NCBI RefSeq assembly: GCF_016900095.1
Contig: NZ_JACJJP010000005.1
Location: 1-64,000 of the forward strand
DNA length: 64,000 nucleotides
Source: Gemmiger formicilis
GTDB lineage: Bacteria; Bacillota; Clostridia; Oscillospirales; Ruminococcaceae
Direction of reading: 5' to 3'
This document shows positions 1 through 64,000 of the stretch, one piece after another (position 1 is the stretch's first letter; each line of letters opens with the position of its first letter). The translations under genes were made by a program, and so were the position numbers. The notes beneath the pieces are model-generated. The model did not search any database. It was not told the DNA's origin and saw only the letters and a list, made by a program, of their open reading frames with translations.

Positions 1-199
1 TTATAAATGGTATTTAATCACTTACAAAGTGTTAAATCACTGTAATTTCTCAGACACAATCGCTTGCGTCCTGTTGAATTACTTGTTTTTTTGGAATTGA
101 TTAAAGTGTTTTTCCAAACACTGTAAGGTTCCACAAGTTTCAGGTTTGTTCAATTTTCAAGGTCCTGCTTGGCGCCGCCCTCATCGGGACAGCTTACTT
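1..199 (-). other. rRNA operon leader (rRNA genes off the left edge)
   Basis: Read on the minus strand, this AT-rich stretch contains the phrase CTTGAAAATTGAACAAACC, typical of the antitermination/processing regions that precede 16S or 23S rRNA in Firmicutes. It lies directly downstream of two consensus minus-strand promoters. No tRNA or protein gene is visible. I read it as the leader of an rRNA operon whose 16S gene starts beyond base 1. The same phrase also occurs in 16S-23S spacers, but the promoter pair argues for the leader. Confidence 0.7.
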
Positions 200-228
200 A
201 TTATATCTCGTGAAGTTCTTTTTGTCAA
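200..228 (-). promoter_or_regulatory. rRNA operon promoter, proximal (TTGACA-17-TATAAT)
   Basis: The reverse strand has a perfect -35 TTGACA (223-228) and a perfect -10 TATAAT (200-205) separated by 17 bp, pointing off the left edge. The match is exact sigma-A consensus, as expected for a ribosomal RNA promoter. Confidence 0.85.
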
Positions 229-314
229 GCACTTTTTTGAGATTTTTTGAGCTGCGAAGTTCTTGATGAACTTCTTTTCTCAGCGCCTGCCGTCCCTCGC
301 GAGACGGTTTATTT

Positions 315-343
315 ATATTATCATGTCCAATCCGATTTGTCAA
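315..343 (-). promoter_or_regulatory. rRNA operon promoter, distal (TTGACA-17-TAATAT)
   Basis: A second minus-strand promoter has -35 TTGACA (338-343), a 17-bp spacer and -10 TAATAT (315-320). It lies about 115 bp upstream of the proximal promoter. Tandem promoters of this kind are standard for Firmicute rrn operons. Confidence 0.75.
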
Positions 344-395
344 CGCTTTTTTCTCCAAGTTTCTGCTTTTTTCTTCAAGATTCGATTTGCTCCTT

Positions 396-424
396 TTGAA
401 TTGCTTTTTTCTCCCTATTATAGT
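396..424 (+). promoter_or_regulatory. Candidate promoter of the CoaX-like gene
   Basis: TTGAAT (396-401), 17 bp, TATAGT (419-424), ending 74 bp before the start codon. It is divergent from the rRNA promoters. Plausible but unproven. Confidence 0.45.
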
Positions 425-498
425 AGTATTACGATAGAAGCGAAAGGCGGCCACTCCCGGCCCTTTTCCTATATATAAGGAAAGCAGGAGGCTCTTCC

Positions 499-1278
499 AT
501 GCTGTTGGCATTGAATATTGGCAACTCAAACATCACTTTCGGCGCCTATGCCCTGGACGGCAAGCTGGCGTTTTCTTCCCGGCTGTACGCGGATACCTCT
601 CTCAGCTCGGATGAACTGTGCTACAAGATCATCAGTATGCTGGATCTGTACGGTGCCGCTCCCGCCGATATCGAAGCGGTCATTCTGGCCAGCGTGGTGC
701 CGGTGCTCACAGGACGGCTGCGGGAAGCCTTGCAGAAGATGACCCAGGCCCCGATTATGGAAGTCGGCCCCGGATTGAAAAGCGGTGTGCGCATCCGGAT
801 GGACAACCCGGCTCAGCTGGGTGCTGAGCTGCTGTGCGCCGTGGTGGGTGCCCTGCGGCGCCACAAGCCGCCCTTGCTGGTGATGAACATGGACACCGCC
901 ACCACTCTGCTGGCCGTGGACAAGGAAGGAAGCCTGGTGGGGGGCATGATCTTGCCTGGACCCCAGCTCTCTCTGGCCGCCCTGGTCAAGAACACGGCTC
1001 AGCTGCCTCAGGTAGCCCTGGAAAATGCGCCCAAACGGTTGCTTGGCACCAATACCACCGACTGCCTGCACAGCGGCATGGTAAACGGTACCGCCGCCAC
1101 CCTGGACGCTATGGCCGCCAAGATTCTGGCCGAACTCCACGCTCCCGACGCCCCGGTTATTGCCACCGGCACCCTGCCGGCCAGCATCCGGGACGCCTGT
1201 GAAACCCCCATCGAATACCGGGACACCCTGATTTTGGAGGGCCTGTTTGCCATCTGGCAGCGCAATGTCCGGCACTGA
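499..1278 (+). CDS. CoaX-family (type III pantothenate kinase-like) protein, catalytic aspartates substituted
   Basis: 259 aa, the usual length for type III pantothenate kinase, which phosphorylates pantothenate in coenzyme A synthesis. The fold signature is kept: IGNSNI near the N-terminus, DTATT at 132-136, GGMILPG at 148-154, a TAQLP segment and GTNTTDCLHSG. However, the three acidic residues expected at the active site are all changed: the first motif has N6 where DxGNT has Asp, the GADR motif reads GAELL (E110, Arg lost), and the DxGTATT motif reads NMDTATT (N130). The protein may be a pseudoenzyme or may have another ligand. RBS AGGAGG at 486-491, 7 nt before the ATG. It appears monocistronic, divergent from the rRNA operon. 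Confidence 0.85.
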   Translation: MLLALNIGNSNITFGAYALDGKLAFSSRLYADTSLSSDELCYKIISMLDLYGAAPADIEAVILASVVPVLTGRLREALQKMTQAPIMEVGPGLKSGVRIRMDNPAQLGAELLCAVVGALRRHKPPLLVMNMDTATTLLAVDKEGSLVGGMILPGPQLSLAALVKNTAQLPQVALENAPKRLLGTNTTDCLHSGMVNGTAATLDAMAAKILAELHAPDAPVIATGTLPASIRDACETPIEYRDTLILEGLFAIWQRNVRH

Positions 1279-1301
1279 TTCTTTTTGTCCGCAAAATTCA
1301 T

Positions 1302-1330
1302 TTGCATTTTCGGGTAAGGTCTGCTATAAT
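1302..1330 (+). promoter_or_regulatory. tRNA-type promoter (TTGCAT-17-TATAAT)
   Basis: TTGCAT (1302-1307), a 17-bp spacer and perfect TATAAT (1325-1330), about 47 bp before the first tRNA-Arg half. This is the only strong promoter in the tRNA cluster. It probably drove the ancestral tRNA gene and may now read through to the intact copy at 1771. Confidence 0.75.
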
Positions 1331-1376
1331 AGTGTGTACCGGTTCGGCAAGAGCTGATTCCGGTACTATATGATGT

Positions 1377-1415
1377 GCGGTTGTAGCTCAGCTGGATAGA
1401 TCGTTCGGCTCCGAC
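1377..1415 (+). pseudogene. tRNA-Arg(CCG) 5' half, copy A (degenerate)
   Basis: The acceptor strand, D-arm and anticodon arm of a tRNA-Arg are present up to the anticodon loop CTCCGAC (1409-1415). The sequence then switches to unrelated DNA (aactgtggcac). The D-stem carries a mismatch (gatc where gagc is needed), so this copy is decaying. It has the best promoter of the cluster. Breakage exactly at the anticodon loop is the footprint of a tyrosine recombinase that crosses over there. Confidence 0.75.
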
Positions 1416-1499
1416 AACTGTGGCACGTTAGGCAATCGGCAAGAAATTGCTCGGCATAACGTGAAAAAGCAGGCGCATCACCCGGTGGTTCACGGTAGA

Positions 1500-1518
1500 C
1501 TGACCACGAATTGACCAC
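1500..1518 (+). repeat. Pair of TTGACCAC-type repeats, 11-bp period
   Basis: CTGACCAC at 1500-1507 and TTGACCAC at 1511-1518. The same pair with the same 11-bp period recurs at 1703-1721 and 33850-33868, each time upstream of a tRNA-Arg segment. I infer integrase arm-type binding sites at element ends. Confidence 0.55.
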
Positions 1519-1579
1519 CAACCCGATTTTCACAATTTTATACGATGAATCTCGTCCCAGCGACGATTTTCATAAATGT

Positions 1580-1618
1580 GCGGTCGTAGCTCAGCTGGAT
1601 AGAGCGTTGGACTCCGAC
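1580..1618 (+). pseudogene. tRNA-Arg(CCG) 5' half, copy B (left attachment site)
   Basis: An intact 5' half: acceptor GCGGTCG, D-arm with perfect GCTC/GAGC pairing, anticodon stem TTGGA and loop CTCCGAC (1612-1618). The matching 3' half is not here but at 34003-34040, whose TCCAA stem strand and CGGCCGC acceptor strand pair completely with this copy. The tRNA gene therefore appears split by about 32.4 kb of inserted DNA, with the anticodon loop as crossover core. Confidence 0.8.
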
Positions 1619-1702
1619 AACTCCGACACCCCACCGGGCGCAGCCGAAAAACCGCATAACCAAGCCATTTTTCGGCATCCCATCCTCCGGTTTTGTAGTA
1701 GC

Positions 1703-1721
1703 CTGACTACTATTTGACCAC
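1703..1721 (+). repeat. Pair of TTGACCAC-type repeats, 11-bp period
   Basis: CTGACTAC at 1703-1710 and TTGACCAC at 1714-1721, in the same orientation and spacing as the pair at 1500-1518. The DNA from here to the tRNA at 1771 resembles that leading to the half-tRNA at 1580 (shared cgtcc-agcgacg-ttttcata-atgtgcg elements). Confidence 0.5.
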
Positions 1722-1770
1722 TTACAACTCAATAGTTGAAATTCGTCCAAGCGACGTTTTTCATACATGT

Positions 1771-1847
1771 GCGTCCGTAGCTCAGTTGGATAGAGCGTTC
1801 GGCTCCGACCCGGAAGGCCGCTGGTTCGAATCCAGTCGGGCGCACCA
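1771..1847 (+). tRNA. tRNA-Arg, anticodon CCG
   Basis: A complete 77-nt cloverleaf. The acceptor GCGTCCG pairs with CGGGCGC, the D-arm is GCTC/GAGC, the anticodon stem TTCGG/CCGGA encloses loop CTCCGAC (anticodon CCG, codon CGG), the T-arm is GCTGG/CCAGT with TTCGAAT, and CCA is encoded at 1845-1847. It is the only intact copy in the cluster. No convincing promoter lies immediately upstream, so it may depend on the promoter at 1302-1330. Confidence 0.95.
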
Positions 1848-1848
1848 C

Positions 1849-1884
1849 AAAAAGACCGCTGTGTTTTCACATAGCGGTCTTTTT
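1849..1884 (+). terminator. Rho-independent terminator after tRNA-Arg
   Basis: AAAAAGACCGCTGTG pairs with CATAGCGGTCTTTTT, with a short loop and a T run. It begins 1 nt after the CCA of the tRNA. Confidence 0.85.
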
Positions 1885-1895
1885 GTATGGATTTT

Positions 1896-1922
1896 GGTTT
1901 GTGACACAATGTGTCACAAACC
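1896..1922. repeat. 27-bp perfect palindrome
   Basis: GGTTTGTGACAC (1896-1907) and its exact reverse complement (1911-1922) are separated by AAT. It lies just after the tRNA terminator. It could be a regulator or recombinase binding site; no gene context decides. Confidence 0.6.
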
Positions 1923-1952
1923 AAATCATATACAATATGATTTCGCAGGGCT

Positions 1953-2015
1953 GCCTTTCAGTCGATTTTCTGTTCCTCCAACCCCGCCCCAAATTCGCTG
2001 TTTGGGACGGGGTTC
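1953..2015 (+). repeat. 63-bp direct repeat, copy 1, with hairpin
   Basis: Nearly the same 63 bp recurs at 2861-2923. The right part (1980-2013) forms a strong hairpin, AACCCCGCCCCAAA paired with TTTGGGACGGGGTT. The two copies bracket the single gene at 2256-2738. Confidence 0.7.
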
Positions 2016-2255
2016 ACTCCCGCTGTACTGCCCTATCCGCCGATATTGTGAGATTGGAATCAGACTTGTTGATCTATAACGATCCGCTGGCCTATGTCAA
2101 GCTAATTTTGAATTGAGCCTATCATCCAACTTATAGTCTCCGCTATCGGCAAAACCAATCTGCATGCACATCATACTCAAACAAGTATAGGTGGATTGAT
2201 TTTTAATGCCTTGTTTAATAAACTGTTTGTATCGGATAACACAGGAGGTAAAACT

Positions 2256-2738
2256 ATGCGTGCAGCCGAAATGATTGCTGATGCTGAAAATGCACTCCGG
2301 ATGCTCGAAGAATGTGAGAATGAAGATGATTTTCGTGTTCTCTGGATTGCCTGTATGACTATTTTAAGAAGCGTGGGTCATGTGTTGGGCAAGGTTGATC
2401 ACGAGAATAAATGTCTTGCCGCCTCAATTGATTCATGGTGGAAAAATTTGAAAGCTAATAAAGACGAGATCATCTTCCATGAGTTCATTGAAAAAGAAAG
2501 AAATTTCTCCATCAAAGAATATACGTTCAACTATGGAGAGTATAGTGGGTGCAACTTGGTGATTAAGGACGAGAACAGAAAAACGACATTTTTTTCTGAG
2601 GCCGAAATACTTGAGGGACTTTATATACCAATGGTAAATGGCCCTTATGAAGGAGAAGATTGTAGAGATGTAATAAGAGAAGCGATTGATTGGTGGAAAC
2701 AACAACTTCAAAAAATAGAAAAGATGGCATATCTTTGA
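2256..2738 (+). CDS. Hypothetical protein, possibly HEPN-like
   Basis: 160 aa, with a strong AGGAGG RBS just before the ATG. I do not recognise the family with certainty. It looks all-helical: an N-terminal segment with RSVGHVLGK, a central SWWKNL, then FIEKERNFSIKEY. The FI-ERN-KEY pattern resembles small HEPN-type proteins of Firmicutes, but the usual RxxxxH histidine is absent (Lys instead), so RNase activity is not predicted. It is AT-rich compared with neighbours and stands alone between two 63-bp direct repeats, like a cassette. Confidence 0.6.
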   Translation: MRAAEMIADAENALRMLEECENEDDFRVLWIACMTILRSVGHVLGKVDHENKCLAASIDSWWKNLKANKDEIIFHEFIEKERNFSIKEYTFNYGEYSGCNLVIKDENRKTTFFSEAEILEGLYIPMVNGPYEGEDCRDVIREAIDWWKQQLQKIEKMAYL

Positions 2739-2860
2739 TGGATATAAAAGCCCACTTATCTTCTGGGTTTTGGATGCGGAATGTAAGTGGTTTTCTTGAA
2801 TTTCTTGTTCCAGATTTCAGAATAACTCGGAGTTGAAAAAACCTTCAATCGTTATTCCCA

Positions 2861-2923
2861 GCCTTTCGGTCGATTTTCTGCTCCTCCAAACCCGCCCCAA
2901 ATTCGCTGTTTGGGGCGGGTTTC
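2861..2923 (+). repeat. 63-bp direct repeat, copy 2, with hairpin
   Basis: Second copy of the repeat at 1953-2015, with hairpin AAACCCGCCCCAAA/TTTGGGGCGGGTTT (2888-2922). The compensating changes relative to copy 1 keep the stem paired, suggesting the structure matters, perhaps as a terminator. Confidence 0.7.
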
Positions 2924-3003
2924 GCTTTCATAGTACCGTTCCTCGCCCTTACCTCATCCCGCGCAACACAGGCCGTTTGCCGGCGACACGCGCCCTGATT
3001 TTC

Positions 3004-4182
3004 TCACAGGCCCATCGCCTCGCTGAGTTTCTGCCCGGCAAGGCGTTTATTTTTGTCAAAGGCATGGCTGTAGATGTCCAGAGTAGTGCTTGGCTGGGCA
3101 TGGCCCAGCAGGCCGGCCACCGTGCGCACGTCAACTCCCTGGGCAATCAGCATACTGGCATTTGTGTGTCGCAGGCTGTGCACGTTCAGGTTTTCCGGCA
3201 AGCCGTTCTCTCGCAGGATCTTCTTGAACCGGAAGGTGAACGTACATGGCACCATGGGGTCGCCATTGGGCTGCCGGAACAGATAGTCGTCCTGCGTGAG
3301 CGCACCGGCACCTTGCTGCTCCTTTTCCCATCGGCATTCTTTCTCCCAGGCGCGCAGTAGTTTGCAAAGGTCTTTTGAAAGGTAGACCACCCGTATTCCG
3401 GCTCGTGTCTTGGGTTCCTTGACCAGAATGGGCTGCCGGCTCAGCTTGACTACGTTTCGCTGAATGTGCAGTGCCCGCTGCCGCCAGTCTATGTCCGACC
3501 AGCGCAGGCCGCAGGCTTCGCCCCGCCGCATCCCTGTGGCAAGAATGAGCTTGTAGTACACTTCGTACTTCATGCTTTGGGTTTCCAGCGCCGCTATGAG
3601 TCGCCGCACAGTTTCCTCATCCGCAACCGGCCGTTCTTTGGGTATACCTTTTTTCTTATAAGCCCGCCATGCAGGGTTGTGGGTGATGTACCCAGCTTCC
3701 ACCGCATCGGACAGAATGCCACACAGGCAGGAATGGATGCCTTCCACCGTTTTCTCTGCCAGCATGTTTCCGGTATTTTCGTTTTTCTCCCGGCGCATAG
3801 CATCGTAGAAATCCCGGAAAATTTCTTTGTTCAGCTCTGTCAGCTTGTAATGTCCCAGAGCCGGTAGTATACGGCGAATGTCCTGCTTATCCCGAGTCAG
3901 CGTACTGGCTGCGAGTTTTCTCGGAGCCACCTGCTCAAGCCAAATCTCGATGTATTTGGCCAGGGTCATACTGTGATCCACCGGCTGGCCAGGGGTGTGT
4001 TTTACTTCCTGCTCATAGAGGACTGCCTGTTCGTTCAGCCACTTTTGCGTCTGCTTCGCTGTCAGACCCAGGGGCGGGTGGACGGTCTTTTGTGCCGGTT
4101 TCAGCCGGTTCCCCTGGTAATCATAGCCACGGGACACCACCAGCAGATAGCTGTTCTCGCCGCGTTTTCGGATGCTTGCCAT
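3004..4182 (-). CDS. Tyrosine recombinase/integrase (first of a dual pair)
   Basis: 392 aa site-specific recombinase. Residues 1-65 resemble an arm-binding AP2-like N-terminal domain, about 70-170 the SAM-like core-binding domain, and 185-385 the catalytic domain. The full catalytic set is present: R219 (TGMRRGE), K258 (EPKTR), H335 and R338 (HSLRH), H361 (LLGH) and Y371 (LDIYSH). The start is placed at MASIRKRG because AAAGGAG lies 10 nt upstream. It is transcribed toward the split tRNA, as expected for an element-end integrase, and is closely related to the protein at 43900-45075. It likely acts with the second recombinase at 4337-5530. Confidence 0.93.
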   Translation of the reverse strand: MASIRKRGENSYLLVVSRGYDYQGNRLKPAQKTVHPPLGLTAKQTQKWLNEQAVLYEQEVKHTPGQPVDHSMTLAKYIEIWLEQVAPRKLAASTLTRDKQDIRRILPALGHYKLTELNKEIFRDFYDAMRREKNENTGNMLAEKTVEGIHSCLCGILSDAVEAGYITHNPAWRAYKKKGIPKERPVADEETVRRLIAALETQSMKYEVYYKLILATGMRRGEACGLRWSDIDWRQRALHIQRNVVKLSRQPILVKEPKTRAGIRVVYLSKDLCKLLRAWEKECRWEKEQQGAGALTQDDYLFRQPNGDPMVPCTFTFRFKKILRENGLPENLNVHSLRHTNASMLIAQGVDVRTVAGLLGHAQPSTTLDIYSHAFDKNKRLAGQKLSEAMGL

Positions 4183-4300
4183 GTGTTGACCACTCCTTTG
4201 TGTGTTTTGGTACAACAAAGCATACCGACAACTGCGATACATTGCTATCACCAATCCTAACAAGAACGGGGTTCTCTATTTGCCACAATGCCACCAACAG

Positions 4301-4335
4301 CAACAGGGGCGACGGTTTACCCGTCGCCCCTGTTG
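4301..4335 (-). terminator. Strong 15-bp stem-loop between the two integrase genes
   Basis: CAACAGGGGCGACGG pairs perfectly with CCGTCGCCCCTGTTG around a 5-nt loop, directly after the stop codon of the upstream integrase. There is no clear T run on the minus strand, so it may be an mRNA-stabilising or weak terminator structure. Confidence 0.6.
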
Positions 4336-4336
4336 T

Positions 4337-5530
4337 TCATCCGGCAGACTCCGTATTCATTTGTTTCTGCTCACGTTCCCATGCTTCGTCCTCTGCCGGC
4401 TGGATCCACTCTGCCAGCACGGATGCAGCCTGCTGCTTGCTCTCCAACTGAGGATGACAGTAGGTGCGTTCCAGGAAGCTGGTGTCAGCATGGCCCAGCA
4501 GTTCCGCTGCCACCTGTTTGCTGGTATTGTTCTGCAACAGGTAGGTGGCGAAGAAATGCCGCAGGGTGTGCAGATGATATTCTTCGGGGAAGTCGTTCTT
4601 CTGGTAGAGCCTGCGAAGATGTCGGGTAAAGGAATCCGGATGCACCGGCCCTTCGGCAGTGGAGAAGATGTAGTCATCCGGCTGGATGATTCTCCCCTCT
4701 CTTGCCTGCTCCAAAAACAGCTCGCCCATGTAGTCGTGCACCAGATCCGGTATCACCACGGTGCGGGCGCGGTGGTTTTTGGTGCTGCTCTCCACAATGC
4801 CTTGGCCCAGCACAGAACTGCGGGAGTGCTGCACTGTCACGGCCCCGCCGCCGTGCAGATCGTTCCAGCGCAGGGCGCACAGTTCGCCCCGGCGCATCCC
4901 GGTGGCAATTGCGGTCAGATAAAACACCCGGTAGAGCAGTGGTTCCTGCAAGATGCATTGCAGCAGCTTGCGCATCTCGAACTCGCTGGGAATGCGCTGC
5001 ACCTTCTTTTCCACCTGGATACCTCGCACCCGATGGGCGGGATTGTAGAGCAGAATGTCGTTCCGCTTTGCGTCCTCCAGCACCGCCGAGACCGTTTGGA
5101 GGTACTTGCGCACCGTGACTTCACACACCGGTTCGCCGTTGCGCTTTTTCCGTTTGCGCAGCTCCGCACACATTTCTTCCAGAATCAGTGGTCGGAGCTT
5201 GTTCAATGCAATGCCGCCGATGTAGGAATAGACGATTTTCAACTCTCGCTGATAGCTGGCCAGAGTGCTGGGCTTGTAATGGGTCTGCCGTGCAAGCCAG
5301 CTCTCAGCGTACTGCTCAAAGGTGGTGCGGTCATCCTCATCCATCCCGCAGCGGTACCGTTTCTCCATTCGCTCGGCTTCGGCATGGACATATTGCATTA
5401 CACTTCGCTTGGGGATCTCCCTGGGCACGTCGATGGTGCGGCTCTGCATCCGCTTTTGTCCTCCGGGGCGGTACCCGTTGCAGACGGTGATCTTAAACTT
5501 TCGATCGCCCCTCTGCTGAATTGACGCCAT
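4337..5530 (-). CDS. Tyrosine recombinase/integrase (second of the pair)
   Basis: 397 aa. It carries R213 (TGMRRGE), K251 (TKNHRAR), H321 and R324 (HTLRH), H347 (LLGH) and Y357 (ERTYCH), the complete tyrosine recombinase set, so both members of the pair look active. An upstream ATG exists two codons earlier but overlaps AGGAGG; MASIQQRG, 6 nt after the RBS, is the better start and matches the homolog at 45281-46453. It is upstream of the first integrase on the same strand, 154 bp apart. The pairing of two different recombinases is conserved in both elements of this window. Confidence 0.92.
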   Translation of the reverse strand: MASIQQRGDRKFKITVCNGYRPGGQKRMQSRTIDVPREIPKRSVMQYVHAEAERMEKRYRCGMDEDDRTTFEQYAESWLARQTHYKPSTLASYQRELKIVYSYIGGIALNKLRPLILEEMCAELRKRKKRNGEPVCEVTVRKYLQTVSAVLEDAKRNDILLYNPAHRVRGIQVEKKVQRIPSEFEMRKLLQCILQEPLLYRVFYLTAIATGMRRGELCALRWNDLHGGGAVTVQHSRSSVLGQGIVESSTKNHRARTVVIPDLVHDYMGELFLEQAREGRIIQPDDYIFSTAEGPVHPDSFTRHLRRLYQKNDFPEEYHLHTLRHFFATYLLQNNTSKQVAAELLGHADTSFLERTYCHPQLESKQQAASVLAEWIQPAEDEAWEREQKQMNTESAG

Positions 5531-5791
5531 TGGCATCCTCCTCTCAAATCACTTGCCGACAGCCGGTGCTGACAACGGAGCTTTAAAAACTTTTCTTTTG
5601 CAGATCGGGCAAAAAGAGTTTTTCCAAAAAGTCCGTTGCCACCGTTGCCGAACACCGAAAAGTCGCTTGTTTCCGCCATTTTCTCCGGCAACGGACAGAT
5701 AGCAACGAAGAGAAGCCTTCTCCCCGGAACAGAATATCTCAGAAGGGCCGATCCTCTTTGTTGTCGCGTTTTGCCCAGCACGGTTGCCGGG

Positions 5792-7060
5792 TTATACCCG
5801 TTCCCAGCCTTTTTGCCGTCCGTAGGGACTGGGGAAATGTCGCGGGTTGGAAAAGGCTTTCCAGCCGGCGATGGTGTTGTTCATGATGTCGTTGATCTCG
5901 CGGATGTCCCGCTGTTTCGGTTCCTCGGTTGTGCGCCCCAATGCCTCCCGGAACAGCTGACGGGAGCAGACGATGCGCTCTCCGCACCGGTCCAGGTAGT
6001 CGGCGATGAGCCCGGCCTTGGTGTCCTCGGGCATGAAGTTCCATTGGTGCTGGCGCAGGTAGTCCTCCATCTCCCGGTTGAAGCAGAGCCGGAAGTCGCC
6101 GGAGCGATAGATTGCCATGGCCTGCGCCCACACCTGGGCCAGATAGGCCCGGGTGGCCGCCTCGTCTTCCAGCACGTGAATTTCCGCCCGCTCGGGGTGC
6201 ACCAACACCGGCACGAACCGTCGGTTGCCGGTGCGGTCCAGCGGCAAAAAGTCCAGCGTGTTGGATGAGCCGCAGAACACGCACTGGCGCAGCCGGTCGG
6301 CAGGATGGGTCTCGTAGGGGACCTTGTAGGTCTCCTTCTGCCGGCTGAGAAAAGCTTTGATTTCCTCGATGCTTCTCGCATTGGCTGTGGCGATCATCTC
6401 GGACATCTCGATGATCCAGTGTCCCTGCATTTTGCGGTACACGTTCTCATCATCCAGCCGTTTCAGATCGTCGGAGAACCAGTCGTCCCGGCCCGCCAGC
6501 AGGCGGAAGAAGGAGGACTTGCCTGATCCCTGGCCGCCCACCAGGCAAAGCATGAGTTCAAACTTGCAGCCAGGCTCAAACACCCGGCTGATGGCACCCA
6601 GCAAAAACAGCCGCAGCGCGGCTTCGGTGTAGGCGTCCTCGTCCGCGCCCAGAAAGCGGTGCAGGCAGTGCCGGATGCGATCTTCCCCGTCCCACACCAG
6701 GGAGTTGAGGAAATCCCGGACGGGATGGTAGCGGTTTTCATTGGCCACCACCATGACCGCGTCCTGCAGCTTCTTTTCCACCACCAGGCCATAGGTCTCC
6801 TCAAAGTACATGAGTAGGTACTTGATGTCCACATCGCTCAGGGGGGAGCTCTCCCGGTACCAGCCCAGGGACTTGACCACATCCACCTGCCCGGTGAGCA
6901 GGTTTTTGCAGATGGCCCCTTTCAGAAGCGGATCGCTTTGCAGTACCCGTTTGTAGTTCGCCATGGTGTTGGCGACCTTGCCGTTCTCCGTGTGTTCCAG
7001 GCTGAGTTCCACCGCCTCGGCGGGTGTCAGTTCCCGTGGTTCCTTTCGCATCTCATCCAC
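5792..7060 (-). CDS. VapE-family P-loop ATPase (element replication helicase/primase-associated)
   Basis: 422 aa, matching the virulence-associated E / phage replication ATPase family. Walker A GGQGSGKS is at 175-182 and a Walker B-like GHWIIEMSE at 213-221, followed by NTLDFLPLDRTGNRRF typical of the family. The family includes helicases of the D5/SF3-related group used by plasmid-like phages and islands for replication. It starts at GTG 7058-7060 with GGGAGG 12 nt upstream; ATG at 7049-7051 is an alternative. The 261-bp gap to the integrases shows no gene. It sits at the same relative position as the RepA-type ATPase at 46470 in the second element. Confidence 0.85.
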   Translation of the reverse strand: MDEMRKEPRELTPAEAVELSLEHTENGKVANTMANYKRVLQSDPLLKGAICKNLLTGQVDVVKSLGWYRESSPLSDVDIKYLLMYFEETYGLVVEKKLQDAVMVVANENRYHPVRDFLNSLVWDGEDRIRHCLHRFLGADEDAYTEAALRLFLLGAISRVFEPGCKFELMLCLVGGQGSGKSSFFRLLAGRDDWFSDDLKRLDDENVYRKMQGHWIIEMSEMIATANARSIEEIKAFLSRQKETYKVPYETHPADRLRQCVFCGSSNTLDFLPLDRTGNRRFVPVLVHPERAEIHVLEDEAATRAYLAQVWAQAMAIYRSGDFRLCFNREMEDYLRQHQWNFMPEDTKAGLIADYLDRCGERIVCSRQLFREALGRTTEEPKQRDIREINDIMNNTIAGWKAFSNPRHFPSPYGRQKGWERV

Positions 7061-7305
7061 CAGTATGCATCACCTCCCGCAGCCGTGCTTTTTCTGTTCC
7101 TGTTCCGTTTCTCGTTCCACATACCTCCTTTTGCAGTGGGCCCTGATGAGCCTTTTTTATAGCGCGCATTTTGACGGCGTTTGCACGCAAAGTTGACTTG
7201 TAGCGTGTCGCCTCCAAAACGGACACTTCCGAAATACACATTCGCTTTGCCGAACACGATACCGGCGCTTCGACCTCGTGGCCCAAGCAAAACGACGACA
7301 GGGGT

Positions 7306-7347
7306 TTGGGTTCTCCCAAGGCAAAATGCGTTTGGATATCCAAACGC
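7306..7347. promoter_or_regulatory. Hairpin plus 20-bp palindrome, conserved in both elements (possible oriT/origin or operator)
   Basis: TTGGG-TTCT-CCCAA (7306-7319) is followed by the perfect palindrome GCGTTTGGATATCCAAACGC (7328-7347) and then TATGCT-GCAAA. The palindrome core and its right flank recur at 47596-47611 upstream of the other replication gene, also beside a TTTGGGGA hairpin. The rest of 7061-7583 shows no supportable gene. I infer a cis-acting replication, transfer or autoregulation site. Confidence 0.5.
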
Positions 7348-7583
7348 TATGCTTGCAAATCGAGCCACCCTCCGGGAGAGATATTTTGACGTGTAACATC
7401 TATCCCACCACCCCTTATAAGCATAGCAAAAGGCAAGTACTATAAACCGGATTATAAGTTCGTTCTGTCATTTTTCTCGCTGTGTTTTCCAAACCTGTTC
7501 CAGATACAAAGCGCAGATTTTGGCCTGGAGCCGGCAAAGGATCCTTTCACCGGGCTCCTTGTGCTTGGTTGAGCAGCATCCTA

Positions 7584-7768
7584 GGGTTCCTTATGTAGGG
7601 TTCCTTATGTAGGGTTCCTTGTAACGGGTTTGGCAGCACCCCAGGGTTCCTTATGTGGGGTTCCTTGTACCGGGTTTGGCAGCACCCCAGGGTTCCTTAT
7701 GTGGGGTTCCTTGTACCGGGTTTGGCAGCACCCCAGGGTTCCTTATGTAGGGTTCCTTACTTGGGGAA
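7584..7768 (+). repeat. Tandem repeats (46-bp unit, nine GGGTTCCTT motifs)
   Basis: The block between 7625 and 7763 repeats with an exact 46-bp period, marked by cggg at 7625, 7671 and 7717. A shorter unit with an added 14-bp duplication precedes it. Each unit carries two or three GGGTTCCTTATGT/GTAC motifs, about nine in all. There are no spacers, so it is not a CRISPR. Position beside a replication ATPase suggests iterons. Confidence 0.75.
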
Positions 7769-7776
7769 CCCCGATT

Positions 7777-7810
7777 AACAAGGAAGCCTAATTAGGCTTC
7801 CTTGTTTTCA
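7777..7810 (+). terminator. 30-bp palindromic terminator
   Basis: AACAAGGAAGCCTA and its exact reverse complement form a 30-bp palindrome (7777-7806) followed by TTTTC-type sequence. It separates the repeat tract from the plus-strand genes. Nothing further is visible between 7811 and the RBS at 8001. Confidence 0.7.
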
Positions 7811-8014
7811 CAACTGGCAGAAATAAAAACCACCCGGTAATGCAAAGTTTTAGAAAGGAGCTCTCGCAAAAAGCACTGCACAAATTCAGGCCAAAGATTT
7901 CTAGTCCTCAGTTCTCGCAGTCCCGCTATGCATCTCCGCAACCTGATTCTTGCCAATCACAAAATTTCATACTACACTAAAATCAGAAAGCACAAACGCA
8001 AAAGGAGGCGTACC

Positions 8015-8461
8015 ATGCCCACCGTATTGATCGACGCAGACGGCTGCCCGGTGGTGGATCTGACCGTCCGCCTCTGCCACATCTGGGGAATACCGGTGCT
8101 CATACTTTGCGATACCGCCCACCGCATAGAGCGGGAGGGCGCACAGACACTGGTGTTTGACAAGGGCATGGACAGCGTGGACTTTGCCCTGGTCAATCGC
8201 GTGTGCCCTGGTGACATCGTGGTGACCCAGGACTACGGTCTGGCCAGTATGTGCCTGGCCCGCCGGGCCCGGGTGCTGAACCAGAACGGTCTGGAATATT
8301 CCGCCGACAACATCGACGCGCTTTTGGAGCACCGATGGCAAAACAAAAAGCTCCTCCGGGCCGGCAAGCACCCGAAAGGGCCTGCCAAGCGGACGAGGGA
8401 GCAGGATGAGGCGTTCGCGAAAGCGCTGGCAAAACTGCTGGCAGAAAGCACGCCGCTGTAA
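8015..8461 (+). CDS. UPF0178 (DUF188, YaiI/YqxD) family protein
   Basis: 148 aa. Family hallmarks are present from the first residues: VLIDADGCPVVD, the CDTAHRI block, DFALVNRV-PGDIVVTQDYGLA and the C-terminal KGPAKRTREQD. DUF188 proteins have a PIN-like fold with an acidic centre, consistent with a nuclease, but their role is unknown. The upstream in-frame ATG at 7928 lacks an RBS; AAAGGAGG at 8001-8008 fixes the start here. A close relative lies at 48601-49038 in the same relative position of the second element, so it belongs to the element backbone. Confidence 0.9.
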   Translation: MPTVLIDADGCPVVDLTVRLCHIWGIPVLILCDTAHRIEREGAQTLVFDKGMDSVDFALVNRVCPGDIVVTQDYGLASMCLARRARVLNQNGLEYSADNIDALLEHRWQNKKLLRAGKHPKGPAKRTREQDEAFAKALAKLLAESTPL

Positions 8462-8499
8462 AGGCATGCGTCGACATTGCAGAAAGGAAGCGTTGCGAA

Positions 8500-9186
8500 G
8501 TGGATACCTTTGTGGCAGACGGCAAAACCGTGTCTGTGTACCCCGCCGCTGAGCCGGGCGCTCCGGTGGTGTACCTGAACACCTTTGGCGAGGAAGGACA
8601 GGCTGTCTTTGACGCTCTGACGGCAATAGGCGGCCCGGCGCTGACCCTGGTGACGATCAGCGGCCTGGACTGGGACCGGGACATGTCCCCCTGGGACAGC
8701 CCGGCGGTGTTCAAAAGCGCCGCGCCCTTCGCCGGCGGTGCGGATGATTATCTGCGGCTTCTGGTTGAGGAGATCATCCCCGCCGCGGAACGGCTGCTGC
8801 CTACCCCGCCCATCTGGCGCGGCATCGCGGGGTATTCCCTGGCCGGGCTGTTCGCGGTGTACGCTCTCTATCGTACGGATGTGTTCTCCCGTGCGGCCAG
8901 CGTGTCCGGCTCGCTCTGGTTTCCCGGGTTCAGGGAGTATGTACTTTCCCACGCGCCCCTGCACCAGCCGGACTGCGTCTATTTCTCGCTGGGCGACCGG
9001 GAGAGCAAGACACGGAATCCGGTGCTCCGGACGGTACAGGAAAATACCGAAACCCTCTGCGAATTTTACCGTAGTCAAGGCATCTGCACCACATTTCAGC
9101 TGAACCCCGGTGGACACCACGACCATCCGGCACAACGGACAGCGGCAGGGATTCAATGGATACAAGGGATTATTGCAACGCAATAG
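8500..9186 (+). CDS. Alpha/beta-hydrolase, putative esterase (esterase D/IroE-like)
   Basis: 228 aa, with no signal peptide, so cytoplasmic. The nucleophile elbow GYSLAG places Ser at 113; LGDRES near 163 and GGHHDHP near 205 supply the likely acid and histidine. The pattern fits the putative esterase family (PF00756). The substrate cannot be read from the sequence. GTG start with AAAGGAAG upstream, 38 bp after the UPF0178 gene, so possibly co-transcribed. Confidence 0.75.
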   Translation: MDTFVADGKTVSVYPAAEPGAPVVYLNTFGEEGQAVFDALTAIGGPALTLVTISGLDWDRDMSPWDSPAVFKSAAPFAGGADDYLRLLVEEIIPAAERLLPTPPIWRGIAGYSLAGLFAVYALYRTDVFSRAASVSGSLWFPGFREYVLSHAPLHQPDCVYFSLGDRESKTRNPVLRTVQENTETLCEFYRSQGICTTFQLNPGGHHDHPAQRTAAGIQWIQGIIATQ

Positions 9187-9219
9187 TAAACAGAATATAG
9201 GGAATAGAGGTGAAAGGCA

Positions 9220-10431
9220 GTGGTTAATATAAATGGAAAAGAATGGTGTGATTTAAATTCGTCAGACATTCAGGCAGCTATTTCTAAAATTGATTTTGAT
9301 GAATCGTTTTATTTTGAACTTAAGCGCGATGAAGTCCAACCCAAGAAAATAGCAGAAGAGGTTTCTGCTTTTTCAAACTCTTTTGGCGGATATATTTTCC
9401 TAGGAGTTTCTGACGACAAAAAAATCGAAGGATGCAGCTCTTGGAATGAACAAAGAATACACACAACAATGCACGACTGTATTACTCCGACCCCTTCTTT
9501 CGATGTTAAAAGGTTCATACTCGGAGCCAAAACAGTATTTGTAATTAAAATCGATGAGGGTTCCGAGCCCCCCTATATCACCAATCACGGAAAAATATAC
9601 GAAAGGATTTCTTCCGGTTCATGTGTCATCAAAGATTCTTCGAAGTTGTCACAGATTTATATCAAACGGGAACAACAGCTCGAAAAAATGGAGAAGAAGA
9701 TTTCCATACCACCAATTCCCGAAATAGTCAGCAATACATATGGATATATCGATATTGGCTTCGTGTTAATATCATCAGATGATAGTTCCACCTTCAAAGC
9801 ATTTTGCAATGCAGATTTAAAAGCTCTCGCCAGCCGATTGTCTCAGTCGCATCCTTTCTTCAATTTAGCGTACATTGGCCAATCTATTATATTTACACCC
9901 GGAGGACTAACTACTTCAAATGGGCCCATGCCTGCCCACACAAACAATTTCCTTGAAATAATGGATGATGGCAGCGCAAGAATGCGACTTTTGTTAATAA
10001 ACAACAACACTGCTGACAGTAGTGTGAATATGATGGCGCCCTTAATTATGCTGATGACATACCAAGATGTTTACACTGCTGTAATGGGCACACTGTTTCC
10101 GCACAAAATGGCATATGCCAAAAAATACGAATCTCTAACTGTCAGAAAACAATTTCAGCCTGTTTTATTGTTTGACAATACTTTTCCTGCTACATATCCT
10201 GGCTGGGAGAAAGATAACAAAGAAAGGTTGGAAAAGATTTGTGAGCACCGTAAAATATACGGGATTACATCTGTTATTACCGATGATCGTATTCCAAAAA
10301 CTGGCTTATACACTATCGATCAACGCCAGTTGTTACTTTGGGAGCAAAAATATACTGCTGACGCTATTTTGTCTGAATTGTTTTATTCGCGTTTCATCGT
10401 GATGGGTCATTTTCCAAAACCCGTATCATAA
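9220..10431 (+). CDS. Schlafen/AlbA_2 domain protein
   Basis: 403 aa. The N-terminal 30-150 matches the divergent AlbA_2 (Schlafen AAA-like, PF04326) domain: FELKRDE, VSAFSNSFGGYIFLGVSDD and YERISSGS. The rest (about 165-400) is unrecognised. AlbA_2 proteins occur as regulators and in anti-phage or stress contexts. Start GTG with RBS gaggtgaaagg. The gene is clearly AT-richer than both neighbours, which suggests separate acquisition. Confidence 0.7.
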   Translation: MVNINGKEWCDLNSSDIQAAISKIDFDESFYFELKRDEVQPKKIAEEVSAFSNSFGGYIFLGVSDDKKIEGCSSWNEQRIHTTMHDCITPTPSFDVKRFILGAKTVFVIKIDEGSEPPYITNHGKIYERISSGSCVIKDSSKLSQIYIKREQQLEKMEKKISIPPIPEIVSNTYGYIDIGFVLISSDDSSTFKAFCNADLKALASRLSQSHPFFNLAYIGQSIIFTPGGLTTSNGPMPAHTNNFLEIMDDGSARMRLLLINNNTADSSVNMMAPLIMLMTYQDVYTAVMGTLFPHKMAYAKKYESLTVRKQFQPVLLFDNTFPATYPGWEKDNKERLEKICEHRKIYGITSVITDDRIPKTGLYTIDQRQLLLWEQKYTADAILSELFYSRFIVMGHFPKPVS

Positions 10432-10615
10432 AGCGTTGCATATATTTTCAATGTATCCAGCAAAATCGGTTTTCGCTTTCCTCGGTTTCACTTCTCCTTT
10501 TTGATGTTTCCTCAATCACATCTGTTATCCAGCTGATATCTGTTAATGGCCTATTCATTTGACAGATTTTCAATTATTCTCGAAGGCATCTTTTCTTACT
10601 GCCCTGCGGCTGTGC

Positions 10616-10621
10616 TATAAT
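10616..10621 (+). promoter_or_regulatory. TATAAT -10 element before the AlkZ-related gene
   Basis: A perfect TATAAT lies 33 bp before the start codon, but no good -35 is visible. The rest of 10432-10653 is AT-rich and shows no gene. Confidence 0.4.
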
Positions 10622-10653
10622 TTCCGTAACGACGCAAAAAGCGGGGTGAGTGT

Positions 10654-11385
10654 ATGGCGGTAGAGAACGGCGAATGGATCATGCGCGGGCCAGATCGGGA
10701 CGATCCGGCCTGCATCCGCAGCTGGGAGGCGCTGGTGGATTGGATCGACCAGGTGGGCTTTCTCCCTCTGTTCCGCAATGAGATCGAGGGCTTTTCCGCC
10801 GAGGAACGCACCTGCCCCTTCGACTGGTGGAGCGGCGATGTGGCCCGGGATCCCTGGGAATGGCGGCAGGTCATCGCCCGCAGCGGACGGGTAGCCTATG
10901 GCAAATTCTTCGGCAAAAAAGCTGGCTTCATCTCCCGCAAATGGTTCCCTCATTTTGCCAACTGGCGGCGGGACGGCTATGACTTCGACAGCCGCTGGGA
11001 GGATGAGCTGGCCACCTCCCGCCAGAAAAAGATCATGGATCAATTCCTTGAGCGGGACGAACTGCTCTCCTTTGACCTGAAGCAATTGGCCGGCTTTGGC
11101 AAGGGCGGCGAGAAAAACTTTGAGGGCACGGTCACCGACCTGCAGATGGAGGGGTATCTGCTGATCCGGGACTTTCGCCAGCGCCGGAACAAGCGCGGTC
11201 AGCTCTACGGCTGGCCCCGTTCTGTCTACGCCACGCCGGAGGCGCTCTGGGGCAGCGACCACATTGCCTCCGCCTATTCCACCGACCCGGCCCGGTCCCG
11301 TGAACTCGTGTTTCAGCAGGTGCAGGCCTGCTTCCCCGCCGCCACGGACAAGGCCCTCAGGGCTGTGCTGGGCGGCAGCCGCTGA
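10654..11385 (+). CDS. AlkZ-related protein (YcaQ-like, winged-helix DNA glycosylase relative)
   Basis: 243 aa. The blocks DPWEWRQVIARSG, VAYGKFFGKKAGFIS, NWRRDGYDFD and GFGKGGEKNFEG are typical of the family annotated as AlkZ-related in Clostridia. AlkZ/YcaQ enzymes excise bulky or cross-linked bases, but this short family lacks a demonstrated reaction, so repair activity is inference. It is the first gene of a tight plus-strand run (14-bp gap to the SGNH hydrolase). Confidence 0.65.
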   Translation: MAVENGEWIMRGPDRDDPACIRSWEALVDWIDQVGFLPLFRNEIEGFSAEERTCPFDWWSGDVARDPWEWRQVIARSGRVAYGKFFGKKAGFISRKWFPHFANWRRDGYDFDSRWEDELATSRQKKIMDQFLERDELLSFDLKQLAGFGKGGEKNFEGTVTDLQMEGYLLIRDFRQRRNKRGQLYGWPRSVYATPEALWGSDHIASAYSTDPARSRELVFQQVQACFPAATDKALRAVLGGSR

Positions 11386-11399
11386 AAGGAGTTTTTCCT

Positions 11400-12017
11400 A
11401 TGCGCATCCTCATGCTGGGCAACAGCCTGACCTTTGCCAACGATATGCCCCAAATGCTGGCCGCACTGACCGGCGCGGAGGTGGTCCACCACACCCGGGG
11501 CGGGGCGCGTCTGTCGGAGCAGCTGAACCCGGCCACACGGCTGGGAGCCCAAACGCAGGCCGCACTCGCCGGGGAACACTGGGATTATGTGGTGCTGCAG
11601 GAGATGAGCCACGGCCCCATCTCTTCACCAAAAAGCTTCTTTTCCAGCGTGGCACAGCTCTGTGAACAGATCCGGTCGAGCGGCGCAGCGCCGGTCCTCT
11701 ATGCCACCTGGGCCTACCAAAAGGGCAGCGCCAAACTTGCCGCCAGGGGCTGGGGCTACGATGAAATGAGCCGTGCGCTGTCCGAGGCATACCGGCAGGC
11801 CGCCCGGGAGAACCACGCGCTGCTGGCGGACGTCGGCCGGCGATTTTACGAACTGGCCGACACCCAGAACCTCTACGCCCCCGACGGCGTACACCCCACC
11901 GAAGCGGGTTCCCGCCTCGCCGCCCAGGTCATCGCGACCGCCATTGAAACCCACAAGGAGAACGGATATGGTACAAGAGATTTGCAAGGATGTGCTGTTT
12001 CTGGCGCGAAAGTCTGA
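11400..12017 (+). CDS. SGNH/GDSL-family hydrolase
   Basis: 205 aa, small and cytoplasmic. Block I GNSLT places the nucleophilic Ser at 9, a WDYVVLQEMSH block follows, and DGVHPTEAG near the C-terminus supplies the Asp/His pair. Members deacylate or de-esterify small substrates; the substrate here is unknown. AAAGGAG precedes the ATG. The 3' end overlaps the start of the deformylase gene by 50 bp, indicating one transcript. Confidence 0.75.
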   Translation: MRILMLGNSLTFANDMPQMLAALTGAEVVHHTRGGARLSEQLNPATRLGAQTQAALAGEHWDYVVLQEMSHGPISSPKSFFSSVAQLCEQIRSSGAAPVLYATWAYQKGSAKLAARGWGYDEMSRALSEAYRQAARENHALLADVGRRFYELADTQNLYAPDGVHPTEAGSRLAAQVIATAIETHKENGYGTRDLQGCAVSGAKV

Positions 12018-12378
12018 ACCCGCCACGCCGGATGATCTGCCGGTGGCGGCAGACCTTCTGGAAACACTGAAAGCCCACGCCGACGGCTGCGTGGGTATGG
12101 CAGCCAATATGATCGGCGTGGCCAAACGCATCATCGCCTTTGATGACGAGGGGGTCTACCGGGTGCTGTTCAACCCGGAAATCGTAAAGAAAAGCGGCCC
12201 CTATGAGGCCGAAGAGGGCTGCCTGTCCCTGACCGGCACCCGCAAGACAAAACGCTGGAAGAGCATCAAGGTGAAATACCAGGACGAGCAGTTCCGCCAG
12301 CGGTTCAAGACCTGGAACGGCTGGTCCGCCCAGATCATTCAGCATGAGATCGACCACTGCGAGGGCATTTTGATCTGA
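11968..12378 (+). CDS. def: Peptide deformylase family protein
   Basis: 136 aa. Metal ligands C85 (EGCLSL), H126 and H130 (QHEIDH) and the catalytic E127 are present. Motif I reads GMAANMIG instead of GLAAPQIG, so the Gln that normally supports the oxyanion is replaced by Met. This variant is common in a short Firmicute deformylase subfamily. It removes N-formyl groups from nascent peptides if active; a housekeeping deformylase elsewhere is likely. RBS AAGGAG; overlaps the upstream gene. Confidence 0.8.
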   Translation: MVQEICKDVLFLARKSEPATPDDLPVAADLLETLKAHADGCVGMAANMIGVAKRIIAFDDEGVYRVLFNPEIVKKSGPYEAEEGCLSLTGTRKTKRWKSIKVKYQDEQFRQRFKTWNGWSAQIIQHEIDHCEGILI

Positions 12379-12390
12379 GGAGGAACCACC

Positions 12391-13107
12391 ATGTTTGCAA
12401 ACAAAGTTGCCGTCGTGACCGGCGGCGCCAAAGGCATCGGCAGAGCCATTGTCCAGGAGTTCCGCAAAGCCGGGGCGGCGGTGTGCGTCATCGACCTGCT
12501 GCCGAATGAGTATTTTGTGGGCGATGTATCCGACCAGGCGGCGCTGGAAACGTTTGCCCGCAAAGTCATTGCGGAGCATGGCCATGTGGACTATCTCATC
12601 AACAACGCCCTCCCGCTGATGAAGGGCATCGACGAGTGCAGCTGGGAGGAGTTCAACTATGCCCTGCGGGTGGGGGTGACCGCCCCTTTCTATCTGACCA
12701 AACTGTTCGCTCCCCATTTTGCGCCGGGGGCATCGGTGGTGAACATCTCCTCTTCCCGGGACCGTATGAGCCAGCCCCAGACCGAGAGCTACACGGCGGC
12801 CAAGGGCGGCATCTCGGCCCTGACCCACGCTCTGGCGGTGAGCCTTGCGGGCAAGGTGCGGGTGAACAGCATCTCGCCCGGCTGGATCGAGACCGGCGAT
12901 ACGGTGTGGACCGGGCCGGACGCCGACCAGCAGCCCGCCGGGCGGGTGGGCGATCCGCTGGACATCGCCCACATGGTGCTGTTCCTCTGCTCGGATAAGG
13001 CGGGCTTCATCACCGGCGAAAACATCTGCATTGACGGCGGCATGACCCGCCAGATGATCTACCACAACGACTTCGGCTGGACATATGAGGGAGGGGGCAA
13101 CGCATGA
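12391..13107 (+). CDS. Short-chain dehydrogenase/reductase (SDR)
   Basis: 238 aa classical SDR. NAD(P)-binding TGGAKGIG at 10-17, NNA at 71-73 and the catalytic Ser near 121, Y134 and K138 (YTAAK) are all present. Asp35 after beta-2 suggests NAD preference. The substrate is unknown. It follows the deformylase by 12 bp and overlaps the flavodoxin start by 4 bp, so the three genes are translationally coupled. Confidence 0.88.
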   Translation: MFANKVAVVTGGAKGIGRAIVQEFRKAGAAVCVIDLLPNEYFVGDVSDQAALETFARKVIAEHGHVDYLINNALPLMKGIDECSWEEFNYALRVGVTAPFYLTKLFAPHFAPGASVVNISSSRDRMSQPQTESYTAAKGGISALTHALAVSLAGKVRVNSISPGWIETGDTVWTGPDADQQPAGRVGDPLDIAHMVLFLCSDKAGFITGENICIDGGMTRQMIYHNDFGWTYEGGGNA

Positions 13108-13550
13108 AAACGGCAATTTGCTATCTTTCCTGCCACCACGGCAATACCCGAAAGGTGGTGGAGGCCATGGCCGAGGCGGGCGGCGCTGACCTCATCGATG
13201 TGCGCACCCGCCAGACGGTGCGGCTGGAGGAATACGACCGCGTGGGATTTGCCTCCGGCATTTATGGCTTTGAGATGCACAGGGCGCTGATCGCTTTTGC
13301 CCGACAGTATCTGCCCGCGGGCAAACCGGTATTTTTCGTCTGCACCTATGGCGGCACAAAGGGCAACGGTACGAAGACGCTGCGCCAGATCGCCCGGGAA
13401 AAGGGCTGCCCGTTGCTGGGGGAGTTTTCCTGCAAGGGCTACGACACCTTCGGCCCCTTTAAGCTGGTGGGCGGCCTCGCCAAGGGCCGCCCCAACGAGG
13501 AGGATCTGGAAAAAGCGCGGGCGTTTTACCGGGGGCTGGCATCACGGTAA
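13104..13550 (+). CDS. Flavodoxin family protein
   Basis: 148 aa. The N-terminal FMN phosphate-binding loop SCHHGNTRKV, a central SGIYGFEMH and the CTYGG loop are characteristic of flavodoxins. It probably transfers electrons, possibly to the adjacent SDR product, though this partnership is only inferred from the ATGA overlap of the genes. Confidence 0.85.
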   Translation: MKTAICYLSCHHGNTRKVVEAMAEAGGADLIDVRTRQTVRLEEYDRVGFASGIYGFEMHRALIAFARQYLPAGKPVFFVCTYGGTKGNGTKTLRQIAREKGCPLLGEFSCKGYDTFGPFKLVGGLAKGRPNEEDLEKARAFYRGLASR

Positions 13551-13577
13551 AGCTTTGGGGGAAGGGGCAAAGCAGAT

Positions 13578-14357
13578 ATGAGTTGTTCAACCCACGGACC
13601 TAAAATTGACCGCATCCAGGTGGATTACTGCCGCACCACCACTGTGTATCCCCGAACGGCCGAGGAACGAGCACATTGGCAATCCTTTACCCGCTCTCAC
13701 TCGGAGCATCTGATCCTTGATCGCTTTTCGGGAACTCTGGAACTGCAGTTCGAGCTTGCCCCTGGATGCTCTGTCACCCATAAATATCAACTGAAAGAGC
13801 AGGTGACCGAACTCCTGGATCGTTTTTCCGAAGGAGCTCTGTTTGCGGACAGTTATCCCCAAACGGAATTGGGTGTAGAGCAAACCGACGGGGAAGAATA
13901 TCTTGTACAGGATCCAAAGCGTTCGACCGCGTATCTGATCACCATCCGCTACCGAGGAAATCGGGAGCGAAGGATTTCCGGCTCCTACGACAAAAATTGC
14001 CTCCCTGCAGATTATCCCCAGTTCATGCGGCCTATTTTTTCACTGATTCAGGAGTTCAGCTTCGGCGAGATGATTTTCCCTGAAGTATATGAGAAAAGCC
14101 GGCGGAAAAAGGGAGAATTGATTTATTGCAGCGTGGTGTTTGACAATGGCCTGAAAACCTACTATTACCGCACCGAGGATGATTCTCTCGATGCGGGCGA
14201 TGACGTGGTGGTACCTGCCGGAAGTGACAATCACCTTTCCATTGCCAAGATTGTCAAAGTGGAGTATTTCGCACCGGCGGATGTCCCCTTCCCGATTGAA
14301 AAGACCAAGGTGATCCTGCGCCGGTGCACCGAGGACGACTACAACGAGATAGGTTGA
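13578..14357 (+). CDS. Hypothetical protein with a PriA 3'BD-like C-terminal domain
   Basis: 259 aa. I do not recognise residues 1-165. Residues about 185-255 (VVFDNGLKTYYYRT, DAGDDVVVPAG, IAKIVKVEYF) resemble the small beta-barrel found at the N-terminus of PriA and in several Firmicute orphan proteins. No signal peptide or membrane segment is visible. It follows the flavodoxin by 27 bp. Confidence 0.55.
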   Translation: MSCSTHGPKIDRIQVDYCRTTTVYPRTAEERAHWQSFTRSHSEHLILDRFSGTLELQFELAPGCSVTHKYQLKEQVTELLDRFSEGALFADSYPQTELGVEQTDGEEYLVQDPKRSTAYLITIRYRGNRERRISGSYDKNCLPADYPQFMRPIFSLIQEFSFGEMIFPEVYEKSRRKKGELIYCSVVFDNGLKTYYYRTEDDSLDAGDDVVVPAGSDNHLSIAKIVKVEYFAPADVPFPIEKTKVILRRCTEDDYNEIG

Positions 14358-14422
14358 GCGGCCAGCGAAAGGCAGCTTACGGGGCTCTTCCCGCAGCGTC
14401 TCCCTGCCGATACCCGCGCCTG

Positions 14423-15391
14423 TTATTGGAGCAATCTCATGAACGCTTCGTATTCGGCGTCTTTAAAGCAGCAGAGGTAAACGTTCATCACGGTCTCCTT
14501 GTGGGCCTCGAACCAGCGGACGATTGTGCGCAGCGCAACCACAGCCGCCTCGTCCAGAGGATATCCGTACACTCCCGTTGAAATGCCGGGGAAGGCGATA
14601 CTTCCGCAGCCATTTTGGCGCGCTGCTTCCAGGCTGTTCCAGTAGCAAGCGGAGAGCAGGTCGGCGTCCCTGTTTTTTCCGCTGTAAACCGGCCCCACGG
14701 TGTGGATAATGTGATCCACATCCCGGATCGCATACGCGCCGGTGATTTTGGCCTCCCCCGTTTCACAGCCGTTCAGCTTCCGGCATTCTTGGAGCAGCTC
14801 TTTCCCGGCCGCGCGGTGGATGGCTCCATCCACACCGCCTCCGCCCAGCAGGCTCTTATTGGCCGCATTGACGATCGCGTCCACATGCAGGTCCAGTACG
14901 CTCCCTCGCACAAAGCTGATGTGCGATTTCGGGACATGCCGTTTTACAACTTCCAGGGATTCTTTTGTGAGGATCATTCTCTTGTCCCAAGGGTTGATCA
15001 CAAGGCCCTGGCATTGCGGCCAGCGGTCCAGCGCCTTTATCAGATCCCCAAAGGTTTGGTTGATGACCGACGAGGATTCCCCTTTATCCAGCTCTTCCTG
15101 GCTGGTAAAGACGGGGATCAGGTAGTTTCCTTCCGGATCCTCCGCTATGTGCCGAAAGCGTATGGGCACCTCCTGGCCACAGGTATAGGTATCCCCTGCT
15201 TTCAATTTTTCCGGATCTCCCAACATCCGGGCCAGAACATCCGGCGTCTCGATGGGAACATACACCTGCATGCCATGCCTGATCCCCATCTGCAGCGTGT
15301 TGAACACCGGTTCCACCGGGGCATTTTCCCCGCCAAAATACCAATTGAAAATCGTCCGTTCCACAGCGGTTGCGTACCGATCCAGCGCCAC
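14423..15391 (-). CDS. SseB-domain/macrodomain fusion protein
   Basis: 322 aa. Residues 1-150 match the SseB N-terminal domain (GMQVYVPIETP, LIPVFTSQEEL, GLVINPW). Residues 155-320 form a macrodomain with NAAN (175-178), GGGGVDGAIH (183-192), GEAKITGAY and FPGISTGVYGYP, all the residues that bind ADP-ribose. It probably hydrolyses or reads ADP-ribose marks or O-acetyl-ADP-ribose. Start chosen at GTG 15389-15391, where GGGAGGAATCAAA is an ideal RBS; the longer frame to 15427 lacks one. It is opposite in strand to its neighbours. Confidence 0.85.
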   Translation of the reverse strand: MALDRYATAVERTIFNWYFGGENAPVEPVFNTLQMGIRHGMQVYVPIETPDVLARMLGDPEKLKAGDTYTCGQEVPIRFRHIAEDPEGNYLIPVFTSQEELDKGESSSVINQTFGDLIKALDRWPQCQGLVINPWDKRMILTKESLEVVKRHVPKSHISFVRGSVLDLHVDAIVNAANKSLLGGGGVDGAIHRAAGKELLQECRKLNGCETGEAKITGAYAIRDVDHIIHTVGPVYSGKNRDADLLSACYWNSLEAARQNGCGSIAFPGISTGVYGYPLDEAAVVALRTIVRWFEAHKETVMNVYLCCFKDAEYEAFMRLLQ

Positions 15392-15561
15392 TTTGATTCC
15401 TCCCTGTTCCTCACATTTTTGCCTCACCGCAAGCCATTACAGTTTGCTTATCCTAAGCATAGCACAGGTCCGGTCCCATAGACAGGGCTTTCAAGTGCCG
15501 TATTGTCAAAAAGGCCGTCGAAGACACTCTGCCAGAATGTTTCCGCCCGCTCTGACCGACC

Positions 15562-15607
15562 AAAAGCTGAGGGGGCAGCCCTTTTTAAGGCTGCCCCCTC
15601 AGCTTTT
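15562..15607 (-). terminator. Terminator of the HxlR gene (bidirectional)
   Basis: An 18-bp GC-rich stem (AAAGCTGAGGGGGCAGCC and its complement) around CTTTTTAAG is flanked by A and T runs on the two sides. It touches the stop codon of the HxlR gene. Confidence 0.85.
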
Positions 15608-15933
15608 CACATGTTCTGCGCTTTATAGTTCTCCCCCCATGTCCGCATGGCGTCCAGAATGGGTTTCAGGCTTTTTCCCAGATCTGTCAGGCTGTACTCC
15701 ACCCGCGGCGGAACTTCCGCATATACTTTGCGGCTCACCAGCCCTTTTTCTTCCATGTCCCGCAGCTGGGCAGTGAGAACTTTCTGGGAAACGCTGCCAA
15801 TGGACTTTTTGAGCTCTCCAAACCGCTTCGTTCCCGGCATGAGGTCGCGCAGGATCAGGACCTTCCATTTATCACCGATCAGCATAAGCGTTGTCTCTAC
15901 CGGGCAGGCAGGTAATTCTTTTGTTTGCTGCAT
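15607..15933 (-). CDS. HxlR-family transcriptional regulator
   Basis: 108 aa winged helix. It has the family signature ACPVETTLMLIGDKWKVLILRDL with the conserved N-terminal Cys (C10), LKKSIGSVSQKVLTAQL and YSLTDLGKSL. HxlR proteins sense thiol-reactive or aldehyde stress and usually repress a divergent gene. The divergent gene here encodes a PNPOx-like flavoprotein, and the shared intergenic region has repeats suited to HxlR binding. Confidence 0.9.
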   Translation of the reverse strand: MQQTKELPACPVETTLMLIGDKWKVLILRDLMPGTKRFGELKKSIGSVSQKVLTAQLRDMEEKGLVSRKVYAEVPPRVEYSLTDLGKSLKPILDAMRTWGENYKAQNM

Positions 15934-15981
15934 GGTATCACGCCTTCCAATAGTTTCTTTTTAGTGACTATAGCACAAAAA

Positions 15982-16019
15982 AGTGCTTACTTCACAATAG
16001 ATACTTACTGAATTATTAT
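15982..16019 (+). promoter_or_regulatory. Promoter and HxlR-type operator of the PNPOx-like gene
   Basis: TTCACA (15991-15996), 17 bp, TATTAT (16014-16019). Two related elements, AGTGCTTACTT (15982) and GATACTTACTG (16000), lie 18 bp apart and straddle the -35. HxlR/YodB-type proteins bind CTTACT-like repeats, so repression by the divergent regulator is likely. Confidence 0.6.
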
Positions 16020-16079
16020 AATCCTGCAAGAGAAAAGTTGCAATTCCAAACCCCACATTCCAACCAGGAGGTATGTATC

Positions 16080-16481
16080 ATGAATGATGTTGTGAAGTTT
16101 TTGCAGGAAAATCCCGTGCAGTATCTGGCCACTGTCGGCCGTGACGGAAAAGCCAAGTGCCGCCCCTTCATGTTTTCAGGAGAGATGGACGGCAAGCTGT
16201 GGTTCTGCACCAACAACCGGAAGGACGTCTACAAGGATATGCAGGCCAACCCCAACATCGAGATTTCTGTTTCCAGCCCGGCTTATGCGTGGATCCGTCT
16301 GAACGGCGAGGCTGTGTTTGAAAATAACATGGCCGCCAAGGAGATGTGCATCCAGAACCCCATCGTCAAGGGGCAGTACGGCGAGGCTACTAATCCCATC
16401 TTTGAAGTGTTCTATCTCAAGGATGCCCATGCGGTGATCGCTGACTTCTCCGGCAATCCGCCCAGAGAGTACGACCTGTAA
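16080..16481 (+). CDS. Pyridoxamine 5'-phosphate oxidase-like FMN-binding protein
   Basis: 133 aa. The split-barrel flavin-binding signature is clear: FLQENPVQYLATVGRDGKAK, RPFMFSGEMDGKLWFCTNNRKDVYKDMQ and VSSPAYAWIRLNGEAVF. Small proteins of this group reduce or bind flavins and quinone-like compounds and are commonly HxlR-regulated. AGGAGG precedes the ATG. Divergent from the regulator at 15607-15933. Confidence 0.85.
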   Translation: MNDVVKFLQENPVQYLATVGRDGKAKCRPFMFSGEMDGKLWFCTNNRKDVYKDMQANPNIEISVSSPAYAWIRLNGEAVFENNMAAKEMCIQNPIVKGQYGEATNPIFEVFYLKDAHAVIADFSGNPPREYDL

Positions 16482-16508
16482 GCAGCATGATGTGGACCCT
16501 ACCACTCT

Positions 16509-16622
16509 GCCGTTTTTGCCACCGTGGACAGCCAAGGAGGCCCTGCCACCTGTGCGATTGACATCAGGGGGTATGATGAAAGTGGCCTTTATTTTCTGAC
16601 AGCAAAGGGCAAGAACACTGCC
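16509..16622 (+). pseudogene. Fragment of a second PNPOx-like flavoprotein gene
   Basis: In frame without a start, the DNA encodes AVFATVDSQGGPATCAID followed by ESGLYFLTAKGKN, the N-terminal half of a different split-barrel flavoprotein. It runs directly into the upstream region of the macrodomain gene. No RBS or start codon is present, so it is a deletion remnant. Confidence 0.6.
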
Positions 16623-16682
16623 TGCACTGGGGAAATTGCTATGAAATTTGCCCGGCAAGGACGATTGAACGGAGATGAGAAG

Positions 16683-17453
16683 ATGACGCAGGACGAACGA
16701 TTGAATTTTCTGCTCCATGCTCTGCTGGCGGAACGAAACGAATATGAAGAGATCCCGGTGCCGGATTCCCTGCAGGAAAAGCGGCGGCTTTTGCGCAACC
16801 TGATGAATGTGCGTCCGCCCGTCCCGGCCCGTGAGGATTTTTTGCAGGTGCAGGACGCTTACCTGAAAGAGCGTCTCGCACAGCGGGGCGTGACAAAGCT
16901 GGATGACCTGACGCCGGTGCGTCCCGGGCTGTATCTCTGGCAGGGAGACATCACCACACTGGCGGTGGATGCCATCGTCAACGCGGCCAACAGCCAGATG
17001 CTGGGCTGCTTTGTGCCCTGCCACGGCTGCATCGACAATGCCATTCACACCTATGCAGGGGTGCAGCTCCGCCTGGAGTGTGCCCGCCTCATGGCCGGGC
17101 AGGAGGAAGAACCCACCGGCCGCGCAAAAATCACGAAAGCCTACAACCTGCCCTGCTGCTATGTACTGCATACCGTCGGCCCGATCATCTGTGGAGCCGT
17201 CACGCAGGCAGACCGGGAACTGCTGGCCAGCTGCTACCGCACCTGCCTGGAGCTTGCGGAAGCCAGCGGGCTGCACAGTGTGGCCTTTTGCTGTATATCC
17301 ACCGGAGAGTTTCACTTTCCCAATGAACTGGCCGCAGAGATTGCCATACAGACGGTGGCAGGATGGCAGCGGCAAAATCCGGACAAAATCAAGGTGATCT
17401 TCAATGTTTTCAAGGATAGAGACTATGAAATCTACAAGCGCCTGCTGCGATAA
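16683..17453 (+). CDS. Protein-ADP-ribose hydrolase, zinc-type macrodomain
   Basis: 256 aa. A helical N-terminal part (1-80) precedes a macrodomain with NAAN at 100-103 and the motif MLGCFVPCHGCIDNAIH, whose C109, H114 and C116 fit the zinc-coordinating residues of sirtuin-linked macrodomains. These enzymes remove ADP-ribose that the neighbouring class M sirtuin attaches to lipoylated GcvH-like carriers. The start is set at MTQDERLN with GGAGATGAG upstream; the longer frame reads through the PNPOx remnant. It overlaps the sirtuin gene by 29 bp. Confidence 0.85.
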   Translation: MTQDERLNFLLHALLAERNEYEEIPVPDSLQEKRRLLRNLMNVRPPVPAREDFLQVQDAYLKERLAQRGVTKLDDLTPVRPGLYLWQGDITTLAVDAIVNAANSQMLGCFVPCHGCIDNAIHTYAGVQLRLECARLMAGQEEEPTGRAKITKAYNLPCCYVLHTVGPIICGAVTQADRELLASCYRTCLELAEASGLHSVAFCCISTGEFHFPNELAAEIAIQTVAGWQRQNPDKIKVIFNVFKDRDYEIYKRLLR

Positions 17454-18273
17454 GATCGCACGGCTCAAACAGGAATTGGACACGGCGGACGCTGTGGTGA
17501 TCGGAGCGGGTTCCGGGCTTTCCACTTCCGCCGGGTTTCTCTATACCGGCGAACGCTTTCAAAAATATTTCGGGGACTTTATTGCAAAGTATGGCTTCCG
17601 CGATATGTATTCAGGCGGCTTTTATCCCTTTGACAGTCTGGAGGAACATTGGGCGTATTGGAGCCGGTATATCTACATCAATCGCTATCTGGACGCCCCA
17701 AAACCAGTGTATCAGGAGCTTTTGAAGCTGGTGCAGGGAAAGGACTATTTTGTGCTGACCACCAATGTGGATCATTGTTTCCAAAAGGCCGGATTTGACA
17801 AGCGGCGTTTGTTCTATACCCAGGGCGACTATGGCCTGTGGCAGTGCTCCAGGCCCTGCCACCAAAAGACCTATGACAACGAAACCATTGTCAAGAAGAT
17901 GGTGGCCGAACAAAAGGATCGAAAAATTCCCAGTGAACTGATCCCCCGCTGTCCGGTCTGTGGCGCGCCCATGTCCATGAATCTGCGGGCGGATGATACC
18001 TTTGTGGAGGATGAAGGCTGGCACATCGCCGCCCGGCGGTATGAGGAGTACCTGCAGGGCCACGAGGGACAGCATATTCTCTTTCTGGAACTGGGGGTTG
18101 GCGGCAATACGCCGGTCATTATCAAATATCCGTTCTGGCGCATGACCCTGGCCAATTCCCGGGCTGCCTATGCCTGTATCAACCTGGATCAGGCATACTG
18201 CCCGCCGGAAATCGAATCCCGGTCTCTCTGCATAGGGAAGGATATTGGCGAAGTCCTGACCGCGCTTTTGTAA
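17425..18273 (+). CDS. Class M sirtuin (SirTM), protein ADP-ribosyltransferase
   Basis: 282 aa. The NAD-binding GAGSGLSTSAG starts at 27, TTNVDH is at 112-117 (in place of the TQNID of deacylating sirtuins) and QGDYGLWQC at 133-141, with a CPVCG knuckle further on for zinc. SirTM enzymes ADP-ribosylate lipoylated GcvH-L in response to oxidative stress, reversed by the macrodomain partner encoded immediately upstream. The usual GcvH-L, LplA2 and oxidoreductase genes are not next to this pair, so the target must be elsewhere or different. Confidence 0.87.
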   Translation: MKSTSACCDKIARLKQELDTADAVVIGAGSGLSTSAGFLYTGERFQKYFGDFIAKYGFRDMYSGGFYPFDSLEEHWAYWSRYIYINRYLDAPKPVYQELLKLVQGKDYFVLTTNVDHCFQKAGFDKRRLFYTQGDYGLWQCSRPCHQKTYDNETIVKKMVAEQKDRKIPSELIPRCPVCGAPMSMNLRADDTFVEDEGWHIAARRYEEYLQGHEGQHILFLELGVGGNTPVIIKYPFWRMTLANSRAAYACINLDQAYCPPEIESRSLCIGKDIGEVLTALL

Positions 18274-18415
18274 AGGATATCTTGCCGGCGGCAGGAACGA
18301 TATTCCTTACAACAAACGAAACTGGCCCTATCGAATATTCCCTGTCGATCTGTAATTTGCTATAATGAATGTAGTTCTTTGATTTTGTGGTCCCTCTGGT
18401 ATAAAGGAGCCCCCT

Positions 18416-19273
18416 ATGAATATTCGAGAAGACCGCCGGCCGACCCTGGCCTCCTGGCCCAAGCGCATGTATGATTGGAGCGAAGTGCCGCCCGCGTTTC
18501 AGCCCGCCCTGACGGACTGGGACGCCGCCGGCATGCCGCCGGGGAACATCACCCTCATTCCCCGCATCCACCAGTACTCGGGCGCGCCGGAATATGTCAC
18601 CGCCTGGTGCGGCAACGAGGTCTGCATCCAGCGCATGGCCGGCGGGAAGCTGGATGTGTGGCGCATCCGCCCCAGGGATGTGGTGCAGGTGGGGTATTCC
18701 ATCCAGCTGATCAAATGCACTGTCACCGTCTGGCTGAAAGACGGCGGGTGTACCGGCTTTTCCTATAACAAGACCAAGGAGGACCAGCTCTACCCCGTCC
18801 TCAGCCTGTTGCTGGGCCAGCCTGCCGACCGGCAGCCGCCCCAGCGGCATCCCGACTCCCCTGCTTTTGACCGGCTGCGGCAGGAGAGCTACGCCATGTA
18901 CTACACTTCCCTTTTGGCATACCGCTTTGGCGGCGAGATCCGGGACCATTTGTTTTTGCGGGGCAAAAACCGCAACTTTCTTTATATCCTCCAGCGCCGG
19001 CCGGATCCTGAGTGCTTCTGTGCGGTGACGGACGCCGGCCCTGTGTGCATCATCACCGATTTCTACGGTACCCGTGTCCTCTATCTGCCGGATGCCGCTC
19101 CCTGCTCACTGCGGGTGAAGCCACTGCCCCACGGCACGGGCAGCGGGCTGTATCTGCGCACACCGGCGGAGGGCGAAAACCTGTATTTTTGTCTCCTGCC
19201 CGGGCAGGAGGAAGCGGCGGACGCCTTTGCCCGGCGCTGGTTTTCCCAGCCGGAAGAGGGCGCCTCCCGTTGA
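18416..19273 (+). CDS. Hypothetical protein, 285 aa
   Basis: I do not recognise the family. No signal peptide or membrane helix is visible. The protein is rich in Trp, Tyr and Pro and appears to be mostly beta strand, with a central RLRQESYAMYYTSLLAYRFGG helix and a C-terminal half containing ITDFYGTRVLYLP. A TATAAT at about 18361 could be its -10, and the ATG follows AAGGAG. It is the last gene before the 134-bp element-end repeat. Confidence 0.6.
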   Translation: MNIREDRRPTLASWPKRMYDWSEVPPAFQPALTDWDAAGMPPGNITLIPRIHQYSGAPEYVTAWCGNEVCIQRMAGGKLDVWRIRPRDVVQVGYSIQLIKCTVTVWLKDGGCTGFSYNKTKEDQLYPVLSLLLGQPADRQPPQRHPDSPAFDRLRQESYAMYYTSLLAYRFGGEIRDHLFLRGKNRNFLYILQRRPDPECFCAVTDAGPVCIITDFYGTRVLYLPDAAPCSLRVKPLPHGTGSGLYLRTPAEGENLYFCLLPGQEEAADAFARRWFSQPEEGASR

Positions 19274-19313
19274 CCACTTCGCCCTCTGCCCCGCACCTCG
19301 TTTCCCGGCGGAA

Positions 19314-19447
19314 TTGACCACCATGCGTGCAAAAGCCCGCGGAGCCAGTGTTTAAAAGGCTCCGCGGGCTTTTTGTATTGCCGCATCTTTTGTGCACAAG
19401 TGACGATAAATGGCTTGAAACCGCCATTTTCCGTTGACAGTCTGGGA
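19314..19447 (+). repeat. 134-bp element-end repeat, copy 1 (with terminator 19331-19374)
   Basis: It starts with TTGACCAC (19314-19321; another TTGACCAC is at 19270-19277), contains the stem AAAAGCCCGCGGAGCC/GGCTCCGCGGGCTTTTT, and ends with TCTGGGA. It matches 33861-33994 at all but about six positions and with the same length. The two copies diverge exactly after TCTGGGA, where the other copy meets the tRNA core. Confidence 0.8.
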
Positions 19448-19499
19448 GGGCAAGGCAAATTTAATGTACTTATTCGCCACCTATAAGCGAGGTTGTCGA

Positions 19500-22400
19500 T
19501 TATTTCTCAGCAATCTCTACTGCATAAAGCTTCCCATCAATGCCACTGGCCAGCAGAAGATTGCCGGAAATTTCAGGTGTTGACCAAAAAACGCGTTCCG
19601 GGTAACCGGCTGCATCGAATTTCCAGAGCACATCGCCCGATGCCGGATCGATTGCTGTCACCCTTCCGCGCTCCGCCAGATGGTAAAGAACACCGTCTTC
19701 ATACACAAGTGCGCTGTCAATCTGCATTTCTTGCAAATCACCGTCGCGGCTGTTGTACCGAAGATCCGTCTGCCAAGCGATTTGTGTCGTTTGCGCATTG
19801 TAGGCCGTCAGCTGGCGTCCATTGTTTGACGTGTAAAATACCAGGTCACCATCTGTGGCCATCCCCCGAGATGATACTTTTTCCAGCGTTCCCGTCCAGG
19901 AGAGAGCACCCGTCTGAAGGTTTAAATAGCCAGGTCGTGTGTTTTGTGCGTCAATGCACCACAATTTTCCTCCCGCAAGGATAGGTCGTACATCACCACA
20001 GACAAACAAAGATTCATCTGTGCCTGCATTTCCCCTCCAATACAGCTCACCGGTTTGCGCGTCCAGCGCATACCAAATGTATGTATCCCTCACGAAAGCA
20101 TACAGGATGCCGTTGTGCACCACCGGTCTCTGGCGCATAACGCCCTGTGTCTGATATGACCATTGGAGCATGCCGGTTGCCGCATCAAGACAAAAGATTT
20201 TTCCGTCGCCGGAGCCGACATAGATTCTATCCTGCTCTGCCAAAGGATCGGAGAGGACGCTCCCGCCTGCTGTATATTCCCACTGTTTTTCGCCGTTGGA
20301 AGCATCCAGGCAATATACCTTTCCATCTTGTGAGCCAAAAACGATCTTGGTTTGTCCTAGGGCCGCCGGTTTAGAGATTACCGGTCCACCTGTTGCAAAG
20401 CTCCACATCTTTGCTCCCGACTGCGCATTAATGCAATACAGAGAGCCATCGTTTGAACCGACAAAAACTCGTGATCCCAATATTGTGGCAGTGGATTGAA
20501 TCATGTCGCCGGTTTCAAAAACCCAACGAATGCTCGCCTGGCTGCTCTGCGTGGTGTAGTCAGCGTAGTCTGTCCATTTTTCGCCGTTGTTGTCAAATGC
20601 TTCCACGCCCACAAAGTGGGTGCCAGGCACCAACTCCGGCGTATAATCCGTTGGGTCGATTTCACAGCTCCAGCTGCCGTCGCTGTTCCTCTGCATGGCG
20701 GTGTAGGGCCCGTAATTATCGATTCGCGCCTGCATTGACGCAACCCCGTCCGGCGCAACCGATGTGGACGCCTGCACATGAATCGTCCCATCGCCGTTCA
20801 CCTGCACCTGGTCAATGGTCAGATCCATCTGCCTGGTATTGTTCATGCGACCCGTCAGCCACAGTGTACGGCTGCCGTCCGAGGCTTTATGCTTATAAAT
20901 ATAATAATAGTTTGGCGTGAATTCTATGGTCACAAATTCCTGCGCAGCATTGTCCTTCACATAGGTGACATAGTTCACAGGGATGCCGTCTTCCCTGACG
21001 TTCCCGTAATAGTGCACGTGGCCGGCCATAAACGCAATGACATTATGGCCTTTTGCCAGTTCCAGCAGTTCATGACGCGCGGTCACATTGTTGTTAATTT
21101 TGAAGGGATGATGCGCAAACCAGATGACCGGCATACCGGAAGGGACACCAGCCATATCCTGCCGCAGCCATTCCAGCTGCGCCTTGTTGATTTTCCCATC
21201 CAGCTCATAGTTGACAGTCGAATCCAAAAGAACGAAATGGATGCCCCCGTATTCAAACGACTGATACAATGGTCCGACACTGTCGGTAAACGTCTTTTTC
21301 CCGTTGGCGTTCCACCATCGCACATCGTGATTGCCCGGCGTGGTATATACGGGGTTTTGGAACAGCTTTCTGTCTTCCAAATACAGGGCGTATTGCGCCG
21401 GTGTGCCGTGATCAGAGATATCACCCGTTACAATTGTAAACGCCTCATCGACATTTTGATTTACCTCGTTGATGATGCCTTTGAAGTTCTCTGTTCCGAT
21501 CAGTTCATGGACATCAGAGATCTGTGCGACAGTGAACCGTGTGAATCCTCCGTAGGTAACGGTCATCTGGGCAAAATCAAGCTCCCGCGTAAAGGATGTG
21601 GCGGAGGAATTGTAGATGCGCAGGGTCAGTTGACCATCGTCCAGGTATTGCTCGATTTCCCGCAACGAGTCCAATGTTACATAAACAGTCTCCATCGTTT
21701 CGCTGGCAGAAAGGGTTTTTATGACGGCGAAACGGCCAGTATTTTTATTCAATAGAGAGATGTACTGCGGATTGGTGGCTCCGTCTGCCTTCATGCGCAA
21801 GGTAAATGTGAGTTCACGGATGCTGTCCAACGGAGCGCTGGTCTCAAAGCTTAGCTGTATTGCTGCCTTGTTATCTGCATTACTTTGAGTGACCACGGTC
21901 CGACCATCCGATTTTGACAGGTCGGACACATTCCCTGTGCTCGAACCGTATTCCGTCAACAAGCTGACCGGAACACAACCCTGCTGACTATTGGTCACAG
22001 CGGAGTACACCGTAATCGAGAGGGCATCCGTTTGCCTGGTAAAGCTGCCGGTGGCCGAATTGTACAAACGCACCCGTAGATCCCCTTCGGCGGACAAATA
22101 GCTCTGCAGCTTGTCCCCCGACAGCACAAACATCCGGCGGTTCTGTCCAGTTTCGCCTGGCAGCAATCCAATGGCTTCCCAGTTTTCGGTGTCAAAGCGA
22201 TACAAGGAAAGCCACAAATCGTTTGTTTGGGCCGATTGGCCTCCGGCATAATCGATCCGTAAAGACTTGATGTTTGTTCTCTCCTGATATAGCGGTACGA
22301 TCGTGTGCCAAGCCACCTTGTTGTCGGCGGAAACAACATCGGCGGTGATACCATCTCGCTCTTTCAGGGCATCGAAGGAAGTATCTGGAGAGAGGGAGCC

Positions 22401-23216
22401 CTGCTCCACGATTGCATTGGACACTGTATAGTGCTCTATCTGCGTCGTATCAACCGCACTGCGATAAGCATATATAAGCTGCAACTGATCCATGGAAATC
22501 TGAAAGTTTTCTGTCGACACAAAGGTGATTCGGATCTTGACCTGTCCCTGATCGGACAAATACGCAGCCAAAGAGGTTTCCATGGGAATATCTCTGTCTT
22601 CTGTAAGTGGCTCCTCATCCAACTGCTGGTATGTGTCTGCATTCCAATCGTAGACACTGATTGTTTGTACCACTCCGGATGCTGCGTTAGAAAAACACAG
22701 TCGGAGGATTCCCTGCGTCCAGTCGCCCGGCAACATGTCTGGGGCCAACAAAAACTCGGCCTCAGCTTTGCAGCCCCCCTCCTGCTGCGAGGCCGCGCTC
22801 AGCGCAAGAATTTTTCCATCGTGGAAAGAAAGTTCCGTCTCACCGCCTGAGACGAGCGTGCCGCAGGTGATCAATATTGAGGAAGGCGTTCGTTCTCCGA
22901 AGACCTGTTCTACCGCCGGTCCGTCTGTGGAAGCGGCCTCGCGCGCAGCGGGTATCTGCGCCTGTGCCAGAGCAGGATCGAGAGTCGGGACAGGGGATGG
23001 AACTGGTGTGGCCTCCGGTACAGGTGTCTGGTCGGGTTCGAAGGCTTGCTGCGAAACCGCGTCTCCGGAATCTTTTGGAGCAGTCTCTTCAGAAACTTCT
23101 GTAATGCTGCTGACCGATTCATCGAATGGCACATCCGCGGCATCTGTGCAAAAGACCTGCAGGCCTCCAGAACAGACCAAAGCCAAACTGCAAAGAAAAG
23201 AAATCACACGCTTCAT
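19500..23216 (-). CDS. Large secreted protein: calcineurin-like phosphoesterase plus PQQ-type beta-propeller
   Basis: 1238 aa. A Sec signal peptide covers about residues 1-26 (KRVISFLCSLALVCSGG), then a Pro/Thr/Glu-rich linker (to about 100) and two or three beta-rich domains with repeated RIYNSSATSFTR-type segments. About 590-790 is a metallophosphoesterase: ISDVH, TGDISDH, TPGNHD, AHHPF and AGHVHYYGN. About 905-1238 consists of repeated blades such as GSNDGSLYCINAQSG and GSGDGKIFCLDAATG, a PQQ-like propeller. It likely cleaves an extracellular phosphoester. Start at ATG 23214-23216 after GTGAGG. No LPXTG or membrane anchor is seen. Confidence 0.85.
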   Translation of the reverse strand: MKRVISFLCSLALVCSGGLQVFCTDAADVPFDESVSSITEVSEETAPKDSGDAVSQQAFEPDQTPVPEATPVPSPVPTLDPALAQAQIPAAREAASTDGPAVEQVFGERTPSSILITCGTLVSGGETELSFHDGKILALSAASQQEGGCKAEAEFLLAPDMLPGDWTQGILRLCFSNAASGVVQTISVYDWNADTYQQLDEEPLTEDRDIPMETSLAAYLSDQGQVKIRITFVSTENFQISMDQLQLIYAYRSAVDTTQIEHYTVSNAIVEQGSLSPDTSFDALKERDGITADVVSADNKVAWHTIVPLYQERTNIKSLRIDYAGGQSAQTNDLWLSLYRFDTENWEAIGLLPGETGQNRRMFVLSGDKLQSYLSAEGDLRVRLYNSATGSFTRQTDALSITVYSAVTNSQQGCVPVSLLTEYGSSTGNVSDLSKSDGRTVVTQSNADNKAAIQLSFETSAPLDSIRELTFTLRMKADGATNPQYISLLNKNTGRFAVIKTLSASETMETVYVTLDSLREIEQYLDDGQLTLRIYNSSATSFTRELDFAQMTVTYGGFTRFTVAQISDVHELIGTENFKGIINEVNQNVDEAFTIVTGDISDHGTPAQYALYLEDRKLFQNPVYTTPGNHDVRWWNANGKKTFTDSVGPLYQSFEYGGIHFVLLDSTVNYELDGKINKAQLEWLRQDMAGVPSGMPVIWFAHHPFKINNNVTARHELLELAKGHNVIAFMAGHVHYYGNVREDGIPVNYVTYVKDNAAQEFVTIEFTPNYYYIYKHKASDGSRTLWLTGRMNNTRQMDLTIDQVQVNGDGTIHVQASTSVAPDGVASMQARIDNYGPYTAMQRNSDGSWSCEIDPTDYTPELVPGTHFVGVEAFDNNGEKWTDYADYTTQSSQASIRWVFETGDMIQSTATILGSRVFVGSNDGSLYCINAQSGAKMWSFATGGPVISKPAALGQTKIVFGSQDGKVYCLDASNGEKQWEYTAGGSVLSDPLAEQDRIYVGSGDGKIFCLDAATGMLQWSYQTQGVMRQRPVVHNGILYAFVRDTYIWYALDAQTGELYWRGNAGTDESLFVCGDVRPILAGGKLWCIDAQNTRPGYLNLQTGALSWTGTLEKVSSRGMATDGDLVFYTSNNGRQLTAYNAQTTQIAWQTDLRYNSRDGDLQEMQIDSALVYEDGVLYHLAERGRVTAIDPASGDVLWKFDAAGYPERVFWSTPEISGNLLLASGIDGKLYAVEIAEK

Positions 23217-23273
23217 TTTTTGCACCTCACTTTGCCTCGTTTTCTTCTCGCTTTCGAATTGTGAATTCCCGAT

Positions 23274-23972
23274 TTACACCTCCTCGACACACCTCAGGTA
23301 GTCAGAGGCCCGCAGCGCGTCCAGCAGCCGGGAATGGGTCATGCTGCGGCTCAATTCCACGGTAGCAACCGCTGCGGCGCCATCCTCCTGCCGGGTACTC
23401 TTGACCAGTTCAAAATCGCTGATGTGCACTTGCATCCGGTGCATCTGCCGCACAAAATCGGACGCGCCCCGGGGCGTCTCAAACACCAGGCAGAGCTCCA
23501 CCACACGGGCGCGCTTATGCACGGCGTCGTCCACCCGGCTCAGTATTTTCAGTGTGACCAACACCAGTGCCAAGGCCAGCAGCACGCCGTCCACAAACCC
23601 GATGCCGGCCGCCAGGCCCAAGCAGGCGCAGATCCACAGGCTCGCCGCCGTGGTAAGGCCCCGCACCCGGTTGTGGTCTGTTACCAGAATGGTGCCCACC
23701 CCCAGGAAGCCCACGCCGCTGATGACCTGCGCGCCCAACCGGTCAATGGAGTTGGCGCCGCCGTTGGTAATATAAATAAATTGGCCGGTGAGCATGACGA
23801 TCGCCGCGCCCAAACACACCAGGGTATGTGTTTTGATGCCCGCGCCGCGGCGCTTGATGCCGCGGTCAACACCGATGGTGATTCCCACGCCAAAGGCGGC
23901 CACCAGGCGCAGGGCGATCGCTCCCGTGCACCAGGATGCGCAATAAGTGGAAAATTCGCGCCACCAAGCCAT
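23274..23972 (-). CDS. MgtC/SapB family membrane protein
   Basis: 232 aa. Four or five membrane segments lie within residues 1-145, with the conserved GVDRGIKRRGAGIKTHTLVCLGAA, QVISGVGFLGVGTI and VRGLTTAASLW of the family. The last 85 residues form a soluble ACT-like domain. MgtC proteins are linked to magnesium limitation and acid tolerance. RBS GGGGGA precedes the ATG. Confidence 0.9.
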   Translation of the reverse strand: MAWWREFSTYCASWCTGAIALRLVAAFGVGITIGVDRGIKRRGAGIKTHTLVCLGAAIVMLTGQFIYITNGGANSIDRLGAQVISGVGFLGVGTILVTDHNRVRGLTTAASLWICACLGLAAGIGFVDGVLLALALVLVTLKILSRVDDAVHKRARVVELCLVFETPRGASDFVRQMHRMQVHISDFELVKSTRQEDGAAAVATVELSRSMTHSRLLDALRASDYLRCVEEV

Positions 23973-23992
23973 ATTTTGATTTCCCCCTTTTG

Positions 23993-24030
23993 AAAAAGCC
24001 GGCCTCCCTTGGTGTGAGAGGCCGGCTTTT
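23993..24030. terminator. Bidirectional terminator
   Basis: AAAAAGCCGGCCTC pairs with GAGGCCGGCTTTT. It lies between the MBL-fold gene and mgtC and should end the long minus-strand sugar operon. Confidence 0.85.
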
Positions 24031-24039
24031 CAGTTTTTG

Positions 24040-24768
24040 TCAAATCATAACACTGTCGCCAATGCGGGTAAGGCGGGCCACCGGGAACTGTTTCCCGGCC
24101 TGGGCCAGCACCTGCCGACTGTCAGCGGAATGGTAGTGGGTCAAGAGCAACTGCCCGGCGCCTGCCTCAGCGGCAATGCGTCCCGCCTGCTGTGCCAGCA
24201 GGTGGTGGCCCGCTTCGCTCTGCTGGCCGTCTACCAGACTCGCTTCGCAGAGAAAGCAGTCTGCTCCCCAGGCCGCCTGTGTCAATGCGTCGCAGGCGGC
24301 GCTGTCGCCGGAATAGGTAAAGATTTTGTCCTCGGCACGCAGACGCACGGCATAGCTCTCCACCAAGTGAGGCACCCGGAAAAAGGTGAGTTCCACAGGC
24401 CCCAGCCGATATTCCCCTCCGTCGGCGACAGTCATGTGGGAGAAAACTCCGTTGCTCAACAGTTCACCGGCCGCCCAGTCCGGCAAAGCCGGGCTGCACA
24501 GGGTGATCGACCGCAGCTTTTCTCCCCGGGCTGCCCGGGTCTCCAGCTGGTACTTGGCACAAAACAGATCCCCGAAATGATCGAAGTGCAGATGGCTGAT
24601 GACGATCAGATCCAGTTTTGCAAGATCCACCTGGCACTGAAGCCGCGGCAGGCTGCCGCAGCCCATGTCCAACAGGATGCGTTTGCCCTCTGTTTCCACC
24701 AGAAAACAGGAGCAGGCTCCCCCCGCCTCGGGGCAGGTGGCGTTGTTGCCGAACACCGTGAGTTTCAT
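24040..24768 (-). CDS. MBL-fold metallohydrolase (RNase Z/BN-like)
   Basis: 242 aa. The metal motif HLHFDH is at 59-64; a further His in VPHLVESY, Asp in YSGDSA and LLTHYHS near the C-terminus complete the site. The arrangement is that of the RNase Z-like branch, which also includes small-molecule phosphodiesterases. RBS AAGGAG. It is the last gene of the sugar locus, 25 bp after the DUF6259 gene, so it may act on a product of that pathway. Confidence 0.82.
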   Translation of the reverse strand: MKLTVFGNNATCPEAGGACSCFLVETEGKRILLDMGCGSLPRLQCQVDLAKLDLIVISHLHFDHFGDLFCAKYQLETRAARGEKLRSITLCSPALPDWAAGELLSNGVFSHMTVADGGEYRLGPVELTFFRVPHLVESYAVRLRAEDKIFTYSGDSAACDALTQAAWGADCFLCEASLVDGQQSEAGHHLLAQQAGRIAAEAGAGQLLLTHYHSADSRQVLAQAGKQFPVARLTRIGDSVMI

Positions 24769-24793
24769 GGTCTTGCTCCTTCACCTCTTTGGC

Positions 24794-26803
24794 TCACAGC
24801 GCCAAACGCACCATCTGGCGCGGGCACAAGGTCAGCATCAGCAGGCCATCCTGCCAATGTATCTCCGGTAGCAGGCCCTCAATCGTCTCTGCTTCCGGCT
24901 CCGCGCTGGTCCGCGGAGGCCGCAGCCGGAACGTCACCGGGTGGTCGGTGTCATTGGCCGCCAGAATCACCGGATGACCAGCCGACGTCTGCCAGCAGGT
25001 GAGCTGGCAGTGCTCGGGCGCTTCGCCTTCCAGCCATGCATCGTCCAGAAACCGGGCACCCTGCAGTAGCCCGGTCTGGCGGCGGCGGAATTCCAGCGCC
25101 TTTTGCCCGTATTCCCGGTACTCACCGCTGTCCGGCGTAAAGCGGGTGGTTAGGCCCATCCACAGCACGCTGTTGAGGGCGATCGCCCGGTGCATATCCC
25201 GATAGAACCAAACCCGCTGGTCCTCCGGGTCGGGCATCCAGCCCCGGGGATTTACCATGTTCACCTGGACGAACTCCGGGAAGGTATACTTGAATACGTT
25301 GTAATGCTCGTCGTATTCCGCTCCGTTCCAGGTCAGGTTGCCCCAGGTGTAACTGCCATAGATGTCGCCGCAGTTCTCGGTCATGATATAGGCGTCGGGG
25401 CGGATGCGGCGCAAACGGGTCAGCAGTTCCTGGAGAATATACCGATAGCCGTTGTTGAATTCCCCGATGTCCTTATGGCTGTGCCCGGGGGCGTAACAGG
25501 CGAAAGGTTCGGCGGAGGCCAGCTGGTCGAGATAGATGCCGTCACAGCCATAGGCTCTGACGCAGAACTCGGCGGTGTCCAGCAGCCAGTTCTGCCAGGC
25601 CTTGTCCGAAGGGCAGTTCACCGTGAAATGTTCCGGGCCGTACTCCTCCCGGTAGGGCTCTCCCCTCTCGTTGCGGATGGCCATTTTTTCTCCCACGGTG
25701 GCGTGAAAGTCGGACTTGACATCAAAGATGCGGGCGTTGATGTACATGGTGGTGAAGCCGCCCCGGCTGCGCACATAGTCCAGTCCGCGGGCCAGTTCCA
25801 TGGCGGAGCCCAGCTCCATGTCCGGATAGTACTCCGGATAATAAGAGTCAAACCCGGTGCGGTTCCAGGCGGCCATGAACAGATGGCGCACTCCCCAGGC
25901 ATCTCCCTCATCCCAAAGGGCGGGGATGTCCGCAAACGTATGTTCGATAACGCCGCCGCGCTTGAAGTTGTAGCACTGATTCAGGGCGTATTCCGTTTCG
26001 AGAAAAGCGGGGTTGTGATCAAAGTCCAGATATGGCCCGATATAGTCCCGATAGATACGGGAACCATAGTGCCAGTCGCGGCAGCTCACCGCCACCACAT
26101 AGTCGCCGGTGGACCAGCTTTCCCCCGGGCGGATGCGGTGATGCTTGCGGAAGGCAAACCCCACCCAGGGATCGGCCACGTTGCCGCTGGTCTCGGCAAT
26201 CACGCCGGTGACAGGGAAACGGGGATCATGGCTGCCCACATATAAGCCGTTTTCCTCGTCATAGTAGTACATCCAGCTCATGGAAGCCAGCCCGCAGTAA
26301 TTAATCTCCCGGCGGTAGAAGTCCTCGAAGGCCTTGCTGGAAGCCCGCCACAAGTCTTTTTTGTTGACCCCGTAGCCCCGCACCACGTCCCGGGTGCGCT
26401 CACCCGCGTGATGGGGGTAGATGATGGCGTCATCCTCAAAGCTGCCGCCCAGCACAATGCCGCCCAGACGGGGCATCAGCACTTCCACCACGTCCAGGTC
26501 GCTGTTGTTGGAAATCTCGCCCTGCACTGTGAGCCGGTCCCCCCGGGCCTCAAAGCGCAGCGTCATGGAGATGGGGAGCCCGCCGAAGCGACCGATCTCC
26601 ACGCTCTGCCCGTCCGTAAGTTCCCGCAGCGCTTCGGGCAGAAGGCGCATCTTTTCTCCGTTGCGCACCGCATACAGCTCCACCAGCGGCCCCTTGGGCC
26701 GGGCTTTCACATAGTCATCGCCGGTGGCGTGATTCACGAGATGGGTAAAATTGGCCTGCTGCAGATCAAAAACGGCAGAAAGTGCCTCTGTTTTCAGTTC
26801 CAT
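24794..26803 (-). CDS. DUF6259-type glycoside hydrolase-like protein
   Basis: 669 aa, with no signal peptide. The central TIM-barrel-like region (about 270-560) has YGCDGIYLDQLASAEP, where Asp could serve as nucleophile, and AYIMTENCGDIYGSYTW with a candidate acid Glu. An N-terminal beta-sandwich and a C-terminal beta domain (HPVILAANDTDHPV) flank it, as in clan D-like hydrolases. Its place beside an ABC sugar importer and amino-sugar enzymes suggests intracellular glycan cleavage. It starts 3 bp after the SIS gene stop. Confidence 0.7.
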   Translation of the reverse strand: MELKTEALSAVFDLQQANFTHLVNHATGDDYVKARPKGPLVELYAVRNGEKMRLLPEALRELTDGQSVEIGRFGGLPISMTLRFEARGDRLTVQGEISNNSDLDVVEVLMPRLGGIVLGGSFEDDAIIYPHHAGERTRDVVRGYGVNKKDLWRASSKAFEDFYRREINYCGLASMSWMYYYDEENGLYVGSHDPRFPVTGVIAETSGNVADPWVGFAFRKHHRIRPGESWSTGDYVVAVSCRDWHYGSRIYRDYIGPYLDFDHNPAFLETEYALNQCYNFKRGGVIEHTFADIPALWDEGDAWGVRHLFMAAWNRTGFDSYYPEYYPDMELGSAMELARGLDYVRSRGGFTTMYINARIFDVKSDFHATVGEKMAIRNERGEPYREEYGPEHFTVNCPSDKAWQNWLLDTAEFCVRAYGCDGIYLDQLASAEPFACYAPGHSHKDIGEFNNGYRYILQELLTRLRRIRPDAYIMTENCGDIYGSYTWGNLTWNGAEYDEHYNVFKYTFPEFVQVNMVNPRGWMPDPEDQRVWFYRDMHRAIALNSVLWMGLTTRFTPDSGEYREYGQKALEFRRRQTGLLQGARFLDDAWLEGEAPEHCQLTCWQTSAGHPVILAANDTDHPVTFRLRPPRTSAEPEAETIEGLLPEIHWQDGLLMLTLCPRQMVRLAL

Positions 26804-26806
26804 AGT

Positions 26807-27547
26807 TCAGTACCCGCAGGTTTGATAGCGCTCCAGCGCCTCCCCATTCAGGCGGGTGGCGTCGGGCATATGGTTGGAGATATAGACGCTGGGCTTCAGG
26901 CCCTTTTCCAGCAGCTTTTCCACCACCGTGGCCTGCAATGCCCACATCAGATAGCTGGCGGCGATACCGCTGCCGGGACAGACACCCTGGCCCAGCTCCT
27001 CACAGTCCACCAGCGTGTCGCCATAGTCACAGCAGTCATCCAGGCAGACATCGCACGCCTCAAACAATCTTTTGCCGCTGGGGTGCCTGCTTTTGAGATG
27101 GCTGGAATAATCCACCGAGGTAAGCGCGATGGTAGGGCAGCCCAGCTCCCGGGCCTTCAGCGCCAGGTCCACCGGGAAATACTGATAACCCGACACCGAG
27201 CCGATCATGATCACGTCTCCCGGCAGGATGTTGGCCCGGCCCAGCACAAAATCAGCAAAGCCGGGCACCGTGTCATAGCCCACGATGCCCCGGGCCGGCG
27301 AAGGCCTGTAGCGCACTGGGTTGTTGATCTCACAGGTGATCCGGATCGGCTTTAATGCCATCATGCCGCCGGTGCGGCCAACGCCCTCGAACATGAGCAT
27401 GTGCCCCGTGTCGTGCACATGCCAGGCGCCGCCCTTCTCCAGGCAGTCAGCCACGATCTGCGCGGCCTTCAGAATGGCCGGACGCTGGGTCTGTTCGATC
27501 TTTTCCAGAACGGCCTTCATGCCGTCAAAATAGCGGTCCATCATCAT
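26807..27547 (-). CDS. SIS-domain sugar isomerase-like protein (second)
   Basis: 246 aa. The DTGHMLMFEG, GDVIMIGSVSGY and TSVDYSSHLKSRHPSGKRL segments are typical of the SIS domain protein group that handles phosphosugars. It is paralogous to the gene at 28528-29280, which shares SLKSRHPSGKKL-type sequence. The start is the first of three consecutive ATGs (27545-27547), overlapping the stop of the kinase gene by 4 bp, so the two are translationally coupled. Confidence 0.8.
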   Translation of the reverse strand: MMMDRYFDGMKAVLEKIEQTQRPAILKAAQIVADCLEKGGAWHVHDTGHMLMFEGVGRTGGMMALKPIRITCEINNPVRYRPSPARGIVGYDTVPGFADFVLGRANILPGDVIMIGSVSGYQYFPVDLALKARELGCPTIALTSVDYSSHLKSRHPSGKRLFEACDVCLDDCCDYGDTLVDCEELGQGVCPGSGIAASYLMWALQATVVEKLLEKGLKPSVYISNHMPDATRLNGEALERYQTCGY

Positions 27548-28506
27548 AGGTTCCCACCCGCTTCCTTTCGAATTCTTTTCAACAGGGCCGGATCGTCGAT
27601 GTCCACCCCTGCGTTTTCCTGGAGCACGCACAAAACGGCCCCGATCACCGGCGTGTCCGCCGGGGGACGGCAGTCCGCTTCGGGCAGCAGGGCTTTCACC
27701 TGCCGGCAAAACGGGACGGTCAGCGCCGGCCCTGCCTTTGAAACGCCACCGATGAGAACCACCGGAAGCGCCGGATCGTCCAGCTTTTTTGCCACGCAGG
27801 CCGCCAGCCGTGCCAGTTCCGACGCGGCTGTCTCCAAGATCATTCGGGCGGTCGCGTCGCCCCTGCGCGCTGCCTCGGCTGTCACCCGGCACAGCTCCGC
27901 CACGGCGGCCCGGTCGAATCCCGCGCTGCTGACCTCGCTGCGCAGTTCCATCAAATCGGCCTTGCCGAGGTGTTCCAGCACCAGTTTTTCCAGCACAGAC
28001 CCCGGCCGTCCTTCATCGGCAAGACGGCCCAGCCAGTGCAGGCATAGGCTGCCGATGTGGTAACCGCTGCCCTCGTCGCCCATCACCGGCCCCCAGCCGC
28101 CCGCTTTTGCGAACGCGCCGCTGCGCCCGCGCCCGATGGCAAAGGAGCCGGTGCCGCTGAGCACCGCAATGCCCCGGCCGCTTCCCAGCGCCCCGTAAAA
28201 GGCATTGCGGTCATCGCCTTCCAGCCGGAGATTCACCTGCGGCGGAAGTGCCGCCCGCACCATGGCTTCACAGGGCCGAAAGCCCGGGATGAACAGCGCC
28301 ACCGTATGCAGCTGCCCGGCGGAGAGGCCCGCCGTCTTTAGGGTGTCACGCATCTGATCGAGCACCCGCCGGCCGGCCTGCTCGGGAGGCAGAAAGAGGG
28401 CGTTTGCCCCCCTGCCCTGCGCTGAGGCCAGGATCCGGCCGCTCTCGTCGAACAGCAAACTTTCTGTTTTGCTGCCGCCGCCGTCGCAGACAAAATAATA
28501 AGGCAT
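27544..28506 (-). CDS. N-acetylglucosamine kinase-like (BadF/BadG/BcrA family) sugar kinase
   Basis: 320 aa ASKHA-fold kinase. Phosphate-1 loop CDGGGSKTES at 7-16, phosphate-2 LSGTGSFAIG, GWGPVMGDEGSG for sugar binding and adenosine-loop LIGGVSKAGP. The set fits bacterial N-acetylglucosamine/glucosamine kinases. It probably phosphorylates the amino sugar released inside the cell, feeding the two SIS proteins next to it. RBS AGAGGAAA. Confidence 0.82.
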   Translation of the reverse strand: MPYYFVCDGGGSKTESLLFDESGRILASAQGRGANALFLPPEQAGRRVLDQMRDTLKTAGLSAGQLHTVALFIPGFRPCEAMVRAALPPQVNLRLEGDDRNAFYGALGSGRGIAVLSGTGSFAIGRGRSGAFAKAGGWGPVMGDEGSGYHIGSLCLHWLGRLADEGRPGSVLEKLVLEHLGKADLMELRSEVSSAGFDRAAVAELCRVTAEAARRGDATARMILETAASELARLAACVAKKLDDPALPVVLIGGVSKAGPALTVPFCRQVKALLPEADCRPPADTPVIGAVLCVLQENAGVDIDDPALLKRIRKEAGGNL

Positions 28507-28527
28507 GGCTTCGTTTCCTCTTTTTCA

Positions 28528-29280
28528 TTACCGCAGGGCCCGGATGCGTCCCTGGTATTGTTGCACCAATTCCCGGTTGAACTCGTCGCCGCCGGGCAGG
28601 TTGGCGCTGGACAGCACTGGCGGGCGCAGACCGTCGGCAAGGTACAGATTTTCAATGCACAGCACGATGCGCTGGGCGATAAAAAGGCTGCCGAAGGTGG
28701 AGGCGCCGCCGGTGACCTGGCTGCTGCCGGGCAGCTCCAGCAGCCCATCGCCCAGAGGTGCGTGATTGTCGATCACCACATCGCTCACCTCGCAGAGTTT
28801 TTTACCCGACGGATGGCGGGATTTCAGCAGGGCCGACGCCTCCAGACTGGTAACACTCACCACGGTCACGCCTCGCTCACGGGCATAGAGGGCAGCTTCC
28901 ACCGGCACCGTGTTGATGCCGGAGTTGGAGGAGAGCAGCAACGTGTCACCCGGAGCGAGGCCGGCCTGTTCCAGGATCTCAGTGGCAATCCCGCACTTGC
29001 GCTCAAGCCGCGTGCTGGTGATGGCCCCGCTGTGCAGCATCAGATCCTCTCTTAAAATTGGGTTAACCGGTACAAGGCCCCCGCTGCGGTAAAACAGCTC
29101 TTCCACGATCATGTGTGAGTGGCCGGTGGAAAAAGCATGCAACAATCCACCGCCCCGGATGGACCGATACGCTGCGCTGGCAGCCTGCCGTATCGCGTCC
29201 ATTTCCTGTTCCTCGATCTGCCGCAGCATGCCGCAGATTCGGGGCAGATACTCGCTGTCATGCACAAGTTGTGTTGTCAT
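28528..29280 (-). CDS. SIS-domain protein (UPF0309-like, first)
   Basis: 250 aa. STGHSHMIVEELFYRSGG, LLLSSNSGINTVPVE and SVTSLEASALLKSRHPSGKKL are typical of UPF0309-type SIS proteins, thought to isomerise or bind phosphosugars. ATG at 29278-29280 is used because AAAGAG lies 8 nt upstream; GTG at 29289 is possible. It follows the solute-binding protein after a hairpin. Confidence 0.8.
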   Translation of the reverse strand: MTTQLVHDSEYLPRICGMLRQIEEQEMDAIRQAASAAYRSIRGGGLLHAFSTGHSHMIVEELFYRSGGLVPVNPILREDLMLHSGAITSTRLERKCGIATEILEQAGLAPGDTLLLSSNSGINTVPVEAALYARERGVTVVSVTSLEASALLKSRHPSGKKLCEVSDVVIDNHAPLGDGLLELPGSSQVTGGASTFGSLFIAQRIVLCIENLYLADGLRPPVLSSANLPGGDEFNRELVQQYQGRIRALR

Positions 29281-29328
29281 TCGCATCACTCTTTCAGCCC
29301 TGAGTAAGGGCTCCTCCTCAGCGAAGGG

Positions 29329-29349
29329 GGAGGCAGCAGTGCTGCCTCC
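29329..29349 (-). terminator. Intra-operon stem-loop
   Basis: GGAGGCAGCA pairs with TGCTGCCTCC around a single base. No T run follows. In an ABC operon such a structure after the solute-binding protein gene often stabilises its mRNA so that it is made in excess. Confidence 0.6.
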
Positions 29350-29378
29350 TCCGCTTTGCAGGGTGTCTAAGAGGCGAT

Positions 29379-30683
29379 TTACTTGGAAAGGATCGCCGCA
29401 CCCTGTTCATCCACACGCTGGGCAAACTCATCCGGGGTAATGGCGCCCGCCCACAGGCTCTCGCACTCCTTCTGGAACATGGTCTGGAACTCGGCGCCGT
29501 TCAGATTCACCGGATAGGGCACAGCATTCTCCAGAGCCTGCACATAGTACTTGTTGGTGGGTTTCTCCGCCTCGAAGGCGCTGGTGTCCACCAGGGTGGA
29601 AGCGGGCAGACCGAACTTCATGTCCAGAGCGATCTGCTGACCTTCCTTGCCGGACAAGAACTCTACCACGCGCCAGGACAGCTCCGGGTTCTTCGCCATC
29701 TTGGGGATGACCCAGGCATTCACGAAGGACGAGGTCTGGCTGGTGCCGTTGACCGTGGGCATGGGAAGCACAGTATACTCCGTCCCGCTGGCGTCAAAGG
29801 TGGACTCGGTGGACAGCGCGCCTACCTGCATCGCGACCTTGTTGGCCATGAAAGCGGAAAACTCGTTGTCGCCGAACTGGGCCGCCTGCTGGGCGGTGGG
29901 GCACACTTTCCAGGTGTTGGTCAGGTCGTACATGAACTGCACGGCCTCCTGGGTCTTTTCATCGGTGGTAAACACGCTGGACTTGCCATCTGCCGAGTAC
30001 ATGTTGCCGCCAAAGGCTGCGATCATGGCAAAGGTCTGGTCGGCGTAGTTCTTCCAGTAGTAGCCCCACTGCGCGTCGGCGCCGCTGCCCTTGGTCAGCT
30101 GCTTGGCAATCTCGGTGAACTCCTCCATGGTCCAGTCATCCTCGGGAATGGGAATGTTGGCCTCCTCAAACATCTTGGTGTTCAGGAACATGACCTTGGG
30201 GGTAACGTCGCGGGCGGCGGCGTAAAGGGTGCCGTTCACAGTCAGGGCATTCTTGACCACCGGATACAGGGCGTCCTTGTACTCCTGGCTGGCCAGGTCA
30301 TCCAGAGGCAGCAGGATATCGCTCAAGGCGTAACGGGGGATCTGATCCATCGCCAGCATCATCACGTCGGGAATCTCGCCGCCGGCCAGCTTGGTGACCA
30401 TGGTATCCGCGTACTTGCTGGGCACGGTGACGAACTCCAGTTTGATGTCGGGGTTCTCGGCCTCAAAGTCCTCTTTCATCTTTTGCAGATGGGCGTACTT
30501 GGTGATGTCCCACCAGGTGTACACCGTAAGGGTGACAGGTTCCGCATCGGTGGGCTGCGAAGCGCCGGCGCTGCCGGAGGCCGCGCCGCTGGTGGTCGCA
30601 GGCGTACCGCCGCAGGCTGCCAGGCTGAATACCATCATCAGTGCAAGGCAGAGCGCCAGCCATTTGCTCAAACGTTTTTTCAT
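29379..30683 (-). CDS. ABC transporter sugar-binding lipoprotein
   Basis: 434 aa. Lipoprotein signal peptide with lipobox LAAC, Cys24 being the lipidated residue, followed by a Gly/Ser/Thr-rich tether. The TLTVYTWWDITKYAHLQKMKEDFE opening and the DVMMLAMDQIPRYA segment are those of the family 1 (MalE/UgpB-like) carbohydrate-binding proteins. Start at MKKRLSKW with GGAGG 8 nt upstream. It is anchored outside the membrane and delivers sugar to the two permeases encoded just upstream. Confidence 0.92.
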   Translation of the reverse strand: MKKRLSKWLALCLALMMVFSLAACGGTPATTSGAASGSAGASQPTDAEPVTLTVYTWWDITKYAHLQKMKEDFEAENPDIKLEFVTVPSKYADTMVTKLAGGEIPDVMMLAMDQIPRYALSDILLPLDDLASQEYKDALYPVVKNALTVNGTLYAAARDVTPKVMFLNTKMFEEANIPIPEDDWTMEEFTEIAKQLTKGSGADAQWGYYWKNYADQTFAMIAAFGGNMYSADGKSSVFTTDEKTQEAVQFMYDLTNTWKVCPTAQQAAQFGDNEFSAFMANKVAMQVGALSTESTFDASGTEYTVLPMPTVNGTSQTSSFVNAWVIPKMAKNPELSWRVVEFLSGKEGQQIALDMKFGLPASTLVDTSAFEAEKPTNKYYVQALENAVPYPVNLNGAEFQTMFQKECESLWAGAITPDEFAQRVDEQGAAILSK

Positions 30684-30741
30684 GCTGATTACCTCCATTT
30701 TATGTGTTATTCTGCAGGCCCGTAAGCCCTGGGTACGACTG

Positions 30742-31602
30742 TCAGGTGCCGCCGAAGCCGGCGTTCATGTTGGAATTCATGAAATATTTCTGGAAGGCCA
30801 AGAACACGATCACGATGGGAACGATGCTCAAAGAGGCACCAGCCAGCAATACAGCCCAGTTCGGCTCCCACTCCTTCAGGTATTTCAGGCCGACAGTAAG
30901 CGTCATTTTATCGTAGTCGTTGATGATGAGCATCGGCATCAAAAAAGCATTCCACACACTGCGGAAGGAGAGAATCGCCGTGGTGGCGATGGCGGGTTTC
31001 GAGTTTGGCAGGATAATGCGCAGGAACACACCCAAGCGGGAACAGCCGTCGATGATGGCGGCGCTTTCCAGGTCTTTGGGAATGCTCAGGAAAAACTGCC
31101 GGAAGAAAAAGATGTTGAACGCGTTAGATGCCGTGAATACATTGGTCAGAAACAGCGCCGTATAAGTATTGTAAAGATTCAGATCCACGATGGTCTTATA
31201 GTTGGGAATCAGCGTGACATGGCTGGGGATCATCATGGTTGCCACAAAGGCCAAAAACAGCAGGTTGCGCCCCTTGAACTGCAGCCGTGTGAGCGCATAT
31301 GCGGTAAAGGACGCCACCGCGATCATGCAAAGCGGGATGGCCACGGACAGGATCACCGAATTGATGACGAACCGCTCAAAGGGAAGTACCTCAAACAGCC
31401 TGTCGTAGTTTTCAAGCGTGGGCGGCTCGGGCAGGATGTTCAGCGGGCTGTCCGTATACAGCTGCTCGCGCCCTTTGAAGGAGGAAAACAGAGACCAGAC
31501 AAAGGGATAGATCATTGTCAGGCAAAGCACGGCCATGAACAGGTGGTAGGCTATGTTGCCGGTGCGGCGCCGTGCCTGCATGCCCATTGGACGGATCTTC
31601 AT
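30742..31602 (-). CDS. Carbohydrate ABC transporter permease (MalG/UgpE-like)
   Basis: 286 aa, six predicted membrane helices. The EAA loop lies near the C-terminus: ESAAIIDGCSRLGVFLRIILPNSKP. It begins right after the stop codon of the partner permease. No ATPase gene is present, so a shared MsmX-type ATPase is expected to power this importer. Confidence 0.92.
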   Translation of the reverse strand: MKIRPMGMQARRRTGNIAYHLFMAVLCLTMIYPFVWSLFSSFKGREQLYTDSPLNILPEPPTLENYDRLFEVLPFERFVINSVILSVAIPLCMIAVASFTAYALTRLQFKGRNLLFLAFVATMMIPSHVTLIPNYKTIVDLNLYNTYTALFLTNVFTASNAFNIFFFRQFFLSIPKDLESAAIIDGCSRLGVFLRIILPNSKPAIATTAILSFRSVWNAFLMPMLIINDYDKMTLTVGLKYLKEWEPNWAVLLAGASLSIVPIVIVFLAFQKYFMNSNMNAGFGGT

Positions 31603-31604
31603 GT

Positions 31605-32525
31605 TTATTCACCCCCCTGTTCATTGCGGAAACGGTATTGGATCAGCGTCACCACCATAATGAGCGCAAAGAAGATCCAGGCCAGCGCGGAGGCATAGCC
31701 CATGTTGTAATTGGTGAAGCCTTGCTCGTATATGTAGTACATGATGGTGCTGGTGGAGCCCAACGGGCCGCCGCTGGTCATGATGAAGATGGACTCGAAC
31801 ATGTTGAAGGCCTCGATCACCAGCAGGATCGCCACCACAAAGGTGGTGTTTGCCAGCATGGGCACCGTGATGCGGAAAAACTTTTGCACCGGGGAGGCCC
31901 CGTCCACCTCGGCCGCTTCATAGAGGGTTTCCGGAATGGTCTGCAGCCCCGTGAGGAACATGATCATATAATAGCCGCACATCTGCCACACCCGCATGAT
32001 CACCAGGGCCGGTTTGCTCCACTGGGGGTCTGAGAGCCACATGGGCGGGGTCTGAAAGCCGATGGCCGTGAGGAAATTGTTCAGCAGCCCCAGATCTGGG
32101 TTGAAGATCCACAGCCACACCATGCTCACTGCCACTGTGCTGGTGATGCTGGGAAGAAAGAGCGCCACCCGATATGCCTTTGTGATGCGCCCCGCTTTGC
32201 GGTTGATGAGTATGGCCAGCAACAGCGAACACATCAGCACAATCGGGACCAGAGTCACCACAAAATAAAAGGTGTTGCCAAAGTATTTGTAGAAATACTC
32301 GTCGTTCGTAAAGGCGCGGATGTAATTATCCAGCCCCAAAAATTCCGGTTCGGTCAGGAGGCTGTAGTCGGTCAGGGAAAAATAGAAGGACCGCAGGATG
32401 GCTCCGAAGGTGAAAATCGAGAATCCGATCAGCGCCGGCGAGACGAACAGCCACCCCGTCGCCGCTTCCCGCCGCTTCAGCGTCATGCGCCCTTTTCGGT
32501 GCTGCCTTGCCTCTTGTTTTGGCAT
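31605..32525 (-). CDS. Carbohydrate ABC transporter permease (MalF/UgpA-like)
   Basis: 306 aa. Six membrane segments; EAA motif YEAAEVDGASPVQKFFRITVPML. The start is placed at MPKQEARQH (32523-32525), preceded by GGTGGAAAG; the longer frame begins in the operator region. It is the first structural gene after gntR, 119 bp downstream of it, with an operator-like site between. Confidence 0.92.
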   Translation of the reverse strand: MPKQEARQHRKGRMTLKRREAATGWLFVSPALIGFSIFTFGAILRSFYFSLTDYSLLTEPEFLGLDNYIRAFTNDEYFYKYFGNTFYFVVTLVPIVLMCSLLLAILINRKAGRITKAYRVALFLPSITSTVAVSMVWLWIFNPDLGLLNNFLTAIGFQTPPMWLSDPQWSKPALVIMRVWQMCGYYMIMFLTGLQTIPETLYEAAEVDGASPVQKFFRITVPMLANTTFVVAILLVIEAFNMFESIFIMTSGGPLGSTSTIMYYIYEQGFTNYNMGYASALAWIFFALIMVVTLIQYRFRNEQGGE

Positions 32526-32576
32526 ATTCTTTCCACCCTTTCCGCAGGCGCACTGCATCAGCGCCCGCCGATTTGT

Positions 32577-32592
32577 AATGTTGTCATAATGA
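32577..32592. promoter_or_regulatory. Possible GntR operator before the permease operon
   Basis: It contains TTGTCATAA (32581-32589), the same core that forms the palindrome at the gntR promoter (33405-33416). A -35/-10 pair is not convincing here. Confidence 0.4.
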
Positions 32593-32644
32593 TTCAACCC
32601 TTTTATTTGCCGGCTGCGCAAGAGCAAAGCCGGCTGTTTTCAAA

Positions 32645-33355
32645 TCATTTTTCCAACGTTACGTTAAACACATATTTGTCGCCGCGGTATACGGAGTCCA
32701 CACATTCAAATGGAACACCGTCGCTGCTGTAGGTCGTTCGGGCGATGCACAAAACCGGCGTGCCGGTGGGGATCTTCAGCAGCTTTGCATCAAAGGTGGA
32801 TGCTGCCCCCGCACGGATACTTTGGGTCGCCTTATAGCTCTCACAGCCATATTCCTCTTTCAGCAGGCCATACAGTGACTGGCTCAGATCGTGCTCTTCC
32901 AACCCCGCAAACCGGTAAAACGGAATGTGCACCTTTTCCACCGCCATCGGCACACCGTCAGCACAGCGCACCCGAACCAGCAAATAAATCTTCTGGTCCG
33001 GTTCGATCCGCAAGGCCTTGGCCACGGATTCCGACGGAAGGACCAGGGCTTTATCCACCAGCAGGGTGGAGGGAGTCATGCCCATGGCCCGCATTTCATC
33101 GCTGAAACCGCTTAGGTGGTTCAGCTGCATATCCGTTTTTTGGGAGGAGACGAAACTGCCCTTGCCCTGAATTTTGTAAATATAGCCGTTCTGCGCCATG
33201 CAATCCAGCGCTTGCCGCACGGTGATGCGGCTTACATTGAACAGCTGCCCGATTGCCTCCTCGGTGGGCATCTGCTCACCTTCCGCCAGCTTGCCTGAAT
33301 CGATCAGATTTTGATAATAATTGATGATCTGCAGATACTTGGGTGCGGCTTTCAT
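32645..33355 (-). CDS. GntR-family (HutC/YvoA subgroup) repressor
   Basis: 236 aa. Winged helix at 1-70 (AEGEQMPTEEAIGQLFNVSRITVRQALD) and a UTRA effector domain from about 90 (LVRVRCADGVPMAVEKVHIPFYR). In this subgroup the effector is usually an amino-sugar phosphate, which fits the kinase and SIS genes downstream. Divergence from no neighbour; it heads the operon and its own promoter carries a palindromic operator. Confidence 0.9.
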   Translation of the reverse strand: MKAAPKYLQIINYYQNLIDSGKLAEGEQMPTEEAIGQLFNVSRITVRQALDCMAQNGYIYKIQGKGSFVSSQKTDMQLNHLSGFSDEMRAMGMTPSTLLVDKALVLPSESVAKALRIEPDQKIYLLVRVRCADGVPMAVEKVHIPFYRFAGLEEHDLSQSLYGLLKEEYGCESYKATQSIRAGAASTFDAKLLKIPTGTPVLCIARTTYSSDGVPFECVDSVYRGDKYVFNVTLEK

Positions 33356-33404
33356 ATCGGCCCTCCCTTTGCTACGGCGTCGGTCCTTTCACCCGCCGTC
33401 ATAT

Positions 33405-33446
33405 TTGTTATGACAACATGATAATACCATCCTCCCCTACTGTCAA
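33405..33446 (-). promoter_or_regulatory. gntR promoter with overlapping operator
   Basis: TTGACA (33441-33446), 17 bp, TATCAT (33418-33423) on the minus strand. The palindrome TTGT-TATG-ACAA (33405-33416) begins one base past the -10, where a bound repressor would block initiation. Autoregulation is inferred. Confidence 0.7.
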
Positions 33447-33510
33447 TCCATTTTCCCCGGATTCTCACTTTTCGCCAATTCGGATGCAGTTCCTTTGTAC
33501 TGTTTGACGA

Positions 33511-33783
33511 TTATTTTTCGCTTAGTAAAACCTCATCGCCATATAGTGGCAGGCTTTTCAGCGCACACGCAAGGTCGCTGTATATCCCGCAATGTGGGTT
33601 GAACCACATGCTACTGAAACCATTTTCGTAAGTGACGCTTATATCAAGTGCGCTACGCTTTATGCCGTACAAAAAATTCTTGATGGCGTTCAATAGGATT
33701 TTCAAATGGCCTTCTTGTCCCGGTGCCCCAGAGCTTGACCTTCGAAATTGAAAATGCCCGCGATGCCATATAAGTATATGCAT
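33511..33783 (-). CDS. Hypothetical protein remnant, 90 aa
   Basis: A short frame without a recognisable RBS; the conserved-looking part is GQEGHLKILLNAIKNFLYGI onward to DEVLLSEK. It may be the C-terminal end of a gene cut by integration at the element's right end. I do not recognise it. Confidence 0.35.
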   Translation of the reverse strand: MHILIWHRGHFQFRRSSSGAPGQEGHLKILLNAIKNFLYGIKRSALDISVTYENGFSSMWFNPHCGIYSDLACALKSLPLYGDEVLLSEK

Positions 33784-33849
33784 TTCTGTCGAACATTCGT
33801 TTTTGCGATCTGAAATCGCTCAACTCTTCGTTCTACGCCCCCACTAATT

Positions 33850-33868
33850 TTGACCACTATTTGACCAC
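33850..33868 (+). repeat. Pair of TTGACCAC repeats, 11-bp period
   Basis: TTGACCAC at 33850-33857 and 33861-33868. It has the same spacing and orientation as the pairs at 1500-1518 and 1703-1721. Inferred integrase arm-binding sites at the right end of the element. Confidence 0.55.
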
Positions 33869-33994
33869 CATGCGTGCAAAAGCCCGCGGAGCCAGTGTTT
33901 AAAAGGCTCCGCGGGCTTTTTGTATTGCCGATTCTTTTGTGCACAAGTGACGGAAAATGGCTTGAAACCGCCATTTTCTGTTGACCGTCTGGGA
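33861..33994 (+). repeat. 134-bp element-end repeat, copy 2 (with terminator 33878-33921)
   Basis: Near-identical to 19314-19447, including the strong AAAAGCCCGCGGAGCC stem with T run. It ends at TCTGGGA, immediately before the tRNA core ACTCCGAC (33995-34002). Confidence 0.8.
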
Positions 33995-34002
33995 ACTCCG
34001 AC

Positions 34003-34040
34003 TCCAAAGGCCAGAGGTTCGAATCCCCCCGGCCGCACCA
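34003..34040 (+). pseudogene. tRNA-Arg(CCG) 3' half (right attachment site)
   Basis: After the core CTCCGAC (33996-34002) come the anticodon stem strand TCCAA, variable loop, T-arm GAGG-TTCGAAT-CCCC and acceptor strand CGGCCGC with ACCA. There is no tRNA 5' half upstream. All stems pair with the 5' half at 1580-1618, including both wobble-free anticodon and acceptor stems apart from one G-U. It is the displaced end of that gene. Confidence 0.8.
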
Positions 34041-34076
34041 AGAGCAGCATCTGAAAAGATGCTGCTCTTTCCTTTT
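34040..34076 (+). terminator. Terminator behind the tRNA-Arg 3' half
   Basis: AAGAGCAGCATC pairs with GATGCTGCTCTT, followed by TCCTTTT. It is the original terminator of the split tRNA gene. Confidence 0.85.
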
Positions 34077-34343
34077 ATCCTCTGTTTGTAGGTGCTTGCT
34101 CCTCCAATTTGCCCCATAGCGGGCTTTGTGGTCGTTCTGTTCATGGTTAGTCCCGGTATGCGTGATTGCTCCGATTCCCCACCCAAGAGCACATTTTGGG
34201 GCAATGTGGCCCATTTCGCAGCCAGGCACCCCGCGCTTCACAAAATACAGATTACAAACAGCAAAGCCAGCCGGTTGAGGAATGAACCGCCCCAGATTGT
34301 ACGGACAGCACAAAAAAGCCTCTATGTAGAGAAATATAAAGTT

Positions 34344-35201
34344 TTAATGGGAGTGGCGCAGCGTGAGCGGCGCCACTCCAGTTTTTAGCTGGATGCGCTC
34401 ATAATTGTAGAAGTGAATATAGCGGTCAATCATCTCATTGGCCTCGCAGATTGAGGCCGGTTTATGGCGGTAAATACATTCAGTCTTGAGGATGGAAAAG
34501 AAATTTTCTGCCATAGCATTGTCGTAACAGTTTCCGCGTCTTGACATAGAGGGCGTAATGCCATAAGATTTTGTCAGGTTGAAGTATGCTTGTGAGGTGT
34601 ACTGGAACCCCTGGTCGCTGTGGAGCTGCAACTCCGCAGCGGCCCTTTTTTTCTCTCTGCGCATAGCCAGGCGAATGGTGTCCAGAACCAGATTTACTGT
34701 CTGCTCTGTACCAGTCTTGTAGGCAACAATGCTGTTATCATAAAGATCCCGAATCATGGACAGATACAGTACGCCTTGCTTCGTGTGGATGTAAGAAATA
34801 TCCGTTACCCATTTGCTATTGGGCCGGTCCGCAGAAAACTCCCTGTTCAGCAGATTCTTATACTTGTGAACTTGCTGTCCCATCTGCTGCCACTTCCTGC
34901 GCCGCCGGATCTCTGCGAGCAAATCATATTTCTCCATAATACGCAAGATAGTCTTGGGATTACGGTGGATGCCTCGCTTCTTCAGCACCAGCCACATTCT
35001 GCGGTAGCCATACGTACAAAAGCTGCGCTCTCGCTGTTCCGCGATGATTTCTGCAATAGCCGCGTCTTTCTCCGGCCTGCCCATACGATGGACAAAATCA
35101 TAATATCCGCTTCGGGACACCTGAAAGAAGCGACACATAACGGATACTGGATATTCATTTCTGTGCCGGTAGATCACGGCATATTTTGCCTTTGGCCTCA
35201 C
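34344..35201 (-). CDS. IS3-family transposase OrfB (DDE integrase)
   Basis: 285 aa. HTH_21 region with CTYGYRRMWLVLKKRG, then an rve catalytic core with Asp in WVTDISYI, Asp in LHSDQGFQY and Glu in NAMAENFFSILK. Full length and probably active. It starts at GTG, overlapping the OrfA stop as GTGA, so translation is coupled rather than using the more usual frameshift. Confidence 0.92.
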   Translation of the reverse strand: MRPKAKYAVIYRHRNEYPVSVMCRFFQVSRSGYYDFVHRMGRPEKDAAIAEIIAEQRERSFCTYGYRRMWLVLKKRGIHRNPKTILRIMEKYDLLAEIRRRRKWQQMGQQVHKYKNLLNREFSADRPNSKWVTDISYIHTKQGVLYLSMIRDLYDNSIVAYKTGTEQTVNLVLDTIRLAMRREKKRAAAELQLHSDQGFQYTSQAYFNLTKSYGITPSMSRRGNCYDNAMAENFFSILKTECIYRHKPASICEANEMIDRYIHFYNYERIQLKTGVAPLTLRHSH

Positions 35202-35470
35202 TTCCTTCCTGTGGAGCGCAGAAAATCCCGCAACAATTCGTTTTCCATCTTGAGCCGCTTGTTCTCGTACTTGTACTCCGCCAATGTTTTTGTAGGTTTA
35301 CGTCCTCGTGTCTTCGGAAGGACAGGTTCCTTTAGCCAGCACTGTATGGCCCGCCGACTGATTTCATATTCCCGACTCAGCGCACGTTGGCTTTCACCTG
35401 CGTGGATTCGTGACACCACTTCTTCTCGTATCCCTAACGGATACTTTTTTATCCCTTTTTTCCCAGACAT
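35198..35470 (-). CDS. IS3-family transposase OrfA
   Basis: 90 aa helix-turn-helix protein: ALSREYEISRRAIQCWLKEP, followed by a leucine-zipper-like YENKRLKMENELLRDFL. It binds the insertion-sequence ends together with OrfB. A hairpin (CCCCCTAATGTAG and its complement, about 35469-35512) lies at its 5' end. Confidence 0.9.
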   Translation of the reverse strand: MSGKKGIKKYPLGIREEVVSRIHAGESQRALSREYEISRRAIQCWLKEPVLPKTRGRKPTKTLAEYKYENKRLKMENELLRDFLRSTGRK

Positions 35471-35572
35471 AGCAAGACCCCCTAATGTAGTTCTATTTTC
35501 CTACATTAGGGGGCTTTTTGTCTATTGTCCGTTTTTACTGGACTTGTTCACCACAGGAGGCCTTCTTTTTTC

Positions 35573-35590
35573 ATTGTCCGTTTTTACTGG
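35573..35590 (+). repeat. Extra copy of the IS right end
   Basis: ATTGTCCGTTTTTACTGG repeats the sequence at 35524-35541 exactly, 49 bp further right. It suggests an earlier insertion of a related element or a duplicated end. Confidence 0.6.
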
Positions 35591-35677
35591 TTCGGTTCAA
35601 GGACAACTGCCTTTTTCTTTTTATTGGGATGTATTCGTTTAGAAGGGTAAACTTTCCTGTGGGCTGCACGGTTCCGT

Positions 35678-36136
35678 TTAAACGGATTGCTGTAGCCGCT
35701 TGTCCACCGGAACTTCCGCCTGCAGCTTGCGGAGCGCTCCCAGCGAGATAGCCCGCTGGCCGTTTTTCTGCATTTTTCCGCAGTGGTCCCAGGCCAGTTT
35801 GCCGGGGCCGTTGTATTCCTCGGTAAAGGTCCCGTCCGGGTGGATCTTTAACACGAGCAGCCAATCCGGTTTGCTGGACAGCGCCACCCGGTCAATCTGG
35901 GTGGCCTTGATCTGCACGAGGCGTCCGTCGGGGGCTTTGGCATCGTGGGTTTTGGCGGAGGCTTCGAAGAGTTCCAGGCCATACCAGCTGGCAGCCAGGG
36001 CTTCCCCTATGCTGCCGATCATATGGCCGTCCGGCGTGTAATGTCTGCCGGGAAAAAGCTGCTCCAGTTCCCGGGAGATGGCATACAGTGCCTTGATCTT
36101 TTCGGCTACCGATTTCTGCAAAGAAATGTGGTTCAT
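35678..36136 (-). CDS. DUF6998 protein, PD-(D/E)xK nuclease-like
   Basis: 152 aa. TPDGHMIGSIGEALAASWYGLEL with E45, D65 (HDAKAPDG) and Q75-I-K77 (VQIKAT) reproduce the E...D...QxK pattern of PD-(D/E)xK nucleases, followed by YNGPG and KNGQR. DUF6998 proteins are found near restriction and defence genes. It overlaps the MazG-like gene by 4 bp and is the last gene of a four-gene minus-strand operon. It may be the effector nuclease. The IS3 copy lies just downstream. Confidence 0.7.
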   Translation of the reverse strand: MNHISLQKSVAEKIKALYAISRELEQLFPGRHYTPDGHMIGSIGEALAASWYGLELFEASAKTHDAKAPDGRLVQIKATQIDRVALSSKPDWLLVLKIHPDGTFTEEYNGPGKLAWDHCGKMQKNGQRAISLGALRKLQAEVPVDKRLQQSV

Positions 36137-36444
36137 TCCGATACTTCCTTCAGCAAAATCTTTTTGGCAAAGCCGCCGCGCTGTCGGCGCTTCTCTTTGC
36201 GCAGTGCAGTGAGCTCGTCCCAGGTCCAGCCCCGGGCGGCCACAACAGCCCCCATGACCTCCAGCAGGTCGGCCAGTTCTTCCAGGGATTTGCTCTCCTG
36301 GTATTCGGCCAGCTCCTCGTTCAGCTTTTCATCCAGCAGCTGGAGGTACGCTTCGTCGGAGAGGGTTTCCCAGATACAGGTTTTGCCGGAAGCCTCGATG
36401 ATCTCGGGGATGTGGTCCCGGACCAGTTTGTGGTAGGATTTCAT
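36133..36444 (-). CDS. MazG-like nucleotide pyrophosphohydrolase
   Basis: 103 aa all-alpha NTP-PPase. LVRDHIPEIIEASGK, then EKLNEELAEYQESKSLEELADLLEVM gives the metal-binding ExxE...ExxD pattern. Members hydrolyse (d)NTPs to monophosphates; phosphoribosyl-ATP pyrophosphatases are related. In this operon it could deplete or sanitise nucleotides during phage attack. It is 5 bp after the PLD-ATPase gene and overlaps the DUF6998 gene (ATGA). Confidence 0.82.
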   Translation of the reverse strand: MKSYHKLVRDHIPEIIEASGKTCIWETLSDEAYLQLLDEKLNEELAEYQESKSLEELADLLEVMGAVVAARGWTWDELTALRKEKRRQRGGFAKKILLKEVSE

Positions 36445-36449
36445 TTAGG

Positions 36450-38447
36450 TTACCCCTTTCGGAATCGGTCAAGCCAAGACTTCTTAAAAGGAATGTCGAA
36501 GAATTTTCGCGCCTCTTCCAGATTCATAATAAGCCACTCGCGGGATTTGTGCGGTTCCAGCGTTTCAGGTAATTCTTTCAGAATGCGGTCCGCTTCCCAA
36601 GGAGCCCCGGCGTTGTAGCGCAGTTCGTTTGCCCGCTCGGAAATTTCAAAGGAGGAGCGGCTGATTTGCCAGGCGTTTCGGATCGTCTCCCTTGCGTAGC
36701 GGCCGGTGACTTTTTCGCTGAAGTAATCTTCCAGCGTAAGCGGACGCATATAGGAAGGCAGATCGTTTTCGGTACACGCAGAGAAAATGCCCAGCAGCAC
36801 CTGCGAGGATGCCGCCAAGATATCGGGCGCACTCTCCGACGCATCGTCTTTCATTTCCTCCAGTAGGTCAGATACTACCTCCAACATTTTCCGGAGATAT
36901 TCCCGGTAGAAAGAGGTTCCGATTTCACGCTGAACGGTGCGTACCACACTGCTGCGCATAACCTCGGTATTGGTCAGGCCTGCCTGCACACGACAGATTA
37001 CCGTGCGGCGGGTTACTTCCGGGGCAACCGCTTTCACATCCTCGTTGGCACTGATGACGACAGCAGGATATTGCAGCAGGTGATCGGAGACGCCAAAGGC
37101 ATCGTTTTTGATGGTTTCGATGGCATGCTGGTTGAAACGGGTCTGGGTCAGGTCGTCCACGATGATGGGGGCGCCCTTGACGGTGCGTTTCAGATTCTCA
37201 ATGCTGGACCGAGTGAAATCCGGCGCGGAGAGCTTGGGCTTTTGCCCAATCATCATCTTGAGCAACGTCTCCAAAAAGCTGGTTTTACCGGCTTTGCTCT
37301 GCCCATAGATAAGGCCGAATACAGGGTACGGAAGAAGGTTCTGATTGTAGCGGACAGCTATATCCCGCATGCAGGCCATAAACGGCGAGCAGAAGAACCA
37401 GTTGGCAAACTCGAAATAGCGCCGCTGCATGCCGGCCACATCGCCATGGAACTTTTCGTAGCCGGCCATGTAATTGAGGAAAAGCTGCACATCTCGGGCA
37501 ACATCTTCCTTGGGCGGATTCAGGTCCATATCTGTTCCATTCAGTCGGACGATAGCCTCATCCGGAAATACCTGCAGCTGCGGGTATTCGCTTTGTAGCT
37601 CTTTCTCTTTGGTCTTGGTGGCAACGACCTGGCGGCGAATGGATTTGATCTTTTCAGGAGAAAGCAGAATTTTTCCCTTCTTATCGGGTTTCGGTACGGA
37701 AGGTGCCAATTTGTCTGCCAGATTTTTTACATCCAATGCAAAGCGGACTTCTTCTTTGGCCTCCTCCACAGGCTGGAGCACCAAAGCCTTTTGTGTACGG
37801 ATTGTTCTGGCAATGGGAAGCTGCTCCAGGTTTTCGCCATCATCTGCACAGAGCAGGGAATCTTTGGCAATCTGGTCGGTACTTTCCTCCCGCAATTGGC
37901 AGTAGCAGTCCCAATACCATTGATAGGCTTCTTCACCGTCCAGATAGCATATATTTTCCCGCTGGTGTCCACCGAAGGCAGAAAAGGACATGTTGGCGGA
38001 TCCCATGATCACACGCTTGCGGCCATCTGCTGCGGAAAGAAGATAGATCTTTTCGTGGGATAGTACGCTGTGAGCAACATAGAACCGCAGCGTTCCCTGA
38101 TCGATGCGAGAGACAAGGTCCACCTTCATTTTGCCGGCTGTTTCCCGTATGCGTTCCACCATTTTGCATTGGTATGCCATCACTTCCTGGAGCGAATAGG
38201 AGATAACCTCATCACATCCAAAGATGATTTCCGCCTGTTCGAATAAGTCCAGAAGGCGATACACAAAACCAATTCCCGAAGAATAGGTGATGGCATGTAA
38301 CGTATCAAAGCCAGCGAAAAGATCTTGCCAGGAAACCGTCTCGGCACCGGAAAATTCCATCTTGACCACATCCAGGTTGCCGTGTCGGGAATTTTTCGCC
38401 TGGGTTTGCGCTTCTTCGATCATGCCGAACATGGACAAATTTTCCAT
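36450..38447 (-). CDS. PLD-type nuclease domain fused to a P-loop ATPase
   Basis: 665 aa. Residues about 60-175 resemble a phospholipase D nuclease domain with one HKD-like motif (HEKIYLLSAADGRKRVIMGSAN near 131-153; a single motif implies dimerisation). About 330-560 is a P-loop module: Walker A GQSKAGKTS near 380, Walker B APIIVDDL, and a sensor-like VVISANEDV. The C-terminal 110 residues are helical. I know no named system with this fusion. It is 45 bp after the DUF3427 helicase and 5 bp before the MazG-like gene. The role as a defence motor or sensor is inferred from context. Confidence 0.7.
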   Translation of the reverse strand: MENLSMFGMIEEAQTQAKNSRHGNLDVVKMEFSGAETVSWQDLFAGFDTLHAITYSSGIGFVYRLLDLFEQAEIIFGCDEVISYSLQEVMAYQCKMVERIRETAGKMKVDLVSRIDQGTLRFYVAHSVLSHEKIYLLSAADGRKRVIMGSANMSFSAFGGHQRENICYLDGEEAYQWYWDCYCQLREESTDQIAKDSLLCADDGENLEQLPIARTIRTQKALVLQPVEEAKEEVRFALDVKNLADKLAPSVPKPDKKGKILLSPEKIKSIRRQVVATKTKEKELQSEYPQLQVFPDEAIVRLNGTDMDLNPPKEDVARDVQLFLNYMAGYEKFHGDVAGMQRRYFEFANWFFCSPFMACMRDIAVRYNQNLLPYPVFGLIYGQSKAGKTSFLETLLKMMIGQKPKLSAPDFTRSSIENLKRTVKGAPIIVDDLTQTRFNQHAIETIKNDAFGVSDHLLQYPAVVISANEDVKAVAPEVTRRTVICRVQAGLTNTEVMRSSVVRTVQREIGTSFYREYLRKMLEVVSDLLEEMKDDASESAPDILAASSQVLLGIFSACTENDLPSYMRPLTLEDYFSEKVTGRYARETIRNAWQISRSSFEISERANELRYNAGAPWEADRILKELPETLEPHKSREWLIMNLEEARKFFDIPFKKSWLDRFRKG

Positions 38448-38492
38448 AGGTTTCCTGCCTTTCTCCTGTGATTCAATTTCTGCAAGCAGAAA

Positions 38493-41400
38493 TCATCCGA
38501 CGACCAGTTTGTTGGTTTTCCGCAGATATTTTGCCGGAATGGGCACATCCAGCTTCCAGGTGATGCTCATGGGACGGCTGCCCTCATGCTTGACATAGTT
38601 GGCGGTGCCCAGAAAGGTGTAGGGGGCTGCCCCGGCGGAATCGTTTTTGGTTTCCCGCACAAATAGCAGAATCTTGCTGCCGCGCTGCCGATGGTGGATG
38701 TAGCGCTGTCCGGTGGGAGAAGTCTCCGATGTGGTGCTCTGGCTTTGCCAGTGGAACAGGTTCTCGTTGATGGAATAATCGTGGTACATCGTGGTGGGGG
38801 AATACTCTTTATCGGATTTGTTCAGCGTCACAAAGAATACATCTACCTTCTTATCGGGAAGCCATTTCACGCCTTCCCGCACGGTGGCGGGTTTATAAAA
38901 GTCTAAACCCAACAGAATCTGATCGCGGGTATAGGTACAATGTACATCCAGCGGGCAATCAAATCCCAGCTCCACCGGCTGGTCAAGAAAATCGATGGCA
39001 TCAAATCGCAGCCGAAGCAATTCCTGCAATTCCTCCAGCAAGATCGGGCTGTGAGCGAGACCATGCAGATGGCCCAGAACTTCCTCGTCCTGCCAACTTT
39101 CGGCTGCTTTTCCCCAGACGGTAATATAAAACATCTGCAGCATCCGCTGCTCCAGCGGGGGAAGGACTGCAAAATCCACACCATCCAGCCGGGGCAGAAG
39201 GTCCAGCAAAAAGCGAATCCACCGACGGGAATCCAGCGCCGCCAGCCGGACGAGAGCGGAGGAAAGCGCCTCCTCGGCGGGCTCCTGGAAATCCGGCCGC
39301 ACACCGGCAGCCACACACAGACGGGCGAAGCTGTCCTTTCCCTTGCCGTACAAAGTGCGCAGATCCAGGTGGTAATACCTCATAAACTCCCGCAGCGTCA
39401 GCGGCAACCCGGTATCCTCGGTAAAGGTGCGAATCCGGTTGATAAGCCCGGAGCGGACGCCAAAGGATGCGCGAAGATTGTCCAGAATAATCTGGGTGGG
39501 CTTTTTCTCCAGCTGGATGTAGCAGCCCTTGGGAACGGAAAGAAAACCGTGCTTTATTTCATAGGCCAGATTGTGGTTGGTACGGGACAAAAGGGCGGAA
39601 AACTTTTCCTCAAAATTGTATTTGCGGTTGGCCTGCCCGATGAAGTCCAGAACCGTCAGGCATTCCTTCTCCTCGCAAAGGCGCAGACCACGGCCCAGCT
39701 GCTGCAAAAAGACGGTCAGAGATTCCGTGGGCCGTAAAAACAGAACGGTGTTTACCTCGGGAATATCCACACCTTCGTTGTAGATATCCACCACGAAGAG
39801 AAAACGCAGTTCGCCCCGGGCCAGACGAGTTTTTGCATGCAACCGCTCTTCTTCGGAGGAAGTGCCCACCAGACTTAAAGAGGGCAAACCGTGCGCATTG
39901 AAAAACTCAGCCATAAAGCGGGTATGTTCCACCGAGACACAGAAGCCCAGCCCTTTTACGGCATTCAGATCGGTGACATAGCGGTCCAGCGTATGCAGAA
40001 TATGTTCTGCCCGCTGCAACGCCACAGCCCGGTTGAGGGAGTACAGGTTGGTCAGTTCATTCTTGTCATAGCCGCCGCGGACCCAGCACAGGTCTTTCAG
40101 ATCGACGGTATCTGCCACGCCAAAATATTGGAAGGGACAGAGCAGTTTGCGGTCGATGGCTTCCGGCAAACGGATTTCGGCGGCGATCCGACCTCCGAAA
40201 TAGTCCAGAATGTTTTTGCCGTCCATTCGTTCGGGGGTGGCGGTCAGACCCAGTAGAATCTGGGGATGAAAATGTTCCAGCAGTTGCTGATAGGTGGGCG
40301 CGGCGGCGTGGTGGAACTCGTCCACCACGATGTAATCGTAATAGTCGGCAGGCAGCCGATCACACAGCGATTGGGAAGTGACTGTCTGGATCGATACAAA
40401 GAGATGATCAAGGGATGCAGGGCGGCTGCTGCCTACAAACAGTTCGCCAAAGTTCGGATCGCGGAGAATGTTCTGGAAGGTATACAAACTTTGCCGCAGA
40501 ATCTCCTCCCGGTGGGCCACAAAGAGCAGCCGGTTGGCATGGCTGGGATGCTGCCGGCAGAACCGCCGGTAGTCAAAAGCGGAGATCACCGTCTTTCCGG
40601 TGCCGGTGGCGGCAACGACCAGGTTCCGTGTGAAGCCCCGAACCTTCCGCTCGGCATCCAGCTTGTCCAGAATTTCCTGCTGGTAGGCGTAGGGTCGGAT
40701 GTTGAACAGCATGTCCCGCGGAAGCTCACTACCGTGTGTGCGTTCCGCCTTCAGGGCGCGGAGCAGACGTTCGTGTTCTCCTTGTTGGTAGAGTTCAAAT
40801 TCCGGTGCGTTCCAATAGACATCAAAGGTGGAGGCTATCTTCGCCATGGTACTGGGCAGATCTTTGGCACTGACCTTCACATTCCATTCCAGACCGCTGG
40901 ATATGGCCACCTTGGACAGGTTGGAAGAGCCCACATAGGCCGTGGAGAATCCGCTGTTCCGGTAGAATATGTAGGTTTTGGCGTGCAGGCGGGTACGGTC
41001 GGTGTCGTAGCTGATCTTGATCTGCGCGTTGGGCAACTGGCTCAGCGCTTCGATGGCTTTGGCATCGGTGGCTCCCATGTAGGAGGTGGAGATCACCCGC
41101 AGCTGTCCGCCGTTTTGGGTGAACTGACGCAGCTCCTCGATGATCAGTCGAAGGCCGCTCCATTTGATGAAGGATACCAGCATGTCGATGCGGTCGGCAC
41201 AGGCAATCTCTTTTTTCAGTTCGGAAAACATCTGGGGCTCGCCCACCGCCCCGGTGAACAGGCTGCTGCGGGCCAGCGGCGTCTCAGGGCGTGTCAGGTC
41301 TGTCGCAGTTTTTCCGGCGGCCAGCAGCGGGTCGTTGGCCCGTAAAAGAGCAAGAAGCTGCTCTGCCCTGCCGTCGACGCACAGCGGGGCAAAGTCAGCT

Positions 41401-41648
41401 TCTTGGGTTGTGGTTTCTATGGTCTGGACCAGCCGGTTTGCCAGCGCAATCTGGGCAGAGAGGTCCCCACCCTGGTCGGCAACATCGTCCAGACCGCGCT
41501 GGATCACGTCGGCAAGATACTGCGCCAACACCTGGGAGGCTTCGGCCTTGTCCAGGACGGCAGAGGCCTGGCAGGCAGCGGGCAAGGCAGAGAGTTCCTC
41601 CCGCATCTGTTGGTTGATCACCTGTTCGTACAGGCCGGGCTGTAACAT
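38493..41648 (-). CDS. PLD-DEAD/DEAH helicase-DUF3427 protein
   Basis: 1051 aa. Order: PLD-like HKD domain about 120-300 (LHAKTYIFYRN, YVGSSNLSK near 221-240), superfamily 2 helicase with Walker A ATGTGKT near 350, VVDEFHHA (DEFH box) near 440, LGLTATPERMDG, and helicase motif VI QQLGRGLR near 660, then a C-terminal DUF3427 domain (about 700-1050). The family is common in defence islands, where it is predicted to unwind and cut foreign nucleic acid. The start is placed at MLQPGLYEQ with AAAGGTGTG upstream. It heads the four-gene operon. Confidence 0.88.
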   Translation of the reverse strand: MLQPGLYEQVINQQMREELSALPAACQASAVLDKAEASQVLAQYLADVIQRGLDDVADQGGDLSAQIALANRLVQTIETTTQEADFAPLCVDGRAEQLLALLRANDPLLAAGKTATDLTRPETPLARSSLFTGAVGEPQMFSELKKEIACADRIDMLVSFIKWSGLRLIIEELRQFTQNGGQLRVISTSYMGATDAKAIEALSQLPNAQIKISYDTDRTRLHAKTYIFYRNSGFSTAYVGSSNLSKVAISSGLEWNVKVSAKDLPSTMAKIASTFDVYWNAPEFELYQQGEHERLLRALKAERTHGSELPRDMLFNIRPYAYQQEILDKLDAERKVRGFTRNLVVAATGTGKTVISAFDYRRFCRQHPSHANRLLFVAHREEILRQSLYTFQNILRDPNFGELFVGSSRPASLDHLFVSIQTVTSQSLCDRLPADYYDYIVVDEFHHAAAPTYQQLLEHFHPQILLGLTATPERMDGKNILDYFGGRIAAEIRLPEAIDRKLLCPFQYFGVADTVDLKDLCWVRGGYDKNELTNLYSLNRAVALQRAEHILHTLDRYVTDLNAVKGLGFCVSVEHTRFMAEFFNAHGLPSLSLVGTSSEEERLHAKTRLARGELRFLFVVDIYNEGVDIPEVNTVLFLRPTESLTVFLQQLGRGLRLCEEKECLTVLDFIGQANRKYNFEEKFSALLSRTNHNLAYEIKHGFLSVPKGCYIQLEKKPTQIILDNLRASFGVRSGLINRIRTFTEDTGLPLTLREFMRYYHLDLRTLYGKGKDSFARLCVAAGVRPDFQEPAEEALSSALVRLAALDSRRWIRFLLDLLPRLDGVDFAVLPPLEQRMLQMFYITVWGKAAESWQDEEVLGHLHGLAHSPILLEELQELLRLRFDAIDFLDQPVELGFDCPLDVHCTYTRDQILLGLDFYKPATVREGVKWLPDKKVDVFFVTLNKSDKEYSPTTMYHDYSINENLFHWQSQSTTSETSPTGQRYIHHRQRGSKILLFVRETKNDSAGAAPYTFLGTANYVKHEGSRPMSITWKLDVPIPAKYLRKTNKLVVG

Positions 41649-41873
41649 CGAAATCACACCTTTGGCAGTTGATTTGAATCTATACAAAGATAGTATACCA
41701 GATAAAGAGTCCTATTGTTGGGATTGCAATAATAAAATCCCATTTTATTGCAAAATTCTTCTTTTATTATAGAAAATCTAAAGTAGCTAGACAAGAATAA
41801 GTTGTGCATGGATTCTTACGCTACAATTCACGACGGATCCCGCATGAAATCGGGGGCCCCATAAATAAAATAT

Positions 41874-41905
41874 CCCAGGAAGATATGTGAGAATATCTTC
41901 CTGGG
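41874..41905 (-). terminator. Terminator of the TerB_N gene
   Basis: CCCAGGAAGATAT pairs perfectly with ATATCTTCCTGGG around 6 nt; the minus strand then reads ATATTTTATTTA. The rest of 41649-41926 shows no gene. Confidence 0.75.
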
Positions 41906-41926
41906 CGTCTTACCACCTAAATGGCT

Positions 41927-43465
41927 TTATGTGGATTTGTTCCTTTTCGCTTCAATCTTATGAAGGCGAATCTCGAAATCTTTTGCGCTGTCATACATGC
42001 CGACTTTTTGATAATAATCGATTGCCTGATTGCAGATGTCTATGGCGGCAGCGTAGTCTTTCTGTTTTTCGTAGATGATTTGCAACCGTTTGAATGCAGG
42101 AATAATTCCATTAAAGGGACCAATCTTACTATACTGCTCGGCTAGTTCGGCCTTACTATATACGCCCTTTAATGCCTCCACCCTTTTTTGCTCGTCACGG
42201 ATATGTGCTTCCTGTAGCGAGGAAAGGCTATTCAAATCCTCTTTACAATAAAAGATACATTGTTCAACATATTTGTCGTCCAATGCTCTAAAACGATAAT
42301 AGAAGTTTTGTAACTGAATCAATGCAAAATGCCGGTCCAAGGCATTCTTGCTTGAAGCACGATACGTTTTTAAAAGTTCCTTTTCCGCGGCTTCATCAAA
42401 GCAGGGAACATTTATTGATTTTTTTGATTGTTGTTGCAGTTTTTGGTCGGGCGGTAAGGTACCGGTCTTGCGCATATCGGCGACAGCATTCTTTACTTCC
42501 GAATGGGCTTCTTCCAGAATATCATATCCGGCTTTTTTTAATTTGAAGCACTCGGTTAATAAGGGTACGTCAACACTTTGCTGGCCAATAGAAATATTTG
42601 CAAAAACGGGAATGCTCTGCCTGCGGAGCTTTTTCCATTCGGTGTGCGTCACATACTTATCGATGGGGAGCGTATCTTGTCCTAAGCGCTTTTTCATAAC
42701 CACTGTGAGTTTTTCCAGAAAAAGATCGGGATATCTTTTGATATAATTCTGGTTTGAGAACTCAAAGGTTTTACACATGCGCATAAGATCCTGCGCAGTG
42801 AGAGGCTGAGACAATCCGTATTTGCACAAAAGGTAGAGATTGTCAGAAAAATTCACCTCGTAAGTCTTATCGAGGGACTGATAAAAACGAAGGGCCAGAT
42901 CGGGCTCTTGCCGGGTTAAGCAGGTTAGAATGCTGGCGCATGCAGAATAATTTTGAAAGGAATTGTTGGAATAGACGTCACGAAGCTTTAAGATTACGTC
43001 AAAAGCGCGTTTGTAATCGCCTTCCAGCAGATGTCTTTCCAAACCATAATAGAAAAGAAACACATAGCCAATGTCAAAAGACCCTGAATAAGGATCTGCC
43101 AGAAACTTCCAGTATACGCCGCGCTGCTCTGGAGACAAATCAGCATAGGAAGGAAAATAAGGAGGTCTTACAATCTCCTTCGGATTGACATCCATCCGAA
43201 CAGGTAAGCGAAGAGATATGAGGCTGGGTTCTTGTGTGGGAAAGGATGAAAAAGCGATACGCACACCATTGTAAATGTGAGAAGTCTGTTTTGCATGTGC
43301 ATAATAGTTCTTTTGAGGTCCATCCGAAAACCAGAGAAGAGGCTGTACATCGGGATGGACGGTAATCGGTGCCTGGTAAGTTGCCAAGGATCGAGAGGGC
43401 CCCACTATGCCTGTAGTTGTTTGGGGTACCTTTTTCTTCTTAAAGAAAATATCAAAAATTCCCAT
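41927..43465 (-). CDS. TerB N-terminal domain protein with TPR-like C-terminus
   Basis: 512 aa. Residues about 60-150 match TerB_N: YNGVRIAFSSF, PSYADLSPEQRGVYWKFLADPYSGSFDIGYVFLFYYGLERHLL. The C-terminal 150 residues look like TPR repeats (FKRLQIIYEKQKDYAAAIDICNQAIDYY). A basic KKKK tail follows the first helix. TerB-type proteins act in tellurite/phage stress complexes, but the function here is unknown. It precedes the helicase operon on the same strand, separated by a terminator. AT-rich relative to the backbone. Confidence 0.75.
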   Translation of the reverse strand: MGIFDIFFKKKKVPQTTTGIVGPSRSLATYQAPITVHPDVQPLLWFSDGPQKNYYAHAKQTSHIYNGVRIAFSSFPTQEPSLISLRLPVRMDVNPKEIVRPPYFPSYADLSPEQRGVYWKFLADPYSGSFDIGYVFLFYYGLERHLLEGDYKRAFDVILKLRDVYSNNSFQNYSACASILTCLTRQEPDLALRFYQSLDKTYEVNFSDNLYLLCKYGLSQPLTAQDLMRMCKTFEFSNQNYIKRYPDLFLEKLTVVMKKRLGQDTLPIDKYVTHTEWKKLRRQSIPVFANISIGQQSVDVPLLTECFKLKKAGYDILEEAHSEVKNAVADMRKTGTLPPDQKLQQQSKKSINVPCFDEAAEKELLKTYRASSKNALDRHFALIQLQNFYYRFRALDDKYVEQCIFYCKEDLNSLSSLQEAHIRDEQKRVEALKGVYSKAELAEQYSKIGPFNGIIPAFKRLQIIYEKQKDYAAAIDICNQAIDYYQKVGMYDSAKDFEIRLHKIEAKRNKST

Positions 43466-43532
43466 TCAATCTCATCTTCCTTATCAAAAAGCTAAACTAC
43501 AGGAAAAACGGGAAAACATGCCTCATCAAGTT

Positions 43533-43802
43533 TTACCCCAACAGATCCTGCTCCTCGGGATGAGTCTCAAACCAGTGTATGGCGTAGGAACAGGTAGGTT
43601 TGGCCTTGCGGCCATCCTGGCGCAGAGTATCGGCCACTGCGCGCAGAAGCTGTCCGGCAACCCCCTGCCCCCGCAGAGAACCGTCCACAAAGGTATGGTT
43701 GATGACAGCAATGTCCTCCTGTTCCGGGAAAGTTACTTCTGCCAGCAGTTTTCCCGTTTCATCCGTGGCAAAAATCCGGCCCGGTTCTTTGCAAAACTCC
43801 AT
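43533..43802 (-). CDS. GNAT-family N-acetyltransferase (short, YjdJ-like)
   Basis: 89 aa. FVDGSLRGQGVAGQLLRAVADTLRQDG is the acetyl-CoA binding loop of the short GNAT subgroup, ending CSYAIHWFETHPEEQDLL. The start MEFCKEP follows TTGGAGG; the longer frame lacks support. It lies downstream of the integrase of the second element. Confidence 0.85.
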   Translation of the reverse strand: MEFCKEPGRIFATDETGKLLAEVTFPEQEDIAVINHTFVDGSLRGQGVAGQLLRAVADTLRQDGRKAKPTCSYAIHWFETHPEEQDLLG

Positions 43803-43899
43803 AACAAACACCTCCAACTTCAGTGTAACAAAAAAGTCGGACAAGAGCAACAGCCATGCTCCTGCCGAGGCGGCAGGAACATGGCTGTTGCAGATTCGT

Positions 43900-45075
43900 T
43901 TATAGCCCCATCACCTTTCCCAGCTTTTCCTGTGCCTCTCGCTTGGTTTTATCAAAGGCATGGGCATAGATATCCAGTGTGGTACTGGGCTGGGAATGAC
44001 CAAGCAGTCCTGCAACGGTGCGGACATCCACGCCCTGGGCAATGAGCAGGCTGGCGTTGGTATGGCGCAGGCTGTGGACAGATAAGTTTTGAGGCAACCC
44101 ATTTTCTTTGAGAATTTTCTTGAATCGGAAGGTAAAGGTCGTGGGTACCATGGGATCGCCGCTCGGCTGCCGGAAGAGGTAATCTTCCTCCGTCAGGGTC
44201 TGCCCTTCTGCCTGTTCCATCTGCCAGGTACATTCCTGCTTCCACGCTTTCAACAGCTTGCACATCTCTTTACTGATGTACACCCTCCGGTTGCCGCTTG
44301 CAGTTTTTGGCTCCTTGGTAAAGATCTTCTGTCCGCTGAGTTTGACTACCGTCCGCTGCACATGGATGGTCCGGTGCCTCCAGTCAATGTCAGACCAGCG
44401 TAATCCGCAGGCTTCGCCGCGGCGCATCCCTGTGGCCAGTACCAGTTTGAAGTACACTTCATATTTCATGCTTTGTGTTTCCAGAGCGGCAATCAGCTTC
44501 TGCACCGTTTCCTCGTCGGCCACCGGGCGCTCCTTGCGCACGCCTTTAGGTTTGTACACCCGCCAGGCTGGGTTATGGGTCAGGTAGCCTTCATCCACGG
44601 CACCGGACAAGATGCTGCACAGTGTGTTGTGCAGTCCCTCCACCGACCGTTCCGATAGCGGCTGTCCATCCGTCAGTTTAGGCTCTGAGCGCATGGCTTC
44701 GTAGAAGGCACGGATGGTTTCCTTGCGCAGATCGGTCAGTTTGTAATGCCCCAGTGCTGGCAGGATGCGCCGGATATCCTGCTGGTCACGGGAATAGGTA
44801 CTGGCTGCCAGCTTGCCTGGGGCGATATCCCGCAGCCAGTGTTCGGTATACGCTGCCAGCGTCATGGCATGGTTCACGGGTTGTGGGTCATGCCGTACTT
44901 CCCGCTCGAACAGAACAGCCTGTTCGTTCAGCCATTTTTTGCACTGGCCGGGCGTGAGATCTTTCGGTGGATGTACTGTTTTCTGTGCAGCTTTCAGCCG
45001 GTTCCCTTCGTAATCGTAGCCGCGGGATACTACGATGAGATAACTGTTTTGCCCTCGTTTTCGGATGCTTGCCAT
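43900..45075 (-). CDS. Tyrosine recombinase/integrase of the second element (first of pair)
   Basis: 391 aa, homologous along its whole length to the integrase at 3004-4182 and with the same catalytic set (TGMRRGE Arg, EPKTAS Lys, HSLRH, LLGH, LDIYAH Tyr). AAAGGAG precedes MASIRKRG, which fixes the start; the RBS region is also nearly identical to that of the first copy. The gene is 99 bp from the GNAT gene. It points leftward, toward the tRNA 3' half at 34.0 kb. Confidence 0.93.
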   Translation of the reverse strand: MASIRKRGQNSYLIVVSRGYDYEGNRLKAAQKTVHPPKDLTPGQCKKWLNEQAVLFEREVRHDPQPVNHAMTLAAYTEHWLRDIAPGKLAASTYSRDQQDIRRILPALGHYKLTDLRKETIRAFYEAMRSEPKLTDGQPLSERSVEGLHNTLCSILSGAVDEGYLTHNPAWRVYKPKGVRKERPVADEETVQKLIAALETQSMKYEVYFKLVLATGMRRGEACGLRWSDIDWRHRTIHVQRTVVKLSGQKIFTKEPKTASGNRRVYISKEMCKLLKAWKQECTWQMEQAEGQTLTEEDYLFRQPSGDPMVPTTFTFRFKKILKENGLPQNLSVHSLRHTNASLLIAQGVDVRTVAGLLGHSQPSTTLDIYAHAFDKTKREAQEKLGKVMGL

Positions 45076-45213
45076 TTTGACCACTCCTTTGTGTGTATTG
45101 ACACAAAGGATACCAACCTCTGCGATACAAAGCTATCACCAAACCCAACGAAGAACGGCCACGATACTTGTGCAAACCGGGCAAAACACCAAAAGTTTGC
45201 AAACATAACTAAT

Positions 45214-45247
45214 AGTGAGGATTCTCCCAAAAGGGAAAATCCTCACT
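45214..45247 (-). terminator. Stem-loop after the second-element int2 gene
   Basis: AGTGAGGATT pairs with AATCCTCACT around CTCCCAAAAGGGAA, which itself can pair. It stands in the same place as the hairpin at 4301-4335 in the first element. Confidence 0.65.
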
Positions 45248-45280
45248 GTGGGTGTGCCGGACAAACAGAAGTATTGGTGT

Positions 45281-46453
45281 TCATTCATCCAGGGCGGCAC
45301 AGTATTCTTCCTCTGCCGGCTCCAGCAGAGAATCAAACAACCCGGCAGCCTCCTCTTTGCAGATATCCTGCGGATGGCAGTAGGTTCGTTCCAGAAAGGC
45401 GGTATCTGCGTGTCCCAGCAGGTCGGCTGCCACCTGCTTGCTGGTTCCGTGTTCCAGCAGATAGGTGGCAAAGAAATGCCGCATGGTATGCAGGTGGTAT
45501 TCCTCGGGAAAACCGTTCCGGTCATACAGATGCCGCAGGTGACGGCTGAAGCTGTCAGGATGAATCGGCCTCCCCTTACGCTGGAAAATCAACCCGTTCC
45601 AGTCAGCCCCGTTGTTTTCCAGAGCCTGCTCAGTGAACAGCTCTCCCAGATCGTCGAAGACGATCTGCGGCATGACCACGATGCGGGTGCGGTGGTTCTT
45701 GGTGTCACTTTCCAGTACGCCCTGCCCTACCACAGTGCTGCGGGAATGTTGGATCTTCACCTGATTCCCGCCGTGCAGATCACACCACCGAAGGGCACAC
45801 AGCTCACCGCGGCGCAGACCGGTGGAGAGGGCCATCAGGTAATACACTCTATAAAGCAGCGGCTCCTGCAGAATGCACTGCAGGAGCTTTCGCATCTCCC
45901 ATTGTTGGGGAATGCGTTGCTGAGGTTTTTCCACCCGTACTTTTTCAACCCGATGGGCAGGATTATAGAGCAGGATGTCATTTTTCGCTGCGTCCTGCAG
46001 CACAGCGGAAACGGCATCCAGATATTTATGTACGGTGTTTTCGCTCAGAGGCTTGCCGCCCCGCCCCGGCCGCTTGCGCAGTTCTTCTGCAAATTCCTCC
46101 AGGACCATGGGACGGATCTTGCAGAGCGGCAAACCGCCAATGAAAGGGTATGCCAGCTCCAGCATTTTTCGGTAACCGGCCAGCGTACAGGCTTTGTATC
46201 GCTTGGCTGCCCTGTCCAGCCAATGCTCCGCGTAGGCCTCGAACTTGGTGTTTTCACTTTCGTCGATGCCGGTGCGGAATCGTTTTTCCAGGCGCTCAGC
46301 CTCCGCATAGACATACTGCCTGATGCTGCGCTTTGGAATCTCCTTGGGGACATCAATGGTGCGCGCCTGCATCCGTTTTTTCCCTGTTGTAGTGTAGCCA
46401 TTACAAACTGTAATTTTATACTTTCTTTCTCCGCGTTGTTGAATATAGGCCAT
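45281..46453 (-). CDS. Tyrosine recombinase/integrase of the second element (second of pair)
   Basis: 390 aa, homologous to 4337-5530 (MAYIQQRGERKYKITVCNGY). Catalytic Arg in TGLRRGE, HTMRH, LLGH and Tyr in ERTYCH are present. It starts 16 bp after the RepA-type ATPase gene, so replication and integration genes share one transcript. The dual-recombinase order is identical in the two elements. Confidence 0.92.
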   Translation of the reverse strand: MAYIQQRGERKYKITVCNGYTTTGKKRMQARTIDVPKEIPKRSIRQYVYAEAERLEKRFRTGIDESENTKFEAYAEHWLDRAAKRYKACTLAGYRKMLELAYPFIGGLPLCKIRPMVLEEFAEELRKRPGRGGKPLSENTVHKYLDAVSAVLQDAAKNDILLYNPAHRVEKVRVEKPQQRIPQQWEMRKLLQCILQEPLLYRVYYLMALSTGLRRGELCALRWCDLHGGNQVKIQHSRSTVVGQGVLESDTKNHRTRIVVMPQIVFDDLGELFTEQALENNGADWNGLIFQRKGRPIHPDSFSRHLRHLYDRNGFPEEYHLHTMRHFFATYLLEHGTSKQVAADLLGHADTAFLERTYCHPQDICKEEAAGLFDSLLEPAEEEYCAALDE

Positions 46454-46469
46454 GTTTGCCCCTCCTTCC

Positions 46470-47537
46470 TTAAGATGCCTGTGACGTCAGTGACGGTGAT
46501 GACGGTTGTGACGGTTGCGACGAAACATCCGGTATTTCAAATCCTGTGTCAGAAGCGTCACAACCGTCATTCTCGTCATGCGGACGGCAGCAAAGCTGCA
46601 GAAGGCGCTGCTTGCTGGTACGCCGGGTACTCACTAAAATACCATACCTTGCCAGTTCCTCTTCATGGCTCTGCAGGTACCGGGACAGCTGAGCCGGCCC
46701 CCATAAGTTTCCCTCGTCCCCCAGCCGGGCTGTCAATTCGGTGGCAGTACCGGAAAACGGCTTGTCGGCCAACAAACGCTGCAGAGCGGACAGGAGCTGA
46801 AGCATCTGCAGCTGCTCCGGTGAGCAGCCTCGGCTCCAGCGGCAGTCGGAAAAGTCCAGCGTCAGTTCCATATCTTCGATATCCCGTCCGGTGGCTGACA
46901 TCGTAGCCGTCCCTTCCTGGCGTTTTCGGCGGTCGAGAACGATTGATCCGTCGGCGGCACCGTTCAGCCCGTTCGTTCCCGACATCTGCTTGAAAGGATC
47001 CTCATCCTTCAGTTTGCGCAGATGGTGTACAACCACCATACAGATATCGTTCCGGTCTGCCACCGCTTTCAAAGCCGAGGCATCCCGGTAGTCGATGCTG
47101 TAGGAGGGGGTGGCACTGGTTGCCTCCCGGATTTTTTGCAGCGTGTCAATGACGACCAACTTGACGGCCGGGTGTTCAGCCAGCATCTGATCCAGTTGCT
47201 GCTCCAGTCCGTGACCAATCAAATGCGCATGGGTGCAAAGATACAGACCGGCGGGAGCCTCCTCGGTCAGCCGCAATGCGCGGATATGCAGCCGCCGAGG
47301 ACCGTCCTCCAAAGAGATGTAAAGAACTTCGTTCCGCTTGGTCTCGAACCCCAGAAAGGGCTCTCCACGGCATACAGCCAGGCAAAGCTGCAGTGCCAGC
47401 CAGCTTTTTCCCACTTTTGGCGAACCACCCAGGAAATACAACCCGGGTGCCAGCAGATCTTCCACCACCCAAGGGATGGGTTCGATAGGCTGTTTGTAGA
47501 GTTCCTGAAGCGTATAGGTGTTTAATGTGTCCTGCAT
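46470..47537 (-). CDS. RepA-type AAA ATPase/helicase (element replication)
   Basis: 355 aa. Walker A GSPKVGKS at 38-45, Walker B KLVVIDTLQKI, and VVVHHLRK with SGTNGLNGAADGSI match RepA/RSF1010-like hexameric helicases (AAA_25). The last 40 residues are a low-complexity Ser/Gln/Pro tail. ATG at 47535-47537 is used because it is 7 nt after AAAGGAGG; another ATG six bases earlier overlaps the RBS. It occupies the slot held by the VapE protein in the first element, so the two elements swapped replication modules. Confidence 0.85.
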   Translation of the reverse strand: MQDTLNTYTLQELYKQPIEPIPWVVEDLLAPGLYFLGGSPKVGKSWLALQLCLAVCRGEPFLGFETKRNEVLYISLEDGPRRLHIRALRLTEEAPAGLYLCTHAHLIGHGLEQQLDQMLAEHPAVKLVVIDTLQKIREATSATPSYSIDYRDASALKAVADRNDICMVVVHHLRKLKDEDPFKQMSGTNGLNGAADGSIVLDRRKRQEGTATMSATGRDIEDMELTLDFSDCRWSRGCSPEQLQMLQLLSALQRLLADKPFSGTATELTARLGDEGNLWGPAQLSRYLQSHEEELARYGILVSTRRTSKQRLLQLCCRPHDENDGCDASDTGFEIPDVSSQPSQPSSPSLTSQAS

Positions 47538-47571
47538 TTTCATGCCTCCTTTTGTTGCAGCAGGTACGGGG

Positions 47572-47611
47572 TTTGGGGAGAGTCCCCAAATTTGTGTTTG
47601 GATATCCAAAC
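47572..47611. promoter_or_regulatory. Hairpin plus palindrome conserved upstream of both replication genes
   Basis: TTTGGGGA-GAG-TCCCCAAA (47572-47590) is followed by GTTTGGATATCCAAAC (47596-47611) and CGCTATGCT-GCAAA. It corresponds to 7306-7347 in the first element, with the palindrome and right flank retained and the surroundings changed. Confidence 0.55.
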
Positions 47612-47698
47612 GCTATGCTAGCAAAACCGTCTGCCAGCAGGTTGGGGGCCTTTGGGCCCCTTTTCCTTCCCCGCCGGTGGGAAAAAGCCGGTGAGAAA

Positions 47699-47860
47699 GT
47701 GAATCATGCTATGATTCACTTTCCTGGGCTTTCCCTCGTCACGTGAAAAAAGTGAATCATGCTATGATTCACTTTTTCTGAAAAGCAGCTGTTCTTGTGA
47801 ATCTTATTAAGATTCACACCTGCCTGGTTCAATCAGACAGTGAATCTTAATAAGATTCAC
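47699..47860. repeat. Array of four 21-bp palindromes
   Basis: Copies at 47699-47719, 47752-47772, 47797-47817 and 47840-47860. All begin GTGAATC and end GATTCAC. The first two have centre AT-GCT-AT, the last two centre TT-ATT-AA or TT-AAT-AA. Spacings are 53, 45 and 43 bp. The regular array upstream of a Rep gene suggests an origin or a multi-site operator. Confidence 0.85.
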
Positions 47861-48081
47861 TGCCCCCTTGTTTACCAGCTTAATGCGCAAATAGGAAATA
47901 AACCTTACGATTTAAACAAGGATTCATAAAGAATTTACAGATGGCATGACAAACACTCTGTTTTGCAGCCACCCATAATCAGCCTATCAGCTAAATATGC
48001 CATATCCTGGCATATTTAAAAAATGTTCTCAGAAAGTTCATAATAGAAAAGCTGCTTTGCTGGGAGCATAACAGAAAAACC

Positions 48082-48170
48082 TAACAACTTTTGTTACATT
48101 AAAAAAAGATTTTTTGCACTATCTCCTTTTGCGCTACTATCATAGCAGGCAAACCTCGCAACTTTTGCGA
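48082..48170. repeat. Two related 15-bp palindromes in an AT-rich stretch
   Basis: TAACAA-CTT-TTGTTA (48082-48096) and TCGCAA-CTT-TTGCGA (48156-48170), 74 bp apart, same architecture with matching compensatory changes. The AT-rich interval 47880-48230 otherwise holds no gene. A GC hairpin (GCCGCCGATCAACGGCGGC) lies near 48237. Confidence 0.65.
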
Positions 48171-48338
48171 TATTTATCTCATTTTTTTGAAAAAAGGAGG
48201 AAAAGAAAGATAAAACTGCTACAATACAAACAAAAAGCCGCCGATCAACGGCGGCATAGACTTGCGATACCCATTATAGGACTTGCGTTGTGCTACAATG
48301 TATGTATAGAAAAGCAGATGGTCAGGAGGATGGCTGCC

Positions 48339-48620
48339 ATGAAAGACTGGGATTTCGGCTATTTTGGCAAGGGAATTGACGGGTACGTTCACTATATGCA
48401 GGCATTTCATCGAAATTTCCCGAAAAGTTCCAAGCATTCCGAAGCAAAACGGGTGGAGCAGAAGCCGCACAATGTACATCCCAGGGAAGAGGGGGGACTT
48501 GCTGCAGAGCCTGGCCGAACTGGGAGGGCTGTTCATGATCATTGTGATTCTTCTCGGTATTTTGTCGCTCATGCAGTAACGGAACAGAAAGGAAATCAGG
48601 ATGCCAACGATTTTGATTGA
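48339..48620 (+). CDS. Small hypothetical protein (possibly frameshifted)
   Basis: 93 aa frame with an excellent AGGAGG (48324-48329) 9 nt before ATG. The start MKDWDFGYFGKGIDGYVHYMQAF looks conserved-type, but the later part loses natural composition, while a membrane segment appears in another frame at 48472-48579. The simplest reading is that a single-base indel near 48430-48470 split one small membrane protein gene. It overlaps the UPF0178 start. Confidence 0.45.
   Translation: MKDWDFGYFGKGIDGYVHYMQAFHRNFPKSSKHSEAKRVEQKPHNVHPREEGGLAAEPGRTGRAVHDHCDSSRYFVAHAVTEQKGNQDANDFD
48472..48579 (+). CDS. 35-aa membrane microprotein or displaced C-terminus
   Basis: MYIPGKRGDLLQ then AELGGLFMIIVILLGILSLM, one clean hydrophobic helix, ending just before the UPF0178 gene. 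It has no own RBS. It may be the C-terminal part of the gene starting at 48339. Confidence 0.4.
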   Translation: MYIPGKRGDLLQSLAELGGLFMIIVILLGILSLMQ

Positions 48621-49038
48621 CGCAGACGGTTGCCCGGTGGTGGACCTGACGGTGCGAATTGGCCGGGCCCACGGGATGCCGGTGAAAATCCTCTGTGATA
48701 CGGCCCATCGCATCGAGCGGGAAGGTGCTGAGACGCTGGTCTTTGACAAGGGAGTTGACAGCGTGGACTTTGCCCTGGTCAACCGGGTGCAGCCGGGAGA
48801 TATTGTCATCACCCAGGACTATGGGCTTGCCTGTATCTGCCTGGCTCGGCGGGCCAGAGTGCTCAACCAAAACGGGCTGGAGTACACGACCCAGAACATT
48901 GACGGTCTGCTGGCCCGTCGGCATGAAAACAAAAAGCTCCTCCGTGCCGGCAAGCACCCGAAAGGGCCAGCCAAACGCACGAGGGAGCAGGATGAGAATT
49001 TTGCAGGATTGTTGGAAAAGATAATGAGTAAATATTGA
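48601..49038 (+). CDS. UPF0178 (DUF188) family protein, second copy
   Basis: 145 aa, closely similar to 8015-8461 (TILIDADGCPVVDLTVR, CDTAHRIEREGAETLVFDKG, KKLLRAGKHPKGPAKRTREQD). PIN-like fold, putative nuclease. AAAGGAAATCAGG precedes the ATG. Its conservation in both elements after the origin-like repeats marks it as backbone rather than cargo. Confidence 0.9.
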   Translation: MPTILIDADGCPVVDLTVRIGRAHGMPVKILCDTAHRIEREGAETLVFDKGVDSVDFALVNRVQPGDIVITQDYGLACICLARRARVLNQNGLEYTTQNIDGLLARRHENKKLLRAGKHPKGPAKRTREQDENFAGLLEKIMSKY

Positions 49039-49120
49039 TTTACTTAAAAAGTGTTTCTTACAGGTGTGCAGGGTAAATGATTTTTTAAAATAGACGGAGA
49101 TATAAAAAGCACACGCAAGA

Positions 49121-52100
49121 CTAAAAGGTCAACTTACCAACATAACTTTCCCCATTATAGGAAATGACGCGGACCTTGATGAGGTTCGAATCTTTTTCTT
49201 GGATAAGCTTCTTCCGCTTTTGTTTATTGATTGATTTTATAACTATGGGGTAGCATTCTTCTCCACGGATGAAAACGCCGGAAGCGGAATCGGTGTTAAC
49301 GGATTTCAGTTTTACTTCCACGATAGATCCATTGGCAATAACAGGGGCGGTATCTGTAGTAAGTTCAGCCGACTGCAATTTTGGCGGATTATGTTCTTCG
49401 GCGGAATGAGAAGAACCTTCCAGTAATTCTGCTAAGGTACCAGACTTGCTGGCACTGAAAAAAGAAACTTGATATTCAACGCTCGTGGTATTGCAAGAAG
49501 AATTGAGAATCACACAGGGAAGTTTTGGCTTTTGACATAGCTGCCTCACGACTTCTTCAATGCCGCCATAATATCGAATCTCGTCCTTCGGAAAACGCAT
49601 CAAGTCGTTGTCTACAGAGACACCAGCACGGGAGCCATTGACCGTGCCGTTAATCCATTTCCCGTTGGACGATTTTTCACCATCCTTAAAGCAGGCAGCT
49701 GCACCACGAGGGAGGCTCTCTATACGAGGAGAACTGACTTCTTTCGTGTTTGTTGAGGTGCTGGCAAAGGAAATTTTTGGGTAGACCTCTGCGCGGGCGC
49801 GCTGTAAAACTTCCTGGACGTTTAGGGATTCGCCAGAGCTCAAATCCGCAGAACCATAGGAAAGTGCAACGGTAGTTGTAACACTAAAGCCCATTATAAA
49901 AGCAACTTTGTGCCCAAGCTGGTTCGTGCTAAGAGAACTGGACGAATTCCGTCCAATGCGCATCCGTACTGGTTCGGATGACCATACCTGAGGATCGTAG
50001 ATTTCAAAATTCGCATTAGACTGATTCAGACAGTTACTGAAATGAGCGTGCACGATAACCGGGCGTGCATTTTGCAAATCCATATCTGCAACCATTTCTT
50101 CTTCTGTTCTACAAGCGGTCACATCAAACAGTTGTCCCATTTCTGTTTTATCAACCAGAAGATCCCTTGTACGCTCAATATTGCACCGACGTCGATCAAA
50201 GTCACCTGCGGCATCATATTGTGTGATACGCTGTATTAATCTTTTCAATTCATCGCGGGAAGAAAGGTTTCCGGATTTGATGGAAAGAAGCAGTAAAACT
50301 CTGCGATAATAATAGGGCTCCGGATTTCGATTGCTGCGGAACTGATCTTCCATTTCAACCCAACTTGCCGATGTAACAAGACCGCGTTCAATGGGAACGT
50401 TGAGGTGCTTGGACAATAGCATCCAATAGTGGAACATTTGGCTGCGCAGTCTGTAATCAGCATAGTTGTTAATATCGTAAGGCTTTTGTAGAAGGATGGT
50501 AATGTCTTCCAGGATCTTCTGGGCATTTTTGAGATTCCGGTAGAATGGTGTGGAAGGCGATTTGCTTCTGGCTTGATCAATCAAAGTGAAAATCAAATTG
50601 CGTAGAGCAATACCGTATCCGACTATATCTTCAGTTGCACGAAGAGAATCCACCTTGCTTTGATAGTACTCCACAGCCTGTTGATAGCTACCGAATAGAA
50701 TTTGGGACTGGAATCTGCTTTTATAGTCCCGAATTTTCGCGTCTGCAATATCGCCCAAATCCGTGTAGGAGGCTGCCTCCTGAGCTGCACTTATGAACTC
50801 GGACTGAAATTCCCGCGTGGTGGGATCCATTTTGGAAAGATCTTCAGCAGAACGGATACCGCGGATCCGGTATAAAAATTCCAGATATTTGAATAGAAGT
50901 TCCAGCTTGCTGGGATAACCGTAGTCTGGACTTCCGAAGCGAATAGTGTCGTCAAAATATCCGCACGCATCCTTCACATCGGTTTGAATGGCATTGCGAG
51001 CGGATGTGTCCCAATTATTTTCTTCTATGTGAAATTGCTCGTTCAATTTGTCCAGCAGGGAGCAACCCGCCATATGGTAAATATTGGGGTCTTCATCGGG
51101 CATATATGCTATAGCGTTGCAAAAACATTCGTAGGCTTTTGCATGATTATGTGCACCGCGGCTGTACATACGTCCTAAATGGGCATAAGAATGGGAAACA
51201 AGCCGTTGCGTCAGTTGCTGGACTCTGTCTGGACGAGAAGGGTTATCGGTTTGCTCTTTAAAAAAGCGGATGGCAAAAGGTTCAAATTTTTCTGCAAGAT
51301 GCTGCATGAGCATACGCTGATTTTCCGGAACATTGATTTCAATCATGAGGGCAGAGAGGTACTGATCTTGAGCCGTGGAACTGGGGGCTTTATTCTGAAT
51401 TAAAATTGAAATCAGAAGATCCATCAAATTTTCGGAAAGCTGTTGCCCCATATCAGCGATATGATCAATGAGACTATAGCTTAAATCATACAACGCGTTG
51501 GGAATGTTGTCATGAGATTTGTAATACTTTTCGCAATATAACTCAAAATAGCGCTGACTGAGCAGATGATGCATAAACCGATAGCAAACAGCGCCCGAAA
51601 TTTGGAGGTCAGTAGTGATCAGGCTGCTGGCTGCAGGAACCAGTGTCAGAAAATCCTGGCGAATATCAAGATTCAACAGCTTCCGGACCAAAGTGAAGGG
51701 AACGTTTTTGTAACCATAGCGGTCGCAGATGGCTATGAATGCCAGAACATCGGCATAGCGTCTTTCAGTACAACCGTTCAGTGCCTTATACACATACTCG
51801 TCGATGGAAAAATCCTTCTCCTTATAATAAAGGCCGATAATGAAAGGCGTGCGCATTTTTCCATGAATATCTCTGTCGAAGTTCCCGTCCTTGGCGCGCA
51901 AAATATCTTCCGGAAGGGAACTTACACTGCGGTATCGCTCTTTGAGAACTTGAATGTCCTTGTCTGGTATGGAAGCAAAAAACTCACAGTTTGCCTGTGG
52001 ATAATTCCGTAAAATGCTGTTGTCACTCCGGCAGGCGGCAACAAGAACACAACGCCGTTCCAGCCGGCAGACTGCTTCACACAAATTGCTGAAATAAGGT

Positions 52101-53950
52101 AATGTATCATCGGCAAGCAGAATAATTGGGGATTTTTGTAGTACGACATCATATAGATGTTCAATTTGTGATTTAAAAGACTTTTGGTTATATGTACGAA
52201 CTTCCAGAACGGCATAGTCGGTATGTAAGTCCCACACAAGCTGACGAGCCAAAGTGGTACCTCCGATACCTGCTGTATGATTTATAAAAAATAGACGCTT
52301 TTGGGGAATTTCTTGCGTCTGTCCTAACAAGCTGCGCATTTTTTGTTTCATCTTGTCAAAATCAACAGATTTGCGCAGACACGGGATAGTTTGATTGGCA
52401 ATCGTATTCCAGGATGCGGTTGCGCCGGAATAAAATTTCTGACGCAGTTCTTCGGAGTGGTCACTGCCCTCTTGTTCACAATTGTCATATAGAGCAAAGA
52501 AATCTGCTGCCAAGTTGTTTCTCTCATTTTCGGAGAGAGAAATAGGGCCGTTGAACCCCGGCAAAGAAAATGTGGTATCTAAAGATTCACGAGGGTGCCA
52601 ATAATTTTTGTTCTCGTAAAATGCTTTGTAAAACAAGGAAATGGGGGATAATTGATAACAAAAATGCTTCTGCATATCATCTCCGTCATCAAGATACTCG
52701 CTTTCCAGAATTTTTTCTTTGTTCGTGTTGGAAAGTCCGACCCATGTTATAAAGTAGTCTTTTGTTTTTAGAGTTTCGGATGTGAAAGCTTCGATGATAC
52801 ATTTGGTTAGAGAATAGTTGTCGGTTAAGACAACGACATGGATCATACGTTCACGCTTCTTGGCTTCGAGGAAAAGTTGGATAAAAACTTCTTTCATCCA
52901 ATTATAACATTGGATTTTTGAGGAGGTACCGGGAAGCCCTTTTAAGAACGATATATAGGAGGGAATGGAAGGTCCTTTGGGGGAAGGCACAAAATTATAG
53001 TTCTGATATTCGCCGCAACGGTACCATAGTGTTTGATCTACAGGAAGTCCATCCAGATTGTTGGCAATATCACGATACAGGACTTCCTTCAGGATTCTAT
53101 TGTGATTGACGGTGCTTAACAATCCTCCACAATCGGAATATCCGTCAAAATCAATGACAAGATTCCACGGAAGATTGGCAACGGCCTCCCGATAATCTCG
53201 GCGAATATCGTGTACAGAGTCGGTGATTAGGATGGAGGTAGTGTCGTTGAAGGAAAAGCTGCATGGCGGCATCAAAAATTTGTCATAGCAAAAGCCTTCG
53301 ATCGAAGAAGTGATATTGAGATCAAAAGTCGGGAGGGTATCGCAATAATCGGAATCCAGAAATATTAGCATTTCCCGGATGACATTATAACAACGTAACG
53401 CGGATAAACACAGGGTCCCTCGGGCAGCATGAACCAACTTGGAACGTGCACTGCGTTCAAAAAGCAGTGCATAAAAATCAATGGAAAAGGTACCAACCTC
53501 GTCGCGGAGGACTTTCGTGATAATTTCAGTCATCTTCCATACGTCAGCAGTACAATCAATCCAAGTCTTATTGCCATTTCCACTTGTATTGTAACTAATT
53601 CCGTGCCGACTCAGAAGAAAACCATCCGGAGTGTTAGGACCTATAGAATACATGGACAGGATAAGCTTTACCAAAGCATCTGACATCACAAAATAAGGGG
53701 CTTTGGCGCTATTAGCAAAGTCAAGATTGTTTTGAAAATCCTGTGCGATGTCAAAGTATGTTTTTGAAGCGTCACTCGTTTGGCTTAGCTCCTCCTCAAT
53801 TGTTTTGATACCCAACTCGAGTTCTGTTTTGAGCAACGCACTATAGTGCTCAAAGGAATGCTGGTACCAACGGGCAATATTTTGTACGTGTTGGTGATAT
53901 TCCTTTTTAAGCGTAGCGTTCTTTTCAATTTCATCACAAAATTTGAGCAT
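49121..53950 (-). CDS. SAMD9-like STAND NTPase, 1609 aa
   Basis: A giant soluble protein. Residues about 1-500 are unrecognised (a WNLVIDFDGYSDCGGLLSTVN block near 275-295 is striking). A P-loop is near 553-566: FINHTAGIGGTTLARQLVWDL, the GGTTLA form diagnostic of SAMD9-family STAND NTPases, followed by SPIILLADDTLP as Walker B and a VLVAACRSD sensor. About 680-830 looks like a winged-helix region, 850-1280 TPR-like helices, and 1530-1605 (GSIVEVKLKSVN...VRVISYNGESYVGKL) an OB-fold. The same architecture occurs in animal antiviral SAMD9. RBS AAGAAGGTGA. It is AT-rich and alone on the minus strand. Confidence 0.75.
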   Translation of the reverse strand: MLKFCDEIEKNATLKKEYHQHVQNIARWYQHSFEHYSALLKTELELGIKTIEEELSQTSDASKTYFDIAQDFQNNLDFANSAKAPYFVMSDALVKLILSMYSIGPNTPDGFLLSRHGISYNTSGNGNKTWIDCTADVWKMTEIITKVLRDEVGTFSIDFYALLFERSARSKLVHAARGTLCLSALRCYNVIREMLIFLDSDYCDTLPTFDLNITSSIEGFCYDKFLMPPCSFSFNDTTSILITDSVHDIRRDYREAVANLPWNLVIDFDGYSDCGGLLSTVNHNRILKEVLYRDIANNLDGLPVDQTLWYRCGEYQNYNFVPSPKGPSIPSYISFLKGLPGTSSKIQCYNWMKEVFIQLFLEAKKRERMIHVVVLTDNYSLTKCIIEAFTSETLKTKDYFITWVGLSNTNKEKILESEYLDDGDDMQKHFCYQLSPISLFYKAFYENKNYWHPRESLDTTFSLPGFNGPISLSENERNNLAADFFALYDNCEQEGSDHSEELRQKFYSGATASWNTIANQTIPCLRKSVDFDKMKQKMRSLLGQTQEIPQKRLFFINHTAGIGGTTLARQLVWDLHTDYAVLEVRTYNQKSFKSQIEHLYDVVLQKSPIILLADDTLPYFSNLCEAVCRLERRCVLVAACRSDNSILRNYPQANCEFFASIPDKDIQVLKERYRSVSSLPEDILRAKDGNFDRDIHGKMRTPFIIGLYYKEKDFSIDEYVYKALNGCTERRYADVLAFIAICDRYGYKNVPFTLVRKLLNLDIRQDFLTLVPAASSLITTDLQISGAVCYRFMHHLLSQRYFELYCEKYYKSHDNIPNALYDLSYSLIDHIADMGQQLSENLMDLLISILIQNKAPSSTAQDQYLSALMIEINVPENQRMLMQHLAEKFEPFAIRFFKEQTDNPSRPDRVQQLTQRLVSHSYAHLGRMYSRGAHNHAKAYECFCNAIAYMPDEDPNIYHMAGCSLLDKLNEQFHIEENNWDTSARNAIQTDVKDACGYFDDTIRFGSPDYGYPSKLELLFKYLEFLYRIRGIRSAEDLSKMDPTTREFQSEFISAAQEAASYTDLGDIADAKIRDYKSRFQSQILFGSYQQAVEYYQSKVDSLRATEDIVGYGIALRNLIFTLIDQARSKSPSTPFYRNLKNAQKILEDITILLQKPYDINNYADYRLRSQMFHYWMLLSKHLNVPIERGLVTSASWVEMEDQFRSNRNPEPYYYRRVLLLLSIKSGNLSSRDELKRLIQRITQYDAAGDFDRRRCNIERTRDLLVDKTEMGQLFDVTACRTEEEMVADMDLQNARPVIVHAHFSNCLNQSNANFEIYDPQVWSSEPVRMRIGRNSSSSLSTNQLGHKVAFIMGFSVTTTVALSYGSADLSSGESLNVQEVLQRARAEVYPKISFASTSTNTKEVSSPRIESLPRGAAACFKDGEKSSNGKWINGTVNGSRAGVSVDNDLMRFPKDEIRYYGGIEEVVRQLCQKPKLPCVILNSSCNTTSVEYQVSFFSASKSGTLAELLEGSSHSAEEHNPPKLQSAELTTDTAPVIANGSIVEVKLKSVNTDSASGVFIRGEECYPIVIKSINKQKRKKLIQEKDSNLIKVRVISYNGESYVGKLTF

Positions 53951-54105
53951 GGAATTTTCACCTTCTTGTTATATGTTTTGGCTACAGAACAGCAGAAAAA
54001 TACAAGCTTATGAGGAAAACGCAAAAACAATGGCTGTGAAAAGTGCAAAAAACTATTAGCTTTGCCATATAGTTATTGTAGCACCAATTCGAAAGGAGGA
54101 CAACA

Positions 54106-54180
54106 TTGAATGTAAAACGGAAAATTGAGGAGGAAGGCACCGCGTGCCTTATTTCAGATACTGTTCCAGCGCCGCTTTGA
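54106..54180 (+). other. RBS with a 24-codon stub ORF
   Basis: AAAGGAGG at 54092-54098 precedes TTG and 24 codons (MNVKRKIEEEGTACLIS...). It runs into the antisense 3' end of the WYL gene, so it looks like the beginning of a gene whose remainder was replaced. Confidence 0.3.
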
Positions 54181-55246
54181 AATAAGCCTGAATTTCTCTG
54201 GCAAAAGATTGGGGTGCCAGGATTTTGGCGTCCGCACCAAACCGGATAAAGTAGCTCCGGGCCTGGAATTGGCTGCAATGAAATACATAGATGTGATCGG
54301 GCAGTTTTCGAACATAGCGGGGCCGTCTGTAGAGGATGCGGCGGTAGAGATCTTCTCCGTTTTCGGTGAGCTGAACACGGATTTCCGAAGGAGACTCCGA
54401 GGAAGAAAGAAATTCGATATCTTTGCGGCGTATTTCTCCTTCCAGCCTTTTTTGCAGCAAAGCCCATTCCTTTTCCGGTAAATTTTGCTCGGTACAGTTC
54501 TGAACCTGTGCCAAAGAAGTCAACCGCGTCGCTTTTGGAAGATAATCACCGGACTTTGAAATTTGGTACCCCACCAGATAGTTGTAACGCTGCTCCCGGT
54601 CGGATTGAATACGGAAAGGCAGCAAGGTATAGGTCCGGCGCGATTTATGGAGTGTGACAAAAAGGGCAGTGCGCTGTTCAATAGCGTTTCGGATGTCTTT
54701 GAGCATCGTATTGTAAAAGATGAGTTCGCGTTGCTGGTCCGGAAGCAATGCGTATTCCTCCAGAAGTATTTTGATCTCAACACTGACACTGTCCTGCGCA
54801 GAGGCAATCTTGAGCGGAAGCAGATATTCCTCAAAATAGGATAAGAGCGCGCTCTGAGCCCGGACGGTCAGTCGTATGTAATAAGAGTCGCCGCGCGTTT
54901 GCCGCCAGCCTGTGCGCAAGGCAAGAAAGAGATCAAGCGTGTGATTGTGCAGTATCGAAAGGACGTCTTTTTGATCGGATAAAAGGGTGTCAAATTCCTG
55001 CTGCCGCTGTTTCATTTGTCTCATGGCCGGAGGGGTCTGGTCCAGAAAGCCTATGAGCAGATGATTGACTACGGCGGAAGGAAGCCGATGATTTTCCCAG
55101 GCGCGGTCCAGCTGTTTGAAGTCACAGCAACGGAACGTGTCGGCATCCTGCATCAGGACCTCGTAAGCGCGGGAACTCAGGTTCAAGTGCAGCTTGTTTT
55201 CCACCACGGCGTTGCCTTGACTTTGCTGAAGATCGAAAAATGTCAT
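54149..55246 (-). CDS. WYL-domain transcriptional regulator
   Basis: 365 aa. The centre has TYTLLPFRIQSDREQRYNYLVGYQ, the WYL ligand-binding core, and the C-terminus is a WCX-like domain (HIYVFHCSQFQARSYFIRFGADAKILAPQSF). The N-terminal part is helical without a clear winged helix. WYL proteins control many defence operons, sensing nucleic acid or nucleotides. ATG at 55244-55246 is used because GGGAG is 8 nt upstream. Divergent from the small-ORF/GIY-YIG/HEPN genes. Confidence 0.8.
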   Translation of the reverse strand: MTFFDLQQSQGNAVVENKLHLNLSSRAYEVLMQDADTFRCCDFKQLDRAWENHRLPSAVVNHLLIGFLDQTPPAMRQMKQRQQEFDTLLSDQKDVLSILHNHTLDLFLALRTGWRQTRGDSYYIRLTVRAQSALLSYFEEYLLPLKIASAQDSVSVEIKILLEEYALLPDQQRELIFYNTMLKDIRNAIEQRTALFVTLHKSRRTYTLLPFRIQSDREQRYNYLVGYQISKSGDYLPKATRLTSLAQVQNCTEQNLPEKEWALLQKRLEGEIRRKDIEFLSSSESPSEIRVQLTENGEDLYRRILYRRPRYVRKLPDHIYVFHCSQFQARSYFIRFGADAKILAPQSFAREIQAYFKAALEQYLK

Positions 55247-55262
55247 TTGCCTCACTCCCTAT

Positions 55263-55377
55263 TATTCCGATATTGGAATAAAATATATAAAATTATAAAA
55301 CAAAAATAACGAAATTGCAATTTATTTTATTAAAATCTGGAATAAAAATATGGTATATTTATCACTTTTTTTATTCC
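55263..55377. promoter_or_regulatory. Divergent control region with GGAATA repeats
   Basis: A perfect palindrome TATTCC-GATATT-GGAATA (55263-55280), then GGAATAAAA (55339) and TTATTCC (55371) in a very AT-rich spacer. These are probably binding sites for the adjacent WYL regulator, controlling itself and the divergent cluster. Confidence 0.55.
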
Positions 55378-55463
55378 GAATGAAATGATAAAATAAAAAC
55401 AGACACCGGGGATCCGATGGGCGGATCTGGAAAACGGCGGAAATTCAGGAAGGAGAGATAAGG

Positions 55464-55637
55464 ATGGATCCGAATACGATTGCATCATGGGGCAGCCTGG
55501 GCTGCCTGCTGGGAGGGGCGCTGGCGGAGATCAGCGATTCTTCCGCAGTAAAAGGAAGCGCGGTAGGAACGTTGGCAGGTCTTGGCGTAGGGGTACTCTG
55601 TGAAGTTTCCCAAAGCCTGGATCTGGATGACGAGTGA
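55464..55637 (+). CDS. 57-aa glycine-rich small membrane protein
   Basis: MDPNTIASWGSLGCLLGGALAE and a second segment GSAVGTLAGLGVGVLCEVSQ give two glycine-zipper-like hydrophobic stretches, ending in SLDLDDE. AAGGAGAGATAAGG precedes the ATG. Its size and first position in a WYL-controlled cluster suggest a membrane-acting peptide such as a toxin or anchor; this is inference. Confidence 0.55.
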   Translation: MDPNTIASWGSLGCLLGGALAEISDSSAVKGSAVGTLAGLGVGVLCEVSQSLDLDDE

Positions 55638-55681
55638 TTCCGGCAGGAAAAACATCTTGTGGACAAGGAGGAACGGCGACA

Positions 55682-56014
55682 ATGGCAATTTATAAAGTGG
55701 GACGTCCGATGAAGTACAATCCTTGTACGGGTGCGGGACACAAACCGCCCCAAAGTCCCGGAGAATACCGGATGCGCGACAAGACAGGGCAGATCTTTTA
55801 CATAGGGGAAACCAACAATCTGGCCCGGCGGACAGGAGAGCACAGGCGCAGCGGAAAGCTGCCAACGGACGGCAGTGCTACCTTGGAGTACAAAATAGCG
55901 GATGGCCGTTCCAGTTCCCGCACACGGCGCGAACACGAGCAGCACTCCATCCGCAAGCACAGTCCTACCCAAAACAAATCCAAAGGAGGTGAAGGGCGTC
56001 TGGCCCGGCGTTAA
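55682..56014 (+). CDS. GIY-YIG-like small nuclease
   Basis: 110 aa. PGEYRMRDKTGQIFYIGETNNLARRTGEH (about 25-53) fits the GIY-YIG fold: the first strand, YIGE and the catalytic-position Arg-x-x-x-H segment; the family Glu may be in RTRREHEQHS. GIY-YIG proteins nick DNA in repair, restriction and homing. The N-terminal 20 residues resemble a DUF-type basic arm. AAGGAGG 9 nt upstream of ATG. It is 44 bp after the small membrane protein gene. Confidence 0.65.
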   Translation: MAIYKVGRPMKYNPCTGAGHKPPQSPGEYRMRDKTGQIFYIGETNNLARRTGEHRRSGKLPTDGSATLEYKIADGRSSSRTRREHEQHSIRKHSPTQNKSKGGEGRLARR

Positions 56015-56030
56015 AACGGAAAAATGAATG

Positions 56031-56058
56031 AAAAAGCGGCGGTTTCGCCGCTTTTTTT
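56031..56058 (+). terminator. Terminator after the GIY-YIG gene
   Basis: AAAAAGCGGCG pairs with CGCCGCTTTTTTT around GTTT. Confidence 0.9.
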
Positions 56059-56164
56059 GTTGGTGCAGGATACCGATGGATTCCTCTGTGTGATATACTG
56101 GGTATAAAGACGCAAGGCCGATGGATGGAGGCTCTCAGAAGAGCAAGAATCTGCGGAGGAAACC

Positions 56165-58594
56165 ATGAAACAAAGCGATGTTACATATATATGTCAGTTG
56201 GTTAGGAACAAACAGTATGAAGAGGCCGTGATCTGTTGCAGTCGGTACAAAAGGACGGCCTTTACGCAGAAGATGCTGGCTCTGGCTTATGGTGGATTGC
56301 AGATGGTGCCGGAAAAAAATCAGGCCTACGAATGGGTGCGGAAGTGCTATGAAGCCCATGCAGAGGATGGAACCGGAAAGATATACCGTTTGCTGGGGGA
56401 TTTATACGGGAATCAGGAGACGCCCTTTTATAGCCCGGCAAAGCAATTCTCTTGTTACGAGAAAGCCCGCGACAGCGGGGATGAGCAGGCAATCTGGAAG
56501 TTGGCTTGGTGCTATGCCTGTGGCAGAGGATGTCTGCCGGACGGCAAAAAAGCGTTTGCCGAGATACAGGTCGAAGTGGCACAAAACCCGGAGCTCGAAA
56601 TTTATCTTGGCATTTTCTATGATTATGGCATTGGTGTGAGACGCGACCATAAACGGGCTGTTGCCATTTACACAAAGTTCTTGGACAGCGAGCAGCAGAG
56701 AATACAGAAACTGGCCCAATTCCATTTGGGAATCTGCTATTATCATGGCGCAGGCGTGAGAAAAAGCCTGGAAAAAGCGGCAAGCTTTTTTAAAAAATGC
56801 AGCGATACTTTTCCGGTAGCTGATTTATATAAAAAAATCATCGAAACGGAAAACAGCGAAGCGGCCTGCGGGGTAGGGATAATTTATTCGACCGGAGATG
56901 ACGAGGAAGGGATTCCACAAGATTTTGCCCGGGCTTGTGAGATGTGGGAAAAGGCATACCAAATGAGTCGGGATCCTGAGTATGCTGTCCTGATGGGGCA
57001 AGTGTACCTGAAAGGAACAGGAAAACGTCAGGACTTTGCAAAGGCAAGACAGTGGTTTCAGCAGGCAGATACCGAAGCGGCCCGCTTGTTTTTGGGAATC
57101 ATGGCCTATTATGGCTGCGGGAAAGCGAAAAATCTGCATAAAGCTGTTAAAATTTTCCGCGCAGCGTTATGGCAAGAAAATGATGTGGCGCGCTTTTTTC
57201 TGGCACTGTGTTATCTGCGTGGCGAAGGGGTAAGCCGGAACAGACAAGAGGCTTACAAACTGCTGACAAATGCGCAAGGCGACGAAAAAGATTCTTTTTT
57301 TACCCGGGTATGCTGCGGTGTGGCAGCACTGATGATTCTGGAAAGGCCGGAACTGTATTCTCAAAAGGTACAAGCGCTGCAAACGCTGAAACGGCTAGGA
57401 AACTTCGAAGTGGTGTGGGAAGCAGACAGAGAGTATATTGAGAGAACAAAAGCATCGCCGGAAGTAATCCGAACGATCATTAACCTGTTGCTGGATGGGA
57501 TTCGCGGGACATTTATGCCCGGACCATTCTATAAGGCATATGGCAGTCTTCATAATTTTAGTGACTTTCAGAAAGTGTGTATAAGAGGCTTGTCGCTGCG
57601 TTCCATAAAAGATCTTCATTCTCTGCATAAATACGCAGAACAAGAGACCACTGCCGATAAGGAACAGCGGGAACAAACGCTGCTGCAGAAACAGATTCTG
57701 CAAGGAACACAGATCCTGCAGGGACAACTGCAGCAGGGACTGCAGACACTGACCCGTGTTGAAAAAAAGGTGGATGCAATACCAGACCAGATCGTAAAAC
57801 GGCTTGCAGAGGAAATGCAGAACCACGTGGAAGCTTTGAACCGGGAACTGCCGGGACTGCCGCCACAGCAGCAGGAGGAAAAAATCTCGCTTTTTGTGCA
57901 GCGGCAGAGTGATCGGGTATACAGCGAACTGGAACAGCAGGCAGATCTCTGCGTGCAGCGAGAACGGCTGCATCTGCGGGAACTGTTTGGAAAACACTGG
58001 GATAAACTGGAGAAGAGCTCGCAGAACGGGCTGGTCTCGACCGCCGTTTTGTGGAGCCGGCTGGAATGCATTCAGGAAAAGGAATTTGACTTCCGTGGCG
58101 TCTGTATTACGGCGGTTTCCGCATTGGAGCAGGAACTGGGCAAGCACCTCTTTTTTGGGTTTCAGTATAGGCTCAAAGAACAAGAAAAAGTTGCGTATGA
58201 AGTATGGCCAAAAGTGCTGCGATTTGAAAATAAGAACGGCTCCTGGGAACCAAACCGCAGATTTACGCTGGGAATGTTGCCCTACCTTTTTCAAGCGGAT
58301 GACGGCGAAGAGAAGCGGAGCTGGCTGCGGGAGTATCTGGCCTCGATTGTGGCTGAATGTTACCAGGAGGACCCCCTGCAGCCTTTTGTAGGGAAAAAGG
58401 AAGGGGAGAGAAGTCTTTTGGAGCGGTGCGAGGAAGTCCGCAAACGCTACCGGAATCCTTCGGCGCATAGCGGGAATATCAGCAAAAAGAAAGCACAGGA
58501 GTGTTACATAGAGGTCATTGGCAGGCGGGAGGCACTGCAGGATCAGAAAGAGATTACGGGACTGTTGCTTCAATTTATGAAAATACTTCGCTGA
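56165..58594 (+). CDS. Sel1-repeat protein with C-terminal HEPN-like domain
   Basis: 809 aa. Residues 30-390 comprise about nine Sel1-like repeats (for example LGIFYDYGIGVRRDHKRAV, LGICYYHGAGVRKSLEKA, LGIMAYYGCGKAKNLHKA). About 500-600 is a Gln/Glu-rich coiled coil, and the C-terminus is helical with YRNPSAHSG near 763-770, an RxxxxH motif as in HEPN RNases. Thus a repeat-sensor fused to a possible RNase toxin, a layout known in abortive infection proteins. The catalytic assignment is inference. GGAGGAAACC precedes the ATG. The gene is monocistronic, closed by a terminator. Confidence 0.65.
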   Translation: MKQSDVTYICQLVRNKQYEEAVICCSRYKRTAFTQKMLALAYGGLQMVPEKNQAYEWVRKCYEAHAEDGTGKIYRLLGDLYGNQETPFYSPAKQFSCYEKARDSGDEQAIWKLAWCYACGRGCLPDGKKAFAEIQVEVAQNPELEIYLGIFYDYGIGVRRDHKRAVAIYTKFLDSEQQRIQKLAQFHLGICYYHGAGVRKSLEKAASFFKKCSDTFPVADLYKKIIETENSEAACGVGIIYSTGDDEEGIPQDFARACEMWEKAYQMSRDPEYAVLMGQVYLKGTGKRQDFAKARQWFQQADTEAARLFLGIMAYYGCGKAKNLHKAVKIFRAALWQENDVARFFLALCYLRGEGVSRNRQEAYKLLTNAQGDEKDSFFTRVCCGVAALMILERPELYSQKVQALQTLKRLGNFEVVWEADREYIERTKASPEVIRTIINLLLDGIRGTFMPGPFYKAYGSLHNFSDFQKVCIRGLSLRSIKDLHSLHKYAEQETTADKEQREQTLLQKQILQGTQILQGQLQQGLQTLTRVEKKVDAIPDQIVKRLAEEMQNHVEALNRELPGLPPQQQEEKISLFVQRQSDRVYSELEQQADLCVQRERLHLRELFGKHWDKLEKSSQNGLVSTAVLWSRLECIQEKEFDFRGVCITAVSALEQELGKHLFFGFQYRLKEQEKVAYEVWPKVLRFENKNGSWEPNRRFTLGMLPYLFQADDGEEKRSWLREYLASIVAECYQEDPLQPFVGKKEGERSLLERCEEVRKRYRNPSAHSGNISKKKAQECYIEVIGRREALQDQKEITGLLLQFMKILR

Positions 58595-58606
58595 AACGCA
58601 CAGATA

Positions 58607-58636
58607 AGCCCCCATGGATTTTCCATGGGGGCTGTT
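58607..58636. terminator. Bidirectional terminator
   Basis: AGCCCCCATGGA and its complement with TTTT on the right side. It separates the plus-strand HEPN-like gene from the minus-strand membrane protein. Confidence 0.85.
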
Positions 58637-58642
58637 TTCTGT

Positions 58643-60040
58643 TCAAAAATTGTGGTACAGTCTGTCGATCTCGTCCAGTTCGGCCTGCAGGCGGCTGTCC
58701 AGTTCCTTTTCCACGAATTCCCGTTTGATGCGGGCCATGAAGCGCAGATCGGTGCACAAGTGGGCCACAGAACAGAGCAGCGTGCCCAGGTCCAGGTTTC
58801 TGGGGTTTTGTGTAATGCCGGCGCGGATGACCGAGCTGGTGGAGGCAAGCAGGCTGGAAATCAGAAGGATCTTGCGGGTGCGGACCTGGTACAGGGCGGG
58901 GTCTTCCTCCTCTTGGCGGAAAAGTCCGTGCACCAGACCGATGATCATATCGATGACCAGCGAGACGGCGAAAGAAGCCCCGGCGATTTTGGCGTCCCGG
59001 GAAAAGCACAGAGAATCGTATTGGCTTTTATACAAAGAAGCGGCTGAGTCCTCTTTGAAGGCGGCCAGCAGCGGCACAGGCAGTCCCACTTTGGTATAGC
59101 GGTCGGATTTCAGGTGCTGGGCCTGGGCGAAAAGGGCGGCCGGCAGGTTGAGGGGATCTTCCCGGATCATATCGAAGCTTTCGGTGCCCAGCGTCCACAG
59201 GCTGACCGGTTCGGGCAGGATCCGAAGCTTGGGCACTCTTGCCACACGAAAAGTCTGGAAGGTGTTCAACGTGATGGTGTCAGTCAGAATATTGGCGGTT
59301 CCGAAAATCCAGCCCAGCACAGGATCATGCCCCAGCGTGTACAGCCGGTGATAGGCGCCGCCCATATTGATTCCCAGGGCGGGCGAACCCACGGTGGTAT
59401 CATAGGGCGGGGTCTGGTACAGCAGGTTGATCCAGTATCCCGTCGGGTGCCTGTTCAGATTTTTGTCCCGGAAATCATCGTTGGCTGCCCGATGAGCGTC
59501 CTCGATGGATTTGTCATTGTGGGGCAGCCGCTGAGAAGGATCAAAACGTTCTCCGTAGCCGAAATGTTTGGCAACGTAGGGGAAAAGCAGGGTCTTGGTT
59601 ATCTGCAGCGCGGTGGCAATTGCCAGAAAGGCAAGGTCGGTGCAATTTACAATGCCAGTCTTCTGCGCGAAGCGTGCGTTGATTTCGTCCAGTTCCCGGA
59701 AGGAAGCCTCGATCTCCTCGGGGGAAAGGATGTCTTCCAGAACGATCTCCCCGGGAACGGCGTTCTCTGCCTCGGAAACCAGACTTTCCCAACTCCGGGC
59801 CTGGGGCTGATGCTCCAGCGGACGTTCCCGTGCGGCTTTGGCAGCCTGCGCTGCCGCGGCCGTCTCGGAAGAACGCCCCAGGGACGCCAGCAGCGCTTCG
59901 CTGGCGGCGATATTGGCGTCGGTCTCGGAGCGGGTCCGGGCCAGAGCCGGGTCATTTTGCAGCTGACGGGAGAGGTCCAGGTTGTATTTCAGAACTTTGT
60001 TTCGTTCCAGCTCCTCTTTGCTGTATCGGAAAGTACTCAT
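58643..60040 (-). CDS. Hypothetical membrane-associated protein, 465 aa
   Basis: I do not recognise the family. The N-terminal 120 residues are charged and helical (RNKVLKYNLDLSRQLQNDPALARTRSE). Hydrophobic segments occur at about 130-160 (DLAFLAIATALQITKTLLFPYV), 350-370 (AGASFAVSLVIDMIIGLV) and 385-405. A middle part has SPALGINMGGAYHRLYTLGHDPVLGWIFG. It lies 21 bp behind the frameshifted glycine-rich gene and probably forms a two-gene unit with it. Confidence 0.6.
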   Translation of the reverse strand: MSTFRYSKEELERNKVLKYNLDLSRQLQNDPALARTRSETDANIAASEALLASLGRSSETAAAAQAAKAARERPLEHQPQARSWESLVSEAENAVPGEIVLEDILSPEEIEASFRELDEINARFAQKTGIVNCTDLAFLAIATALQITKTLLFPYVAKHFGYGERFDPSQRLPHNDKSIEDAHRAANDDFRDKNLNRHPTGYWINLLYQTPPYDTTVGSPALGINMGGAYHRLYTLGHDPVLGWIFGTANILTDTITLNTFQTFRVARVPKLRILPEPVSLWTLGTESFDMIREDPLNLPAALFAQAQHLKSDRYTKVGLPVPLLAAFKEDSAASLYKSQYDSLCFSRDAKIAGASFAVSLVIDMIIGLVHGLFRQEEEDPALYQVRTRKILLISSLLASTSSVIRAGITQNPRNLDLGTLLCSVAHLCTDLRFMARIKREFVEKELDSRLQAELDEIDRLYHNF

Positions 60041-60061
60041 TATGCCACCGAATGGAAAAAG

Positions 60062-60610
60062 TTACTGCATACCCAGGTCATGTTTCAGATCGTTGATGGC
60101 CGCCTGCAGGGTAATGTTCAGCGCATTGAGATAGTCCATGCGCTCTTTGTCCGCCTTGGATTCATCCCGCAGTGCCTTGATGATTTCCGACTGTGCTTTG
60201 ACGGCGTTTTTATAGCAGAGTTCCTTGGCGTCCTTCAGTTTTTTTGTTCTTGACATTGGCGGCGATCCCCACCCCGGCGGCGCCCAGGACCACGGCGGGG
60301 GCTGCCAGAACGGCGACCCCGGCGGCCATACCGCCGCCCACAACGGCGCCCGCAGCAGCCAACCCGCTGGTAATGCCGGCAGCGCTCAATCCCACGACCG
60401 AACCGCCGAAGAAGAGGGCAGCAAAACTGGCAACACCGCCGACGCCCACACCCAGGGCACCGGCCAGCACTTCGGGAATGGCCGATTGGGAGATGGTGCG
60501 GGATTTGTCGTGGATGGCGGCGTTCGCTTCGTCAATGACCTTGTTCACCTGTTTCAGGGAATCCAGACTGGGGAACAACATCTTTTTTTGCTTTTTACAT
60601 AACTGCTCAT
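60062..60610 (-). pseudogene. Glycine-rich membrane protein gene with two homopolymer frameshifts
   Basis: The visible parts: an RBS (AAAAAGGAGT) and ATGAGC at 60610 encode MSSYVKSKK, then a 7-A run (60583-60589) throws the frame; the next frame gives MLFPSLDSLKQVNKVIDEAN and a long Gly/Ala membrane region; a second 7-A run (60239-60245) again shifts, after which LKDAKELCYKNAVKAQSE...DLKHDLGMQ continues to a natural stop. One added and one removed base restore a single 180-residue protein. Either a real pseudogene, phase variation, or assembly error. Confidence 0.6.
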
Positions 60611-60670
60611 GATGGAATCTACTCCTTTTTCAATAGTATCAGGTAAGTTGAATTACAGAACCCGAAGGGG

Positions 60671-61600
60671 TCAGGCAAGCGTCTTCACCCAATCCCCCTG
60701 GCTTCGCAGCCACATATCCAGACCATTGCCGTCAAAGACCTCGGCTTCCACCAGCTGGCCGCCCTCGGGCAGCTCTTCCAGGACCCGGGCGGTGGGCAGG
60801 CGGTCCAGCACGGCCTCGATGTTGGGGCCGGTGTACTTGAATTTGATGTGCCGCAGTTTGCCGCCGTACATGAACTGGATGCGCTTACGCATCTCGCCCT
60901 CCTGGAAACGGTCCTTGTAGGGAATGTCGAAATGGTCGTTCGTCACCGTGAAGGAGCCAATCCGGTCCACCCGGTAGATGGTGGGGGAGCGGTCCTCGGG
61001 GTTGGCGAAATGCTCCTTCTTGTCAATGCCCTCGATGAAGGCGGCCAGATAGAAATAATACTCGCTGAAGAGAATCCCCACCGGCTGCACCCGGCGGTGT
61101 TTGGGCACGGCGTTGTGGGTGCCCACGTAGTCCATCTCCACCACCTTGTGGTCCCGGATGGCTTCCCCCAGCGTCCAGAGCTTGTCCACGAAGGCCTTTC
61201 CGTGGTGGGGCGGCACATAGTGGAACCGCTCGTTGCCGATGAGCTCCTGCACCGCCCGCAGATTCTGCACCGGCGTACAGCAGGCCACCAGCTTGTTTAA
61301 AATGGGGTCCAGCTCCTTCTCGGTGAAAGCGCGGCTCTCCAGCAAAATCTTGCAGACCGCCAGCACCTCGCTTTTGGTCAGCCGGGCCTCAGCGGGCTGT
61401 TCCAGACGGTAGCAGTTCGCCTCCCGGTCATAGAGCAGGTCGTTGCCCTGCCCGGCGTAGTAGGCCCGCAGCGTTTCCAGGTCACGCTGGATGCTCTTCT
61501 CGCCCACCTCAAACCGGGCGGCGGCCTCCTTCTTGTTCAGCGTGTTGCCGCTCAACAGCTGCTGCAGGGCGAGCAGCCGGTAGATTTTATCTTCGGCCAT
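60671..61600 (-). CDS. WYL-domain transcriptional regulator with N-terminal winged helix
   Basis: 309 aa. HTH_11-type N-terminus (RLLALQQLLSGNTLNKKEAAARFEVGEKSIQRDLETLRAYY), WYL core at about 145-190 (AIRDHKVVEMDYVGTHN, RVQPVGILFSEYYFYLAAF) and a C-terminal WCX domain. A typical YafY/DeoR-like regulator of 300-odd residues. It overlaps the 3' end of the small cysteine-rich gene by 14 bp and lies upstream of the two membrane protein genes on the same strand. Confidence 0.9.
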   Translation of the reverse strand: MAEDKIYRLLALQQLLSGNTLNKKEAAARFEVGEKSIQRDLETLRAYYAGQGNDLLYDREANCYRLEQPAEARLTKSEVLAVCKILLESRAFTEKELDPILNKLVACCTPVQNLRAVQELIGNERFHYVPPHHGKAFVDKLWTLGEAIRDHKVVEMDYVGTHNAVPKHRRVQPVGILFSEYYFYLAAFIEGIDKKEHFANPEDRSPTIYRVDRIGSFTVTNDHFDIPYKDRFQEGEMRKRIQFMYGGKLRHIKFKYTGPNIEAVLDRLPTARVLEELPEGGQLVEAEVFDGNGLDMWLRSQGDWVKTLA

Positions 61601-61901
61601 AACATGGCTCCTTTCCGTCGGTGCCCAGCCGGGTTACCAGTTCTTCCAATAAAGGCCCGTACACCCCGGCGGCTGCCCGGGCCTTGTCCGGCAGGCAGTG
61701 CCGCAGCCAGACTTCGCACCGGTCCCCGCAAAAACGCAGTTCTGCCTGCAGGCCGCCCTCCAGCCCGAAGCGCAGGCAGTTGTTGGAAAACCCCTGCCCG
61801 CAGAGATAGCAGGGCGGCACGGTGGCGCAGATCGCCCCGTACAGTCCGGCGGGGTCCGGCACAGCGGGTACAAAAAAGGTGCGGCAGCAAAAATCCGACA
61901 T
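61587..61901 (-). CDS. Cysteine-rich hypothetical protein, 104 aa
   Basis: Not recognised. Cysteines occur as DFCCRTFF, ICATVPPCYLCG, NNC and GDRC, compatible with metal or redox chemistry. Start at MSDFCC with TGGAGGAAAG upstream. Overlaps the WYL regulator gene and is probably co-transcribed ahead of it. Confidence 0.6.
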   Translation of the reverse strand: MSDFCCRTFFVPAVPDPAGLYGAICATVPPCYLCGQGFSNNCLRFGLEGGLQAELRFCGDRCEVWLRHCLPDKARAAAGVYGPLLEELVTRLGTDGKEPCYGRR

Positions 61902-61956
61902 GATGGAACTTTCCTCCAGTATAGCATATTTGCAGAAAAGGGAGCGACTATAATAG

Positions 61957-61985
61957 TGCACAAAAAATAGTACAGTATTTGTGCA
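61957..61985. promoter_or_regulatory. Palindromic operator candidate in divergent spacer
   Basis: TGCACAAA (61957-61964) and TTTGTGCA (61978-61985), centred between the minus-strand WYL unit and the plus-strand XRE gene. Minus-strand TATAGT overlaps its left side. It could serve either regulator. Confidence 0.5.
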
Positions 61986-62106
61986 TCCTGCCGAGAGGTG
62001 TCAAAAAGGACGATATACCTATTATAGTGTTTTTTTTACACCATGGAAATCATTGGCGTGTACAAAGAAAACCCACTACAATAAGAACAAACCAATACTA
62101 TAGGGG

Positions 62107-62460
62107 GTGGGGTTGTTGGACAAAGAGGACAGTGTGGTGCGCCGGACCGGTGCCAAGCTGCGGCACTTCCGGATCCTGAAAGGCATCAGTCAGGAGCAGC
62201 TGGCGCTGGACTGCGATCTGAACATCAACACCATCGGCATGATCGAGCGCGGCCAGAAAAACCCCACCATCTACACGCTGCAGCGGATCTGTGGCGGGCT
62301 GGGCATCACGCTGGCGACTCTGTTTCTGTATGACGAGAGCAGCGACACCGCCGCCGAGGATACCATCCAGCGCATCGAGGCCGTGCTGCGGCAGATGCCC
62401 CGTCAGGATGTGGAGCGAGTGGCCCGCATCGTGGAGGAGCTGTCCGGCTTCGGCCACTGA
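62107..62460 (+). CDS. XRE-family helix-turn-helix regulator
   Basis: 117 aa. HTH at about 14-70: KLRHFRILKGISQEQLALDCDLNINTIGMIERGQKNPTI in the usual Cro/C1 pattern, followed by a short helical dimerisation tail. The start is uncertain: GTG at 62107 abuts GGGGG, whereas TTG at 62113 or 62116 has better spacing from GGGGGTGG. Promoter candidate TTGGCG-18-TACAAT just upstream. Monocistronic with its own terminator. Confidence 0.88.
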   Translation: MGLLDKEDSVVRRTGAKLRHFRILKGISQEQLALDCDLNINTIGMIERGQKNPTIYTLQRICGGLGITLATLFLYDESSDTAAEDTIQRIEAVLRQMPRQDVERVARIVEELSGFGH

Positions 62461-62472
62461 ACCGATACAACC

Positions 62473-62515
62473 AAGCCCTGCGTTTTCTTTTCCGGAAAGC
62501 GCAGGGCCTTTTTTT
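62473..62515 (+). terminator. Terminator of the XRE gene
   Basis: AAGCCCTGCG pairs with CGCAGGGCCTT, followed by seven T. It also closes the opposite membrane protein gene. Confidence 0.9.
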
Positions 62516-62517
62516 GT

Positions 62518-62907
62518 TCAGATACGGCCGCCCAGTTCCATGGCACCGAAGAGCAGCAGCCCTGTGCCGATCAGCCAGGCCAGCGGCGTAATCCAGTGGC
62601 AGCCGCGGGGCAGGGCGAGCTGCGGCCAGCGGAAACTGCCGTACACATTGCAGGCAAAACCGGCTGCCAGGCAGAGGACCATCCCCCAGGAGCCCAGCTG
62701 TACCCACAGTCCGCTGTGGTGTGCCATCCCGAAGCCCACCAGCCCGCGGCTGCAGGCGTCGGCCAGCACCAGGGGCAGATAGCAGCGCAGGGCGGTGCGC
62801 CAGCTGCCGTGCCAGAGCAGCCAGAGTGGGCCCAGCACCAGGGCACCGGTGCTGGAACCCAGCAGCCGCCGTGCGGGGGCGGGCAATGTATCAAACTCTT
62901 GTTCCAT
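62518..62907 (-). CDS. Small multi-pass membrane protein (DUF2628-like)
   Basis: 129 aa. Three or four hydrophobic segments (GALVLGPLWLLWHGSWRTAL, WVQLGSWGMVLCLAAGFACNVYG, WITPLAWLIGTGLLLFGAM). The GPLWLLWHGSWR and ACNVYGSFRW features resemble DUF2628 proteins. Start MEQEFDTL with GGAGAACC. It follows the zinc-ribbon gene by 13 bp, and such proteins are often partners. Confidence 0.65.
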   Translation of the reverse strand: MEQEFDTLPAPARRLLGSSTGALVLGPLWLLWHGSWRTALRCYLPLVLADACSRGLVGFGMAHHSGLWVQLGSWGMVLCLAAGFACNVYGSFRWPQLALPRGCHWITPLAWLIGTGLLLFGAMELGGRI

Positions 62908-62920
62908 GGTAGGTTCTCCT

Positions 62921-63809
62921 TCAGGTGGCGGTGCGCAGATAGCGGTAGCGCACGTTGCCGTCCGCATCATAGATGGTCAGATAGGTGTCCTCCCCCTCGG
63001 TGGAGAAACTGAACACCGTGAAGAATCCCTCGGGGCCGGACGAACAGTAGATGCTCATGGTGCCGTCGCCGTTGTCGCTCAGCCGCTGGTAGGGGCAGAT
63101 ACCGAACCGGAAGGCGTCCACGATGAAATCCACGCTGGGGCCGTAGGGGTTGTAGCCGGAGGCATCTCCTTCCACCATCGTGTAGGCGCCCCAGTCCGAC
63201 GAAGGCAGTGGGGTGGGGGCCATATCGTAGGTGGGGCGGCGGTAGGTGTCCAGCGTCTTGCCGGTGTAGTCCAGATGGGTCAGGGTGGTCTGGTCGGCAG
63301 AGAGCAGGTAGGTCTCGGTGGGCGTACCGCCCCGCACGTCGGTGCAATAGATGGTGATGGACCCATCCTCGTTGGTCTCGGGCAGCTGAGAGGCGTTCAT
63401 GTTCCAGCTTTCAAAAATCATGAGTTCGGCGCCGTCCTCGGTGCACCAGGCTCCCTTCCAGGGCTCGGCGGCAGTCACCAGCCAGCTGCCGTCATCCTGG
63501 ACCGGTTGGGATGTTTCAGCGGGGACAGGAGAGACCGTGGGTGGCTCTGTAGGCGCCGGGGAAGCCGTGACGACGGCGGTGCTTTCGCCGGACTGGGGGG
63601 GCACCCGGAGCTTCCGGGGAATAGCCGCCCTGAGTCAGGGCGAAGAAAACCCCGGCCACCAGGGCTACGGCCAGGATGGCCAGCAGGACCGGCAAGGGAA
63701 ATTTCCGGGCCGGGGCGGGGGAGGCACTGTCCCCGGCGGCTTTGCCGCATCCGGGACAGAACTGGGCATCATCGGGCAGCTGGGCGCCGCAGTGAGTGCA
63801 ATACTTCAT
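62921..63809 (-). pseudogene. Zinc-ribbon membrane protein gene interrupted by a C7 homopolymer frameshift
   Basis: From ATG 63807-63809 (AAAGGAG upstream) the frame gives a zinc ribbon C4-C7-C18-C21, a membrane helix at about 37-58 (FPLPVLLAILAVALVAGVFFAL) and GGYSPEAPGAPP, then ends in nonsense. After a run of seven C, the next frame continues a natural 220-residue extracytoplasmic domain (GESTAVVTASPAPTEPPT...GAWCTEDGAELMIFE...RYLRTAT). Removing one C restores one protein of about 295 residues. Confidence 0.7.
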
Positions 63810-63856
63810 AGAGATCGCTCCTTTGCTTTTCTTTCTGTGCCCCCAGCATAGCAAAT

Positions 63857-63884
63857 CCCGATGGACAGGCTCCTGTCCATCGGG
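63857..63884. terminator. Stem-loop at the right edge
   Basis: CCCGATGGACAG pairs with CTGTCCATCGGG around 4 nt. There is no T run on either side except AAAAAT to the right. Nothing else is visible from 63885 to the end. Confidence 0.5.
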
Positions 63885-64000
63885 AAAAATGTTTGACACA
63901 GCCTCCGGAAAGAGTGACCACCGCGTTGCCATACAAAGCGGCGGGCGGCGCATCTGTGGGGAAGGTATGCCGGCAGGCCAAGGCGAAAATCCTCCGGGAA

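Follow-up and report, generated by a model that had tools for sequence, protein, structure and literature searches.

Is a compact cluster of four genes in the gut bacterium Gemmiger formicilis a new nuclease system, or a known kind of restriction enzyme with partners of its own? The cluster lies in a 64,000-nucleotide stretch of DNA (the window), and the original prediction presented it as a candidate new defence operon that could degrade invading DNA while draining nucleotides. The genes and their surroundings are as follows, in window coordinates.

34344..35470, minus strand: IS3-type insertion sequence (orfB, 34344-35201, transposase; orfA, 35198-35470)
35678..36136, minus strand: gene D, DUF6998, PD-(D/E)xK-like, 152 aa
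36133..36444, minus strand: gene C, predicted small all-alpha NTP pyrophosphatase, MazG-like, KLVRD subclass, 103 aa
36450..38447, minus strand: gene B, PLD half-motif plus P-loop ATPase, 665 aa
38493..41648, minus strand: gene A, SauUSI-like type IV restriction enzyme, 1051 aa from ATG
41927..43465, minus strand: TerB_N protein (SngA-like), located upstream of A and not counted as part of the cassette
43900..46453, minus strand: two tyrosine integrases of the surroundings (43900-45084 and 45281-46453)

The cassette and its setting

The four co-directional genes were confirmed at these positions, all on the minus strand and with the junctions first described: 45 bp between A and B, 5 bp between B and C, and a 4-bp overlap of C and D. 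An alternative TTG start at 41687 would lengthen the product of gene A to 1064 aa. The setting is mobile and defence-rich, as had been proposed: the IS3 transposase and the two tyrosine integrases flank the cassette, and other defence-like genes are present in the window, as is an AlkZ-related glycosylase gene. The TerB_N gene was considered as a further member and left out; the similarity to the related locus L067 ends at 41725, and the flank of that locus differs. A search of a plasmid collection with the IS region returned just two partial matches.

The gene set had been expected to be conserved, and a neighbourhood search found the order A-B-C-D in three other loci (L067, L070 and L077). 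Comparison of the window with L067 gave dN/dS values of 0.081 for A, 0.079 for B, 0.045 for C and 0.224 for D. Low dN/dS in all four genes, together with the order repeated in the three loci, indicates that the four genes are real, above chance. The array is modular and can be written A-[Nudix]-B-C-D-R, where the Nudix gene stands between A and B in L070 and R is a RadD-like helicase whose N terminus is REase-like. The window copy of the cassette contains no Nudix gene. The IS3 element stands some 0.2 kb beyond D, at the point where R starts in L067, L070 and L077, and by comparison with these loci R is lost from the window copy. Truncation of D by the insertion was considered as well and rejected, the end of D resembling that of D in L050 and L077. 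The continuation of the array into R at other loci had been missed in the original prediction, as had a second, C-D-R' remnant in the same genome (C55:66.4-67.5 kb).

Gene A and the SauUSI family

The domain assignments first proposed for the four genes were borne out by Pfam and alignment. For gene A, the Pfam domains are, in order, PLDc_2, ResIII, Helicase_C and DUF3427. The PADLOC mREase_IV model PDLC03659 matches residues 119-1040 (E 2.5e-233, 775 bits), while PDLC03658 scores lower (296 bits). In the PDB, the SauUSI structure 7clg was matched with E 1.8e-87, the alignment covering residues 144-694 and 938-1023 and with them the nuclease, ATPase and recognition domain. Gene A has the domain order of SauUSI (PLD, SF2 ATPase, coupler, SRA-like TRD) and its HxK motif: an N-terminal PLD nuclease (H222, K224, S242, N243, E254) is followed by an SF2 helicase-like ATPase (Walker A at 349, DEFHH at 443, QxxGRxxR at 649) and a C-terminal DUF3427/SRA-like recognition domain (W929, F939, D957, W967). 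The SauUSI paper names Asp858, Trp868, Phe841 and Tyr831 as residues of the base-flip pocket, and the Asp, Trp and Phe align with D957, W967 and F939 of gene A. All 42 aligned A sequences (window included) have the five nuclease residues, D957 and W967; F939 is kept in 41, and the residue at 929 is aromatic in 40. By its sequence, gene A is thus a SauUSI-like type IV restriction enzyme, not a new nuclease, and probably attacks chemically modified foreign DNA, likely in a modified-cytosine-dependent manner. A being SauUSI-like, a nuclease system new from scratch was rejected; the claim of novelty fails for A, which matches a described enzyme, and the system as a whole is partly new. As a component of Azaca or DISARM, gene A gave no strong match (ZacB 1.2e-4, DrmC 9.5e-5, both over short PLD stretches).

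Gene A is nevertheless not SauUSI proper. The Glu at K+5 of the SauUSI motif HxK(x)4E is found in none of the 42 sequences, and F228 and R230, common to gene A and its 41 relatives, occur in its place, which puts them on a SauUSI-like sister branch whose specificity may differ. Gene A also has about 100 extra N-terminal residues, finds its best model in PDLC03659 and not in PDLC03658, and sits in an operon, whereas SauUSI is reported to be sufficient as a single polypeptide. The prediction that genomes bearing A would lack m5C methylases was examined in 20 genomes with A and 275 without, and no depletion was seen: methylases (matched by eye) occur in 12 of the former and 112 of the latter, and two m5C methylase matches come from the genome of the window itself. 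Either the context that A reads is narrow, or A reads a different modification, or else the guard idea discussed below is wrong.

Partner genes and their linkage

Gene C is predicted to hydrolyse dNTPs as an NTP pyrophosphatase. Alignment places EExxE at 43-47, ExxD at 56-59 and a KLVRDxIP motif, a combination which we take to be the signature of all-alpha NTP-PPases; E43, E44, E47 and E56 are invariant in 12 C sequences, and D59 is kept in 11 (Gly in L070). EExxE...ExxD is shared with MazG and DCTPP1, from which C differs in being short, of the KLVRD type, without a Pfam match and tied to restriction-type helicases. A sequence comparison with the PDB gave no relative below E 0.7. Ten close C loci were found across 295 genomes, and every one of them has an A- or R-type gene in its vicinity, in nine cases within about 2.6 kb; gene C accompanies two kinds of helicase effectors. 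An A gene occurs in six of the eight genomes with a close C, against 14 of the other 287. There were seven weaker C matches, and the two examined both lie among housekeeping genes.

The second partner is a MutT/NudG-type Nudix gene, found 3' of A within 100 bp in 12 of 41 A loci and within 450 bp in 14. The 41 loci exclude seven A-like matches (31-37% identity), a fragment in G027, two loci with no A ORF (L149, L188) and L191 (133 bp downstream). Of the other genes counted, 608 in all, five were Nudix (Fisher 3.7e-12, with kinship not corrected), and four of these lie close to A as well: 3' at 433 bp (L049) and 318 bp (L052), and directly 5' in L170 and L179; the fifth is at 2.3 kb (L175). Mapped onto the tree of A, the presence of Nudix takes a minimum of 10 changes; shuffled labels averaged 12.65, and 25 of 300 shuffles gave a number no higher. 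The adjacency is therefore not one inherited linkage. MutT homologs beside Streptococcus SauUSI homologs have been depicted and labelled 'DNA repair' (PMC7641849, Fig. 9 legend). The adjacency is the same; in the portions of that article available to us it comes without count or mechanism, and MazG does not appear. The literature searched (titles, starts of abstracts and passages, few subscription journals being covered) gave no description of A with C, B or D; DUF6998 is mentioned nowhere in it, and DUF3427 in two papers.

Gene B is an uncharacterised PLD-plus-ATPase family found mostly apart from A. Its PLD domain matches RE_NgoFVII (Pfam, 9e-8) and holds a half-motif (H131xK133, GSAN 149-152, E164); the ATPase has Walker A at 382-389, Walker B at 427-433, a sensor-like N468 and Arg 480-481. 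The half-motif is common to the NgoFVII/BfiI-type PLD nucleases and NgoAVII/CglI, from which B differs by its C-terminal P-loop ATPase in the same chain and by having no detected B3 domain. No significant Pfam, NCBIfam or PHROGs match covers the ATPase part, the PDB gave nothing at E 0.1 with the B profile, the Azaca ZacB model reached only 0.0099 over a short PLD stretch, and no relatives were found among 42 candidate stretches of viral contigs. The family was found in 75 loci, in Bacillota, Lentisphaerota, Kiritimatiellota, Spirochaetota and Fibrobacterota among others. An A-like, C or Nudix gene lies within 7 kb in 15 of the 75, many contigs being short. B adjoins several kinds of restriction proteins and often stands among restriction genes (73 of 74 listed neighbours scanned); the neighbour list comes from a greedy ORF caller, which misses small overlapped genes, while the linkage counts use all ORFs. 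Gene D is DUF6998 (Pfam, 4.8e-52; also phrog_35225), with candidate PD-(D/E)xK residues E45, D65 and QIK 75-77 invariant in 7 sequences and a weak match (8.7e-5) to the PADLOC type II methyl-directed REase model, mREase_II.

These counts argue against the four genes as one obligate unit: besides the 15 of 75 B loci, none of eight plasmid-borne A homologs has Nudix, B, C or D within about 4 kb, and neither Nudix nor C is present at many chromosomal A loci. Alternatively, a stand-alone SauUSI-like A might simply travel in an island with B, C, D and R as separate anti-phage or repair genes that have no joint action, as the 60 B loci without these neighbours (again with many short contigs), the diversity of restriction proteins beside B, the partner-free plasmid copies of A, the further defence-like genes of the window and a distribution of Nudix over the A tree little less scattered than under shuffling would suggest. 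Against this stand the overlapping and 5-bp junctions kept in the same order in several loci, the ten of ten close C loci near A or R, and a frequency of Nudix beside A far above that among other genes of the same loci. We regard mere co-residence as unlikely, although it is the strongest of the alternatives.

A possible nucleotide guard

The reading we prefer, tentatively and at somewhat less than even chances, is a portable restriction cassette built around A, in which C or Nudix serves as a guard against modified dNTPs. We infer that A would recognise modified DNA through its SRA-like C-terminal domain, translocate by its SF2 motor and cut with its PLD nuclease. A source of modified dNTPs might then be salvage of the modified DNA that has been cut up; a modifying phage might be another. 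C, or Nudix in other loci, would be a dedicated nucleotide-pool guard that hydrolyses such dNTPs, most likely 5-methyl- or 5-hydroxymethyl-dCTP, and keeps them out of host DNA, where A would otherwise cut. B and D may serve as accessory nuclease proteins, broadening degradation or bringing it to completion, with R presumably contributing after them in fuller arrays. NudG, a relative of the Nudix partners, is reported to act on 5-methyl-dCTP, as is DCTPP1 of the MazG superfamily. The NudG and MutT models give the Nudix proteins themselves similar scores, mostly below the curated cut-offs, making 8-oxo-dGTP an equally likely Nudix substrate. Since A occurs without partners on plasmids and in many chromosomal loci, no guard is generally required by it.

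The cassette may drain nucleotides, as first proposed, and C or Nudix might act offensively on infection, destroying dNTPs or a phage's modified dNTPs so that replication is starved, with A, B and D degrading the DNA. DefensePredictor lists MazG among predicted, unvalidated defence domains, and the two kinds of helicase effectors found with C would fit; on the other side, C and Nudix are small and of house-cleaning type with no added sensor domain seen, and this analysis gave no sign of a trigger. We consider such an attack distinctly unlikely, and removal of unusual dNTPs appears preferable to general depletion because C and Nudix belong to house-cleaning families. It is improbable that Nudix and C instead remove oxidised dNTPs such as 8-oxo-dGTP, with A attacking or being mis-triggered by damaged bases: the equal MutT and NudG scores and the AlkZ-related glycosylase genes (in the window and at 2 of 73 B neighbours) agree with this, while gene A has a pocket of the modified-cytosine type and the MazG-like relative with known substrates is reported to prefer dCTP and derivatives of it that are methylated or halogenated.

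More broadly, type IV enzymes might have a nucleotide firewall made of exchangeable, unrelated pyrophosphatases, and B might represent an unnamed PLD-ATPase family assisting several restriction types; this generalisation we hold to be doubtful. Gene B draws attention as well, being often found among restriction genes and belonging to a family whose ATPase no significant model covers. Type IV enzymes attack modified DNA, and cells recycle nucleotides; how a cell avoids marking its own DNA with recycled modified bases is, to our knowledge, a question seldom raised. Were a dedicated pyrophosphatase encoded next to the enzyme, two small genes would be enough to test it directly, and there would be a reason to propose for the recurrence of MazG and MutT genes near restriction enzymes. 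If true, a firewall of MazG-like C or Nudix would solve the self-harm problem of type IV restriction, and the pairing may allow a cell to eliminate modified invaders without harm to its own DNA.

The operon and its setting

The four ORFs that the original prediction had joined into a candidate new defence operon lie exactly where it had placed them, all on the minus strand and joined by a 45-bp gap, a 5-bp gap and a 4-bp overlap.

Features of the window
38493-41648, minus strand: gene A, predicted SauUSI-like type IV restriction enzyme (Pfam PLDc_2, ResIII, Helicase_C, DUF3427)
36450-38447, minus strand: gene B, NgoFVII-type PLD (Pfam) with P-loop ATPase
36133-36444, minus strand: gene C, predicted MazG-like NTP pyrophosphatase, no match in Pfam
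35678-36136, minus strand: gene D, DUF6998 (Pfam), possibly PD-(D/E)xK-like
41927-43465, minus strand: TerB_N protein upstream of the cassette (PADLOC SngA match, 3.8e-14)
49121-53950, minus strand: further defence-like gene, nSTAND_NTPase5 protein, 1609 aa
54149-55255, minus strand: its WYL-type neighbour
58643-60040, minus strand: further defence-like gene, BnzB-like protein

In an alignment of 12 gene C homologs, E43, E44, E47 and E56 are invariant and D59 is present in 11, a pattern which we take to be the signature of all-alpha NTP pyrophosphatases. About 0.2 kb beyond D comes an IS3-type transposase; upstream of A, at a distance of 2.3-4.8 kb, are two tyrosine integrases. No mobile-element ends were found around the cassette. 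The dN/dS values against L067, a locus of the near relative Gemmiger formicilis An723 (A 0.081, B 0.079, C 0.045, D 0.224), point to purifying selection on all four genes. Two-integrase modules related by DNA similarity occur at least three times within about 90 kb of one contig (window 3003-5530 and 43900-47609; L005:8926-12747), the one at 43900 being followed by an AAA_25 ATPase. An AlkZ-related gene (window 10654-11385) has a relative, 77% identical by DNA, at L004:4521-5294.

The PADLOC model PDLC03659 (type IV, methyl-directed) covers A from residue 119 to residue 1040 (E 2.5e-233). The closest solved structure is PDB 7clg (953 aa, "putative helicase"; E 1.8e-87), with an alignment that spans nuclease and ATPase and, separately, the C-terminal domain. 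We take 7clg to be SauUSI, which is borne out by the published His119, Lys121, Asp858 and Trp868, all found at those chain positions. The pocket of the SRA-fold recognition domain, given in a passage of the SauUSI paper as Tyr831, Phe841, Ile842, Trp868 and Asp858, aligns with W929, F939, V940, W967 and D957 of A, the Tyr831-W929 pairing depending on an alignment offset extended by eye. H222, K224, S242, N243, E254, D957 and W967 are invariant in all 42 aligned A rows, window included; F939 is kept in 41, and position 929 is aromatic in 40. In contrast to the HxK(x)4E of SauUSI, no row has Glu at K+5, and F228 and R230 are common to all 42; because of the absent Glu A is, as judged from the alignment, a SauUSI-like enzyme of a sister branch. 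The window's genome holds a second full-length A (L049:8710-12685, G000:C27; 71% identical), followed by a 145-aa ORF and a Nudix gene. SbcD-like genes, recognized by eye, directly follow A at L054:3691-7750, where an SbcC-like gene is also present, and at L063:950-2086; they are another possible partner type of A.

Modular arrays around gene A

A sits in a conserved, modular operon. Between L067 and the window, nucleotide identity is 96.5%; the match runs from window position 41725 to 35707 and ends there, and the upstream flanks are unlike (TerB_N in the window; in L067 an opposite-strand gene clustering with a GmrSD_N protein). This suggests that A-B-C-D moves as one block. Beyond D, L067 has a fifth gene, R. 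It encodes a RadD-like SF2 helicase, the N-terminal part of which has a sub-threshold PD-(D/E)xK (MTES_1575) match. Over 367 residues it is 84% identical to the L077 R, and the L067 contig stops before the end of the gene.

Related arrays, by locus
L077: A-B-C-D-R
L070: A-Nudix-B-C-D-R, R broken
L079: A-like gene-Nudix-B-C-R
L074 (= L014): decayed A-Nudix-B-C
L051 and L053: A-Nudix-C-R, without B

At L077:7014-9671 the A homolog is an ORF of 885 aa, too short to include the recognition domain; an unrelated 87-aa ORF comes next, and the array is otherwise complete. In the window an IS3 element occupies the place of R after D. No intact R was found in this genome, which carries, 31 kb away, a second copy that is decayed (L004:6357-7546, G000:C55 at about 66.4-67.5 kb). 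It is made up of C, D and R', an R with an internal deletion, and aligns to the window over 740 bp at 92% identity.

Linkage was counted in 41 A loci: from the order search came 17 close ones, after seven A-like matches at 31-37% identity and a single fragment had been set aside, and from the phylum search 24 more out of 27, three being dropped. A same-strand Nudix gene lay 3' of A within 100 bp in 12 loci and within 450 bp in 14, as against 5 of the 608 other genes of these loci (Fisher 3.7e-12, a p-value that ignores kinship); four of those five adjoin A too, 3' at 433 (L049) and 318 bp (L052) or 5' at 6 (L170) and 42 bp (L179). The window's own A has no adjoining Nudix gene. A search of about 4 kb around each of eight plasmid-borne A homologs gave no Nudix, B, C or D gene, which counts against the generality of the link. 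Mapped on a maximum-likelihood tree, the Nudix label, borne by 15 of the 42 A proteins, changes at least 10 times; shuffled labels average 12.65 changes, with 10 or fewer in 25 of 300 shuffles. The linkage was thus acquired or dropped repeatedly and clusters only weakly.

At E <= 1e-8, the search for C in 295 genomes of the order gave 17 matches, spread over 14 genomes; ten of these, the close loci, lie in 8 genomes and pass E <= 1e-30.

Neighbours of close C
Window: A
67-kb copy: D, R'
G013:C28: A, Nudix, R
G194: A, Nudix, R
G161: decayed A, Nudix, B
G036: A at 51 bp
G082: 928-aa A-like protein, 36% identical
G125 and G247: R
G013:C1: stop-split A, 6.9 kb off

In nine of the ten, the distance to an A- or R-type gene is about 2.6 kb or less; two of the seven weaker matches were inspected (G107, G145), and both sit, by eye, amid housekeeping genes. 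A is present in 6/8 genomes with close C versus 14/287 others (Fisher 1.1e-6, kinship ignored). This linkage is confined to the close subclade, because many viral contigs hold remoter relatives of C (123 loci; best 80 of 123). At L299:2369-11568, C and R occur with an m5C-methyltransferase-like gene (by eye) 4.6 kb upstream, three unknown genes lying between.

Distribution and neighbours of gene B

B occurs in 6 of the 295 genomes, the window's own among them, and at 75 loci in an 84,980-species collection. Hosts of 46 sequences include Bacillota, Lentisphaerota, Kiritimatiellota, Spirochaetota and Fibrobacterota, though metagenome bins may carry contaminants. An A-like, C or Nudix gene lies within 7 kb at 15 of the 75 loci; many of the 75 are on short contigs, and five are without a called B ORF. 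The neighbour set comprised 73 close same-strand genes from 51 of the 68 loci with a full B ORF. Its family counts, raw numbers which overlap within single proteins and include cassette loci, were ResIII 6, Schlafen-group-3 helicase 5, AraC-type HTH 4, NERD 3, and HsdM, HsdR, GmrSD and Csm6 2 each in Pfam (among 25 of 85 families listed), and mREase_IV 5 and REase_I 5 in PADLOC. Ten restriction-like neighbours, a biased choice made by hand, gave matches to HsdR, HsdM, GmrSD, MmeI, Schlafen and others. An AlkZ-related gene appears twice among the 73. Across the 46 sequences H131, K133, S150, N152, E164, Walker A (G382-T389), D431-D432, N468 and R480-R481 are invariant or nearly so, and B may combine a PLD nuclease with an ATPase whose inferred class is SF3/AAA+-like.

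A putative division of labour

A is a known kind of restriction enzyme, and its operon is undescribed in the literature searched, where no account of A together with C, B, D or R was found. SauUSI and DUF3427 are covered by passages of PMC7159879, PMC3874153 and PMC7913695; one figure legend places MutT beside SauUSI homologs in Streptococcus under the label "DNA repair" (excerpt of PMC7641849); MazG appears in a list of defence domains that are predicted but unvalidated (excerpt of PMC13092281); and PMC11706625, in the part consulted, concerns deoxydinucleases in genomic islands, a different gene set. PMC12904381 was ruled out as a MutT source, its "MutT" matches being author names.

Our best reading, held tentatively, is that A destroys modified DNA while C or Nudix clears modified dNTPs, sparing host DNA. 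Two findings count against it: many A loci lack any such guard gene, and an m5C methylase, matched by eye, is present in 12/20 A-bearing genomes versus 112/275 others. Because of those 12 genomes, A does not exclude m5C in general. Mere co-residence of the genes, with no joint action, we regard as rather unlikely; depletion of nucleotides, as the role of the operon, is less likely still, and oxidative sanitation appears improbable. The Nudix proteins match both NudG (pyrimidine) and MutT models, mostly under curated cut-offs.

For the removal of modified dNTPs, enzymology offers support by analogy. NudG acts on 5-methyl-dCTP with a reported kcat/Km of 3e5 M-1 s-1 at pH 9.1, MutT activity being low (passage of PMC3744803). 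DCTPP1, of the MazG superfamily, has dCTP and methylated or halogenated dCTP derivatives as its preferred substrates and alters global methylation in human cells (abstract of PMC4491611). SauUSI reportedly shreds DNA (passage of the SauUSI paper); such shredding would help to free modified nucleotides, which this host may salvage, and C, or Nudix in its stead, would keep them out of host DNA.
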